Of a stretch of 64,000 nucleotides of DNA, positions 1-64,000 are shown in pieces. A program made the position numbers and the translations under genes. A model generated the notes under the pieces. It was not told the DNA's origin. It worked only from the letters and a program-made list of their open reading frames with translations, and did no database searches. The stretch spans positions 21,965,927 through 22,029,926 of the forward strand of contig OZ038451.1 in the NCBI GenBank assembly GCA_964036195.1, in the 5' to 3' direction. Within the stretch, counting starts at the first letter, position 1. Each line of letters begins with the position of its first letter. This stretch comes from Sphaerolaimus hirsutus. Taxonomy: Eukaryota; Nematoda; Chromadorea; Monhysterida; Sphaerolaimidae.

Positions 1-197
1 ACATGCCCACGCTACCAAATTTCGACATCTTTTTTAACTGCGAACATGGTATGACATGGTTTTTCAAATGTTTTTTAAATAAAAAATGTTGTTTTTAAAA
101 CGGTGTCATTGAAGAAAAAAACAACGTTTTTTCAGCCCTACTGCGAACGTCATATTTCTGCAGTGTCATTAATAACTCCACTCAACCCTCCCCCCAG

Positions 198-3100
198 TCG
201 GTCACGCCGCAGCCGCGGCAGCCACCACTCGTCGCGCGGCTATGCGCCGGTCGCCGGCAGCAGGTACCCCAAAGACGACGGCAGAGAACAGGCGCAGCCG
301 TCCAGGGTCCTGGGCGTGTTCGGCATGAGCTTGTACACCAGCGAGAAGGACTTGAACGAGTACTTTGGCAAGTTCGGCCGGCTCGAGAGGGTGCAACTGG
401 TTTACGATCATCCGGTCGGTGGTTTTTTATCTGGAATTTTAGCTGTCATGTTTAGGGTTGGAAAAAAAACGTTTTTTTTAACTCGATGTTTTTTTTAAAA
501 AAAACAACGTTTTTTTATATAAAAAAAACGTTTTTTTTAAAAAGCTCCCAGATATGACCTAGTGTCAACATATATAGGTATATCAGACACTGGCAATACT
601 CTGTGATGTTAAATATGACCATATAATGGCTGTGGAGCCATGGGATAGCATTATAAGTGGTGATTTGTGTCAAAAATATCCATTTTTCGTCGACATATCG
701 TTCGTATATCGCCTTATAGTCGAATGTTCGTGACTTCAGGTAAAGTTTGGCACGGAATGGTGATCAAACAAGGTTATAAAAGGAGGTTGTTACTTTGGGA
801 GTGAAGTTACACACTGTGGAGGTACATGGAAGCACATTACCTAAATATTATATATTACAGCAACATATGTCGGCTTATTCACCCATGGTAGCACATAGAA
901 ATGGATGTTTTGATACTAAAAATGCAACAAAACCAATGAAAACAACCACCAATGTCAATTTGTGTGTGAAATTGCGCGCTTGCGCGCAAAAATTTTGCAA
1001 AATACCTAGTGCTTAGTACTAAAAATTTCGGCCGATGTTTTTTTTTTAGAAAAACATTTCGGACGTCATGTTTTTTAAAAAAAAAAACGTTTTTTTTTTA
1101 AACGTTTAAAAAAAAAACATCGGCCAACCCTAGTCATGTTCTGGTTCTCGGGTTTTGTTTGGCGAGTCGGGGGTGGATGGAGGGGTTACCCCACCACAGA
1201 ACGCTCCGCCTATCCTGTGGCAAAAAATTTCATATTGTTTACTCTCCACCCCGCCCAATCGCCAGGCTATGGCTATGGTGAGCAACTTTTTAGCTAATTT
1301 CCCTAATTTTCATCCAAAATCACATATTTTTGTAACCGTATTGGTTATTTGGTTATTTAAATACTAATATTTGCAGACTGGTCGCTCGCGCGGATTTGGT
1401 TTCGTAACTTTTGAGAATAAAGATGATGCAATTGAGGTGTGCTACATTTTTCTTAAAAAACACATTATTCCATTTTCCGTCGAAAAATCTCACGCACTTT
1501 GTAAAATTTACAGGCCCGCGACAAAACTACCGGTATGGACATCGATGGCCACAAGGTTCGGGTGGACTTTTCCGTGACGAAACGCGCGCACACGCCCACC
1601 CCCGGCGTTTACATGGGCAGGCCATCGTTTGTTTATTTTTTCAAGTTAAGCCCGGTTTGAATTTGGGTTCTAATGAGATCCCGATCCCGATCATTTTCGG
1701 TTTTTAGTGATCCCGATTCCGATCCGAAAGTTTGAAAATGTCCATCTCGAAAGCAATTTATCAAATCAAGTACAAAATGATTTCTTTCTGATGAGAAGTG
1801 TGAATCAGTTTGCATTTTTGACGTTTTTGAAATCTTCAGAGAAGGTTCGAATCCCAAACATTTGCACAAAATATTGGCCCAGAAATTCTAAATGCCAATC
1901 CCGATCCCAAAAAACAATCCCGATACCGAAAAGTCAATCCCGTTTGAACCCTAGTTTGAATTGGTTTCATTAAGTTGATTTTTTCGCTGTCAGACAACGC
2001 TCGTGGGGTACTTCTCGTGGCTTTCGCGATCGATACGATGACAGGTGGGTAGGGTTGGGAATTTCAAAATTTTCGGTTCCGGTTCTCGGTTCCAAAAGAT
2101 TTCGGTTTGGGTATCGGTTCTCGGTTCCTGAAAATTTTCGGTTCCGGTTCTGGGTTCGGTTCTTAAACTCGGTTCCGGTTCGGTTCTTTCGGTTCTAAAA
2201 TGATCAAAATTTCGGTTCCGGGTAAAAAAATAACCGGGTATCGGGTAATAATCGGCTGAACAACAGAAAAACAATATACCCAAGTTTACATGTGTAAGTA
2301 CATTGGTTGGATATTTCATACTACAGGAGCATATCACAGCTTATTATTTCATGGTAGAATGCAGAAATCAGAGTAGTTATAATAATACTGGTATTTAAAA
2401 AAAGTGTAAAAGAAAACATATAAGTTTTCTGTACTTGCGTACTTTCAAAAAGTACACGAGTAAATGAGTACTGGTATTTTTTTTGGAGGGAACGTAAATG
2501 TATTTATGTAGTGTAGTACGCGAGTGAGTACGCGTATTATTTTGAGTACAAACAAAAAACTTTTGCCAACTACGGTTAAAACTGCCGCAGAACCAATGAA
2601 AACGATTACCAGTGATAATGTGTATACTACAGCGACATTACACTTTACAATGAAATCTACCATATCCCATCTGAATAAACGAACATACATAAAAAATTTC
2701 ATCATATTTATCAAAGCAATTTGATAAATATGATGAAATTTTTTTATGTTTGTTCTTTTATTCAGGTGGGATATGGTAGATTTCATATTAAGGTGTAATA
2801 TCGCTGGAGTATATGTGAAATTACACGCTCCTGCGCAATCATTTTGCAAACGCAAATTTTGCAAATGATGAATTTTGCAATTCTGAACATGCACCAAGAT
2901 GTTCAACTGCTGTTTAAAGGCTTAGATGTAGGTGTTGAAAAAACGCTGTTGAAAAACTTTGATTCCTAGAAAATTTCGGTTCTTTCGGGTATTTACTTCG
3001 GTTCCGGGTATAAGTGCCGGTTCTCGGTTCCGGTTCGGTTCTCAAGCTCGGTTCCGGTTCTCGGTTCCAAAATAGTGCTCTGTTCTCGGGTCGGTTCGGT

Positions 3101-4514
3101 TCCCCAACCCTACAGGTGGGTTGGTTTTAACTGGCGCGCGGATGATATGAGTTCGTTAGATCGATATTTTCGATATTTGATGCAATTTTGAAAAATATTT
3201 ATATAAAAAATTAATGGTAAACTTGATTAACTCTAAAATTAAGGGACCTACAATTTTACATCTATTTACCATTCAACTACAAATACACCCATGTTGGCTT
3301 GGCTTCGGACACTTGGTCAATTTTTTATAAAAAACTTCATTCCGCCGCAACTATATAACTCTGAAAATTTTGGCCAGTATCCATATAAAGCCCTAACATT
3401 TGTCTAAAAATACCATGGTACACCCCCCATTATAACACCATGTGGGCCGCGTAAGCGCCCTACACATTTTTTATACAAAAATTCGTTGCTGACTTCGCGT
3501 CATTTACACAGCTTATATTCTGTCTTTCAAGGCCAGATTTTCGCCTTGAAGACAGAATAAGTTCTGGCTAGTTGTCAGCAACCCATTCCCTGTGATTTGG
3601 ATCTACGTTTATCAACTGACACTTCTTGATGCTTGTAGGGTGAGTTGACAGTCACTTGTTCACAGTTTTTTTTGTAAACTAAGTTTCAAGCAGTTCTGGG
3701 CATTCAGCAGTGTGTAGGCCACTGGAAACAACAAGGACAGTTTGAGGAGGTTGTGGTGAATGTTTTATACACAGCCCCACTCAAGGAACCTCCCCAAACT
3801 CTAGACGTTTAAGTGCAAAACAGTTAGTGTGATTTTGTTACCTTTTTACTACTAAATTTTACATTTTACCAATCTCAAAATTGTTGCACTTAAACATCTA
3901 GAGTTGGGGGATGTTTCTATGAGTGGGGGTGTGTATAAAACATTCACCACAACCTCCTCAAACTGTCCTTGTTTCCAGTGGCCTACACACTGCTGAATGC
4001 CCAGAATTGCTTGAAACTTAGTTTACAAAAGAAAACTGAGAACAAGTGACTGTCAACTCACCCAACAAGCATCAAGAAGTGTGATTTGATAAACGTATAT
4101 CCAAATCTGATTTTTTTAAAGCAATGGGTTGCTGACAACTAGCCAGAACTTATTCTGTCTTGAAGGTGAACATCCGGCCTTGAAAGACAGAATATTAGCT
4201 ATATAGGATATATAGACTGAAACGACGCATCCGAACCCAAGTCAGCAACGAATTTTTGTATAGAAAAATGTGTGGGCTGCTTACGCCGCCCACATGGCGT
4301 TATACTGGGGGGTGTTTCATGTTTTTTTAGACAAATGTTAGGGCTTTTTATCTATACTGGCCAAAATTTTGAGAGTTTATAGTTGTTGCGGAATGACCAA
4401 GTTTTTTATAAAAATTGACCAAGTGTCCGAAGCCAAGCCAACATGGGTGTATCTCAAAAACAATTGTCCTTGAATTTCAGGGATTACGGTCGCGGGCGGA
4501 GGGATTACTATTGA
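198..4514 (+). CDS. tra2: Transformer-2 (TRA2) splicing regulator, 3' part of gene
   Basis: Nuclear SR-like RNA-binding protein that activates splicing enhancers. Visible exons are 198-414, 1377-1436, 1514-1626, 1994-2044 and 4481-4514 (stop TGA 4512-4514); phases agree at each junction. The first exon carries an Arg/Ser-rich stretch and then the start of an RRM with RNP2 LGVFGM. The second holds RNP1 RGFGFVTF. The third gives the RRM end and the TRA2 linker signature [15 protein letters not shown], which is the diagnostic feature. The tail is short and rich in Arg, Asp, Gly and Tyr (ends GRGRRDYY), shorter than the usual C-terminal RS domain. The start codon and most of the N-terminal RS domain lie before the window. 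Introns are loaded with transposons: a hAT in intron 1, one in the 1627-1993 intron, one abutting the 2044 donor, and a large foldback just before the last exon. Confidence 0.9.
453..1132. mobile_element. hAT-like MITE, poly-T/A arm family, copy 1
   Basis: Ends TAGGGTTGG and CCAACCCTA, flanked by the perfect 8-bp duplication GTCATGTT (445-452 and 1133-1140). The arms are runs of T or A broken by ACG; a conserved non-coding core of about 480 bp lies between. It sits in TRA2 intron 1. An 8-bp TSD with (T/C)AGGG ends is the hAT superfamily hallmark. Confidence 0.85.
1663..1953. mobile_element. hAT-like MITE, CCCGAT-repeat family
   Basis: Ends TTGGGTTC and GAACCCTA with the 8-bp TSD GTTTGAAT (1655-1662, 1954-1961). 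The interior near both ends is a degenerate hexamer array (CCCGATCCCGAT). Located in the TRA2 intron 1627-1993. A second intact copy is at 63286-63738. Confidence 0.8.
2050..3112. mobile_element. hAT-like element, GGTTCC-repeat family, at a splice donor
   Basis: Ends TAGGGTTGGG and CCCCAACCCTA with perfect TSD CAGGTGGG (2042-2049, 3113-3120). Both ends carry GGTTCCGGTTCTC-type arrays. A separate hairpin (about 2630-2810, centre near 2712) is nested inside. The TSD covers the last three bases of a TRA2 exon plus its GT donor, so a second donor-like copy lies at the far end. Confidence 0.8.
3284..4451. mobile_element. Foldback element with long inverted arms
   Basis: Two arms of about 560 bp (3284-3838 and about 3887-4451) are near-perfect reverse complements around a spacer of about 50 bp. 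Outer ends are TACACCCATGTTGG and its complement. No long ORF lies inside. It fills most of the last TRA2 intron and ends about 30 bp before the final acceptor. Confidence 0.8.
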
Positions 4515-5233
4515 GCCTCTGCGCTGACGAAAATCGTTCACGGACAGCTAAACCGCTGCTGCACCATTCAAGGTTGTTGAAGGTATTTTATTTTGGTTTT
4601 GTTACGTTGTTTTCTTTTAATATTGATGTTTTTGTATCCCACTGTTGAAATGTCTACAAAGTTTTTATTGTTGAAAATTATGGTAATTTTATAGCGAGTA
4701 TTGTCGGCTGAGGGAGCTAGGTACTTTAGAAAGCGTGTTGTGTTGGAAAGCGATTTTTAGAAATGGTTATTTTTAACCAACACTATAGATATTGTAGGAA
4801 GGTTACGCGTATAATTTTGGGAGCAGTGCCAATGAAAAATTATTTGTTTGCTGAACTAGCTTTTTACTATCGCGGGACTGTTTTAATTTAGATAAAATTT
4901 AATGAGGTATTGAAGGCGGATTTGGTTTAATGTTTGATAAAAATCATTTGTTCACGTTTTTCACGTGTAATTATAATCGAATTTATTTTATTCTGTGGAT
5001 TCGAATAATTCACGTAAAATGCATTTTTACATATTTTACTTTAACTTTTTCCCTTCAATAGCCCACAAAACTCGCTGACCGGTAATTGAGAATTCTGGTG
5101 TAGAATGAATATTTTCTGCAGTGGGATGTTGGATAGATTTATGAATGGATAGAGTTATCTTCGATTCGTCTAGTGTTTATATTTACCCATGCCGGAATAG
5201 CTGCGGCATTTTGACGTATAAATGTATTTACTT
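4515..5233. other. TRA2 3' flank, no further gene seen
   Basis: AT-rich sequence after the TRA2 stop. I find no coding exon and no recognisable repeat here. It probably includes the 3' UTR; AATAAA-like strings are not decisive. Confidence 0.4.
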
Positions 5234-5241
5234 ATTACAAC

Positions 5242-5926
5242 TAGGGTTGGAAAAAAAACGTTTTTTTTTAACTCGATGTTTTTTTTTAAAAAAAAAACGT
5301 TTTTTTTAATAAAAAACGTTTTTTTTTAAAAGCTCCCAGATATGACCTTGTGTCAACATATATAGGTATATCAGACAGTTGCAATACTCTGTGATGTTAT
5401 ATATGACCATATAATGGCTGTTGAGCCATGGGATAGCATTATAAGTGGTGATTTGTGTCAAAAATATCCATTTTTCGTCGACATATCGTTCGTATATCGC
5501 CTTATAGTCGAATGTTCGTGACTTCAGGTAAAGTTTCGCACGGAATAGTGATGAAACAAGGTTAAAAAAGGAGGTTGTTACTTTGGGAGTGATGTTACAC
5601 ACTGTGGAGGTACATAGAAGCACATTACCTCAATATTATATAACTACAGCAACATATGACGGCTTATTAACCCATGGTAGCACATAGAAATGGATACTTT
5701 GATACTAAAAATGCCACAAAACCAATGAAAACAACCACCAATGTCAATTTATGTGTGAAATTGCGCGCTTGCGCGCAAAAATTTTGCAAAATACCTAGTG
5801 CTTAGTACTAAAAATTTCGGTCGATGTTTTTTTTTAAAAAAAAACATTTCGGACGTCATGTTTTTTTTTTTAAAAAACGTTTTTTTTTAATAAAAAACGT
5901 TTAAAAAAAAACATCGGCCAACCCTA
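5242..5926. mobile_element. hAT-like MITE, poly-T/A arm family, copy 2
   Basis: Same ends and core as the element at 453-1132, with its own perfect TSD ATTACAAC (5234-5241, 5927-5934). Cores differ at only a few sites, which suggests recent spread. Confidence 0.85.
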
Positions 5927-6134
5927 ATTACAACCCGATACCAACTTGCAACCACATTTTGAGTACATTTTTGTGGTCAGTTAACATAAAAATGGTCTGT
6001 TTCCCATAGATCGATTAGTTTTCAGTCACAGTCATGGTCTAGTTCCAACTTGATACAGGAGCACAAAGAAAAATGAATATTGTGCCTAAATGTGCCTAAC
6101 AACTTTTTCACTGAGGATGTACATAAACTTGCAA

Positions 6135-6410
6135 ACCGTATTTACTCAATAACCCCCCACCCGCCACCCGCACACACCGATGAATATAAACTTAAGGCAT
6201 ATGATTTATTATGTCCAATTCGAAAAAATTCCTTGTTATTTTGTTGATAAAAAAACATGTATCGCAAAATGGGTTGATAGAATCATGCTTGAAAAGTTTG
6301 ACGAAAATAATTTCCACCACTTGAATAATTCCCTCCCTTGAATAGCCCCCTATCACAGAATTCTGACGAAACAAGAATCACCTAGGGGAATTATTTGAGT
6401 AAATACGGTA
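6135..6410. mobile_element. ACCGTAT-end inverted-repeat element
   Basis: Begins ACCGTATTTACTCAATAA and ends with its near reverse complement at 6410. C-rich strings lie near the left end and AATAGCCCCC-like strings near the right. Non-coding. Confidence 0.6.
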
Positions 6411-6688
6411 GCTTATTTGTTGAAATCTTTGGGTTTGAGAACATTTATTTGCATCAATCTCGTAATGGAACTAGGCCTAGTGTCTTTTTAATTGCGGCAT
6501 AGTTTTTCAGTGTTACTACCGACAGGGGACAATTTTTGTCGGGAATTTTTTTTTGGATTTCCCGTATCACACATGTAAATATTGGGGTGTCATTTCTAAT
6601 CGCCATGTTATCGTCTAAATTACGGGAGATTTTCAAATATTACTGAACTCACCTTTTGGCATGTCACGGTATATTTCCTTATCGTGTG

Positions 6689-6834
6689 TAGTAATGGAAA
6701 AACGCCAGTTATGCGTGGTTTATTGTAGTTCAATAGCGCCATTACTTTTGGCGCCAATCTTGAAATGTGACGCCACGATTTTAAAAAATGGCAACAGTGT
6801 TGGCGCCATATGGCGCTGGCGCCATTCCATTACT
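6689..6834. mobile_element. GGCGCC-rich short inverted-repeat element
   Basis: Ends TAGTAATGGAA and TTCCATTACTA. The interior is built from repeated palindromic GGCGCCA words. The same design occurs near 30035-30149, 32940-33030 and 42376-42474. No clear TSD here. Confidence 0.5.
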
Positions 6835-7513
6835 AGCGCGTTTGATTGGCTCTATATTCTGTGGGTTTCACAATTTAGTTTTCTTCCCGTAGTCATTTAT
6901 CACCGTTGAAAATGAGTGCGTCCGGAATTTTGGCAGGTCATTTTTTGGCTTTTTACCTCTACAACGTTTTACACAATAGTTGACATGTATATTTGGTTTG
7001 TACCCAAATTTGAAATATTTTTTATCGCATCGTATCAATACCAGCCGCTCGCCCCTTTGAAGGCTTGGGCGGTGTGAAGAATTTTTGGGGTGTGACGAAA
7101 TTCAAGCTCGCAAGACCTTCGCTTTGCAAGCGACGCGCTTCCCAAGCCAAGACTCACGAGCTCAAGCCCGACGCGCTAAACGAGCCGAGAACGAAAAGCA
7201 CGAGTGCGGATACGCTCGAGTTTGTCGGGAGGCGGAGTTTGTGAAATTGCGCTTTGCGTCGATGTGTGCACTTTTGCCGCCTGTGGCGACTGGTGACGCG
7301 GCGCGACGAAAGTACGGCGCTGGTCTGACGCCGATGTTGATAAAATACGTATTTCCTCGAAATACCCCCGGGGGGTTTATTTTATACACGGCACATTTTG
7401 AGGTGGGTTTATTCGATGGGGGGGGGGGTCTACTGTTTCGGCAGAAATTTTATGAAATACGCAGTCCGCGTAGAAAAATCCGACAATCACAGGTTTAAGT
7501 GTTTATAGACATA

Positions 7514-7880
7514 CAGGGACGTAGCCAGGATTTTTGAGCGGGGGGGGGGGCGGATTGTATACGGAGCCCGGCGAACGGGGCGCCGCTCCCCCCCTTAAAA
7601 TTTAACCCCTGTAGTAGGGGAATGGCGCCATGACGCCACTGGCGTTGGCATTGGCGTCAAAACAGCAGTATACGTCTGTATTTTACAGGCATATAATTCA
7701 GTCCATTTTCACTGGCTTTGAGGCCGCCAAGACCGGTCAGCCTAAAATATATGTTGTGAACGGAAAATGCGCGCCAGCGCGCAAATTTTTTTCGAACTGT
7801 CAACAAAATCGGTTCTGGCACATTTTTTGGTCCGGTCCGGGAAGGGGGGGGCGGCCGCCCCCCCCCTGGTTACGTCCCTG
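7514..7880. mobile_element. hAT-like MITE, CAGGGACGTAGCC family
   Basis: Ends CAGGGACGTAGCCAGGA and TGGTTACGTCCCTG with perfect TSD TAGACATA (7506-7513, 7881-7888). Poly-G and poly-C blocks lie just inside the ends, with GGCGCC words in the interior. Confidence 0.85.
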
Positions 7881-7922
7881 TAGACATATAACTGTAAATG
7901 TACGCATAAACCCTGTCCTGAC

Positions 7923-8581
7923 TATGGTTGGAAAAAAAACGTTTTTTTTAACTCGATGTTTTTTTTTTAAAAAACGTTTTTTTTAAAAGCTCCCAGATAT
8001 GACCTAGTGTCAACATATATAGGTATATCAGACACTGGCAATACTCTGTGATGTTAAATATGACCATATAATGGCTGTGGAGCCATGGGATAGCATTATA
8101 AGTGGTGATTTGTGTCAAAAATATCCATTTTTCGTCGACATATCGTTCGTATATCGCCTTATAGTCGAATGTTTGTGACTTCAGGTAAAGTTTGGCACGG
8201 AATGGTGATCAAACAAGGTTATAAAAGGAGGTTGTTACTTTGGGAGTGAAGTTAAACACTGTGGATGTACATGGAAGCACATTACCTCAATATTATATAT
8301 TACAGCAACATATGTCGGCTTATTCACCCATGGTAGCACATAGAAATGGATGTTTTGATACTAAAAATGCAACAAAACCAATGAAAACAACCACCAATGT
8401 CAATTTGTGTGTGAAATTGCGCGCTTGCTCGCAAAAATTTTGCAAAATACCTAGTGCTTAGTACTAAAAATTTTGGCCGATGTTTTTTTTTTAAAAAAAA
8501 ACATTTCGGACGTCATGTTTGTTTTTTTAAAAAAAAAACGTTTAAAAAAAAAACGTTTAAAAAAAACATCGGCCAACCCTA
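7923..8581. mobile_element. hAT-like MITE, poly-T/A arm family, copy 3
   Basis: Same family as 453-1132, with perfect TSD GTCCTGAC (7915-7922, 8582-8589). It starts 42 bp after another hAT element ends. Confidence 0.85.
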
Positions 8582-8589
8582 GTCCTGAC

Positions 8590-9445
8590 GTCACTAAGTC
8601 ATTGGTTTTAACGGGTCTGTGCCATCCCACATCTAAACCCATCCCACATCCTGGCCCAGAAATTGAATGTCTGTCATATTTGATGCGTATTCCTTGCATT
8701 TTTGGTGGATAATGAATGCAAAAAATGTTGATGATGAAAAAGTGCTACATTAAGAGCCACTTTCGATGATTCGGTGATTTCCCGGGTCAAAGTTGTACTA
8801 AATAACACTGACTGCACTCAATAGTTGTTAACTGTCATGTTTTAATACACGTGGTGTCAAATTGCCTTCAAACACTAACATGTTATATTAGATTGATTGC
8901 CTTCAAACACTCTAACATTTTATATTAGATTGATTACCTTGTGTCATCATGACTTTTTTTGAAATTCCCTAAATTAAATACAGTCTATTTGAGAGACAGA
9001 GTAGATTTAGATGTGGGATGGGTTGAGATGTGGGATGAGCCTACGTCGTTTTAACGTGTGTTATGCATTATATTTACAGATCAAAAACTGCAGTATCTGC
9101 CATGTACATGCTCTTTACATTTTTTGGGTACTTGGGTACTTTACACCCCCCAGCTCGCTCAGACCTGCGGGTAATTCGGGGAAATACGGTATTTTGTGTT
9201 CAATTTTATTTTGGGATGGTTTGTACGATCGGTATATTATGGGACCGGTGATGGGATGGCTTCGCTGTTTGACATTTGTTCAGTATAAAATAATCTGCGC
9301 AATTGGTCGCAAAGTTTTGTTTCTGAGCAAAATTTCAGAGGTTAGCGCCACGAAGAAAAAAATCGCGCCATTCCATCACTACCTGCAGCTCAAGTGATTT
9401 CGGCCTATTTTTCTGGAGTTGTGTTTATGTATTGAGTACTTGACT
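8590..9445. other. Intergenic stretch with a short direct repeat
   Basis: No gene found. At about 8868-8940 the unit ATTGCCTTCAAACACT plus a TTATATTAGATTG segment occurs twice in tandem. The rest is featureless AT-rich DNA. Confidence 0.4.
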
Positions 9446-9775
9446 ACCGTATATTCTCGTATAAGTCCCCCCTCGAACAACCCCCCTCTATTATCGATCA
9501 GCAAAGTCAGTGTCGATGTCGACTCGGGTCACATTTAAAAAAAAAAAAAAGCCGTGGTCTGATTCATTGAATAGGCTAGCAATGGCTAACAAGTGCGACG
9601 ATAAACACAAAATATTGTTTTACCCTTTGTGGCTATGCTTGTTAACCTGTTCAAACAACAAATCGATAAAAAAATGTCCTGAATATAATAATAACTTCTC
9701 CCTCGAATACCCCCCCCCTCAAAAAAATTCTGATGAAAAATAACTCCCGCTAGACTTATTCGAGGATATACGGTA
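9446..9775. mobile_element. ACCGTATAT-end inverted-repeat element
   Basis: Left end ACCGTATATTCTCGTATAAG, right end TTATTCGAGGATATACGGTA. Degenerate TCGAATAACCCCCC repeats lie near both ends. Same broad group as 31815-32236 and 42473-42900. Confidence 0.65.
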
Positions 9776-10262
9776 TTTATCTGGATTGGAAAGCTGAATG
9801 TGGGGACTTGTGCTTGCGTGTATTAGTTCGTACTGGTTCAATGCATTTTTCGTGAATAATTACCTTTAATCGTTGATGCCCTGTCTGATTAAAATGAAGG
9901 TGATTTTTTAAATAAAAATTGGTTATTGTGTCCACATTGTCAACTGAATTGGCATCACCAACTCGGCCGTGGCTAGTCGAATTCCGCAAAAGAATCAGTC
10001 TTGGGCGTCCGCAAATTTTACCCTATGGAGATTTAGGGTCTACCTTATCGGTATTTTGAAAAAATATGGAAAAAGATGGCAGAGTTATATTTTGGATAAA
10101 ACGTTTTGGTCAAATCTCTGGAGTATTGATCCACATATGTAGCTAATGACTTGGCGATAATTTTAACGGAACACCTAATCTAATATCGCACAAATAGCCA
10201 CGCATAAATTCACCAATCCGTCCTTCCATTTAGAACACAAATCCCCTTGTCACGAGTCCATC

Positions 10263-13200
10263 ATGTCCACCAGCGACTGGTTCGCCGACGCGGACATCGA
10301 CCCCTTCTCCAGCGACCCCCTGAGACCCATGGTCGACTTGCTCACACTGACTGAACTGGCCGGTCAGCGGGACGATTTGATCGAGCGCAAGCTGATTGGT
10401 GGGAGTGATGGGGATGTGGTGGAGAAGGCGGAGTTTGTGAAAGGTGGAAAGCGCAGGTGTGATACTTTGATTCGCTGAAAGTGGGCAGGGGTCTCCAATG
10501 GGGTGATGATCCCCCCCCCGACTGCCTAGGTATAGTCGGATTACTTAATGCCGTACATTTTTCCGGAGGAAACACTCCGTCATGACGTCATCACCTTTGG
10601 CCCATCACTTGTGAATTATGGCACAGCGCCAAAAAAAATATTTGGATACACAGTGTCGTATCCGGTATTACGTTCTAAACCGGGTAAACCGCTGATATTC
10701 AAGGTTCAGTAACTTTCGGCCACTGCCTGCCTTGGCAATTTTCCAGGGAACTCCACCTGAAACCCTCTTGGCACACTGCTTTAAACCTCGTTTTAACGAC
10801 AAAATTTGTCCTTTAAAAAAAAGAAAAATTGCCGCTTTCGTCCACCGCTAAGGCAGGTTTTGGGAAGCCTAACATATTGTTAGCTTCACTGGAAATTATT
10901 AAATCTATTTTAATCAGATTAGTTCAAAAAATATTATTATGGATTAAATCACGGGCCAAACATTTTGCTAAGCGATGATTGTCCTCACAAATCGTTTGAT
11001 GTGACTGCTTCAAGTTTCCGGTCACATTGTTGATTTGCTAGGACTTGACTTGTAAATTATCTATTGATCGAAAAATAATCATGGGCAGGGGGCGCACGCG
11101 ATCACAATGGTTCGTTGAACTTTGAAATCTACGTTTTATGTGGCGTTTTCTACATAATGTGAGTACTGGGCGTTGCTTTTTTAAATTTTTGTGTAAACCC
11201 CACACCAAGCCCCCCCCCCCAAGTCGACCAGCTATCCATCCTGGGGGCCTGCAAACCTATTGATTTACCCCAAGGAAAATTGTTGGCTACCATCCCGCGC
11301 CCCACTCCCCCTAGAAATGGAAAAAATCGCTAAAGGTAGGTGACAGATAGCTCAAAATCAGGGAGGTAGCCAGGATTTTTGAGTGGAGGGGGCGGATCGT
11401 TTACGGAGCCCGGCGAACGGGTGGGGGTGCCCCCCTAAAATTTAGCCCATGTAGGGAGGTAATGGCGCTGGCGCCACGCTATGGCGCCACTGGCGTTTGC
11501 ATTGGCGCCAATCGCCGCTGTATATGAAGGGTGTGCTTCTAAAAGTACCGATCTACAAAAAATCGATTTTGAGATAATCGCGATTGAAAGTTTGGAGCAT
11601 GCAATACCCATACATGGGTATTGGGTATGGGAATTTTGGGTAAGGGTATTTCGGCCATATTGTTGGGTATCCGCATGCATGGGTATAATCATTGATTATA
11701 CACATAACACTAGCTATATAAAATTTAGGGAATTGTATTTTTGTAGTACAGTACATTTTAAAGGAACAAATTGGTAATAGCGTGTAGATCGGTATTTTTT
11801 AAAGCACAAAATCAGAAAGCTGTAGATCGGTACTTTTACCCATAATAAAAAAGCACAAAATGAGTTTTTGCGCAAGCGGACGCCGATCTGACATTGGTAC
11901 TTTTAGAAGCACAAAAAATAATGTGCAGATCGGTACATTTCAAAGAACAATTTAGAAAAAAGTGTGTAGATCGGTACTTTTAAAGACACAAAAGCTGAAA
12001 AAGCTTGTAGATCGGTACTTTTAAAATTTCAAAAACTGTAATTTGCGATTTTTTTGCTTTTTTCGACCCCCCATATCTCAAAATTGAATTTCGCACCCCC
12101 CACATATTATATATATTTTTGAAGCGCATTTTTATGGGGACCCCAAAAATGGTCCTAACTCAAATTTGAAAAATTTGTAGATCGGTACTTTTAGAAGCAC
12201 ACCCTTCATATGTTCAGGGACGTATCCAGGATTATCGAGCGGGGGGGGGCTGCTTGTTTACGGGGGCCGGCGAACGGGGGGGGGCTCAGCCCCCCCCCCT
12301 AAAATTTTTCCCTATATAGGGACGGAAAGGCGTTTTGGCGCTAGCGCCATACAAAGGCGCCATGCCACAGCGGTATTGGCGTTGGCGCCAGCGCCAGGAA
12401 TCGCTTTATATGTATGTAAAAATGCATACATATACCTTGAAATTCGCAAAAATGTGCTTATTTCCGAGGAAATTGGTTTACAGGGGCCGATCCGCTGAAA
12501 ATACAATGCATGGGGAAGAAATTGGATGGGATCACAAATAGGTCCAAAAGAATACCAGAATATCGAAAAAATAGTCGATATTCGATATTTTTTCAAAATT
12601 ATCGATTTCGATATGAAAAAAATGGTCGATATCTGATACGGTATATCGTCCCAACCCTAGGCCTGGGAAGGAGGGGGACGGCGGCTGCCCCCACTGCGTA
12701 CCTCGTTGGACCAGGGGTTCTGTAGATTTGGACCCCCGTGGGGTTGATATAGATAGTCGATCGCTCCTCCAGAGGGATAGATAACTGAAAATTTTTTGGG
12801 AGGGGTTCGCGGGGTTCAATATATAGGCCTTTCAAAGGTATAGAAGGAAGAAAATGAAAAAAATCGCTAAAAGTAGATGAAAAACAGCTAAAATAGGTAT
12901 ATAAGTACATATAGTAAAAATTGGCAAAAATAGGTAATAAGGAACATGAATTAGAATTTTGAAGGTATGAAAAACCATAAAAAGGTATGAAAATTCATGA
13001 TTTTGAGTGAAAATTGGGGCACAATTTCTCTAGAAGCACTCCAGATAGGCAGATAGCTGGGCAATTTTGGGAATAGATAGGCAAAAATTTTGCCGCCGGG
13101 ACAGATAGATAGCTGAGCGGTCTTCTGGGGTAGATAGGTAGCTGGCGGATTTGGGGGGCGGGTAATGACCCCCCAAGATCCTACTAAAGCCCTGGTTCCG

Positions 13201-16200
13201 ACATGAAGAATTTTGGCACCCATTTATTCCAGGAAGCGGCACCCATTTATCTCGGAAATCGAACACATCTCAATCTCATAATTTTTCTACTACAATGCCC
13301 CCCCACACGCTAGTTGACATCGACACCAAATGTCAACTGATTCCCAACCCAATTCAAAGCTAGCTGACGAACCGACAAACGACGTTCAAATGCAAAAGTG
13401 TTGAATCATGTTGCAAATGAAAGCTGTAATGTTGAGAAAAATTTAGAGTTTAGTTGAATTCAGAAAAAATTGAGAGTACATGCAATGTACAAAGACGGCA
13501 TGAAGTACCTATACGTGCATACAATAATGTGTAGTTTTATTCGTGCGCAAGCTTCGGATTGGGATGGGAACCAGTTGACATTTGGTGTCGATGTCAACTA
13601 GCGTGTGGAGCGCCATTGCCGCACCGCACACAAAAATTTTGCGTTCAGTGTTCGAACGTTTTTGCTTGCTGAACTACACATGTAACGCTTTAACACACGC
13701 TGAAATCAAAATCTAAACAAAACAACGTATTTGAACCTTAACAAATTCGGAATTCGTAATATTTCGCGCAATTTGCATGTGAGCTGTATTTTTTATGCTT
13801 CAAAGACATTGTGTTCTTTAGATTTTGATTTCAGCGTTTGTAGTTCAGCGTGCAAAAACATTCGAATGCTGGACACAAAATTTCAGTGTGCTGTGCGCCA
13901 ATGAGTGCAACTTAGAATTAGAATTGGCACTGTGCCAAAATGAAAAAATAACGTGCAAACACTGCGGAAAGTGTCGCAGAAGAAAGTGTGAAGAAAGAGA
14001 ATAACTTGGATCTAAGCATTACCAACATTTGTTCCAAATGTTCCAAAGAATTCTACACTTCCAATAATACACATGTCATGAAAATCGTATTCCCTCCGGT
14101 GACAGCCATAGTAAATATGAAACGAAAATGGAAAAATTCAACGAACCGTGATAACCACAAGTGCCTCTTATCGACGGGTATTACTCGGATGCATCATTTT
14201 TATGTAAACTTGCGAGCCAAGTCCTACCAAATCAACAATGTGACGGGAGACATGAACCCGTCACATCAAACGATTTGCGCGGACAATTATCGCTCATTGA
14301 ATCGTTTAGGCCATTAATTTTATGCATGTGAATGAATAAATACAGGTTCCATCGCATTTTTTAAGTTCCGCTGAAGATAGCAATGTTTCCGGCTTCTGGA
14401 AACGTCACACATTGCAAAATAGTAGGATCGGCCGGCATGCGGGCAAATCTTTTATTATTTTTTTTTTGCGAAAGGTCAGTTCATAAATTTTTGGTTGGCC
14501 GCCTGCCAACTGAAGACATAAATAACTGTAGTGGTAGAGTATCATGTAATCCGACTATACCTGTCTATCCCGCTCAGCTATCCTATCCCAGAAACTTTGA
14601 CTACTATCCACTGACCCCCCCCCCTAAATCGGCCAGCCATCTATCTGAAACGATTTTTAGATTATACACAATTTTTGGTCAAAAATCGTTCATTTTTATA
14701 GATTTTGTCTATGTTACCTATTTGCCGATTTTCAGCTACTTTTAGTTCTATATGCCTGTCTTGAGCTATTTTACACCTACTTTTAGCGATTTTTCTCCCT
14801 TTTCTTCCTTCTACACCTTGAAAAGCCTATATCGAGAACCCACGACGCCCCCCCCTTTTTCAGCTATCTATACCTCCGAAGGATTAGTAGTAGTTGAATT
14901 CATTGATTTGCTATCTATGCAACCCCCCCCCCCCAAATCAAATGTTGGTCCCCCGGAGTCAAAATCTAGGGAGACTATTGGAGCAGGGGTCTCGAATGGG
15001 GGGGGGGTTACCCCCCCCCCCCCAAACCGCCCAGCTATCTATCTATCCCGGAGGCCGCTCAGCTATCTATCTATTCCTGAGGCAAAATTTTGGGCTACTA
15101 CCCCCTAAACCCCTGCCCCCAAATCGCCCAGCTATCTACCTATCTGGAGCGAGTTTTCAGAAACTATACCCCAATTTTCGCTCAAAATCGCCAATTTTCA
15201 TACCTATATATAGATTTTCACCTCCAAAATCACAAGTTCATGTGTCTAACAGCCTTCTTTCAGCTATTTTAAGTACTATATGCTCTTGTATACCCATTTT
15301 GAGCTATTTTACACGTACTTTTAGCGATTTTTCTCCCTTTTCTTCCTTCTATGCCCCGATAAAGCCTATATATCGAACCACCACAACCCCCCCCCAACCC
15401 CCCCCCCAGAAAATTTTTCAGCTATCTATCCCTCCGGAGGAGCGATTTGCTATCTATCCAACCACTCGGAGGGTCAAAATTCAAGATACCCCTGTATTGG
15501 AGTGATGTTATTCTTATCTACGTTTCAGGAGTATTTACAAAAGCCTCTACAAAAGACTAAACGAGGTCCATACTACATATATCGTCCATTTAGCCACGTT
15601 TTTGATATCGTAGAAATTCGCGCACACGCCATTCACGACATGGTGTGGCGCCTACAAATGGCGCCAGCGCCATAACCACATCTCATTATATGCGCAACAT
15701 TTTAGGGCCCCCTATCGCCGGGTTCCATTTACAATCCGCCCCCCTCTCAAAAATCCTGACTACGCCACTGAAAGATGGATCTAATGGGCTGATATGTAAT
15801 CTTGATTCAAACACGCGTAAGCACCTTTTAATTCACGTTTTTCGTTATCGCAGAAAATCGAAGAGGCAGTCGAAAGCCGCCGTGCCGACAGCAAAATCGT
15901 CTAACAAGGCGTCAACGGCGTCGGAACTGAAAAGAGCCATGTTGGATGTGACCAAATTCATAACCGCGTCGACCAGTGGCGCGGAAAAAGTCGACGCCAG
16001 AGTCAGTCGACATTTGTGCTTTTATTTTCGGACGGGTGGTTTGCACAAGTTTTCTGTGCGGTTCAGTGCCCTGCCCGGCGGGGGTATCCAAGATTTTGGC
16101 CCTCGCGGGCGATGCAGATTTTTTCACGATCCGGGGGTTGAATAGGTAACAAATCAGTCCTCCGGAGGGATAGAGAGCTGAAAAAAATTTGGGGGGAGGG

Positions 16201-16642
16201 GTTCGCGGGGGTTCAATGCTTTTTCAAGGTGTGTAAGAAAAATGGAGAAAAATCGCTAAAAGTATTTAGGTGAAAATGGCTAGATACCAAGCTGGGCGGT
16301 TTGGGAAGGGAGGTACCCAATTTTAGCAGCTTTTTAAAAACTGTTTCGACCCACCGACATGGGCACATTTTACCGACACATTTCCATAATCATAATAAAT
16401 GCCACACCTGCACCAATAATAAATATAAAAAAGTTACGACTTGAAACCACACGCAGACTCGCCTGGCGCTGCAGCTGGGCGCTAAGCCTCGGAAACGCAA
16501 AAATCAAAATTACAAACAACTGAAAAGTGCTCGCGCTGAACAAAAAGAGCGGTTAAAAAGTGCAAAAACGGAGCTCAGAGTGCAGGGCGGCAAGATCGCC
16601 AAAAAGGGAAAGAAAAGTGTGAAGAAAGTGAAAAGGAAATAA
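10263..16642 (+). CDS. C1orf131-like (DUF4602) ribosome-biogenesis protein
   Basis: Exons 10263-10456, 15854-16001 and 16457-16642 join in phase (2, then 0) to a 175-aa protein. Exon 1 starts at ATG 10263 (MSTSDWFADADIDPF) and is acidic. Exon 2 is Lys/Ser-rich and opens the family core with ELKRAMLDVTKF. Exon 3 carries the hallmark LALQLGAKPRKRKNQNYKQL followed by a Lys-rich tail ending KKVKRK and TAA. The family is known from human C1orf131, a nucleolar structural component of the SSU processome; that role here is inferred from homology. The protein is shorter than the human one (about 290 aa). Intron 1 is 5.4 kb and consists almost wholly of transposons. Assigning exon 1 to this gene rests on splice phase and strand only; exons 2-3 are secure. 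Confidence 0.72.
11526..12207. mobile_element. Inverted-repeat element with GATCGGTACTTTT array
   Basis: Begins GAAGGGTGTGCTTCTAAAAG and ends with the reverse complement. The word GTAGATCGGTACTTTT (or close variants) recurs about seven times inside. It interrupts a copy of the CAGGGACG hAT family (fragment 11359-11525). Confidence 0.7.
12215..12535. mobile_element. Truncated CAGGGACGTATCC hAT-like copy
   Basis: Nearly identical to the left two-thirds of the intact element at 34066-34508 until about 12525, then diverges. The right end is missing. A GATATCGA-rich element ending CCAACCCTAG follows up to about 12660. Confidence 0.6.
13304..13607. mobile_element. Inverted-repeat MITE, CACACGCTAGTTGACATCG family
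   Basis: Left end CACACGCTAGTTGACATCG, continuing through ACACCAAATGTCAACTG; the right end is its reverse complement. Relatives lie at 18761-18909 and 19190-19679, with a single end near 56490-56530. Confidence 0.75.
13612..13908. repeat. Imperfect inverted repeat of about 300 bp
   Basis: The left arm (about 13612-13720) and right arm (about 13815-13908) share ACACGCTGAAATCAAAATCT, GAACGTTTTTGC and TTCAGTGTTCGAA-like blocks in opposite orientation. It directly abuts the MITE at 13304-13607. Confidence 0.5.
14984..15494. mobile_element. hAT-like element, CAGGGGTCTC / CTATCTATC family
   Basis: Begins CAGGGGTCTCGAATGG and ends GATACCCCTG, with perfect 8-bp TSD TATTGGAG (14976-14983, 15495-15502). 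The interior has poly-G/C blocks and CAGCTATCTATC words between GGAGG marks. It is inserted into an older copy of itself (about 14545-14975). Pieces of the family recur at about 10486, 12660-13190, 16140-16320, 26390-26640, 49280-49545, 49760-50115, 58280-58406, 62040-62315 and 62740-62960. Confidence 0.75.
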
Positions 16643-17318
16643 TTTGTTGTTGGTTATTTGCGTGGCACTTCTGAGCATTTTATTGAATATCTCTGTACAA
16701 GATGAAACGCACTACACATGAAGCGAATGACATACGCCTTGTATGACATGCTAATCCCCATTTACAAATTGTATCACTTCCCGTAATCCCGGACCACATC
16801 GACAAAAATCGACAAATGGGCATACACGAGTAATCGATAAATACATCAACCAATATGTACATAAATACACTATTCACCCGCACACAAAGGAAACACCTGC
16901 ACAATTGACCCAACATCAAACATTGAAAAACAGATAATTTGTACACTGCGCATGGATATTATTAAGGGGTCTCTGAAAATTTGGCGATTTGAAGGTCTCA
17001 AAGTAATCAAAATTTGTTGGCTCTAGCCCCGAAGTATTCACTAATATGGCAGAAATTTCAGGCATTGTACAAATTTTTACTCAAAATTACATTTTTTGTA
17101 AATTTGTATCTATCCTGGTTTACAGATTAAAGTTTATATCTATCTATCCCAACATCCCAACAAAATTTCTACCTGCCGTTCTATTGTTTTCGTGAGTGCA
17201 AAAACGTGCCAAAACATGCCGTTCTATTGGAGGTGCCATTCTATTAGAAAAATACGGTATCTAGGATACCCTTGTTTATACATTTCTGGGGGTCCCACAT
17301 ATTTTCAAGTGTATAACT

Positions 17319-17536
17319 ACCGTATTTGCTTGAATAATCCCCCTGGGGGATTATTATTTCGTCAGACTTTTTTGAGGGGGAACTAATCGAGGGGGGAATT
17401 ATTATTTCGTCAACATTTTCAACCATGTTTCTATCTTATTTCTAACTTATTTGATGAAATATGCTTTATTCACCTGAAAACGTGCCATTATTGTTCAAAT
17501 TCAATTCAAGGGGGAACTATTCAAGCAAATACGGTA
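17319..17536. mobile_element. ACCGTATTTGCTTGAATAAT-end element
   Basis: Left end ACCGTATTTGCTTGAATAAT and right end TTCAAGCAAATACGGT are near complements. GGGGGATTATTATTTCGTC repeats lie inside. A related copy is at about 43177-43447. Confidence 0.65.
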
Positions 17537-17580
17537 AACTAGGAGACCCCCGCATAACTGACAATTAAGTACACACAAAT

Positions 17581-20500
17581 TCAAACAACCAGTTCACCAC
17601 CATCGAAACAATATTCCTTACACCCCACAGGTATCCGATTAACAATCATAATCTGCTCAATGTCACTCACACTGGGTCCGATCACCTCAGTTTTCTGGCT
17701 ATTCGATTTGCAAGAAGTCTGGTTGAGAATTGACGTGCGTTTGCTGTTCAATAAACGCTCGCGCTCGGCCAGCGCGCGTTGGCGCATCAAATCTCGCCTG
17801 TGGAAAATTAATTTTTTGAATAGGTAGATATTTTTTAGATAATGCGCTATTTAGATCAGTGGCGTAGCAACGGGGCGGCCCCCCCCCCCAACCCCTTCCC
17901 GGGCCGGACTAAAAAGTATGCCAGAAATGACACTTCCAGGAAGCGATTTTGCCGGCAGTTCAAAAAAATTTTGCGCGCAAGCGCGCATTTACACGCCATC
18001 AATCTTTCTTATTTTTCTGTACGTTTTAGGGGTGCACAACCGCTACAAATAACACATTTTGGGTCAATTTTCACACATTTTAGGTATAAATATGTTCTTT
18101 TTAGTAGACATTGGCGCCAACGCCAGCGCCAATCGTGCCATGGCGCGGCGCCTACAAATGGCGCCAGCGCCATAACTCCATACCGCTATAATAGGGACCT
18201 AATTTTAGGGGGGGCGCCGCCCCCCCTCCGTTCGCCGGGCTCCGTATACAATCCCCCCCCCCGCTCAAAAATCCTGGCTACGCCACTGATTTAGATAATT
18301 TTAGTAAACTGTCAAAAAAGATAAATGAGGTTTGAACACACTTGAGTTTACTATATTGGATCATTTTATGCCTGTCAATAGTAGTTGACAGACTGCTTAT
18401 TCCAGTAAACTCGAATGTGTTGAAAACAGAATTATCAGCTTGCGATTTTTCTGTTGTCAACTTCCCATTTCCTTTCTGGCTCGTTTTCCATGTTCAAGCA
18501 TTTGTTTTTCGCTTCATTTTTTTCATTTTCTGGCTCAAGGGCTTGGCAAAATTTCTGCAAATATTTTCCGTATTCCAGCTTTTGCTTTCCATTTTCCGGC
18601 TTTTTTTTCGTTTTCCGGTATGTGTAAAAAAAATTCCGTTAAAAAACGTTTTGACACCCTAGGACTAATGAGTGTTTCGCACACCATGCTCCGCGAGTGG
18701 GCGGGCGGCAGCTCGTGCCGACAACCAATCAGCGAACACCTTCCGGTGTGAATGGGCCCACACACGCTAATCGGCATCGACACCAAATGTCAACTGGTGC
18801 CGATCCCCATTCAAAGCTTGCACGCGAGTGGACGAACGACGTTCAACCGCAATCTCTGAATTAGGAACGGAACCAGTTGACACTTGGTGTCGATGTCAGC
18901 TAGCGTGTGTGGTGCTATTAACGCCCAGGGAAGCACCCATACACGCACCTCACAATGAGCCGTTCATGCCGGTCGTGTTTGGCATGCCGCTTGGCATACG
19001 ACTCGTCATCGGTTTGCTCGGATTGACGACGCAGGCGCCGGCCTCCGGGCGGCGGAAAATCGATTATGCGCCATGTTGGCACTGCGAAAATGTGAGTTAT
19101 ACGGATCGGACTGGACGCTTTACTTACCGTTTCTCAACGAACGAAGTCAAGTGAAAAACTGCACTGAATTTGCCCGTAGTAAGCCTACACACACTAGTTG
19201 ACATCGCACATGAATGTCAACTAAAATAACACAAAAAAATAGTAGCGTCACTTAACAGAAGCAATGAAAATAAAGTGTCACGATCAGGGACGTAGCCAGG
19301 ATTTTTGAGCGGGGGGAGCGGATTGTAGCCCCCCCCTCAAATTTTACCCCTGTAGTACAGGAATGGCGCCATTCGTAGGCGCCACTGGCACAGGCCGCGA
19401 AGAACGGTCAGCCAAAAGTATGTTGTGAAGTTAACATGCGCGCTTGCGCGCAAATTTTTTTCAAACTGTTGACAAAATCGTCCTCTGAAGGTGCCATTTC
19501 TGGCACATTTTTTGGTCCGGCCCGGGAAGGGGGGGGGGGCGGCCGCCCCCCCCCCTGGCTACGTCCTTGGTCACGATAAAAATCAACTGTACTCTTATTA
19601 CACAGGAAAGTTGAAATCACACAATAAACCAAATTTAAGTTGTATTTAGTTTACACGAATTTTTATGTCAACTAGTGTGAGTGGGCCCAGTAAGTGCAAT
19701 GCAATGTGATGCGTAAAAATATAATTGTGTTTTTACTCAGATGAGATTTTTTAGGTAGGTGTGCGCTGTTTATTGATAAAAATAAGAATTTGAAAAAATT
19801 CCAGGACTTTTAACAGGACTCTAGCATTTGTGCAGTCAAAATAAATTGAAATCAAACAACTCGACCAACATTCGAGAGCTTTCTTTTGTAATTTCGCATG
19901 TCCCGCTCGACTAGAATTTTCGTCGATGTCCTCTGGCTGCGCGGCGGATGTACACGGTTCTTGATGGGCGGCGATGCGACGCGAGCGCAGAGTTCTGCCG
20001 ACTGGCTCTGTAGCTGCGTCACCAATGTGTCCAGGGGTTAGAAATTTTACAGCCGGGTCGGGTTTTAACATTTGAATAAATATACGTTTTTGCCATAAAA
20101 AACACATTTAAAAAAACACAAAACGTAAACTTGTTTACGGATGTATACTCGGCGGACAGCATACTATTTCATAGTAAAAAACAACGAAATATTATGATGA
20201 AAAAAATGTTTAATTTTTGGTTCATTATTCAGATGGGTTATGGGGCTGGTAGACGGTAAATATCTGCAGATTTGAGTATGCCAGGGCAAAATTCCCATAG
20301 TTAATTCCTTTTTCGGATTCAGGGACAGTTAATATGTAGCTTGTACCAAAACTCCGAAACTCCGGAGATTGACAGAATATTCATACTGTATGTACTGTAC
20401 TGTACAACGACGCCAGGGGTCGCTGAGTTTCAAAAAGGTATAGAATCCGGGGACAGTAAGGGTGGGTGTGGGCGTTCGGACCTACGACGACGCCAGGGTC

Positions 20501-21734
20501 GCTGATGCCAGCAGACTGCCGCTTTCACAGCTACCCTCATGACATCATAAATATTCATTAATATCAATGGTACGATTGTTACATCTTTATGAAGGAACGG
20601 TGCATGAATATCAAGGGAACTTTTCATACGTTTGTACAGAATTGCATGAATATCAAGGGAACTTTTCATACGTTTGTACGGAATCAAACTGCACGTGGTG
20701 CGACTGCTAAAGTGGAACTGCACGCGTGCAGTTTTTATACTTAAGCCCAGTTAACAGCGAGTTTGTTAACTGAGCTGTGGCGCAGTGCGTGAGCTCGCGC
20801 TTCCCGCGCGAGAGGTCCTGGGTTCGTTCCCGGGGCCTGAGAGGTCCTGGGTTTTCTCCCAGGGCCACTTCTCTTGTTCCCCGTGCCACTCTCCTCCCTC
20901 AGCACCAATGATTACACACGTCGGTGCTGGCAGGCCGCCGTCTAGCCTTCCAGAGCGACCGTCCAAGTGCCGGGTTATGGTAGGTTTCTATTAAGTATGA
21001 AGTCCGCCGAGTATACCTTTCAAACCAATGAACCCGGAGAGACTGGAGGAATGAGAAAATGAGAAAACAGGAGGAATGACGAGATATTTTTCCCACATTC
21101 AAAAGATGTGTGATGTCCGCCGAGTATATGTATATTTGCAAATATTTATTTTTTGGTTAAATCTTTTTCGGTCCACATAGTCACGCCCATCACACAGCAC
21201 AAAAAACAAACAAACATGTTTCAGGTGAAGTCCGGCTGGCTCCAGGCCTCTTCTTTTGTTGTTTGGCACCGATTTTTGTTATCGATCCAGTGCTCTGTTC
21301 ACTCTTCACAGCGGGGTGCTGCACTTTCCTTTGCCTGCCATTTCTAGCCTTGCGTCGCGGCGTGTCGCGCAATGAACGCAGCTGCAAAATTCAGGACGCA
21401 AATTCAAATCGGTAACGCTTAAGGCGAACGGACACATGAGACAGGCACAGTCACAAAATGACCATTTTACGTCATGCTGAAAATTCGACCAATTCAGTCA
21501 ACAAACACCAAAATCCCACCACCTAACCCTGCGTACGGTCTGCCGCAAACTCGCATTTTGTTCATCCTGGCTCCTCAGTCTTTCCCTGAGCGCTATCAGT
21601 TCACTATGCTGCCTCGCAAACTCATTTATCACCCGCCTGGGGTTCGGTTGCGAAATGCCATTGATTTTTCCACCATGATGCGCTCGCAAATGGTGCTGAT
21701 TGTTGTTGGCGTCGTGCCCGCGCCGCTCGTTTGT
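17581..21734 (-). CDS. msl1: MSL1 homologue (coiled coil plus PEHE domain), 3' part
   Basis: Scaffold of the MSL histone-acetyltransferase complex (H4K16 acetylation), nuclear. Exons in transcript order: 21734-21528, 21381 to about 21200, about 20013-19866, 19081-18949, 17797-17581 (stop TGA at 17583-17581). The first supports a heptad-like segment INEFARQHSELIALRERLRS, matching the N-terminal coiled coil that dimerises and binds MSL2 in known MSL1. Exons 3-4 join in phase as SNVVPTWRIIDFPPP, the start of a PEHE domain, followed by DDESYAKRHAKHDRHERL, typical of PEHE. The last exon continues RRDLMRQRALAERERLL, then TEVIGPSVSDIEQIMIVN, like the MSL1 C-terminus after PEHE. Other PEHE proteins (KANSL1) are the main alternative; the C-terminal match favours MSL1. 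The donor of the second exon is unsettled. The 5' end was not found; 21900-21780 (-) holds an open MEMGNEMVSLDILNPC segment that might be exon 1. Confidence 0.72.
17857..18288. mobile_element. hAT-like MITE, CAGTGGCGTAGC variant
   Basis: Ends CAGTGGCGTAGC and GCTACGCCACTG with perfect TSD ATTTAGAT (17849-17856, 18289-18296). Poly-C and poly-G blocks lie inside the ends and GGCGCCA words in the middle. It lies in the last MSL1 intron. Confidence 0.85.
18761..18909. mobile_element. CACACGCTAGTTGACATCG MITE, short copy
   Basis: Same inverted ends as 13304-13607 (CACACGCTAATCGGCATCG left, CTAGCGTGTG right). The right end stops 39 bp from the MSL1 PEHE exon. Confidence 0.65.
19190..19679. mobile_element. 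CACACTAGTTGACATC MITE split by a hAT insertion
   Basis: Left end CACACTAGTTGACATCGCA, right end TATGTCAACTAGTGTG. An intact hAT element (19285-19569) is nested inside, so this element is the older one. Confidence 0.65.
19285..19569. mobile_element. hAT-like MITE, CAGGGACGTAGCC family, nested
   Basis: Perfect TSD GTCACGAT (19277-19284, 19570-19577). Ends CAGGGACGTAGCCAGGA and GGCTACGTCCTTG. Located in an MSL1 intron. Confidence 0.85.
20143..21016. mobile_element. GTATACTCGGCGGAC-end element carrying a SINE
   Basis: The 15-bp ends GTATACTCGGCGGAC and GTCCGCCGAGTATAC are perfect complements. A further right end lies at about 21115-21130. A short copy occupies 32389-32583 and a lone left end about 35344. 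The larger size here is due to inserted sequence, including a tRNA-like SINE. Confidence 0.7.
20774..20870 (+). repeat. tRNA-derived SINE head
   Basis: Contains an A-box-like TGGCGCAGTGCGTGAGC and a B-box-like GGGTTCGTTCC at tRNA spacing, with a stem TCGCG/CGCGA between. The acceptor stem does not pair, and the GAGAGGTCCTGGGTT part is duplicated just downstream. It is therefore a tRNA-derived repeat rather than a working tRNA gene. Confidence 0.6.
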
Positions 21735-21739
21735 CTGTG

Positions 21740-24214
21740 ATCGAGATGAAGGTGAATTTTAGGGTGGAAAAACGCGCTTGGCACAGTGCCAACCCATGAA
21801 TTGCGCTGTTTTGTAGCTTGGTTAGACAGTTAACTGGGTTGATTTCGCAGCAGGGGTTCAGAATGTCCAGACTAACCATTTCGTTGCCCATTTCCATGCA
21901 CAATGCGACATTGATGAGTAAGGGTGGCGCCCTTCGATCGGCAGCCCTCGCAAACAAGCTATATACACACTCGTTCCTTCTTTTTTAATTTGACGCTTCA
22001 TCTAAATGTTTGTGGTAGGATAGTCGACTAGCCGTGAATGATCAAGCATGTAAACATAAAAACACACATTCCTAATTGCGTATAACTTACACTGTAAGGT
22101 GGATCTTTTGTTTGGTGTTCTGTGGATTTCAAATTGATACTTAAGATTACATTCAATTTGGTCATTTTCCGGATTTTTGTATAAATGTCACATCTGCATA
22201 CGTTTGGCACCGTGCCGAGGGTCGTGGTCGGTAATACGTGCTGCAGGGAAACATTGGATTATATTTAAATACTATGATATTGAAACTGAATTTTACGTGC
22301 AAGAATGTTGCTTATCTGATCAAATTTACTTCCTTGTCCCATTCTCGATATCGCGCGTGCCAACGCGCAGAAAATTGGGGCCACACGCTTTCGCAGATCA
22401 AACGCGGAGATAAGTCTGGACAAAAAAAGTGGAATTTGAAACATTGACGGAATTTCTCATGTTTCTAATATCCTGATTGGCCATTGGAAAATTTTGCATC
22501 CGGAAATGCAGAATGCGAGATTTACAATTTTTCTAGAAATTTTCCGCCTATTTTTCCGCGGTGTCGGGTACGCAAAGTATTTTTAATTGGCCTGTAAATA
22601 CACCTGTTATCCGCCCGCCGGGTGGAGAGACTGGATTAGTTCAGTTCGGACGTTTGTGTTTGTTTTTACCGATTGGCAGTGTATTTTTATTTGTAATTTA
22701 TTTATTTACCGTATACTCCTGAATAAGACCGACGCACCAAAATTTTTATTGAGTGTTTTGACGGGGTTTTGTTCAAGTGTGGACATAGGAACATTAGCAC
22801 TTTTCATGTATCAGATCTCTTTTATAGGAGCGTGGTATTATTCAAGACCGTATTTAGATACTTTTTAACCCTACACAGTAGTTGAAAACTGGAATTTCAA
22901 AGCTGATAGATGGAATGGAATTCTCGTGTTTACCGGAATGAGGAGTCGGTCAATTAGTGATGGTGCTGATTCACATCAAAAGTTATTCATTATGGTAAAC
23001 GTTAATGTATTGAAAACAGATAAATAAAATTTTGGGAGTTTCAGGTGTAAATCGCTTGACACTGACTGTTCTAAACAGCACGTGTTAAAAAATTCCAGGT
23101 AAAAAACATTTCAGTTTTTCAATTTGTCCAACGTGAGGAACTAAATTGTTCTCGTGGCATTTTTTGTGAACTTATACGTCGCATCACGTTGCGACGGCAG
23201 AATTTCGGTAGCGGGTCCGTTCAATTTCGCAGACGAGCGTAATTTCTTTCCCATTCCCGTGTCAGAAATTAGAAAAAAACACGCCCATAAAGGATGTGTC
23301 CAATTAAAATTCCGATGTGTGAATCGAAAGAATTTTGTTTGTGTCGCTCGGCGGCGTGCGAATAAGTGCAAGAAAACATGGAATTTGTCATTTTCGCCGG
23401 TGATAGAGCTCCTAAAGTGCCACAATTATGGCGCCTTTTCGTTGGCGCCAACGCCATTTTCTGTCAATGCCAAATGGTCTGTAATTGGGCAACACGATAA
23501 AAAATTGTTTTTGGCGCCAGCGCCATGGCGCTGGTTTTAGTCATTTCATATGGATGCATCGGTAGTGGAAAAAATAGGATTAGAATTAGAAAATTAGTAT
23601 TCAAAAATTAGAATTGTATTTTAAAAAATTCGAAAATGATTTTGAGAGAAAAAAATAGAATTTTGCAAGAAAAAACACCAAAAAATCTAAACAATTTTAG
23701 AGAGTCAATTTACCACCGCCACACCTTCACGAGCAATTAATACTCTGCGGAATGCGCCGGGCGAGTTGCGTCACTTCTAATTTTCATTCACAAAATCAAT
23801 TTTGGACATTTTGGCCGCCGCGGATGGTTTCAAGGCCGAAAGTGAACGATTTTCTAAGATGATGTTTAGTGGCGCGGACAGGCGACTGTTTTTGCCCCAC
23901 TGTTTACTGAATTGATTTTGCGCAAATCCGGAAACTGTCGGTTTTTCGGTAGATTTTGGGCACGTCGTGGCGGATATTTAATGCGGCCGTTTCATTGTTT
24001 CGTGTTGATTTTATTTGATTCAATTATGCCTTGTTTTGCGTATTTTATAAATACATGCATAATTTCTAATCGTTTGCGTGGCGCACTTTTTTTCAGAGTA
24101 CCTAGTCTTATAGGATTGCATTTTCTAGGACAATTAGCGATTTTTATTTAAAAAATGAGTGTCCCCTTGTAAGTGATTTTGTCGACTTTCCTCAATGTAG
24201 TTGTTGTTCTGAAT
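21740..24214. other. Gene-poor stretch
   Basis: Apart from a possible first MSL1 exon near 21780-21900 and GGCGCCA words at about 23430-23535, I recognise no exon, RNA gene or element boundary. Local reading frames lack exon-like composition. Confidence 0.35.
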
Positions 24215-24455
24215 ACCGTATTTCCTCGAATTACCCCCGCGGGGTTATTTTTTAAGAGTGAAAATTTTGAGAGAAAAACGCGAAAAATGCAACAATAATC
24301 ACCATTTATAAGTTTTTACAGCCTTATAAAAGGATGTAGATGGTATAAACGATGTTCTAACGTAACACAGTCTGTTTTGAGCGTCTGTTAGGCATTTCCC
24401 GGACCACAAATTGATAGTGCCCATTTTGAGGGGGGGTATTTCGAGGAAATACGGT
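24215..24455. mobile_element. ACCGTATTTCCTCGAA-end element
   Basis: Left end ACCGTATTTCCTCGAATTAC; right end GTATTTCGAGGAAATACGGT. A degenerate relative lies at 28653-28902. Confidence 0.7.
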
Positions 24456-25522
24456 AAGTGACTTTTTTATAATTTGCAAGATAACCACGCAACAACGATT
24501 TTAGTTAAGCATACCTATGAGTTTAGGCCTTGCAGGTACAAATTCCTTAGGTGGACAAAACAAAGACTAGGTAATTTATGTGTGAGACGTGAAATTTGCC
24601 AGAAAAAAAGTTAAAAGACAAATGGCAAGTGATAATGAAAAACGCCAAAAACGTTTTTGATTTTTTACTTTCCATTTCACTTCTTTCAACTTTTTTACTA
24701 CTCATTATAAATTGGTTATTACTTCTCCGTTTGCGCAATTGACCCCAGCTGTAAGTAGAATTCCCGCTGCTGTCAAAATATTATACACGCTGTACGAAAT
24801 TTGTGGTTCTTGGCGAATAATTAATTTTCCTGTGGCTTTAGGAGTGGTGCAAAACCTGCCATACAGACCAGTGCCTATTTTATCTCCACGTTTATATCGT
24901 AAGGGGGGGGGGTTTCATAGGAGGGGGTTATTCGAAGTACTGTTCTACATACATGCATATATACAGATATGTCGATTTTTTTCTTTTTTTTTCTACATTA
25001 CCGTTTGTCGAGATGTCTAGAAAACTATTTCTACCCCCTGTGACCTTTGAACGAATACCTATGCATAAAAAAGCGAACAATGTTTTGAGATTTGCGAAAT
25101 TTTGAATTGTTTAGGTTATTGAAATATGAAAAAGTCATTCAAAGTATTCCAAATGAATAAAAATCTCCAAACAGATGCGAAATCTCGGCGTGTTTTGTTC
25201 TTTTTTTTCTCTGACGGCTCGGTATCGAATGAGATTGGATCTGATTGAATTGTATGACATAAATATTTATTGAAGAAAAAAACTTGATTAGCAGTGAGAA
25301 AATGTGTGATTTTGAGAAAATATGATTAAATATAATTTCAGAAAATCTTTAAAAAATTAAATTCCTCTGGAAAAGCCTGGAGAAATATATAAGCAGATAA
25401 AATACTATATATTTTAGTTTTTCTGATATTAAAAAAAGTCAGAAAATCGCTCAAGATGAAAACATAATAAGCGCGCAACAAATCTGTCTGAAAAATACCT
25501 AAATCTCTCTGAAAATATAAAT

Positions 25523-25972
25523 ACCGTATTTCCTCGAAATACCCCCCCCCCTTGAAATACCCCCCCCCTCGTTTGACCCCCCCCCTTTCGGGACCACTAT
25601 GAAACAATCACCCCCCCCCTCGAAATACCCCCCCCCCAAATTGAGTGTAAAGGGAACGTACATGACAAATACTGCAGTTTGTGTTCTGTGTACTGCAGAA
25701 CACACGTTAAAACAATGTCGGTGTCACGTTAGAACAGTGTACATACCATCTACATACTAATATTAGTCTACAGAACCTTATAAATGGCGGTTTTTGTTGC
25801 ATTTTTCGACGTCTGCGTACGTTTCAGACGACTATTTCGTACTTGGTTTTCAAAAATTTTCTTGTGAAATAATAACCCCCCCCCTCGAAATACCCCCCCT
25901 CGTTTAACCCCCCCCCTCTCGGGACCACTATGAAACAATCACCCCCGGGGGGTATTTCGAGAAAATACGGTA
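25523..25972. mobile_element. ACCGTATTTCCTCGAAATAC element, young copy
   Basis: Complementary ends with poly-C/TCGAAATACCCC arrays on both sides and a core of about 230 bp. The core is almost identical to the copy at 60995-61448, which implies recent mobility. Confidence 0.75.
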
Positions 25973-28652
25973 TAACGAATATTATATTGTCTTATATTTT
26001 TTTATATAAATATAAATATCCCAGCGATTTTTTCAATGCTGTATGTGATGCATTTCCAACACTATGAATCAGGATCAGGATTGGTTTTAGTAAAATTCTT
26101 TTTACTAAAATTGTATTTTATTTTTATTAAAATTCTATTTTATTTTAATTTTATTCATGTTTCATTTTATTCTATTTTATTCTGAAATGTCATAAATAAA
26201 ATAAAATGAAACCATTTTACAAAAATTTTGCAAATATTTTACAAAGTTTTTACAAAAAATCGGAATCTTGCATGCAAGGCAATAAAACAATGTGCACACT
26301 TGAAACATGCAGATGAATAATAAAAAATTTGAATGTTGACTTGTGGTTGGGACATAGGTTGCGACATAGGTATCTTGAATTGTGACCCTCGCAGGGGCCG
26401 GATAGATACATAGTTAATTGCTTCTATGGAGGGAAAAATATGTAACAATTGTTTTTTTGGGGGGTAGGGGGCTTGCGGGGTTCAATATATTGGCTTTTTC
26501 AAGGTATGAAATGAAGGAAATGAAATGAAAGGAATGAAGAAAATTCGAAAACAAACATGAATTAGTGCTTTTTAAGGTGAAAATGTATAAAAAGGTGTGA
26601 AAATTTGCAATTTTGAGCAAAAATATTTTTCAATCACAACAATGAAAGTAACAACAAAGCACTAGTCCTGCAAATTGGAAGCTAGAAACTTAAAGAACAG
26701 GATAGAAAACTTTTTAAAGAATTTTGCATACACTTGAGTTTTTGTAAAATTTCACTAAAATTGTACAAGAATTCCAATTTTAGTAAAATTGTATTTTTAT
26801 TTTATTAATTTTCCATTTTATTTTATTCTTCAATTTTCCATTTTATTTTTATTTTATTTTTATTTTTTCTGAAATTTTGCCAACCCTGATCAGGATTGAA
26901 TTGAATTGGAAAATTGAATTCTTGAATCAGTTTAATTTCACACGGAAAAACCTCAATCTATCAAAAAAAACTGATTACATTTTCATTCCTCCATTGATTT
27001 TCAGCTATTTAGCCATAAAAAGGAATGTAACCCCCACAAGTGACGTCATCGTGGGTAGTTTTATTTTACGACATTTTTCATTGCCTATGTGTCCCGATTT
27101 CTTTCAATAAAAGATCGGCAGTAAATTTTTGTAATCAAAGTTGCCGCCGTGCCGCATCCCTTTAAAGTATCTGACGCTTGCACTTGTTCCCTTTTAAATA
27201 ACTGTTTCTATGTTTTAGCATCGTTTTCGTTGTGTGTACATTTTTGCTCTTTCTATGTTCCATATATAGCAAACTGCCTTAGATCGTAATTTTGAGTGAG
27301 TGGGACCGCACGGTATGCAAAGAATGTTACCATAATTTGATGAATAAAGTCGTGTGATAAATTGTGCTAGGTATATACTCCAGTAGTGCATTGTGGCAAA
27401 AAAAAATCAATTTTATCATCATTCTGATGGGATTTCTTCTGGGGGGCGTCAAATTCACACATTACAAAAGTTGCAGGGGGGTTAAATTTTCCGCCATGGT
27501 CGAAAACCATTCGAATCTGTGGGAATTGATTAGGCTTTGCACCTCGGTTTTTTCAAACATAATTAGGTGTCTACACCAAAATATTCAGTTCTACGTCCAT
27601 CTCTTAATTCTCTACACGCAAAAAATAATTTTCGCTTTTTTTCTACCATAACGGGACACTTACGTTTTTGCCAACATCTTGTCACTTTGAATACTTTTCG
27701 TGACCTTCTACATCTGAAATCGCGAGAAATCCCCCTCGGGAACTCCGGTCTGACTGTAAAACTAATGAAATAAAAGTCGAAATTGTAATCGGTCACGGGT
27801 CCTGGATGTACATATTTTACATTATGTGAAAATGTATTTATTAGGGATGTTCGGAAACTGACGGTACAAGAGTTATGCACTGGGGTCAATTCCGCAAGTG
27901 GAGAAGTAAAATCCTATTTTGAATCGAGAAGTAAAATGTAAGGAAACAGAGAAGTAAATGTATAGGTGAAAAGCTAAAAGTTTATTTTTAGCATATTTCC
28001 TTGAATACCCCCTTTGAATTGGCCCCCTCATAATACCCACAGTTAAGTAAGCTTGACAAATAATAGACCCCCTTGAAATATCTCCACACAAATTGTTAAG
28101 AGAATGCAAATGACTGCAAAAACTGCAAAATGCAGAACACATGTTAAAAACAATGAGTGAGTTGCATCAGGACAGGGCTTTTTGTGGCTTCCTGTAATCT
28201 AAATACTTATCTAAATACTAAATGTAATACAATATGCCTGTCAATGCTTTTACACCTCTGCCAATTTTGGAGTTTTCTGCATCTGAGTATGTTATGAGCA
28301 GTGGAATTTTCATAAAATTTCTGGCAAAATAATCAAATCCCCCTTGAATAAGCCCTTTGTGAAGAATATCATAACTTTGTGAACACCGTGTCATTTCCAC
28401 AGAGAATTTTTACAATTTTGTTCACAAAGCATGAAAAGAAATAATGGAAAAATTATAAGCTTTTCATAAATAACCCAGTGGTGACATGCAAACTCTATCA
28501 CATTTATTTGACTGAAACCCAATCACATCTAAATATTTTACCCAAACTTTGGTGCACATGAAATGTATGTGAAACTTGATTAGTGGCAGAATTTTATTTT
28601 GATACTTTTGTGCTAAACACGTTCTCTGGATGATGAGATTACAGAAGTACAT

Positions 28653-28902
28653 ACCGTATTTCCTCAAAATACCCCCCCCCAAAAAAAAAATGGGCACTAT
28701 GAATTTGTGGTCCGGGAAATGCATAACAGACATTCAAAACACTTACTGTGTTATGTAAGAACATTGTTTATACCATCTACATCCTTATATAATGCTGTAA
28801 AAACTTATAAATGGTGGTTATTGTTGCATTTTTCACGTTTTTCTCTCAAAAATTTCACTCTGAAAAAATAACCCCCGGGGGGTAATTCAAGGAAATATGG
28901 TA
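28653..28902. mobile_element. ACCGTATTTCCTC element, diverged copy
   Basis: Ends ACCGTATTTCCTCAAAATAC and GGTAATTCAAGGAAATATGG. The core resembles 24215-24455 (shared AACTTATAAATGGTGGTTATT-like block). Confidence 0.65.
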
Positions 28903-28949
28903 TGAAGAACATTTTTTACGGTCATCGGAAAATGAGTGAAATGGGGTTT

Positions 28950-29392
28950 ATGCTGCGATTACAGCTTGGGTGTAAAATTGACCAGGTGTAAAATTGATAT
29001 TGGGCGTAAAATAAATTACAGATGAATGGATAGAGATACGACATTGTTATTTCAGTCAAAGAAAGCTTAGATGCAGACGTTTATTGTGTCCAAAGCTCCT
29101 GAGTTTATTTCAATCATACTGGGAGTTATGAATTTTAGCACAATATTTCAATTATGTGCTGTAAGTTGCATAAAATTAGGGCATAAAATTAGAAAAACTT
29201 GCGCATAAATTCATAACTTCTAGTACAATTAAAATAAACTGATGAGCTTTGGACACAAGCAACATCTGCATGTGCGCTTTCTTTGACTGAAATTACAACA
29301 CCATATCTTTGTTCATTCACCTGTAATTAATTTTACGCCCAAAAACCAATTTTACACCCATCAATTTTATGCCTGAGCTGTAATCGCAGCAT
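28950..29392. mobile_element. Foldback element, ATGCTGCGATTACAGCT ends
   Basis: Left arm starts ATGCTGCGATTACAGCTTGG; the right arm ends with the complement. GTGTAAAATTGA words repeat near both ends and the arms pair over most of about 440 bp. Non-coding. Confidence 0.7.
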
Positions 29393-30034
29393 TACAGAAA
29401 AATTATGCATCTTTGGGAATCTGGGAAATGGAATATTGTGATTCATTAAATATTCAGAAAAGTGTCTACCAATAAAATTTATGTATCACTCAAGTGCAGA
29501 AAGTGAGCTGTGCCACTAATTTCGGAACAGACCAGTTACTAATGTGTGGCTACCAATCTCCACAGCGCGATAAATTCGATTTGTTGCCATTGTTTCTTGT
29601 CAATAATCAGCGACACAGCGGGAAACACGAGTGACGTAGTATATTCATAAAAAGAGCAATTCGTTGCGAGTAAAAATTATTCATCATCCATTTGAATTTT
29701 TTTTTTTTGCGGGAGAAATAACACTGAGAGATTGGATATCGTAGTGACGTAGCGAGTTCCTCCTACTGAGAAAATTCTAAGACATTGTGGGCAACTGAGT
29801 ATTTTGTATGCTTCAGTTTGTAAAAAAATATCTTCGTTCTGCTACTGGTGCGGTGCAATGCCTTCAACGCTGTCAACCCGGAAATTCAATGCCCTTTTCA
29901 GGTTGTTGTCATAATATTTTTAATCTTCCCGCTTTCTGGCACCTGTAACTTGTCAACCCTTAGCTTTTTTCGTTTCCGAGTTTCAGCGGCAAAATTCTAC
30001 TTTTCCGTGGACCTTTTCATTTATAGGTATCCTA

Positions 30035-30149
30035 ATAGTGATGTAAAAGCGCCATGGCGCTCTTGGCGCTTGGCGAGATTTTGTTGTGGCGCCGGTGGCG
30101 CTAGATGTGTGAAGAACGCTATGGCGCTTTTGGCGCTTTCACATCACTA
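30035..30149. mobile_element. GGCGCC-rich short element
   Basis: Ends TAGTGATGTAAAAGCGCC and GGCGCTTTCACATCACTA. The interior is almost only GGCGC and GCGCC words. It directly precedes a hAT element. Confidence 0.6.
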
Positions 30150-30154
30150 CCCCA

Positions 30155-30437
30155 CACGGACGTAGCCTGGATTTTCGGATGAGGGGGGGGGGGTGGATTG
30201 TATAGAGAGCCTCCCTAATGGGCGGGAGCGGCACCCCCCCCCCCCTAAAATTTGGCCCCTGTATCAGTCACATGAGGTCATGGCACTGGCGCCATTTGTA
30301 GCCGACGCGTCGTGGCGGGATTGGCGTTCGCATTGGAGCAAGCATTCTTTCACAGTGCAATAGTGCATCCATGGTACTTTTTATGTCTGACCCAGGAAAG
30401 GGGGGGTGTCTGCCCACCCCCCCTGGGTATGTCCTTA
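30155..30437. mobile_element. hAT-like MITE, CACGGACGTAGCC copy
   Basis: TSD CTACCCCA/CTACCCCC (7 of 8 match; 30147-30154 and 30438-30445). Same poly-G/C layout as 7514-7880, with worn ends. Confidence 0.65.
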
Positions 30438-31814
30438 CTACCCCCGGAAAAGGCCTCAGTGCTCCTACAACCATATTGAGCATATTGACCATATTTCTTC
30501 TAATAGAAGAGCGCCATTCTATTTTTTCGTCCACTTTTTTACCTGACATTCTATTGGAGGTTCTATCGGAGGCTACCGTTCTATTTTTTCACACATATCT
30601 CACTTGAACATAGCCTTATTTTTTTATGAAGCTTGAGCAATATTTTAATATCAGAGCATCACATAACCATTAAATATCTGTATGAATGCTTTGATCACTC
30701 CTTCCATCCATTTTTTGCTTTTTTGTGTTTTGGCACAGTCCCAATATAATTCTACCTGCCGTTCTATCGGAGGTGCCGTTCAATTGGAGGCTGCCATTCT
30801 ATTCTTTTCATGAGTGCAAAAACGTGCCAAATCCTGCCGTTCTATAGCAGGTATGTCATTCTATTAGAAGAAATATGGTATATGGATAAGTTTCAGAATA
30901 GTTTTGGCAAATGGCGCCAGACATTTTGGCGTTTGTAAATGGTGCCACCCCATCACTATCACATAAGCAGACAAGTTCGAAAAAAGAAAATGAGTCAGAA
31001 AAAGCTGGCCTCTCAATTTATCTGATCTATGATCGGTTGAGTGTCACTTACGATTCATTGACAAATAATTCACAACACTCAGGGGGATGCGGTGCGGGCG
31101 AAAACGTTCAGTACATTTTTGGTTTTTGCATCTCAAATGCGGCCGCGCGCGCACTTCACATTTCATTTGGACAAATTTATGACGGATTTTTAAGAGTATG
31201 GACAGGTAAAGTGAGAGTGAAAGCGGTTTTTCATCGCTCGTGTTGTGTTTGAAATTGGGAATTTCACGGCCAGTCGACCATTTTGCCTAATTTGTCTGGT
31301 GGAAAACTTTTTTGCAATTGCAATTTAGCATTTTACAAAAATATTTATACGTCATATTTATGCAGCGCCGTCTGTCTGCATTGCATACTAAATATTTGCT
31401 AAAATCTCCTTGGACGCTATTTATTTAATTACGGAAGAATTCAATTCGCATGGTGTGCGCGGGCGCTCTTGGCAAACACTTTTACTGCGTTTAGTTACCC
31501 AAATAAATACATTCAGTTTTCGGCCGCGTGCAATTTTTAATGTCAATTGTGACGATTTTCAAATCGGCGCTCCATATAAAATAAATAGGTACTCATGATT
31601 GCAGTGTAATGGAGTATTGCATCTGTTTATTGCCTTGTTTTTCAACCGTTCCCGGATTTTCATCCCGTGATTGCGGCAAAGTATTGACGGATATTTTTGG
31701 CTGAGTAGGTAAACGCCCATAATTATCACAGCACAAATGTCTTTCAGCACACACAAGGTGTTTACTGGTTTCTCACATTTTCATTTACCATTTTACCAAT
31801 GTGAACCTTGTAAT

Positions 31815-32236
31815 ACCGTATATCCTCGAATAAGACCCCCCCTCGAATAACTCTTCCCCCTTGAATAACTCCCCCCTCAAAAACACTGACGAAAAAATAA
31901 CTCCCTCCCTCGAATAACTCCCCCCTCTAGAATAAGTCCCCCCTCTGGGTTAAAAATATGCTATAAAATTTACAAAAATGATCGATGAAAATACAAACGA
32001 ATGTTAATGTATGGCAGCGACAGCAGATACATGACAAGTACGCAGTGTATAAACACCTCTTTGTTGTTGTTGAACTGTTAAATTCATGGATTACATGGAG
32101 TTGACAGAATGCATTCATACGATGAATTCAGTCCAAGTTTCTGAGGAAAAAAAAACTCCCTCCCTTGAAAAAGTCCCCCCTCAAAAACTCTGACGGCAAA
32201 ATAACTCCCCTGGGGTCTTATTCGAGGATATACGGT
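31815..32236. mobile_element. ACCGTATATCCTCGAATAAG element, copy 1
   Basis: Perfectly complementary outer ends ACCGTATATCCTCGAATAAG, arrays of TCGAATAACTCCCCCC-like units, and a core of about 180 bp. A near-identical copy in the opposite orientation is at 42473-42900. Confidence 0.75.
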
Positions 32237-32388
32237 ATTCACACTCTTACAAATAATATTATGTTTTTATCTAAAAATAATTGCATGGTTATCACAAACC
32301 TATGTTTTCGGGTGTATGAAAGTAGGTGTGATAAATTTTATCGCTGCCATATTTATGGTCTTAATATTTTTTATCAAATATTTACCAA

Positions 32389-32583
32389 GTATACTCGGCG
32401 GACATCACACTTAGTATGGAAACCTACCATAACCCATCTGAATAGTGAACCAAAAATTATACAGTTTTTCATCATCATATATCGTTTTCAGTATGGAACA
32501 ATTAATTCTGAAATTTATCACAAAATTTTATTCATTAAATTATGGTAGGATTCTCTGCATACTTTGCGGTCCGCCGAGTATAC
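32389..32583. mobile_element. GTATACTCGGCGGAC MITE, short intact copy
   Basis: 195 bp with 15-bp perfect inverted ends. The interior starts CATCACACTTAGTATGG and holds ACCATAACCCATCTGAATA, also seen at about 20220 and 35375. Confidence 0.75.
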
Positions 32584-33571
32584 CTATTTGCATCGTTCGC
32601 ATATGTTGAGGTTCCAAAAAAATATCGGACACTCAAGCGTTTCAAAATATCACTGTTTGCAATTGATAATTTTACTGGAACCAGAATGATAGAATGCGCC
32701 CCAAAATACTCCACCATCGAATAAATATTTGCATAAACACCGCATCAAACAAACTGCGACATTAGTAACGATGGCAAAAAAAAGATTCGAAATTTTTTTG
32801 GACTTTTCGAACTTTTGAGCACGCGGTGAAAAAAATACATAAAAATTTATTTATTTCAAAAGATTCGAAAAGTCTTTTCGATTTTTTTTAGGGAATTGAA
32901 GACATTGGTATTGATATACGAAAATAAGGTTTAAAAAGTTATTGGCGCTTGGCGCTGGTGGTCGGAAAAGCGCCATGGCGCTTTTGGCGCTTGGCGCTAA
33001 AGTCCTGGCGCTTTTTACATCACTACTTGCGCAATCTCCTGTGAAATTCACTTAAATGCAGTTTGAAGTTTGGAAATTGCCGGAAATCACTAAAAGAATA
33101 GGGAAAAGTACTCGCACCTTAATTTGCATAGGCAAATCTATTCCTGTCACAGAAAAAAGGCGTGTGGTGCGCTGCGAAGCGTCGTGAAGTGCTTGCGGCA
33201 TGAGGGCACTTCACTGCGCATCCGCGCGCTCCACAAACCCGATGAGATGCAGGTGATGTGTGGGAGACACTTCACCGAGAATCTCGTGAAGCGTCTGGAA
33301 GTGCCTTCACAAAGGCCGCTTCACACACATCCATCGCACACCCATTTTTACCCTGTGTATTCACCCCATGCACACCTATTGCCATAAATTTGCGCCTAGT
33401 TTCAGTGCCAGTGGGATGGCGTTTTTTCATCACTGCACAGTAGTTTTTACACCTTTCATATCCCGCCAGCGGGCACTCAAATGTAGGAATTTTATAGAGT
33501 CCGTCCGTGATTGCTGTTCCAGCAACGGCACTAGCGTTTCAAAAAATGGGTGGAAAATATAAGAAAAATGT

Positions 33572-33688
33572 GCCGTATTTCTTCGAAATACAACCAGGGG
33601 TATTATATTTTTAAGAGTGGAAATTTTAAGGGGAGAGGGTGGATTTCGAGGGGGGTTTATTCAAGGGGGTATTTCGAGGAAATACGGT
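33572..33688. mobile_element. Short ACCGTATTTC element
   Basis: 117-bp core-less version: CCGTATTTCTTCGAAATAC on the left, GTATTTCGAGGAAATACGG on the right, with GGGGG blocks between. Confidence 0.55.
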
Positions 33689-34065
33689 AATCTCAGACAA
33701 TCTTTCTATTAAAAAATATAGAATCAAATACCTGGAAAAACCTGGAAAAATATAAAAACATAAATGCAATATTTTTACTGTTTTCTCCTCAAAATAAAAT
33801 ATAGGTAGGTAATTAAATTTCTCTGGGAAAACCTGGAGAGTACATAAAAAATATACGATTTAAATATTCTTATTTATATTTAAAAAATGTAAATCTCCCA
33901 AACGGCAGTGGCACCCAATAAAATTGAGGAATGCAAAAACAGGTATAAAACCCGCTGGCGGCGTGTTTTATTACCCGCCTGTGACGATTGTAAACTGGAA
34001 ATGCCATCGGCGTAGAATATTATCTAGGTAAAAAAGTTGTCATTGGTAGACTATATACGTCTGTT

Positions 34066-34508
34066 CAGGGACGTATCCAGGATTTTTGAGCGGGGGGGGC
34101 TGCTTGTTTACGGGGGCCGGGGGGGGGGCCAGCCCCCCCCCCTAAAATTTTCCCTATATAGGGACGGAAAGGCGTTTTGGCGCTAGCGCCATACAAAGGC
34201 GCCACGCCATGGCGCTAATGGCGTTGGCGCCAGCGCCAGGAACCGCTTTATATGTATGTAAATATGCATACATATACAGCGAAATTCGCAAAATTGTGTT
34301 CATTTCCAGAGATTTTGGTTTACAGGTGCCGATCCGCTGAAAAAACAATGCATGGGTAAGGAATTGCGCGCTTGCGCGCAAAAATTTTAAGCAACATCGA
34401 AAAATATACAGGAAAAGTTGCATTTTCCGGGACTTTTTAGGTCTCACCCCGGGAAGGGGGGGGGGCCGCAGCCCCCCCCCCCCGCCCCCCCCCCTGGATA
34501 CGTCCTTG
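34066..34508. mobile_element. hAT-like MITE, CAGGGACGTATCC family
   Basis: Perfect TSD CGTCTGTT (34058-34065, 34509-34516). Ends CAGGGACGTATCCAGGA and TGGATACGTCCTTG. Poly-G/C blocks and GGCGCCA words inside. It is the intact version of the fragment at 12215. Confidence 0.85.
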
Positions 34509-34600
34509 CGTCTGTTATATACTTGTCTCGACGACATGTATCCAGAGAATAGAGATAGAGCAATAGCAATATACTATTGTTTTTTTTCCAATGCTGCTGT

Positions 34601-34806
34601 GCACACTAGTTTACAAACACCAGTAAACTCAAAATTGTGTACTCATAAATTAGGTAGCTTGAAAGGATTCTAGTTTACTTTTGATCTTGCTTTTAGATTT
34701 CCGGTTGACAGAGATATAAAGTGAAACTCAAAATTAAACTGAAAGGTCAAAGCTTTTTAAGAGTACTCAATTTTGAGTTTACTGGTGTTTGTCAACTCGC
34801 ATGTGC
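34601..34806. mobile_element. Inverted-repeat MITE, AGTTTACAAACACCAGTAAAC family
   Basis: Left ACTAGTTTACAAACACCAGT with CTCAAAATTG following; the right side is the complement ending at about 34806. Related pieces occur at about 18305-18430 and 44660-44860. Confidence 0.6.
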
Positions 34807-35903
34807 AGCGGAAAAAAGTACCTAGTCGTTCAAAAGTGTACACAACTTTTTTTCCATCCGTGAATCCGTTTCGATTAGTGTGCGTCACATGCGGCGCAAA
34901 TTGAGAGATTTTGCAATGCCCATGATACTCTTACAGTATTTTTATTAGTATGTTGGTATGTTCACCAATACGCCCCGGGATGAGATTTAATTAGCCCGTG
35001 CACATTTTTCGGGCCAGCCAATCAGAAGACTGGCAATTAGGTGCAAATTCCGCGAGTGAGACGTGGTAAGTCTAAACAAGTCTACTTTTATGTTTTAAGT
35101 GACATATAAATTTGAAATTGAAGATTCTTGGCACTTATTATACCTACCTAAGTTTACTTGTGTCTTGACCATACAACTTTGGTTAAATACCTATAAGAAT
35201 TACCACATTTGGTACAACATGTCTTCACTTGTCCTTCCACGGAATAGGCGTCAGAACCACACCGAATCTTGCAGCATATACTGTTTGAATAAATTGGGTT
35301 ACCCGACAAAAATTCCGGGCCAAAAAAGTTTTGTGCTTGTTAAACTCGGCGGACATCACACTTAGTATGGAAACCTACCATAACCCATCTGAATAATGAA
35401 CCACAAATTTTACAGTTTTTCATCATAACATTTCGTTTTTTACTATGGAATAATAAATTACTAAATTTATCACAAGATTTTGTTTATACAATTACGGTAG
35501 AAAAATACGCGCTCCACTCGTTACACGTTAGGAATTGCGAGGCGTTGTATTTATGAAGTCGAAAATTACCGCCCGAGCGCAAATTGAGCTGTCTGCGCGT
35601 TCCCCGACGTCGGGAACACTGCCAAATTTATGAACTTTTTTTAAGTTGGAAAATAACCCGCCGGTGTCGGCGGCGCCCGCGACATTTCAGTTCTGCGAGA
35701 AAATGTCACTATTTATTTGCCTTCCCAACTTTGGAACACGCAACCGCATTTTTTGTCGCTGCGCAAATAACTGCGTGATAATGTATATTTTGAACTTTTT
35801 TACCTGCGCCATTCCTTTCTGAATAAACGATGCCCATTTTCTGGTGAATAAAATAACAGTCCTTGAAAAAATGCGTAGGTAAATACCTGGTAAATACATA
35901 TCT

Positions 35904-36100
35904 ACCGTATTTCTTCTAATAGAACGGCATACCTCCAATAGAACGGCACCTCCAATAGGACGGCAGGTTTTGTCACATTTTTGCGCTCACGAAAACAATA
36001 GAACGGCAGCCTCCAATTGAACGGCACCTCTAATAGAACGGCAGGTAAAAAGTTGACGAAAAAAATAGAACGGCGCTCTTCTATTAGAAGAAATACGGTA
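35904..36100. mobile_element. ACCGTATTTCTTCTAATAGAA element
   Basis: Left ACCGTATTTCTTCTAATAGA, right TCTATTAGAAGAAATACGGT. Made almost entirely of CCTCCAATAGAACGGCA units. Decayed copies lie at about 30482-30882, 38968-39047 and 47713-47822. Confidence 0.7.
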
Positions 36101-36357
36101 GTCATGGTCATATGCATGCAACTATTTCGCTGAAACGGAACGTTCAATGCAAATCTTTCTACCTCAAATAGTGTATTTCATGAATATTATCGAGTCATTG
36201 GCAGACCATTCAATTTGAATACAAAAAAAACAAAAACAAATATTTTTGTTTCATGTTGCGCAGGTCACGACAGCCACCAAGAAAGGGCTCCGCACAAAAT
36301 TTGACCTATCAACTATTCTATTTATTCCTTTACATATTTCCATCACAAACTACAGAC

Positions 36358-37636
36358 ATGTCAGGGCACTTGATTCATTTCACACTGGCACTGGGCCTGT
36401 CAGTTTGCTTGACTGAGGGCAGGGGGTCATCAGATCAGGGGGTTGAGTGGTGGGGTGACAGGAGAGCCTGGATGGTGCCAGAAGATGCGCAGGGATTCAG
36501 GATCTATGACTTGACTTATGATGAGGATTGTGAGTAATTTTTTGGTAATTTTGATAAGTGATGATATTTACATTTGTCAGTGAATAATTAGACACATTTG
36601 GCTATTTATTATCTGGTGGCACACCACTGTCAAGGTGAAAGAGTCCAAACCTCTAAGAAATCATATTTTATACTCCAGTGACATTGCACCTTACAATGAA
36701 AGTTACCATATCCAATCTGAATAAAACAACAAACATAATAAAATTTTCATATCATATTTATCACATTGCTTCTACTTTGGTTGAATTTGGTGCAGTTTTT
36801 CACATTACTCAGGACCTTATTCATCAAAATCATGGTATCCTTCACTGTATAGCAATCTGTCTGTCCAGTTTACCAACTACTGTACAATTTTTACCTTCCA
36901 CCATTTCAGTGTGCTCCACCCCCAATGGAGAACTTCGAGCACATGCTGTGGAGGGCTTTGCCTATTTTGGCCAGCTATTGACTGCCAAGCCAGCATCTAC
37001 AGCACCAGAATGCCAAAGGCTGTGTTATGACCATGAAACATGCCGTGCGGTGAACTTCTACAGACCCCGGTCATACCATGCAACTGGCTATTGTGAACTG
37101 TTGTCTGACACCCAGTGGGACAGTCCCAGGTGGATGAGGAGATATCATAATGCAGTGTATTATGATTCGATTATGTGCCACCAGGTGGACAGCTTGGATG
37201 GAGTGGAGGATGGCAGCAATGGTTAGTGTACCAAGATATTTTGTTGCACTGTTTATTTTACAATGATCATGTATGATGGACTAGTGCCAATCTCAGACCC
37301 TGTAAAGTGTCAAATGTCATATAAATTGTCAATCAAAACAAAAAAATCAAAGATTTTATTACTGACATTTGACACTTTACACTTTATAGGGTCTGGGACT
37401 GCCCCCTGAAAGCGAAAATTAGTCAATATTGTCACATAGGTTTAGTGACGTCATGCCATCACAATTATGCTGATTTTTTGCTCAAGAACATGAAAACATT
37501 CAATCCCACAGCATGGCCCAAACCAGCAATACATCCAAACCAGTTGAAAGCAGCTTCAGACCAGCTATTTGTCAATGACATATTCTCAAAAATCAGAGAG
37601 TTTGTACACAAGCAGCACAAATTGAGGAGATCCTGA
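36358..37636 (+). CDS. Secreted PAN/apple-domain protein
   Basis: Exons 36358-36529, 36910-37221 and 37440-37636 join in phase 1 at both junctions, giving 226 aa ending in TGA. Residues 1-20 (HLIHFTLALGLSVCLTE) form a signal peptide. Exon 2 carries a PAN/apple-like module: FAYFGQLL, then Cys pairs in PECQRLCYDHETCRAVNFY and GYCELL, ending near SIMCHQ. The spacing CxxxCxxxxxCxxxxF fits PAN domains, which bind proteins or glycans outside the cell. Exon 3 adds a basic tail with no domain I know, including NDIFSKIREFVHKQHK. Family-level function only; no specific orthologue recognised. GC content is low and intron 2 carries an introner-like element. It converges on the EEP gene downstream. Confidence 0.75.
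37283..37414 (+). mobile_element. Introner-family copy inside a PAN-gene intron
   Basis: Ends TGCCAATCTCAGACCCTG and GGGTCTGGGACTGCCCC frame a TGTCAAATGTCAT-type interior. It lies wholly within intron 2 (37222-37439), in the same orientation to transcription as the intron-forming copies, but here the ordinary GTTAGT donor and TAG acceptor lie outside it. Confidence 0.65.
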
Positions 37637-37639
37637 TTT

Positions 37640-39263
37640 TGTCAAAGTAACCTTTTTAGTTTCATCATGGCAGGGACTTTGGTTTCATGCTAAAACTGTG
37701 CATACTTTTGAAATGGTGCCCATTTTTACGCAGTGTTTTTGACAAATGTAGGTGCAGTTGCACCCCAATATTCTGTATATAATAATGTTTTTGATAAGTG
37801 TTGCTAGAACTTCAGACGACTCCTGCAATTGCAAGATATTCTTTTCTGTGTTCTATCATGATGATTAATTTGCATTGAGATTCTTCCTGCTGTCTTGCCA
37901 TTTCAATGTTCATCATTTGATGTTTTCTTTTTTAGTGTGCTTGCTTTTCACTATTTTTCTTTTAAGGTTGAGCAGAACAGCTCAAAAGCATGTTTATTAC
38001 AGAATGCCTTTTAAAATCCCAATGATCTTATGGAGACGGGTATTCTTCTGTTTTGTTTTAATGGTAGATATTTTGCAACAAAATGGTTTAGGGCTGGAAC
38101 TGCAACTTATTGTAGCTTTCCTTTGAACAAAGTGCACATTGTGCTTACACCCATTATTTACTAATTGCTGTAATGACAGGGAAACCCATGCATAACAAAA
38201 TGTGATGTCACTGCTAACTGTAATACACTTGGGTTGCATTTTTCTGTATAAGCAGTGACCAAATGGATTTCCCACCAATAATTTTGTTAATTGTAATGAC
38301 GATTTAATGTGTTTTTATGATGAGATCAGTTTGTCCTTGACAGTCTCAAATGTGTGGCAAACTGTTTTATAATGAATGTTGGTACAACATCTTGGTTGGA
38401 TTAGGAATATTTGTTATCCTAAGTGCTATTACATTTGTAAAATCCATATGAACTTGTATTCTAGGTTGATTGACACACTAACTGCTGGTTTTGTGGTTCA
38501 GTGTGGTATGTGGTAGGTTTCTAATCTGGTTTTATATTGATGTATTTACCTATAATCTAATATTTTACCATTTTAAAAATACTCTGGTAATGTGGTAATA
38601 TGTTGCTGATGTTGGTCATGTTGGCAATACCCAAATAGACTCCTGTTTGAGGGACACCATAATGTGGTATCCACTTGATTTTCTTAACTAACTGGTCATA
38701 CGCTATTCTAAATCAGTCGATGAAATAAAAACCCACACTCCCTCAAGTTGTCCAGTCATAAATGTGTAAACTGTAAATAAGAGTGTGACACTTGCATCAC
38801 GACAAAAAATTTTGCATTTGGCACAGTTTTGTCCGACAAAACACGTTCATTTTATCTGAAGAAACAGCATCACCAATTCATTCAGGTTGTGTTATTTATT
38901 CCTTATTAGTGATCAATAATAAATAATACTCAATCATATTGAGACTTAGTAAACTACATAACAAAAGGTTCTTCTGATAGAGGCTGCCGTTCCATTGGAG
39001 GTGCCCTTCTATTGGGGGTATGCCATTCTGTTAGAAGAAATATGGCAAATAAATATGTCAAACACGTTTACCTATGTGCTTTACCACCACCAAAACTCTA
39101 TCAACGTTGGTCCGTGCAGGTATTAATAGTGACAAAACTAAAACTATATTCTGTAATAAAATTAAAGGTGAATATCTTTTCATAAACACAAGCAAATTAG
39201 TGGGGTGGGAAGTTTTGAGTATGAACAATAAATAGTGAAAATATGATTGTATCCAAAGATAAT
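37640..39263. other. PAN-gene 3' flank, no other gene
   Basis: T-rich sequence with an AATAAA at about 38723. No exon or intact element recognised apart from a worn ACCGTAT-type relic at 38968-39047. Confidence 0.4.
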
Positions 39264-39342
39264 ACCGTATTTCCTCGAAATACCCCCCTCAAAATTTCCA
39301 CTCTGAAAAAAAAACCCTGGGGGTATTTCGAGGAAATATGGT
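39264..39342. mobile_element. Minimal ACCGTATTTCCTCGAA element
   Basis: About 80 bp consisting of little more than the two inverted ends (ACCGTATTTCCTCGAAATAC and its complement), close to the 3' end of the EEP gene. Confidence 0.55.
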
Positions 39343-39380
39343 ACATTTGAGAACAGCCATCTACCATTTTTATCAACACA

Positions 39381-42300
39381 TCACCCACTGCCCAAAGGTG
39401 ACAAGTTGCTGACAGTGCTGCCGCTCATATGCCCATTAGTCCATGTCCCCGTGTTGTCAAAGACATTGTCACCGCCATTGTCAAGTGACCACCTGTCAGT
39501 CTGTCTGCTTGTACACGGCGGGGCGGGTGGAATGCGTCCGGGCTCAACTTGCAGGTGGCCTGGAGGTAGTCCCAGACCCTGTAAAGTGTAAAGTAAAGTG
39601 CCGAATGTCATGTAAAATGTCAATCGAAACAAAAAAAATAATTTATTACTGAACTTTACATGACAATTGTCACTTTACTTTACATTTGTCGTGACAATTG
39701 ACACTTTGCATGACATTTTACATTACATTTGACACTTGACCTTACACTTGACAGGGTCTGGGATTTGCACCTGGAGGTGCTGCCGCCTCGGGTGCAGACA
39801 GGTTGCTGTGGTGCTAAAAATTGAGTGATTGGAGAATTTTTTACGACTTGAATAGACATTTCGTTGAAGAAATTCGAGTGATGCAGAAACTTACACCGTG
39901 GAGTAATTTGAGGAGTACAAGTTGGTTCAATTCAAGCACGTCGATGCGCGCCTCCAATTGTGGCACCAGTTCCATAGTGTTCCTGACTTTGGTTTTGCAG
40001 GCGGCGCAAACAATCAAAAACGATGGTGTTCCTTCATCTTGTTCTGAAATGATTGCGCAACGAAAATAATTGGATAAAAAACAGCAATATGTTTAAAAAA
40101 TGACAATCACCCATATTCTTCCGCAAGTCCCTCAATTGGCTCGTGTCCAACGAATTTCCCAGCGCACACCCACTCGAATCTTCCATTTTCTTTCCACATC
40201 CACTGCCATCATGTTTGTCCAACTGGATGTGGCATATAGAACACTTCAATGGCTTCAAGTCTTCAAAATCGTTCTCTTCTAGATGTGCGCCCCATCTGAG
40301 CAAACCAGGTGTAGCTATGCTCACACTTCTGTACCTGTTCCCAGAGCCATTTCGATTTAACGATGTCTGACTATGTGTTCGTGTTTTCAGCGGCAGCGAC
40401 GTGCGTCCAGCCAGAGAAGCTTTTCGTGAACCGGCGCCGCTAACGCGGATGTTTGATGTGACCAGTTTGTGCGCTCTGGGGGGGGGAGTTTGATAGGGTA
40501 TTGATTGTACATAATTGGACAGTTGCCAAGTTTGAGTTGACAAACCTAGGTCCAGGATTGACGGGGTCGTCAACTGCGACACTCAAAACCTCCACTTTCT
40601 CACCCACCCAAATGTGATCGGTGCAAATCTTATATTCGCTGTCTTCAAAGGTAGCCTCGTCGACGATCTGTTCCAAATTGCAGTTATTCTCATTCGACAA
40701 TCTTTTCTCACAAACGGATCTATCCGCCTCGTTCATGTAATCCAAGTTGAAGTCGCCCAGTACTACTAATTTGGCCTGGGGGCAATGCCAGACCCTGTAA
40801 AATGCCCTGTTAAATGTCAAATGTGATGCAAAATGTCAAAAGTCATTTGAGTACCTAAAATGTCATGGAGAATGAAAAAAGAACGTTTACCATTTTACAT
40901 GACTTTCGACACTTTGCATGACATTTGACGGGGCATTTTAATAACTTTTGACACTTTGCACGACATTTGACATTTGACAGGGGCATTTTCCAGGGTCTGG
41001 GAATGGCACCGGGTCTATCTTAAAGTGCGTGTAGCGCTGTCCGTCGGCGCTTAACGCGGCGATGTCGCAGCCGCGGCGCATGACGGTGTGCTGCAAGTGG
41101 GACACGAATGTTTCTTGACCATTGTCCAGCGGATAGAATACTGCTAGGACTGTTAGACCATTGTGTAGCTTGATGCCCAGATAACTGTTTCCTGTGGGGT
41201 AGGGGGTGTGGTTAATGGTTGATATTTATGTTTGTAGCCACAAAGATTGCCACTGGCAGTGTCGGTCGACCGCTTTTTTATTGTAAGTGTTTTTCATACG
41301 ACTTTGTGATTCATCCAGGGCCAAATTTGAGCACATACAGGGGTGGGCATCTTCAGTTACCGCTGGAAAAACGCGATAGCTTGAGCTACAGTTGAGCTAT
41401 CACAATGAAATTTTAACACAATAGAGTAGACTCCATAGGACACCTATGCTGAAGTTTGCAACCCAAACGGCCACAGTTTGGAGGAGTTGTGGAACACACA
41501 GTTTTTAGTGTAATTTTGTGACTTCACCCCCCTTATCTCGGGACTGGGGGACTATTCGAGTAAAAAAAGAATTTGGTAGTAGGCGCGACCACAACATACT
41601 CAAAGGGCATCAAAATCGGCCGATGTACGACAGAATGGGACGACACCAACAACCGATGACCCCCCCCCCCCTCAAATGCCACCCTCGATTTATCCTATGG
41701 GTGACGCCAAGTCACAAAATTACACTAAAAACCGTGTGTTCCACAACTCACCCAAAATGTGGCCGTTTGGGTTGCAAACTTCAGAATAGGTGTCCTATGG
41801 AGTCTTCTCCATTGTGTTAAAATTTCATTCTGATAGCTCAACCGTAGCTCAATCTATCGCATTTTCCCAGCGGTAACTGAAGATGCCCACCCCTGTACAT
41901 AGGCAAGTTTAAGTAGGCATTGTAAGGTTTTCTCGCAGAATGAAAATTATTTTGGTCAAAATACACTTTTTTCTTTACTTCAAATTCAGAAATTTGAATA
42001 AAGTTCAACATTTTGTGTGCGGCACCACAATAAAAATACACTATTTCACCTGCTGGGTGTATTTGTGAAAAAAATGGAAATTGGGCCAGCGGCAACAGAT
42101 TGAAAGCCGCTCAACATAATCCAACCATCAAAAACTGGTTAAAATATTTGAAATTTCAGAATGTAGCGGAAAAATTCGACAATTAAAAACGAGTATTCAG
42201 AAAAATTCGGGAACGAAGTTCGGACACAATTTTTAGGGGAAAACCCGAAATTCAAACTCATTTTAGGAAAAAATATTTAACAAAATGTAACAAGTTTATC

Positions 42301-45136
42301 AAAGAGCCTCTGTGATTTTGACCAAAAAAGTCGGCAGTAAACATTTCTTTACAAATAAAAGGGAATGCCACAAATAGTGATGAAAATAGCGCCGCAGGAC
42401 CTTGGCGTCAAGCGCCAATGACGCCAGAGACAAATAGCGCCAGACGCCAGCGCCTTGGCGCAATTTCATCACTACCGTATATCCTCGAATAAGACCCCAG
42501 GGGAGTTATTTTTTCGTCAGAGTTTTGAGGGGGACTTATTCAAGGGGGAGGAGTTATTCAAGGGAGGGAGTTATTTTTTCCTCAGAAACTTCATCGATTC
42601 TTCTCAGGATTGAATTCATCGTATGAATGCATTCTGTCAACTCATGTAATCCATGCAATTTAACAGTTCAACAGCAACAAAAAGGTGTTTATACACTGCG
42701 TACATGTCATGTATCTGATGTCGCTGCCATACATTAACATTCTTTTGTATTTTCATCGCTTATTTTTGTAAATTTTACAGCATATTTTTCACCCAGAGGG
42801 GGGACTTATTCAAGAGGGGGGCGTTATTCGAGGGGGGAGTTATTCAAGGGGAGGAGTTATTCGAGGGGGAGGGGTCTTATTCGATCGAGGATATACGGTA
42901 TATACCACACCCAACCTTTATCCATGGCATTGGCATCGCGCAGGAGCGAGTACCGCTCACCCAAATCGTCCTTATAATGACTTCGGCCGGGTTTCGGCAG
43001 CGGGCGCAGGAAATACAGCTGCTGCGGCCGCAGCGACTCCTTGGCGTAAATGAGCACGTCGGAGTAGTCGAAGCCGAACAGCTCGTAGCCGGGGTAGGCG
43101 CCCGCGGTCGTCCTGCGGTTTGAGAGGGAAAAGTTGGCGCGATTTATGGCACTTGAGGTAGTGTATTAGGTATGGGGCTTAATAATACCCCCGCCTTGAA
43201 TAACCCCCTCCCCCGTTAGACGAGTTAGGGAAAAAATAACCATCCTCCCCCAATTCCCCCATTACCTAGGCATATGACAAATTTGTTGTGTACAATTTGA
43301 ACAAAAATAGCACGTTATTTTGTTTGGGGGGAACTATCCAAGGGAGTATTATCAAAGCTGATGAATTATTCTTCATCGGTAGGCAGTGGGGAACTACTCG
43401 AGGGGGGAACTATTCACACGAAAGAAACTAATCGTGGATTTACGGTAGTTGGAGTTTCCAGTAAGTGGAATGTCATGAAAATACCGGACCCGAGTTTGGG
43501 AAAAATGATAATGTATTATACTATTAAAAACACAATTATCAATATATTGGTTGAGTTTATTTTTTACCACAACGATTAACTTAGTTAACTTTACCATAAC
43601 GATTAACTTAACTTACCTTAGATCCCCAACCACTAATAGACAGACATCCTGATTCTGGTAAACCTAAATGTGTTCAGAACAGATTCATCAACTTCGGAGA
43701 TTTCTGCCATCAACAACCTAAATAGTGCCTGTAGCACCATTATGGCACTTACCGTTCACCCTTCTTAACGCCGGTCATGACGAACACGTCGGCGTCGTAG
43801 GTGGCCATGGCGGTCCACGCGTTCAACTTGGACGTGCACAGCCCGCCCACATTGGCCAGGGGCACTCACAGACCCTGTAAAATGCCATGTAAAATGGCAA
43901 ATGTCATGCAACATGTCAAATGTCATGTAAAATGCCATGTAAAATGTCACGCAGAGAGTCAAAAGTCATGTAAAATGCTCCGCAAAATGGCAAACTCGTT
44001 CGCCATTTTACAGGGCATTTTACATGACTTTGACACTTGCATGACATTTAACACTTTACATGGCATTTTACAGGGTCTGGCAGTGGCACCAGGAGCAGTT
44101 TGAGCGCGCCGCGCGGCCGTTTCGCCTTGGTTTTGGCCGCGTCGGCGCGCAGTTTGGAGCCGAATGCGCGATCGAAACATCGCCCGCTGCAGCACCAGTG
44201 CGACTCGATGAACGCTTGCTGTGAGGCGACCCCTGTGGATGGGGGGGGGGACTATATGGTGAGTGATTGATAGATGCGGGGTACCTAGTATCGCACCATC
44301 TAGGTGTCAAGTGTAGTGTAAAATGACAATTTTAATACCTAAAAATAGAAATTTTTATTACTGAACTTTGGACATTTTTTGTTATTTAAAACAAAAAATA
44401 TATTATTTTCCGTGACATTTGACACTACAGGGTGCGAGACTGCTCCCATGTGCGGATGGAACACACAGCTTTTTCACGTCACTTGGTTTGCAGACAAGCA
44501 GTGTCTATTTTGAATTTTTATTTTATCATCTTTGCACCTGTGCAGCCAATGAAAACGGCACAGTACTTATTTTCAAATGCGAAACATCTTGGGGTGTAAA
44601 TATTGATAATTCAATCACCACAGGTACAGGCATTGAACACAGTCTTGCCGCACAAACTTAGTTTACTAACGGAAGTACTTAAACTCAAATTAGGCGCACA
44701 CAAATCAGCTTTGAACGTGTTCGAGTTTACCGGAATGTGTTAATTGAAATCTTAGTCAAATGCAGTTGACAGACGCTTCATTCTTGTGAACTCAAATACG
44801 TTCAAAGCCGATTTATGAGTTTACCAGCAATCTAGTTTACTGCCAGTAAACTAGTGCGCGCCGCCATCAGGTACCGCAATCCACACACAGCCACTCACAT
44901 TTGGGCAACTCCTTCCTGCCCTCCCCAGCCCTACTCTGCGCTTGCCCCGACCAATTAGCCTCCCTCCCAGTAGGGTAGAGTAAACCCGCGCAGGCACTGC
45001 TCCCGGGTAGGGAGGGCCTCCTTTTACACGCCTGCCGCCCGCAACTGTGGCAGACTAGACAGGGGGAGAATCGGAAACAACGGTAGCACTCTTGTTCGTC
45101 GTCGGACAGCACGTTGTGATTGGCGCTGGTGGGCAT
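39381..45136 (-). CDS. Zinc finger-EEP endonuclease-like-zinc finger protein
   Basis: Exons in transcript order: 45136-44875, 44232-44090, 43856-43753, 43112-42916, 41191-41010, 40775-40546, 40475-40111, 40043-39895, 39813-39771, 39559-39381. All phases agree and give 617 aa. N-terminus: a PHD-like Cys cluster (ECYRCFRFSPCLVCHSC to CEWLCVDCG), then SHWCCSGRC. Middle: an endonuclease/exonuclease/phosphatase fold with LLLANVGGLCTSKLNAW, DADVFVMTG, LVVLGDFNLDYM and CTDHIWV, the order seen in LINE endonucleases. C-terminus: a second zinc cluster (CSICHIQLD, then CAACKTKVRN), a leucine-rich helix and a Gly/Ser/Asn tail. No reverse transcriptase is visible, so a domesticated retroelement endonuclease is plausible but inferred. 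Start ATG 45136 is a guess; exons farther upstream may belong. Three introns are introner elements. Confidence 0.65.
39560..39770 (-). mobile_element. Introner copy A: whole intron with perfect 8-bp TSD
   Basis: The 211-bp intron starts GTGCAAATCCCAGACCCTG and ends CTACCTCCAG on the gene strand. TSD CCTGGAGG (+ strand) is perfect at 39559-39566 and 39770-39777. The donor GT uses the last G of one TSD plus the first T of the element; the acceptor AG lies in the other TSD copy. Splicing therefore restores the pre-insertion exon exactly. Confidence 0.85.
40776..41009 (-). mobile_element. Introner copy B: whole intron within the EEP domain
   Basis: The 234-bp intron reads GTGCCATTCCCAGACCCTGG ... 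TCTGGCATTGCCCCCAG. It joins KIDP to AKLVVLGDFN in frame, splitting the domain just before the catalytic GDFN. The interior repeats TGTCAAATGTCATG-like units. TSD remnants are diverged. Confidence 0.85.
41338..41895. mobile_element. hAT-like inverted-repeat element, CAGGGGTGGGCATC ends
   Basis: Outer ends CAGGGGTGGGCATCTTCAGT and the complement, with long imperfect arms. It lies in the EEP-gene intron 41192-42915. Flanking 8-mers do not match, so the TSD is lost or the boundaries are off. Confidence 0.65.
42376..42474. mobile_element. GGCGCC-rich short element
   Basis: Ends TAGTGATGAAAATAGCGCC and GGCGCAATTTCATCACTA; the interior is AGCGCCA words. It abuts the ACCGTATATCC element. Confidence 0.55.
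42473..42900. mobile_element. ACCGTATATCCTCGAATAAG element, copy 2
   Basis: Reverse-oriented near twin of 31815-32236, including the shared CATACATTAACATTC core block. It ends 16 bp from an EEP-gene exon end. Confidence 0.75.
43857..44089 (-). mobile_element. Introner copy C with apparent GT...TG boundaries
   Basis: The element is flanked by GCTCCTGG and GCCCCTGG on the gene strand (7 of 8 match). The donor GTGCCACTGCCAGACCCTG is canonical. The restored frame (LLL then ANVGGL) needs cutting after CCCCTG, so the intron would end in TG. The next usable canonical acceptor (CAAG before TTGAACGCG) stays in frame but removes ten residues, including the conserved Asn of the EEP core. Confidence 0.7.
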
Positions 45137-45512
45137 GTTGGACTGGATAGTGGAGGTTTTTGGCGGGTGGAGATCTGGGTTTTGGTAAGTTGGCTTATGG
45201 GTTCTGTTCGAGGGAATGGGGTGGAGTTGTTTGGTCTCGTCGAGGCTGTTTTTACTGCTGGTGCTGGCGCAACTTGTCAGGTGACCTGTAAAGTGTTAAG
45301 TCGAGTATCAAATGTCATACAAGTTTGTCAATTGTCATGACAAATTTCATACAAATTTGTCAATTGTCATGACAAATGTCATACAAATGCTTCAACTATC
45401 ATGAAAAGTGTCAAAATAAAGGTAAAAATATATTTTTCTTTTGTTGTTTTGATTGACATCTTCAATAACATTTGACACTTGACTTTACCATTTACAGGGC
45501 TTGGGACTGCCC

Positions 45513-46370
45513 CCTGGTTGAAGTACTCGTGATAATGATGTGATGCCACGAGCAGCGCTAAGTTCCGGTCGCTGCACCGGCGCCAAGCACTTCGCCTTGT
45601 GCGGCGGCGCCACGTCGCTTTTACGCAACGTTTGCAGTTTGAGCTTACAGGCGCCAAAGGCTCCAGGTTCAGTTCCTACAAACGGCCATCATCACATTTA
45701 TAATATTTACAATGCAAAGCAAACAGGTTGCAAATCAAGGAAAAACCGCGCCGGAACTAGGCCACCATCCGCATTTCAACGGACAAAAAAAAAGTCCGGG
45801 CGCCGCGGCACGTCGGCGGCGACAGCTGCGGGTTTCAATCAATGAAAATTGCCGCAAAACTCATGCCCGCGCCGCTGCGCAGTATGAATAAAATACAGTG
45901 TGCATGCAAATTTGCTTGATGGCATATTAGGTTGCCGGGCGACCATTCATACAGACAAGCGATTCGGGTAAACACCGACCGCAGGGGCCACAGCCGGGCC
46001 TGTAAAATGCCCTTTAAAATGTCAAATGTTATGGCAGCGTCAAAAGTAATGTAAAATGTCAAATCTCATGGAGTGTCAAAAGTCATGTAAAATCACCTGT
46101 CCAACGCCATGCAGTGTCAAAGCAATGTAAAATACAGATGAAAATGTCAAATGTCATGCAGTGTCAAAAGCCATGTAAAATGCCTAGAAACTGACAAATG
46201 ACATGCAGTGTCAAAAACCCTGAAAAATGGCAAACTAGGTAACTCCGTTTGCCACTTTCCCAGCCAATTTACACGACACTTGCCATTTTACAGGCTCTGG
46301 GAATGGCACCAGGTAAACACTGACCGCAGGTGCGCGCCGGGTTCAGTTCGAGCGAAAGATCGCTTGTTTC
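45513..46370 (-). CDS. Possible upstream Cys-rich exons of the EEP gene
   Basis: Candidate exon 46370-46310 (cag acceptor; ends ARTCGQCLP) joins in phase 1 to 45675-45513 (FGACKLKLQTLRKSD, HKAKC, ITSLSRVLQP). That exon could join the open frame at 45272 that leads into the 45136 exon, but only through an intron starting GG. The Cys pattern and the AFGACKL string resemble the AFGSKL and CAACKTK regions of the EEP protein, hinting at internal duplication. It could instead be a separate gene or a relic. Confidence 0.35.
46010..46309 (-). mobile_element. Introner copy E flanked by a longer duplication
   Basis: The right end (+ strand) GGGAATGGCACC supplies a GTGCCATTCCCAGAG donor to the exon at 46370-46310. 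The flanks GGTAAACACCGACCGCAGG (45968-45986) and GGTAAACACTGACCGCAGG (46312-46330) match at 18 of 19 bases, longer than the 8-bp TSD of other copies. The interior has many TGTCAAAAGTCATGTAAAATG-like units. Confidence 0.6.
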
Positions 46371-46559
46371 CTGCGCAGAAGACAGCGCGAAGGAAAACAG
46401 CTGGCTGCCCGTTTCACGTTGCTCGCAAGAAATGATGGGAAAGAATGCTTGAATGTATTTTTTTTAAATGAAGTTTTTAAAATATTTTTCAGCTTTGGCG
46501 GGGGTGGTAGTCGGGCTATTATTGTGATTAAAAGATGGGATGAACACTGGAGGAATTGA

Positions 46560-46735
46560 GCACCTTGTGCCAGTTCAGCAAATTGAGAAGTGATATGGCA
46601 AAAGTGAAGTGGCAAGTAATTTGGCAGTAAAAAATAAAAAGTAATTTATCTTCGCTTTTGCCATTTTACCTATCAATTCACTTAGCTTTTGCCATTTGCC
46701 ATTTTACTTCTCATTTCTCACTGGCCCCTGATCTC
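46560..46735. mobile_element. AATTGAGAAGTGA inverted-repeat element
   Basis: Left GCCAGTTCAGCAAATTGAG with AAGTGATATGGCAAAAG following; the right side is the complement ending ACTTCTCATTTCTCACTGGC. Same family as 62327-62530. Confidence 0.55.
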
Positions 46736-47191
46736 CGAATTTAATGTTGCATACGAATAAATTTTCGAGCATTTGAACGCCTAACAAAAAATAAACCCCT
46801 AAATTTACAAAGATCAAATGCCCCCCGCCGGATTATTTACCATCTTCGCTTGCAAGGTGATAGCAGAAACCGTAAAGTATCAGATGCATATCACAAGAAT
46901 AAAAAAGAAATGTGCCGACCTAAGAACAAATAAATTCTGGACAAAACGGCAGCCGGGCAAACAAAACCCGGGATCCGAAAAAAATACAAATTTTAATTTC
47001 TCCAACCTTTAGCGCAGACGGTTTGTTTACTATCCTAACCTTTTGATAGGCATAAACATGATAATTTTCGCCCGATAACAACCTAATGTGGGCGGGTTTT
47101 TCATGTGCAACCTTGCACGCGATACATAGACGAACGCAAAATGCGCAAAAAGAGTTCCAGCTGCGGGCTGCTGAAAACACGGATGCGAAAC

Positions 47192-47479
47192 CTGGGACAA
47201 TTCTCCAAACTCTGCAAAATGTCAAAAGTCATGTAAAATGTCATGGAAAATGGCAAATGTCAGGTTGTGTCAAAAGTCATGTAAAATGACCTGGAAAATG
47301 GCAAATGTCATGCAGTGTCAAAAGTCATGTAAAATGTCACGTGAAATGGCTACATTTTAGAGGGACTTTTTCATGAGTTTTGACACTTTGCATGGCATTT
47401 CAAAACTTTTGACACTTTTGCATAACATTTTACATTTTACAGACATAACATGACATTTTACAGTGTCCGGAAGTGGCAC
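47192..47479 (-). mobile_element. Introner copy F with GT...AG ends
   Basis: 288 bp reading GTGCCACTTCCGGACACTG ... GGAGAATTGTCCCAG on the minus strand, with TGTCATG/CATGACA-rich interior. Flanking minus-strand sequence (47191 to about 47090) has Cys-rich and other open frames, but I cannot fix the coding frame, so the host exons are unproven. Confidence 0.6.
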
Positions 47480-48354
47480 CCGGGCGGTATGACGTTTCAG
47501 ACGAACAAATACTCGCGTGCAGAGCGAAAGTGTAAGAGAGATATGTGCATAGGTATACCTTTTAGAGCTTTCAGGTATTTAGGCTTACTTACCTACAAAC
47601 ACACGGACACGCGTTTGCTGTATGAAAAGCTGATTGAACAAAGCCCACCTGGGGCGAAATTTAATTAGCCCAACATTTTTTTTCGGGCTACCCGAATGAG
47701 TATAATATACCATCTTTCTTCTAATGGAGAGCGCCCTTATATTCTTTCGTCAACGTTTTAACCAGCCGTTCAATTATAGGTGCCCTTCTATTGGAGGTAC
47801 ACCGTTCTATTAGAATACGGTAAAAGTTTTACACCGCCAGATCCAATGTCTAAGCTGCCAATGAAAAACTTAATCGGGTTACCCGAAAGAAAAACAACGT
47901 TTCGGGCCCATTAAATTTAGTCCACGCAAATGTGTGCCAGCATTTCACAGACAACGTTCGAATCGTCAACAAAAAAACATCATTAAACGTTCATGATTCT
48001 CGAACCGACCAAATCAGTAAACCAAATTAAGAACAATCGCAAAAAACGTTCAATCGACAATCAAAATTGTACAACCATGCGAGCGAAATTTGTGGGACAA
48101 ACAATAAAACAACACCGCCTAAAACAACAAACGCAGAGGTACAAATGGGTGAAAAACACACCAAGTTATTTAGATTTTTCGCAATCTATCTATTGAATCT
48201 GCTTGAGTATCATCTTGTGGTGTGAAATAAATTTTTTTGAACTTAAAAACGCATATAGCATCAACGCACTGACTGGTAACAATATCTATCATATCAATTT
48301 CAAGTAGTAATTTTTGTACATCCATAGCTACTTAGAAACATTTCAAAAGGATGA

Positions 48355-51300
48355 CTATTGTGCGAATGCCTGATCGCCATCACTCTTGTCTGAGCCATTC
48401 TCGTCGGAATCCTGCAAAAATTGGTTGAAAAAGGATTCATATGATTGAAACGATTTCAACATAAAATTGGGCGCCTCTAATTGGAAAATTTTGAACTTAG
48501 CAATTTTTTTATATTTTTTATTTTGCTAGAACACAGTCCACAGGCCGAGCAAAAAAGTGGAGTACTTGAAACTTTTTCATTGATTTTCGAACAAAAGGCA
48601 AATAGCCAATCTTGACCAATTCCCACGATTTAGCTGCTGCGAAAGGCGCCCCAGCAAAGTAGTATGCACTTGTGCTAACTAAAGTTACAAAATAAACTTA
48701 ATCATGAATCAGCTTATGAATAAATAATAAATAAAAACTGCTCAAACAATTCAATCTTGCCAAAAAGAGTGTATAACCGATTGCAGGACCTTTCCCAGAT
48801 TCATTCAAAAATTTCCAAAAAGATAATTCGAAAATCCCAACCCAGCCACGTAGGCAGTTGGCGCCGTGCCAAAAAACCCGACTCACATCGGGCCCTTCCC
48901 CCAGGGCATCCAACATCTCAGTGGCGCTCATCTGTCTGCTCGCGGCGCTGCGCCTGCTGCCCACCTCGCTGCTATCATCCAAGCCCAACAGATCGTCTTC
49001 GTCTATTTCTTCCGCGTCGGCTTCTTGCGCGTCCACTTTGGGTACCGTTATCTCTTGTTTCGGTGGTGGATTACGGTCGGTTTTCGAGCCGGTCGCCTGA
49101 TCGTTTTCCGGGTCGGGTATCTCGCCGCTGGTGTCCGGTTCTTCGGTTTTCACGTTGGCGGGTATTTCGGACGTCTCGTCGCCCGGTTCGTCTTTGACAC
49201 CGTTTTCGGCGCCTGGATAGTGACAGAGAATTGAAAATCGTCGGGTTCTCCCCCCCGGGCGTTCTTTTCTATTCGGATCGGAGCTGGATTGAGGTGAAAA
49301 TGGACAAAACGAGCGGCAAATTTTTCCTGTTTATATACCCTAGGTGGTTAATTTTTTGATAACCTTGCTCAGACCCGATGGTATTTCGATGAAAAATATA
49401 TGTATAAATATATTCTTTTAAGGTGTAGAAAGCAGGAAGGGGGTAAAAATTACTAAAAATAGAGGAAATATAGATAAAATATTTATACAAGCACATATAT
49501 AGCTGGAATTTTTTGGGGAGGGGGGTTGCCACACACAACGTTCCCACACTAGACCCCGCCTCACCTACACCTCAATTATCAAACACAGTAAAACGATGCA
49601 AATGCATCAAATCCAGCCAGGCTCACCATTCTGCACAGAGTTTGATTTCGACAGCGTCCGTTTGACTGGACTAGGCCCCCATTCGACTGTCAGCGTGCGC
49701 CCGTCGATGCAGTCCGGCAGCAGCTCGCGCACCTGCGAAGTGAAATTTAAGTGTGAGAGATAGATCCGGGGGTAGGAAAGAGGCCGGGGGTTGGGGGGGT
49801 AAACCTGCCCAGCTATCTACCTATCTCGGAGGCCGCTCAGCTAAAACCGGAGGTAATTTTTTTTGGCTACCCTTGAACCACCCCCCAAATCGCCCAACTA
49901 TCTAAATACCTATCTGAAGCGATTTTTCTCTTTTTTATTTCTTCTACACCTTCTACACCTTGAAAAAGTCTATATCGAACCCCCGCAACCTCCTCTCCAA
50001 ATTTTTATTAGCTATCTATCTATCTATCTATCTATCTATCGATCTATCTATCTATCTATCTATCCGGAGGAGCTATTTGCTATCTATCCAACCCCCGGAG
50101 GGTTAAAATCTAGAATATTTATCCATGGATAGATCTCAAATTAAATTCAATAATTTTTGCAGTATTTCGGCCATTTCACCTGCTCAGCCTCGCGTCGGGT
50201 GGCAAATTCCACGGCCAATTTTTGCGCGCCATCGGCCGCCGCGTCGAACGAGAAATCGGTCACTTTCGCGTAGCGCTACAACGGCAGTGCAGTTTGAAGG
50301 GTGTAAACATTGACTTTTACGAAAAACGGAAGGGTAAACATTTTTCAGCTGGAGGAAAGCGGAAAGGAAAAAAATTTCACTTGCCGGAAAGCGGAAGAAT
50401 GAAAATTTTCCTTCGAAAAAGGAAGCGGATCGGCGACACCCCAGTTTGATCCAATAAAATATCAAATCCATCGAAACACAACAAAAAACAAGCAAATTTT
50501 TCACCTGCGCCGCCTGCAGCACCTGATCTTTGTTGTCCTCATCAAATCCAGCCACGAGCAACTTTTTCGGCCGCCGGTCCAAATTCGCGGACGCGGGCGG
50601 CGCACCGCGAACGGCGCGTCGCTGCTGATACGAATTTCGGCGCGGCCGGGTGCCGCGCGCTGTATTATATTAATTAATAATTAATATTTACCTATTAATT
50701 AATATTAAGAAAGTTTAATTATAAAGACTTTAAATACTAAATGCACAATTTACAGTGAAATTTACTCGGTATATTCCAGCTATCTATTTATATATCTATA
50801 TATCTAATTACCACAGAGGCGCATCAGCTATCTGTCTGTCCCGATGCGACCACCCCCTGAACCGCTCTCCCAACTCATCCATCTATCTATCACGTGGAGC
50901 AAATTTTGAGCGATTTTACCCCAAAATTAACCAAAGCCACTTGGAAATTTACCACCAGAATCACACAACGAACCCCCCCCCACCCAGAAAAAACCCATCA
51001 AACCCCCAAACCGACGCATATTAGCCAACGCAGTCAATTCGCTCTTCAACACGGCAATTCTCTGCATCACCTGCGTCACATCAGTGCCCGACTCTTTCTG
51101 CTGCTGCAGCTGCGTCTGCAATTGCTTCATTTCCGCCTGCACGCCGGCGATTTTGGCAGCTCGCTCGGCGTTTTGAGCGGCCGCCGCGGCGGCGGCCACC
51201 CCCCCGCCAGATGTTGAGTGTTTTTTGTCCAGGCCTTGGATTTTCTTGGTGATCTCGTCGATTTCTAGTTTGTACTCTTTGATCGTGTTGGTCATCGTTT

Positions 51301-54300
51301 CGAACATCTGAGGGGTGTGAGGGGGGTGAAATGGGGCATGTTCGGGTTTTTATTTTGCCAAAATTGCGTGAACCCATCCGTCCAAATTGCCCGGGTATCC
51401 ATGGCTATGGAGAAATTTTAACCGAAATTGCCATAATTGTCACTGTAATTTTTAAAGCGTTTTTCCAATTTCCACATTCAAAATCGTTCATTTCATATTT
51501 CCAAATTTCACCTATTTATGAGACATTTTCCACTTACTTTTAACGATTCTCCTCCCTTGTACCGACAACACCTTGAAAACTTTGCCCCCGCACCCCTCAA
51601 TTTTTTTGCAGTTATTTATGCCTCCAGATAAGCGCTTAACTATCTGAACTAACCCCCCAAATGGGCCAACCTTCAAAACCCCCTATTAATCCCCCCCCCC
51701 ATACCTGGACATATTGTTTCCTCTGCGCATCGGTGCACTTGTGCATCCTGGCGATCAGAGTCTTCTGCTGCTCCAAGGCCGTACTCATGAGGGCGACCTT
51801 CTTCTGCCGCAACTGCACGTACTGCTGCTTCCTGTCGCGGTTCTCTTTGAGGCGGCGCCGCGCGGCGATGTACGCGTCGCGGGCTTCCGAAGCGGCCACC
51901 GCGGCGCCCGACGCGACGAATTGAGCTGGTGGGCCGGTGACGGAGGCTGGCTGAGGTGGGAGTAGGGATGGTTGAGGGTGTTTTTCAAAGTTGAAAAAAC
52001 GTTTTTAAAATAAAAAAGCCCTTTTTTAAAAAACGAGGTCGTTGCAAAAAAATAACTTTTTCGGCCATTCCTAGGTGGGATCGCCGTTTTTGGATTGGTT
52101 TTTACTCGGCTGTATTTTGGCGGAGTTTTGATTTTGGGTTAAATAATTTCCACGGAGTTTATAGGTTCAAATTAAAGGTTAGAATAAATAGGTGTCAATT
52201 AACATAGCATTGTATAAATATATTACAGTCGTGAAAACGCGCCGCATCCCGTAAAGTAAAGTGTCAAATCTAATGTCATGTGTCAATTGAAAGAAAAGAT
52301 TTTATTACCCAACTTTTGACATTTTTTGACATCTGACAAACGTGAATGTTATTTGAAATGAAACTTGATACTTCTCGTTGATACTTCTCTTTACAATCGG
52401 CCAGAAAACGGAAAATTCTCACCATTGCCGTTGGTCCGCCGGCCCCATCAGCGGCCGTCTCTGGCTCGGTCTTGTGACTATGATAAATCTTCATCGCGGC
52501 CGGATTATAGAAAGTCTTCGAAACACTTCCGCTCACGGTCGCTTGCACGATCGCCTGTAATTTGCAAAGTGATAAAAAATAGGCATGAAAATCGGAAAGA
52601 ATATTTATTTTTAGCTGCATGATTTGAAAGATAATTTCCTCTAAAAATCGTTTGCTGGCGTAATAATCCCGTGAGGTATGTCCTTTTTTCAAATTACAAT
52701 AAATTTAAAAAAACGTCAACATCTCTCCATCCAAACAACCCCCCCCCCCATCAAATCGCCCATCCAAAAAAGCGCACCGGATTATCGCTGCGTTCAACCG
52801 TCCTGCCCGGGGCGCCGTTGCCGGGGTGCAGCTGGCTGCCGTGCCAGAACACCTTGATGAAGCGGTTGTTCAGGATCGGCTCGGTGGACCTGTACGCCTT
52901 GATCGCGTCGCCCTTGCTCGCGTAGGTCACCAGCGCCGCCTCGCAGTCGCCGTCGATGCCCACCTGCGGTGGTTGGAGTATATTCTGATGGTGTTTAAGA
53001 CATCGACCTGACTTATATGACTTATGTCTATGGAGAGTCCAACGCATTGTACGTACAGTAGTACAGTAGTGGATATGTTTCAAACGGGATTGACTTTTCG
53101 GGATAAGGATTGTTTTTTTTAGATTTCGGGATCGGGATTGGCCTTTCGGGATCGGGAATGGCATTTTACGGGTGGGGGTTTTGGCCTAAAAAATCTGGTT
53201 TTCAGGGTTTTTTTCCTCTGATCTTTCACAAAATGGTTCAACCGGATGTCAGAAAAGTTTTATAAAATTGGCATCCTGAGACAATGGTATGGATTCATGG
53301 CGCTAGTGGCATTTAGGCACTGCGCAATGGGGGCTTGGCATTGGCATTCACACAACTATTTTTATCCCAAATGGACTTATATAGCGACAATTTCATCTAT
53401 TATCTCAACTTAAGCATTGTCATCACATAGATTATATGTGAACGCCTTTTTATGAAAAATACTCTACCATCGACCTCACCTGAATATTAGAAATCGGGCC
53501 AAATTTGCCAAAGTGCTCGTTCAACTTGCTGATGTTGCAAAACTGCATGGGTATCTTGCGCACTTGCAAAGTGGTGTTACTCTGAGCGTAGCTATCCCCA
53601 CCGGGGCCGGTCATCCTTACTGGGCCCAGACGTCCGGTTAACGCACCCCTGGGGCAGTCCCGGACCCTGTAAAATTCCATGTCGAATGTCAAACGTCACG
53701 TTAAGTGTCAAAAGTCACGTAAAATAACCTGCAAAATGGCGACCGCGTTGCCATTTTGCAGGGCATTTTACGCGACTTTTGACACTTTGCGTGACACTTG
53801 ACATTTTACAGGTCATTTCACAAGGTCCGAAACTGGCACCTGCCCCTCTTCACGTGCGCCCCAGCCCCCCACTGTGAGTACTCTCCTCCCTGCACAAGGT
53901 GCCTCTTCTGCCCTACCAGTCTGACCGTGGTGGGCGGGTACATGCCGCGCGGCGGCGGCGGCCCTCCCGGGTACCCGGGCCAGTTGACCGCCGACTGCTG
54001 CATGTTGGGCGGCGGCATGGACATGTGGCCGGGCGGCGGCACGCTGAACGGGGTCCCCCCGCCCGCTGAGAGCGACGGCTGTTCGGGGTTGTAGGCGAGA
54101 CCTGGGCGGGTGGATGGTTTTGAAGGCGGGGTGGGAGATTGACGTGGTTTCAACAACGATGGGGGGGGGGAAACCCAATTTTTTCAAACGCCTTGGGTTT
54201 TTTAGGAATCTTTTTTAAATTGACTTTTTACATTGAAATAAGATTTTTAATGAATTGCAAGAAGCAAGTGTCAATCAATTGGAAAAATAAAAAATCACCA

Positions 54301-57300
54301 TTTTTCAGTTTCTTTTTACAAAATTTTAAAATTCCCAAATTTCGATTTTTTCCGCATTTTGAGCCATCGTTACAAAAAATGCAAAAAAAGCGCACGCACC
54401 ATCAGCTGGGGGTGGCAGGCGAGTTACGGACGCGTAGCCGGCAGCGGATGGTTCCAATCCGGGTACAGGGGGATTGGCAGGCATACTGAATCCGGGAGGC
54501 GGCACGCTGAAAAAACAAGTGCCGATTGGACTGAGAGATTGAGAAACGCCAACCAAGTTTCAAAAACAGCATGGGGCCTGTAAAATGCCATGCAAATTGG
54601 AAAAAGTCATGTAAAATCCACGTAACGTAAATACGCTTGCCATTTTGCAGGACATTTTAAATGACTTTTGCCACTTTGCCTGACATTTGACAGATTACGC
54701 GGATCGGCACCAGAACAGACCTCAAATTGGGCATGCCGACCACCTGGGACCCGGTGCTGCTGGGCATCATGTTCTGCAGGCACACGGGGTCCTCCACCAC
54801 CACCGGGTCGGGTCCATGATCATAGGGGCAGTTATCCCCCCTCATACAGTAGCCCTTCTCTTCATAATCAGCGCACTTTTCCCTGCCGCGGGCGGCGCGC
54901 GGCCCGTCGAAGTTTGGCGTGTCCGAACCGCCGCTCGAGTCGTCATCTGAATCGGGGGGTGACCTCAACCCCCCGCTGCTCGTAGGGCTGGCGGGCGAGG
55001 GCGGGCCGGGTGTAGGGCGCACCGCGCCGCTTAGAGGGTCGCGTCGGGCTACAATCACTTCGCGAGTGCTGCCGCCTGGGGGGGGGGGGCGCGATTTTAT
55101 GATTTTGGGGCTGAATTGTCGCGTGATTGATTGGGTGAGAAAAGTAAATGCGTTTGTGACGATTTGAATAGTTTCGCACTGTTTAGGCATAGCAAACACG
55201 CGAAAAGAAAATTCCATTTTCCGAACCATACGCGGAAGTCGCGCACCCTGTGTAAAGCAAAAAAGGTGTCAAATGTAATTTAAAATGTCATATACATTTG
55301 TTAGATGTCAAGTTCTTTTTTTATTTCAATTGAAATTTTGCATAAAATTTAACACTCGACTTTACAGGGTGCGGAACTCCCCAAGGGCTCAAAAAAACAA
55401 ACAATAAATCCACCCACCCCCAGCCGTAGGTCTCGGCGGCGGCACAAACACCTTAGCCGTCTCGCCGACGCGTTCCTTCGGCGACCGGCTTTTGATCCTC
55501 TCAGCAACTTTGGAACTCTTCTCAACCTGCGGCGGGGCGACTGGCCGCGGCGGCGACGGGTTGTCGCGGCGTCGATTCGACCCGTGCGACGATTCGGCGC
55601 GGCGGCGGTCCCGCTCGCGGCGGGATACGCGAGATGTGCGGTCGTCCCTGGAAGGGGGGATGTGGGTTTTAGATTGGTAAGTCAATTGGTAACTGTTGAT
55701 TGATATTTATAGGTACGTTTGACCAATTGCTGGGTATTTTTATCAATTTTTTTGCTTTTAACACCTTGAAAAGTTTATAACATGAACCCCCACAACTATC
55801 CAAAACTCCACTAAATACCGGAATTTTTTCGGGTTGCGGGATGGGGTACCCGTATGAACCCTAGCCTACACGGAGCTGTTCCAACCAAAAAACACGTTAT
55901 TTTTCTCCCTCAATTTCCACGCCTCAAACCTGCTATGGGAGCGGTGCTCGCGGCCCTGTTTTCGGGTGGGCGAGGCGGCCGGCTGCGGTTTGGGCGCCGG
56001 CGGCGAGATGCGTTTGCGAGCCGCCTGCGTTTTTGAAGTTTGAACACTGCATGTGGGACTATTTATTCATATGGGGGTGATGTTTGGGTCTGGGGGTTGC
56101 AGATTGAAAGGGGTAGGGAGATTTCTGAAGTAATTTGTACCGATTTTCATCCAATCGACTACTCATGACATTGCATAGTTCTGCTTTTTCGACCCACATT
56201 TTGGTTATGAAGTTTTGATTCTATAAGACAAAGTTTTAAAAATGTTGACACAAATCTCGCAACAACGTGTTGCAGCGAAGTCTCATGGCACCCATACTAT
56301 TTCGCTAATTCATAGCTTCAATGGGCCAAATGTCATGGTTGACATTAAAATTCGAGTTTACTAAATTTTGGTTAATTATGTGATTTCAACTTTCAAATTT
56401 CCTATGCGATAGAGCCTAGACGAATTTCTGTCGCGACACTTAATTTTCACCGTTACTGTTAAGTGTGATGTTGTTAATTTTTTGTGTTATTTAGTTGACA
56501 TAAATTTACGATGTCAACTAGCGTGTGCCCAATTGAACACTGTGCAAAAATAGATGACTTGAGCAAAAAACATCGCAACTGCAACAACAAACTTTGGGCG
56601 GCGGCGCATCGTCCGGTTCTTGCTTGCTTTGATGTTTGACGGCGTGCCGCCCGCCGCTGGAGGCCTGCAAATCGCAAAGTCCGGCAACTGGTAAATGGAA
56701 AACAGTTGACTTTTTACATGGAGAATGTCTTTTGAGTTGACGGATTTACAGCTATATAAGATTTCAGAAGCTGAGATTTCAAGTGTCATGTGAAATTTTC
56801 GTATATTCAATAGACAAAGACCATGGAAAAAGCGAAGTAAATGTGAGAGCTCATGTTCCGACCACAAATATTCACGCCGCAGCGCCGCATCTCCAGAATG
56901 CTGGTGTAGGCAGAAAGTCTGATGACAGCCGACCCCCAAAAAATAAAATAACATAAAATGCGATCGATAATTTTTTCGTCGCAGTAAGCTTCACTGTTCC
57001 ATTTCAACTTTCACGCGATGCATTATTTTTTCATCGCAGATAATCTTTTGTGGTCACTTTTCCGCCACGATATGATCAGTACAGGATGGTACCTTGTAAT
57101 TTACAAGGCACCATGTTTTAATATTTTTTTCATCTGATCAAAATCGCAGACAATATTCTTTTCTGACCACTAGTTTCTACCAAATTTTTCAACCCATGGG
57201 AAAACACGTGAAGAATAATATTGACAATAATCACGTGAAAAAAGTGCAAAAAGGCGCCGCTGCAACGCGATTTCCCGCCAATGTCGATGGTGCGAATCAA

Positions 57301-58933
57301 TTCCGCCGCCCACTGAACAAGACAGATTTCGATAGATCTCAATAGGGTTGGAAAGCATGCAACAACACGTACACTTTCGAAATCTGCAGACTTTTCGAAA
57401 GTTGGAAACAGTTTTCGAATTTGGTGGATCCTCTGTGAAATAATCAAATATTTTGGATCATTAAAAGCGAATTGAACCCGGATTTCTTTTCAACTGAGTT
57501 TTTGGGCGTAATTATTTTCCAAATTCGGCAAGAAAAAATCCAGTAAAAATGAGGTTACACAGAAATTCCAGCCAGACAAACGGAAAACAAAAATCGACCA
57601 AACCGAAACCCTACGCACCCTATCTTTCGGTTTTTCTTTGTCGCTGTCGCGGCGCCCTGCGCGCGCCTCACGGGGATCACGGTCATCGCGATCACGTTCA
57701 TGTTCTGCGAGAAAAATTAGGTGTTTTAGAACGGCACGCCTATTGAGACATTTTGTACAACGTTTTTGGTGCTGCGCGTGCGATGTTGTTGAAAAACCCG
57801 TGATTTTTAAATAAAGGTTTGAAAAAGAGTTTGATGGAATTTGTAATTCTTCGCGCAATTTGCATTTTGTCCCAATATAATGATAAAAACGACATTTTTA
57901 TTTCCGAAAAAGCCTCCCAGGCAGTCAATATTTCCAATAGTTGGACAAGTTATCAACCTTAATTTTTGTCCTTAACCTTAACCTTAACCAAAAATATATC
58001 AGTCTTTATTTCAACAAAAATATGTAAGTATATCAAAATACGTCAAAAATTGTCCCATACAAACCTCCTTTTTTCTCCTTCTTTACATCAGCCCCTTGTC
58101 TTCTGGGTTCATTTTCATTGTTCTGCGTACCCGGCGCGGCAATTTCATCACCAGACGTAGAATCGACTTTAAAATCGGCTGGCAGGTAGGATTTGTCGCT
58201 GATGACGTCGAATAAACGATCCACGAAAGGGACCGTTTCTGAAAATGACAAAATTGGGGTTTTACTAGGCTATTTAATGCATTTCTAGGCTGGGGTGGGT
58301 AGGGGGGCGGGGGTTGTAGCCAAAAAATCGCCGCCGGCATAGATAGATAGCTTAGATTTGGGTTACCCCCCCTCCCACCTGACCTGCCCCCCATTGGAGA
58401 CCCCGCATCCGCATTTATTAGGTTGGAAAGAAAGTTCCTTCCAACTCCAACTGAAGTGATCTCTATAATCGGTTAGAACTCCAACCATATACAATCGATC
58501 AAACGCACCCTGTTGCAAGAAAACATCGAGTTGGTCAACGCAGAACGACTTTAGTTCGTTCTCGGCCTTGTCTTTGCGCAACAGAGCCATCACGTAACGC
58601 GCCAGGGCGCCCGGGTCCGCGTCGCACCTGCAAAGTGCATTTCTATCTAATTAGGTGTCTCCTAATTAAGCGGCGTTCACACGTTCTTGTCTTGATGACA
58701 ATAGTGATGATGTGTAGGTTCAGAAAAGAGTCTCATATGGGATGGGCACAGATTATGACCCATAAGCAATGAATTTCAATGCAATATCAAAAGAGCGAGC
58801 AGCATAATACATTTTAAACGACTCTCCAATTTCAGAAAAAAACTTTTGAACTGTCGAAGAAAACGGACACTTTTTGCAGGGCGGAAGTCAGCCATTTCTG
58901 CAGATGGTCCGCCGTCGGTTGATCAATTTTCAT
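48355..58933 (-). CDS. rbm26: RBM26/RBM27 (Swm) RNA-binding protein, complete
   Basis: Twenty exons, every phase consistent, 1,109 aa: 58933-58869, 58627-58509, 58238-58065, 57704-57619, 56664-56593, 56024-55930, 55647-55418, 55075-54721, 54506-54400, 54101-53840, 53648-53480, 52963-52778, 52554-52423, 51950-51705, 51307-51016, 50659-50505, 50275-50180, 49732-49627, 49212-48887, 48411-48355. Domain order matches the family. A PWI-like N-terminus (CDADPGALARYVMALL, FCVDQLDVFLQ, FVDRLFDVISDKSYLP) is followed by an Arg/Ser-rich region, a CCCH finger (CADYEEKGYCMRGDNCPYDH) and a Pro-rich stretch. RRM1 follows (LQVRKIPMQF, KLNEHFGKFGPISNIQ, EPILNNRFIKVFWHG), then KTFYNPAAMK, coiled coils, a second RRM (RRPKKLLVAGFDEDN) and an acidic tail. 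In animals the protein acts with ZFC3H1/PAXT-type nuclear RNA surveillance. Length is close to human RBM26/27. The start fits the family N-terminus. Confidence 0.93.
50010..50064. repeat. TATC microsatellite
   Basis: About 13 tandem TATC units, one altered to GATC, inside a CAGGGGTCTC/CTATCTATC hAT-family relic within an RBM26 intron. Confidence 0.9.
51963..52073. mobile_element. Tiny hAT-like MITE of 111 bp
   Basis: Ends TAGGGATGG and CCATTCCTA, TSD GGTGGGAG/GGTGGGAT (51955-51962, 52074-52081; 7 of 8). The interior AACGTTTTTAAAATAAAAAA resembles the arms of the 680-bp family without its core. It starts 13 bp beyond the acceptor of the RBM26 exon 51950-51705. Confidence 0.7.
53649..53839 (-). 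mobile_element. Introner copy G: whole RBM26 intron
   Basis: The 191-bp intron between RBM26 exons 10 and 11 is exactly this element: GTGCCAGTTTCGGACCTTG at the donor, GTCCGGGACTGCCCCAG at the acceptor. Joining gives HVKRG-R-GALTGRLGP in frame just before RRM1. The interior contains TGTCAAAAGTCACG-type units and their complements. Confidence 0.88.
54575..54711 (-). mobile_element. Introner copy H just inside an RBM26 donor
   Basis: Ends GGTGCCGATCCGCG and ACAGGCCCCATG with the usual TGACATTTTG-type interior. It lies in the intron 54507-54720. The in-frame donor is GTCTGT ten bases upstream of the element's own GTGCCG; using the element donor would break the frame of the next exon. Confidence 0.6.
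55228..55383 (+). mobile_element. Introner-related copy I, CGCACCCTG subfamily
   Basis: Ends GTCGCGCACCCTGTGTAAAG and TTTACAGGGTGCGGAACTCC. Orientation is opposite to the host RBM26 gene and it lies inside the intron 55076-55417 rather than at its edges. A sister copy is at about 44297-44455. Confidence 0.5.
56040..56590. other. RBM26 intron with a MITE end
   Basis: Mostly unremarkable intron. The end TCGATGTCAAC-like ACGATGTCAACTAGCGTGTG at about 56507-56527 is a solo end of the CACACGCTAGTTGACATCG family. Confidence 0.4.
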
Positions 58934-59231
58934 TGTGAGATTGTTCAAAATCGATAAACAGCACCGTCGACGAGAATTTCCTTTTTTGTTAATATCACCT
59001 GGTACGAGTGAAGGATTCCGGAGTAAAACTGCGACTTTTATTTATTACGTCATAGATAGTACATTGTGATGTAAAAATGATGCGATGATAACGTGTTTTA
59101 TTTGAAAACAGGTTCTGTTCCTCGAAAAGCGTAGCGTCATACGCATAGATTGTATTAAAACCAAATTTTTGGCCTGAATTAAGAAGGTACACGTAACTTT
59201 CTCTAAACTTACATAACGAAGGATTGCGAAA

Positions 59232-62200
59232 TCATGAACAAACTGCAACACGCAACAGTTTTGGCGTTTTCTGTCCCCTTTGTCTGGCAGTCCGGCGAGA
59301 GATTTTTTTCTAATTAATGTAATGTCCCGAGACGCTGTGTATTTGCGCAAACCTGGTTGTTTGTTTCATAATCCAATTTTTTTTACTTTATATACCTTTT
59401 TATTTTTTTACTTTTATAGCCGTATTCGTTTTTCATTTTCAATTTTTATTTTTTCATTCATTTTTTTAAATAATCGCTTTCGGTCACTGCGCATTTGGCA
59501 TTTTGTCAAAGTAAAATTGGCGTTTTTTCGTGGGAAAGTTTTAAACTTTTAACAGTTTAACTCTGGCTTTTTCGGCAACATTTTGTGTGGTAATATTCAT
59601 AAATAAACTCATTCATAAATGGGGACTTTCATTCCAAAAGTTAACATATCCAAATTTTTCGATTTTTCAAAATCGCATTTTAAAGATTGGCGCTGGCCCG
59701 GCAGCGCCATGTTTGGGCGACAAAGCTTGCCCTGCACTTTTCAGATATCTCGGACATTTGTCTACAATTTTTGTGTCACTAAATTTTGTCGGCTGGTAAA
59801 TATTTTGGGAGTTATGTCATATTTTGTAAACCACCCAAAATAAGGAGTAAATTTGAAGTTTTGAACTTGAAATGTAAATAACTTCCTAACGGTGGATCGC
59901 AGGGCAAAACCAATTACACCACTGAGAAGCCCTTTTCGAGAAGTACACAAACCTAAATTTTCATATCTATATTTATACCCGTACTCGATTTATAGAGCAA
60001 AATAAATTTGGAAATTCACGTATGCACATTTGCAAATGAAACTTAATTTTGTATGGGAAATCCGGCCGGCTCTTCGCGAGCGATCCGGAGCACGCGTGCA
60101 CTTTTGGAAATGAAACTATTTTTTGGATATGTGCACTTATGAAATGAAACTCCGGTGGTCCGTCATGGATATGTGCACTTACGAAATGAAAGTCCTGTTT
60201 TTCATAGGGGATCTGAGATGGATATGTGCACTTTCGATATGAAAATCGTGATTTTTCTGAAAAACGGTACCACCGTATCTCGGGAACGAAATGGACTATA
60301 ACACTGATTTTTTTACCAAAATGGGCAGAATTATACGTGGATGTCGATGCCACAGCTAACTCGATTTTTCTGGATTTGGCGCTTGTGAACTTTTGGAACG
60401 GAAGTCCCCAAATACCGTATTTCCTCGAAATACCCCCCTTGAATTAACCCCCACCCCTCGAAATACGCATGGCGGGCGTGCCATTTAGGCATGCCGCTGC
60501 GAAAAGAAAATCAGGAAAAAACCCTGAAAAAAACAATCCGATCCCGATCCCGGTCCCGAAAAGTCAATCCCGTTTGAACGACACCACATCGTGATATCAA
60601 ATTTTTGTTTGCTCTTTGCAGCTGTCGTCTTATTGCCACTGACGTTTTTTTTGCGTGGCTTGATTTCAGACAGACTAAGTCTCTGTTATTTATTAACATA
60701 AAATACATAATAATTCTAACAATATAAATATTTACAAACATATGAAACTTAAGCAAATGAATCCAAATCCAATGCCAATTTCCAAATCCCACGCCAGTCT
60801 TCATAGATACCGAATATTACACATCAAAAACACAACGAAAGTATGTTGGGAAGGATTGACCTTACTGGCTTACAACAATAGCATATTTTGACAAAATATT
60901 TATCTATTCCTTTCTCAAACAGCCATCTAGTCTGCAAGGAACGCACCCGCCGCAGCGCACTGGTGTCTGAAAAGCGAAAAGGTATATCCAAATTACCGTA
61001 TTTCCTCGAAATACCCCCCCCCCCCCTTGAAATACCCCCCCCCTCGTTTGACCCCTCCCCCTCTCGAGACCACTGTGAAACAATCACCCCCCCCTCGAAA
61101 TACCCCCCCCAAATTGAGTGTAAAGGGAACGTACATGACAATAACTATAGTTTGTGTTCAGTGTACTGCAGAACACACGTTAAAACAATGTCGGTGTCAC
61201 GTTAGAACAGTGTACATACCATCTACATACTAATATTAGTCTACAGAACCTTATAAATGGCGGTTTTTGTTGCATTTTTCGACGTCTGCGTACGTTTCAG
61301 ACGACAATTTCGTACTTGGTTTTCAAAAATTTTCTTGTGAAACAATAACCCCCCCCTCGAAATACCCCCCCCCTCGTTTGACCCCCCCCCCCTCTCGGGA
61401 CCACTATGAAACAATCACCCCCCGGGGGGTATTTCGAGGAAATACGGTAGTATAAATACTTTAAGTAGTAAATTTCATTGACACAAAATATCAAGTAAAT
61501 GTCAAAAGGCACCCCCGAACCCTGTAAAGCGCAAAGTCAAGTGTCAAATGCTATGTAAAATGACAATAGAAACAAAAAGAGAAAAGATTTTATTTCTGAA
61601 ATTGTGACACTTTGCCTGATATTTGACAAATTTATATGACATTTACATGATATTTGACATTTGACTTTAAACTCTACGGAGTTCGGGACTGGCACCCGAT
61701 GACAAAACTGACCCTTTCATGTTTCGCCCGATGGGGGCAAATTCCCCACCAATGCATGTCATCATAGCAAACTGAACATTGCGTTTGGTTCAATCTTTGT
61801 TTCACTGCCTTTATATCGTAACCCATATGTTGCTGCATGTAAATTGTCCGCGGTCCGCCCATCAGCGCCGTGTAGCATTTGTCGTATCTTCAATAAAGAT
61901 TTTGAGTAAAAATTGAGCAAAAGCACCAAAAAATTTGGGAATGGTGATCTGGGCCCTGGGATTGATTAGATCTACAGCATTCATAAGGATGGCAAAAAGT
62001 GTTTTTTTTTCAATAGTGTTTCAATAGTTCATCACTAGTTCATGCGTCTAACTGCCTGTTTTCAGCTATTTTTAGTAGTATATGTGCTTATATACCCATT
62101 TTTAGCCATTTTCACCTACTTTTAGCGATTTTTCTCCCTTTTCTTCCTTATATATATACCTTGAAAAAGCCTATATATCGTACCCCCGCAACCCCTCCCG

Positions 62201-63191
62201 GCAACCCCCGTCCGCACCTCCTACCCCCCAAATTTTTTCCAGCTATCTATCTATCTCGGAGGCCGCTCAGCTATCTATCCAACCCCCGGAGGGTCGGAAT
62301 CTAGAATACCCCTTCTGGGGCATTCTGGGGCCAGTTTGATGGCCAGGAAGTGAATTGAGAAGAAAATTGGCAAAAGCGAAGTGAAATGGCAAGTAAATTG
62401 GCAAGAGCGAAGTAAAAAATAAAATAAAAAGTAATTTCCGATCGCTTTTGCCAATTTTCTTCTCAATTCAATTCACTTCTCATTTCACTTCGCATTTTAC
62501 TTCTCACTTCTCAATTTGCGGAACTGGCCCCCTTTTCTGTCAGACCTGTGTCCGGGCTTCCGGCAGAACAAGCATGATCTACAGTCCTTGGTTTCGTGAT
62601 CCGTCCACGCGTTGCACACGCAGCATCTCTTGTTTCCCGGACGAACGAGATTCAGTTGGCGCGGCGACTGGAAATCGATCGTGTTTGTTTGTGAAAAACT
62701 AAGAACTTCAAGGTTTTTGAAATATGAGGCGTCCGCTCCTGAGAGCGTTCTGTTCGATATGTTCTTGTAAGATATACCTATTTTGAGCTTTTTTCACCTA
62801 ATTTTAGTGATTTTTCACCCTTTTCTCCCGTCTACACCCTGAAAAGCCTTTATATCGAACCCCCCGCAACCCCCCCAATCTTATCCAGCTATCTATCTAT
62901 TCCGGATGCCACTCAGCTATCTATGCAACCCCCGGAGGGTCAAAATCTAGGAGACCCCTGAGCACGCTCATTGGCCACACATCACCAGCAAAGAATTGGA
63001 AATTAAACTTGAAATGCCATGTTCTGGTAACCATGTTTTGGATACCTATATCAACTTTTAGGAGTGGACGCTTCATATAAATTCTTGTAAAATAGACGTA
63101 CCCGATTGTTATGCGCATGACGAAATTGATCGGAACTCCGCTTTCGGATTTGCGCGCCACTGGACGGATGGTTGAATTGGCGGAACGGCGC
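59232..63191 (-). CDS. Three-zinc-knuckle (CCHC) protein, 3' part
   Basis: Exons 63191-63102, 62667-62546, 61887-61713 and 59309-59232 join in phases 0, 2 and 0. Three knuckles are visible: CCVCNAWTDHETKDC (CX2CX5HX4C), CLFCRKPGHRYDKC (CX2CX4HX4C, created only by the splice) and CSVCYDDMHWWGIC (CX2CX4HX4C). Such knuckles bind single-stranded RNA or DNA. The array loosely recalls Air/ZCCHC7-type cofactors, but no orthologue is certain. The last exon adds KKISRRTARQRGQKTPKLLR, a basic tail ending in TGA; it is the least certain exon. The 5' end was not found: the first visible exon (FNHPSSGAQIRKRSSDQF) begins at a cag acceptor, so upstream exons are expected. It lies head-to-tail upstream of the RBM26 gene on the same strand. 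Confidence 0.6.
60020..60250. repeat. Degenerate tandem repeat, ATATGTGCACTTACGAAATG
   Basis: The word TATGTGCACTT(A/T)(C/T)GAAATGAAA occurs about four times at 40-60 bp spacing. It lies in the long last intron of the zinc-knuckle gene. Origin unknown. Confidence 0.5.
60995..61448. mobile_element. ACCGTATTTCCTCGAAATAC element, young copy 2
   Basis: Near twin of 25523-25972 over the whole length, including the ACGTTAGAACAGTGTACATAC core block and poly-C/TCGAAATACCCC arms. The outer ends are perfect complements. Confidence 0.78.
61510..61698 (-). mobile_element. Introner copy J next to a zinc-knuckle donor
   Basis: Ends GGCACCCCCGAACCCTG and GTTCGGGACTGGCACC with TGTCAAATG-type interior. The element begins 15 bases beyond the GTCAGT donor at 61712, a position resembling copy H. 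Confidence 0.6.
62327..62530. mobile_element. AATTGAGAAG inverted-repeat element near a donor
   Basis: Ends GGGGCCAGTTTGATGGCC and GCGGAACTGGCCCC with AAGTGAATTGAGAAG/TTGGCAAAAGCGAAG units in opposite arms. It ends 15 bp from the zinc-knuckle donor at 62545. A second copy is at 46560-46735. Confidence 0.6.
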
Positions 63192-63285
63192 CTGTTAATG
63201 TGAATGTGACACTATTCAATTGCCTTTCTTTGTGCTCGCTGACGCTGGTGCAAATTTGAGGGTGCCGAAGCCATTGGCACCTGAT

Positions 63286-63738
63286 AAGGGTTCAAACGGG
63301 GTACCGATCCCGAATCGTGAGAAATTTCGGGATTTGGCAGGCCCGATCCCGATCCTGAAATCTCTGAAAAGCCAATCCCGATCCCGACCCCGAAACATTT
63401 GAAAAATCAATCCCGATCCCAAAAACATTTCCTTAATCCCGATCCTGAATTTTTTCTCTCCAAATTTGCCAAATGACTTTTTTTGTACCAGGGAATGTGA
63501 ATGGAAACATCCAGTGAAGCAGTTTATGCCATGTCTTCAGCAACTGTGTTTTTTGACCTTTTTAGTGAAAATTTAGAGAGAAACCCTCAATAGTAGAACA
63601 TTTTTCAAAATCGCAATTCCGATCCCGATCCCGTGACCCAAATCCCGATCCCGATCCCGTGACCCAAATCCCGATCCTGATCCCGAATCTTAAAAAAAAC
63701 AATCCCTATCCCGAAAAGTCAATCCCGTTTGAACCCTA
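63286..63738. mobile_element. hAT-like MITE, CCCGAT-repeat family, copy 2
   Basis: Ends AAGGGTTCAAACGGG and CGTTTGAACCCTA, TSD CACCTGAT/CACCTGGT (63278-63285, 63739-63746; 7 of 8). CCCGATCCCGATCC arrays lie near both ends. Fragments of the family occur at about 53085-53165 and 60535-60580. Confidence 0.75.
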
Positions 63739-64000
63739 CACCTGGTGCCATAGTTCTGTGGCGCACACAGCAATGGCATCTGGTGCCATCACTATGGGCA
63801 CAGCACCCACTCAACATTGCACCAGAAACGATACATTATTGTAGCATTAAATTAAATTAATAGCAGCATTTATTTTTATCTGCTACCACTGCTTATGGTA
63901 CTTGCACATTGTTTTGAATTGCACCATGGTGGAGCCTTTGGAAGGGGCTACCTCCCCATTAGGGGGGGGGTAGAGTAATAGTGATGGAATGGCGAAATGG

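Follow-up and report, generated by a model that had tools for sequence, protein, structure and literature searches.

Genes of the window

The window (the whole 64,000-nucleotide stretch of DNA analysed here) looks eukaryotic and animal-like from its predicted proteins, which include a gene with PWI, CCCH and RRM domains, a gene with an endonuclease/exonuclease/phosphatase (EEP) domain and a PAN-domain open frame. The 3′ part of the EEP gene (minus strand, 39381–44232) was modelled as nine exons, at 44232–44090, 43856–43753, 43112–42916, 41191–41010 and 40775–40546 (exons 1–5 of the model) and at 40475–40111, 40043–39895, 39813–39771 and 39559–39381 (exons 6–9). With three element insertions excised exactly and five ordinary GT-AG introns removed, these exons give one open frame of 529 codons with a stop at its end; the other two frames are stop-rich. 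The Pfam family Exo_endo_phos matches residues 49–280 of the model, and a sequence search of the EEP part against solved structures returned none at E values up to 1.

The second gene (minus strand, 48355–58933) is the one with the PWI, CCCH and RRM domains. Its exons from 58627 to 52778 were modelled singly, not joined as one translated frame, and the others, down to about 48355, were assigned by eye. We take the combination of a PWI domain, a CCCH zinc finger and an RRM to be the architecture of RBM26/27. An exon at 58933–58844 was tried as the first of this RBM26/27-like model and left unused, since reading by hand gave no in-frame join to the second. Two RBM26/27-like parts gave 99 and 15 pattern matches when compared with prokaryote and viral contigs, none of which was confirmed by tblastn.

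A family of inverted-repeat elements

A profile search located an inverted-repeat element at 15 places in the window (E up to 0.01), comprising nine copies with both ends and six diverged or partial ones. The profile was built from eight copies. The five strongest copies match it with E values of 4e-43 to 2e-58, having themselves helped to build it, and c61 (61507–61695, minus strand), which was kept out, still matches at E = 3e-25. Full copies are 122–325 nt long and are inverted repeat nearly throughout, with arms 69–88% identical across the nine. The element therefore has the anatomy of a MITE: short, non-autonomous, ending in terminal inverted repeats and present in several copies, nine of them full.

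Element borders were placed by eye. The 5′ edge reads GTGC in all nine full copies, and a typical 5′ end is GTGCCANTCCCAGACCCTG. Read from the outside in, the 3′ end is typically GGGGCAGTCCCAGACCCTG and starts with GGG in 6/9, the exceptions being c39 (GAG), c47 (GGA) and c61 (AGG). It is the whole terminal repeat that identifies the family, not the 9-mer GGGCAGTCC; alone and at one mismatch, that word was found 6 times against 7.2 expected in shuffles, which is no excess. An earlier, sequence-only reading of this DNA had several copies sharing the same ends and layout. The shared ends are confirmed, and the common layout is not, since c44 carries TG at its 3′ edge.

Rfam (gathering) and tRNA searches of the window were empty. 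A pattern scan of viral contigs gave 9 matches, with neither of two second-terminal-repeat words within 600 bases; two other element patterns gave none in the viral contigs, one pattern gave none in genome contigs, and blastn of 43800–44300 against a phage collection gave no match.

All 15 places found by the profile search lie within 37284–62530, and the first 37 kb have none. The element is thus confined to the right 42% of the window, though the left part also has exon-like ORFs, for example an RRM-like one at 79–498 (by eye). Its restriction to 37284–62530 and absence from 1–37283 could reflect either clustering in this region or some way in which the genes differ.

Four coding exons are interrupted by exactly one element plus 3 bp

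Four sense-oriented copies interrupt coding exons, three in the EEP gene and one in the PWI+CCCH+RRM gene. All are on the minus strand, and each is a predicted introner intron: c39 at 39560–39770 (211 nt, a 208-nt element at 39563–39770 plus CAG at 39560–39562), c41 at 40776–41009 (234 nt, a 231-nt element plus CAG), c44 at 43857–44089 (233 nt, a 230-nt element plus CTG) and c54 at 53649–53839 (191 nt, a 188-nt element plus CAG). In all four, the exon interruption is exactly the element and 3 bp, and removing exactly this much leaves a stop-free frame. Reading through instead would meet a stop 8.7 (c39), 23 (c41), 13 (c44) or 6.3 (c54) codons past the exon end.

These results bear out much of the sequence-only reading, which had described 39560–39770 as a transposon turned intron. 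On the minus strand the sequence does read CCTCCAG, then GTGCAAATCCC through to CTACCTCCAG, then GCC; the exon edges named there (39771/39559, 41010/40775 and 53840/53648) match our exon models base for base; and excision regenerates the reading frame as stated, without a stop in 4/4 and with the best Pfam score for c41.

For c41, the junction falls after residue 208, inside the EEP domain, and the Pfam match crosses it. Exact removal scores 26.8 bits against a Pfam cut-off of 24.5 bits, the top-ranked in-frame alternative pair of splice sites scores 21.8 bits, and read-through gives no match. The c44 junction follows residue 47, two residues ahead of the start of the Pfam match; because the match begins past this junction, it is evidence that the exon after it codes from the very start, and not evidence for the precise junction. 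The best of the canonical alternatives at c44 loses ten residues at the domain start and scores 25.6 bits, with profile positions 4–25 unmatched. The fourth copy, c54, sits between two RBM26/27-like exons in the linker before the RRM; once it is removed exactly, the two exons read on into each other with no stop.

Predicted splice borders and the choice between outer and inner sites

Splicing is predicted to take place at the outer edges of the element. With cuts marked by slashes, the donor and acceptor would be CAG/GTGCAA and CCTCCAG/G for c39, CCG/GTGCCA and CCCCCAG/G for c41, and CAG/GTGCCA and GCCCCAG/G for c54. Borders are thus GT...AG in three of the four exonic sense copies. The donor of c44 would be CTG/GTGCCA, its exact 3′ edge is CCCCTG/G, and it would need GT...TG splicing. 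TG acceptors do exist: the published account gives 36 verified human genes (PMC2374985).

Site strength was scored with matrices derived from the window's ordinary splice sites (16 donors and 16 acceptors), each ordinary donor being scored leave-one-out. The outer donors score 0.3–2.7, under every ordinary donor (lowest 3.3). The outer AG acceptors score 1.4–3.9, in the lower part of the ordinary range of 0.3–15.3, and the TG of c44 scores −0.8. When all in-frame GT-AG pairs were ranked, the exact pair came third of 11 for c39, second of 12 for c41 and second of 9 for c54, and was absent for c44. One further copy near an EEP exon, c45r (45261–45513, plus strand, reversed relative to the gene), was excluded from this enumeration because its exon frame is ambiguous.

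Where exactly the spliceosome cuts is a real uncertainty. The element might contain an intron of its own, with the inner sites CCCT/GTAAAA ... TTTTACAG/GG being used and about 36 nt of element exonised, much as in Aureococcus, where introners that add codons are documented (PMC9860276). Inner TTTACAG acceptors score 5–12, well above the outer acceptors; the top-ranked in-frame pair for c39 combines an inner donor (offset 23) with the inner acceptor; and the CCCT/GT...TTTTACAG/GG pair keeps the frame open in c54, without a stop, and, when read by hand, fits the frame of c45r. Exact removal of c45r is out of frame, so it was not counted for exact excision; reading by hand, it is in frame with the inner sites CCCT/GTAAAT ... 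TTTACAG/GT, and also with an upstream GTAAGC donor joined to the inner acceptor. Against inner splicing, the inner donors score worse than the outer ones in 4/4 sense copies, c41 has GG in place of GT at its inner donor, the 3′ part that c44 would retain has an in-frame TGA, and the CCCT/GT pair shifts the frame in c39, where, as in c41, other inner pairs preserve it. The Pfam score of c41 also drops with its top-ranked alternative, which is of this inner type. Of the four sense copies, c54 alone stays in frame under a mixed model of outer donor and inner acceptor. We prefer the outer edges because the reading frames fit, the Pfam score of c41 is best there, the outer donors outscore the inner ones, c41 has lost its inner donor and c44 would retain an in-frame stop, and we consider inner splicing unlikely.

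It is also conceivable that no intron was created, the copies having landed in older introns or being unspliced, damaging insertions. Matches do lie inside ordinary introns, at 55237–55382 and in the diverged copy c55i (54554–54710, minus strand, beginning 10 nt past a GTCTGT donor), and by eye also at 52231–52411. Among canonical in-frame solutions for c44, moreover, only one very weak pair (−12.1) keeps the first EEP residues. The four exonic interruptions nevertheless consist of exactly the element and 3 bp with the same coding frame on both sides, and reading through them would truncate both proteins, so that we regard this explanation as distinctly improbable.

The outer-edge reading may gain from RNA structure. 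For the transcripts of c39, c41, c44 and c54, the predicted folds are hairpins with energies between −105 and −149 kcal/mol and z-scores of −10.8, −12.2, −14.4 and −13.3, respectively; for each, none of 200 shuffles was as stable as the real hairpin. In the predicted fold, the better-scoring inner TTTTACAG acceptor is buried and the outer edges are brought together, and such a hairpin could influence which sites are chosen.

The target-site duplication and the transposon family

The 5′ flank of each copy was matched against the 3′ side of the same copy and, in permutations, against the 3′ sides of the other copies, following the same logic of flank comparison as an earlier introner survey (PMC9860276). 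The first test used eight copies and omitted c55i and c61, which have ill-defined 3′ ends; c61 was added later as a miss. Position −2, the middle base of CWG, is the only position to depart from expectation, with agreement in 6/8 copies where 3.0 are expected (P = 0.014, also familywise over eight positions) and in 6/9 with c61 included (familywise P = 0.028); these values come from borders set by eye, and the CWG idea arose from the same copies that were then used to test it. Positions −3 and −1 cannot discriminate, being C and G, respectively, almost throughout. An identical CWG stands on both sides in five of the nine full copies: c39, c44, c54, c45r (CTG and CTG) and c46 (45985–46309, minus strand, CTG and CTG). 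The misfits are c41 (CCG and CAG), c47 (47195–47479, minus strand, CGG and CAG), c37 (37284–37405, plus strand, CTA and CTG) and c61, whose 3′ end is diverged and whose flanks (CGG and TTT) show no duplication. By eye, the joined target is CNGG in 6/8 copies. From these few flanks, the duplication is, tentatively, best described as a 3-bp CWG.

The sequence-only reading had instead proposed a perfect 8-bp duplication as a family trait and a hAT-like element. Positions −8 to −4 give 15/40 matches against 12.9 expected (P = 0.19, with the low power of eight copies), and P rises to 0.66 without c39 and to 0.92 without c39 and c44. In the five bases before CWG, the 3′ sides are on average 3.25/5 identical between copies and the 5′ flanks 1.36/5; as the 3′ bases are alike between copies and the 5′ flanks are not, these five bases are best read as element sequence. 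A hAT-type element with an 8-bp duplication, which the 8/8 match in c39 and the 7/8 match in c44 would suit, is highly improbable given matches of 2–4/8 in the other six of eight copies, no excess at −8 to −4, and flank statistics and element ends that favour a 3-bp CWG duplication. The original observation is thus upheld for its sequence, exon edges and frame, and not for its family-wide 8-bp duplication. The introner mechanism it described keeps insertion into exons with splice-capable borders and loses its classification.

A CWG duplication points to another group of transposons. NuwaI belongs to the PHIS superfamily, which also holds PIF/Harbinger, occurs in animals, duplicates 5′-CWG-3′ and has terminal inverted repeats that usually start with GGG, as described by Han et al. 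(PMC4482050). Our element resembles it in its probable CWG duplication, in the GGG at one element end in most copies and in its apparently animal host; the agreement is fair for the duplication and for the 3′ end. It differs in that the 5′ terminal repeat starts with GTGC and not GGG, and the passages on NuwaI in that report do not mention intron creation (PMC4482050). With GTG for GGG, the 5′ end departs from NuwaI at exactly the base that makes the donor. We propose that the element is probably a member of a NuwaI-like PHIS (PIF/Harbinger-like) family. A literature search that did not extend to Huff et al. (2016) or to Gozashti et al. (2025) found no report of NuwaI-type introners; PIF/Harbinger is listed among the transposons detected in recently gained fungal introns (PMC8476143).

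A model for intron creation by the element

We think it likely that the element is an introner, that is, a non-autonomous inverted-repeat MITE, probably NuwaI-like PHIS, whose insertion into coding exons creates introns, with splicing predicted. A transposase would insert the element at CWG, often within CNGG, and duplicate the trinucleotide, a duplication that the flank statistics support from few copies. The two terminal repeats differ at the donor base: the 5′ end is GTGC and the 3′ end, as its reverse complement, is mostly GGG, so that T stands for G at position 2. A sense insertion at CAG has the geometry CAG/GTGC...GCCCC/CAG/, with the donor in the element and the second CAG serving as the acceptor. 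The sequence-only reading was right that the acceptor AG comes from the second target copy; it built the donor half from the duplication, and with a CWG duplication the GT would lie wholly within the element. Splicing would then remove the element together with 3 bp and leave the mRNA unchanged, the transcript hairpin perhaps favouring the outer edges.

A proto-splice site has the form (C/A)AG/G, and the CNGG target is close to it. A bolder version of the model, which we offer tentatively and with more doubt than belief, equates the C-CWG-G target with the proto-splice site and has a change of GG to GT in one repeat make every sense insertion at CAG a born intron, whereas copies at CTG, such as c44, would survive by hairpin-aided GT...TG splicing. 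In that case a PIF/Harbinger-type MITE would act in an animal as a dedicated maker of introns, and the target specificity of a transposon, not later selection, would set the splice sites.

Comparison with known introners

How spliceosomal introns arise has long been a question, and introners offer a mechanism able to produce many of them together. As in introners, the four predicted introns, in two genes, are alike up to both splice borders. The introners of Aureococcus and Micromonas (Huff et al. 2016) are reportedly MITE-like, with a target-site duplication that helps to build a splice site; the present family differs from them in host lineage and in duplication length.

According to one survey, introners occur in 175 of 3,325 genomes, animals (copepods) included, and among the layouts it describes is one in which the introner brings its own 5′ splice site and co-opts the site at its 3′ side (PMC9860276). 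The likeness is to the Chrysochromulina introners, in which the element gives the donor and the duplicated target the acceptor; these are described with a 4-bp duplication and no evidence of terminal inverted repeats, whereas here there is a 3-bp CWG duplication, long terminal repeats and whole-element hairpins (PMC9860276). The introner elements of the dinoflagellate Amoebophrya are also similar, with inverted repeats able to fold into a hairpin that joins the exon edges and direct repeats of 3–5 nt at the borders, many of which are non-GT-AG (PMC7789003). In the account given there, the Amoebophrya elements vary widely in their border motifs and lack a family-specific repeat, unlike the single family here, whose borders are mostly GT-AG and which lies among GT-AG introns (PMC7789003).

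An element family that is apparently animal would tie the birth of introns to transposons with a proto-splice-like trinucleotide target. That two genes within 64 kb already hold four predicted gains suggests many more in the genome, and that number of copies would make intron gain, splice-site choice by hairpins and a possible GT-TG intron accessible in one species.

Other copies and repeats

Two of the remaining full copies, c46 and c47, may also be exonic. c37 begins about 60 nt past the end of the PAN-domain open frame (plus strand) and is apparently non-coding. The direct repeat that flanks c46, CCTGCGGTC[A/G]GTGTTTACC, is 19 bp long with one difference (45967–45985 and 46312–46330), which far exceeds the length of the CWG duplication at the other copies. 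By eye, diverged minus-strand copies at 54710, 61695, 62530 and 52411 start about 10–30 nt 3′ of what looks like an ordinary 5′ splice site; this could make them older introner introns with a shifted donor, or could reflect an insertion preference.

A related but distinct inverted-repeat subfamily occurs at 62328–62530 and 46567–46733, with ends GGGGCCAGTT...AACTGGCCCC that are clear at 62328–62530. By eye, CCHC zinc knuckles are encoded by an exon next to the copy at 62328–62530. Another abundant repeat, CCGTATTTCCTCGAAATACCCCCC, has up to 17 matches (at least 65% identical to the reference) over 6131–61023. A repeat of about 500 bp occurs three times within 8 kb, at 524–1054, 5312–5843 and 7969–8499, its copies being 95–98% alike, and represents either a recent duplication or a young mobile element.
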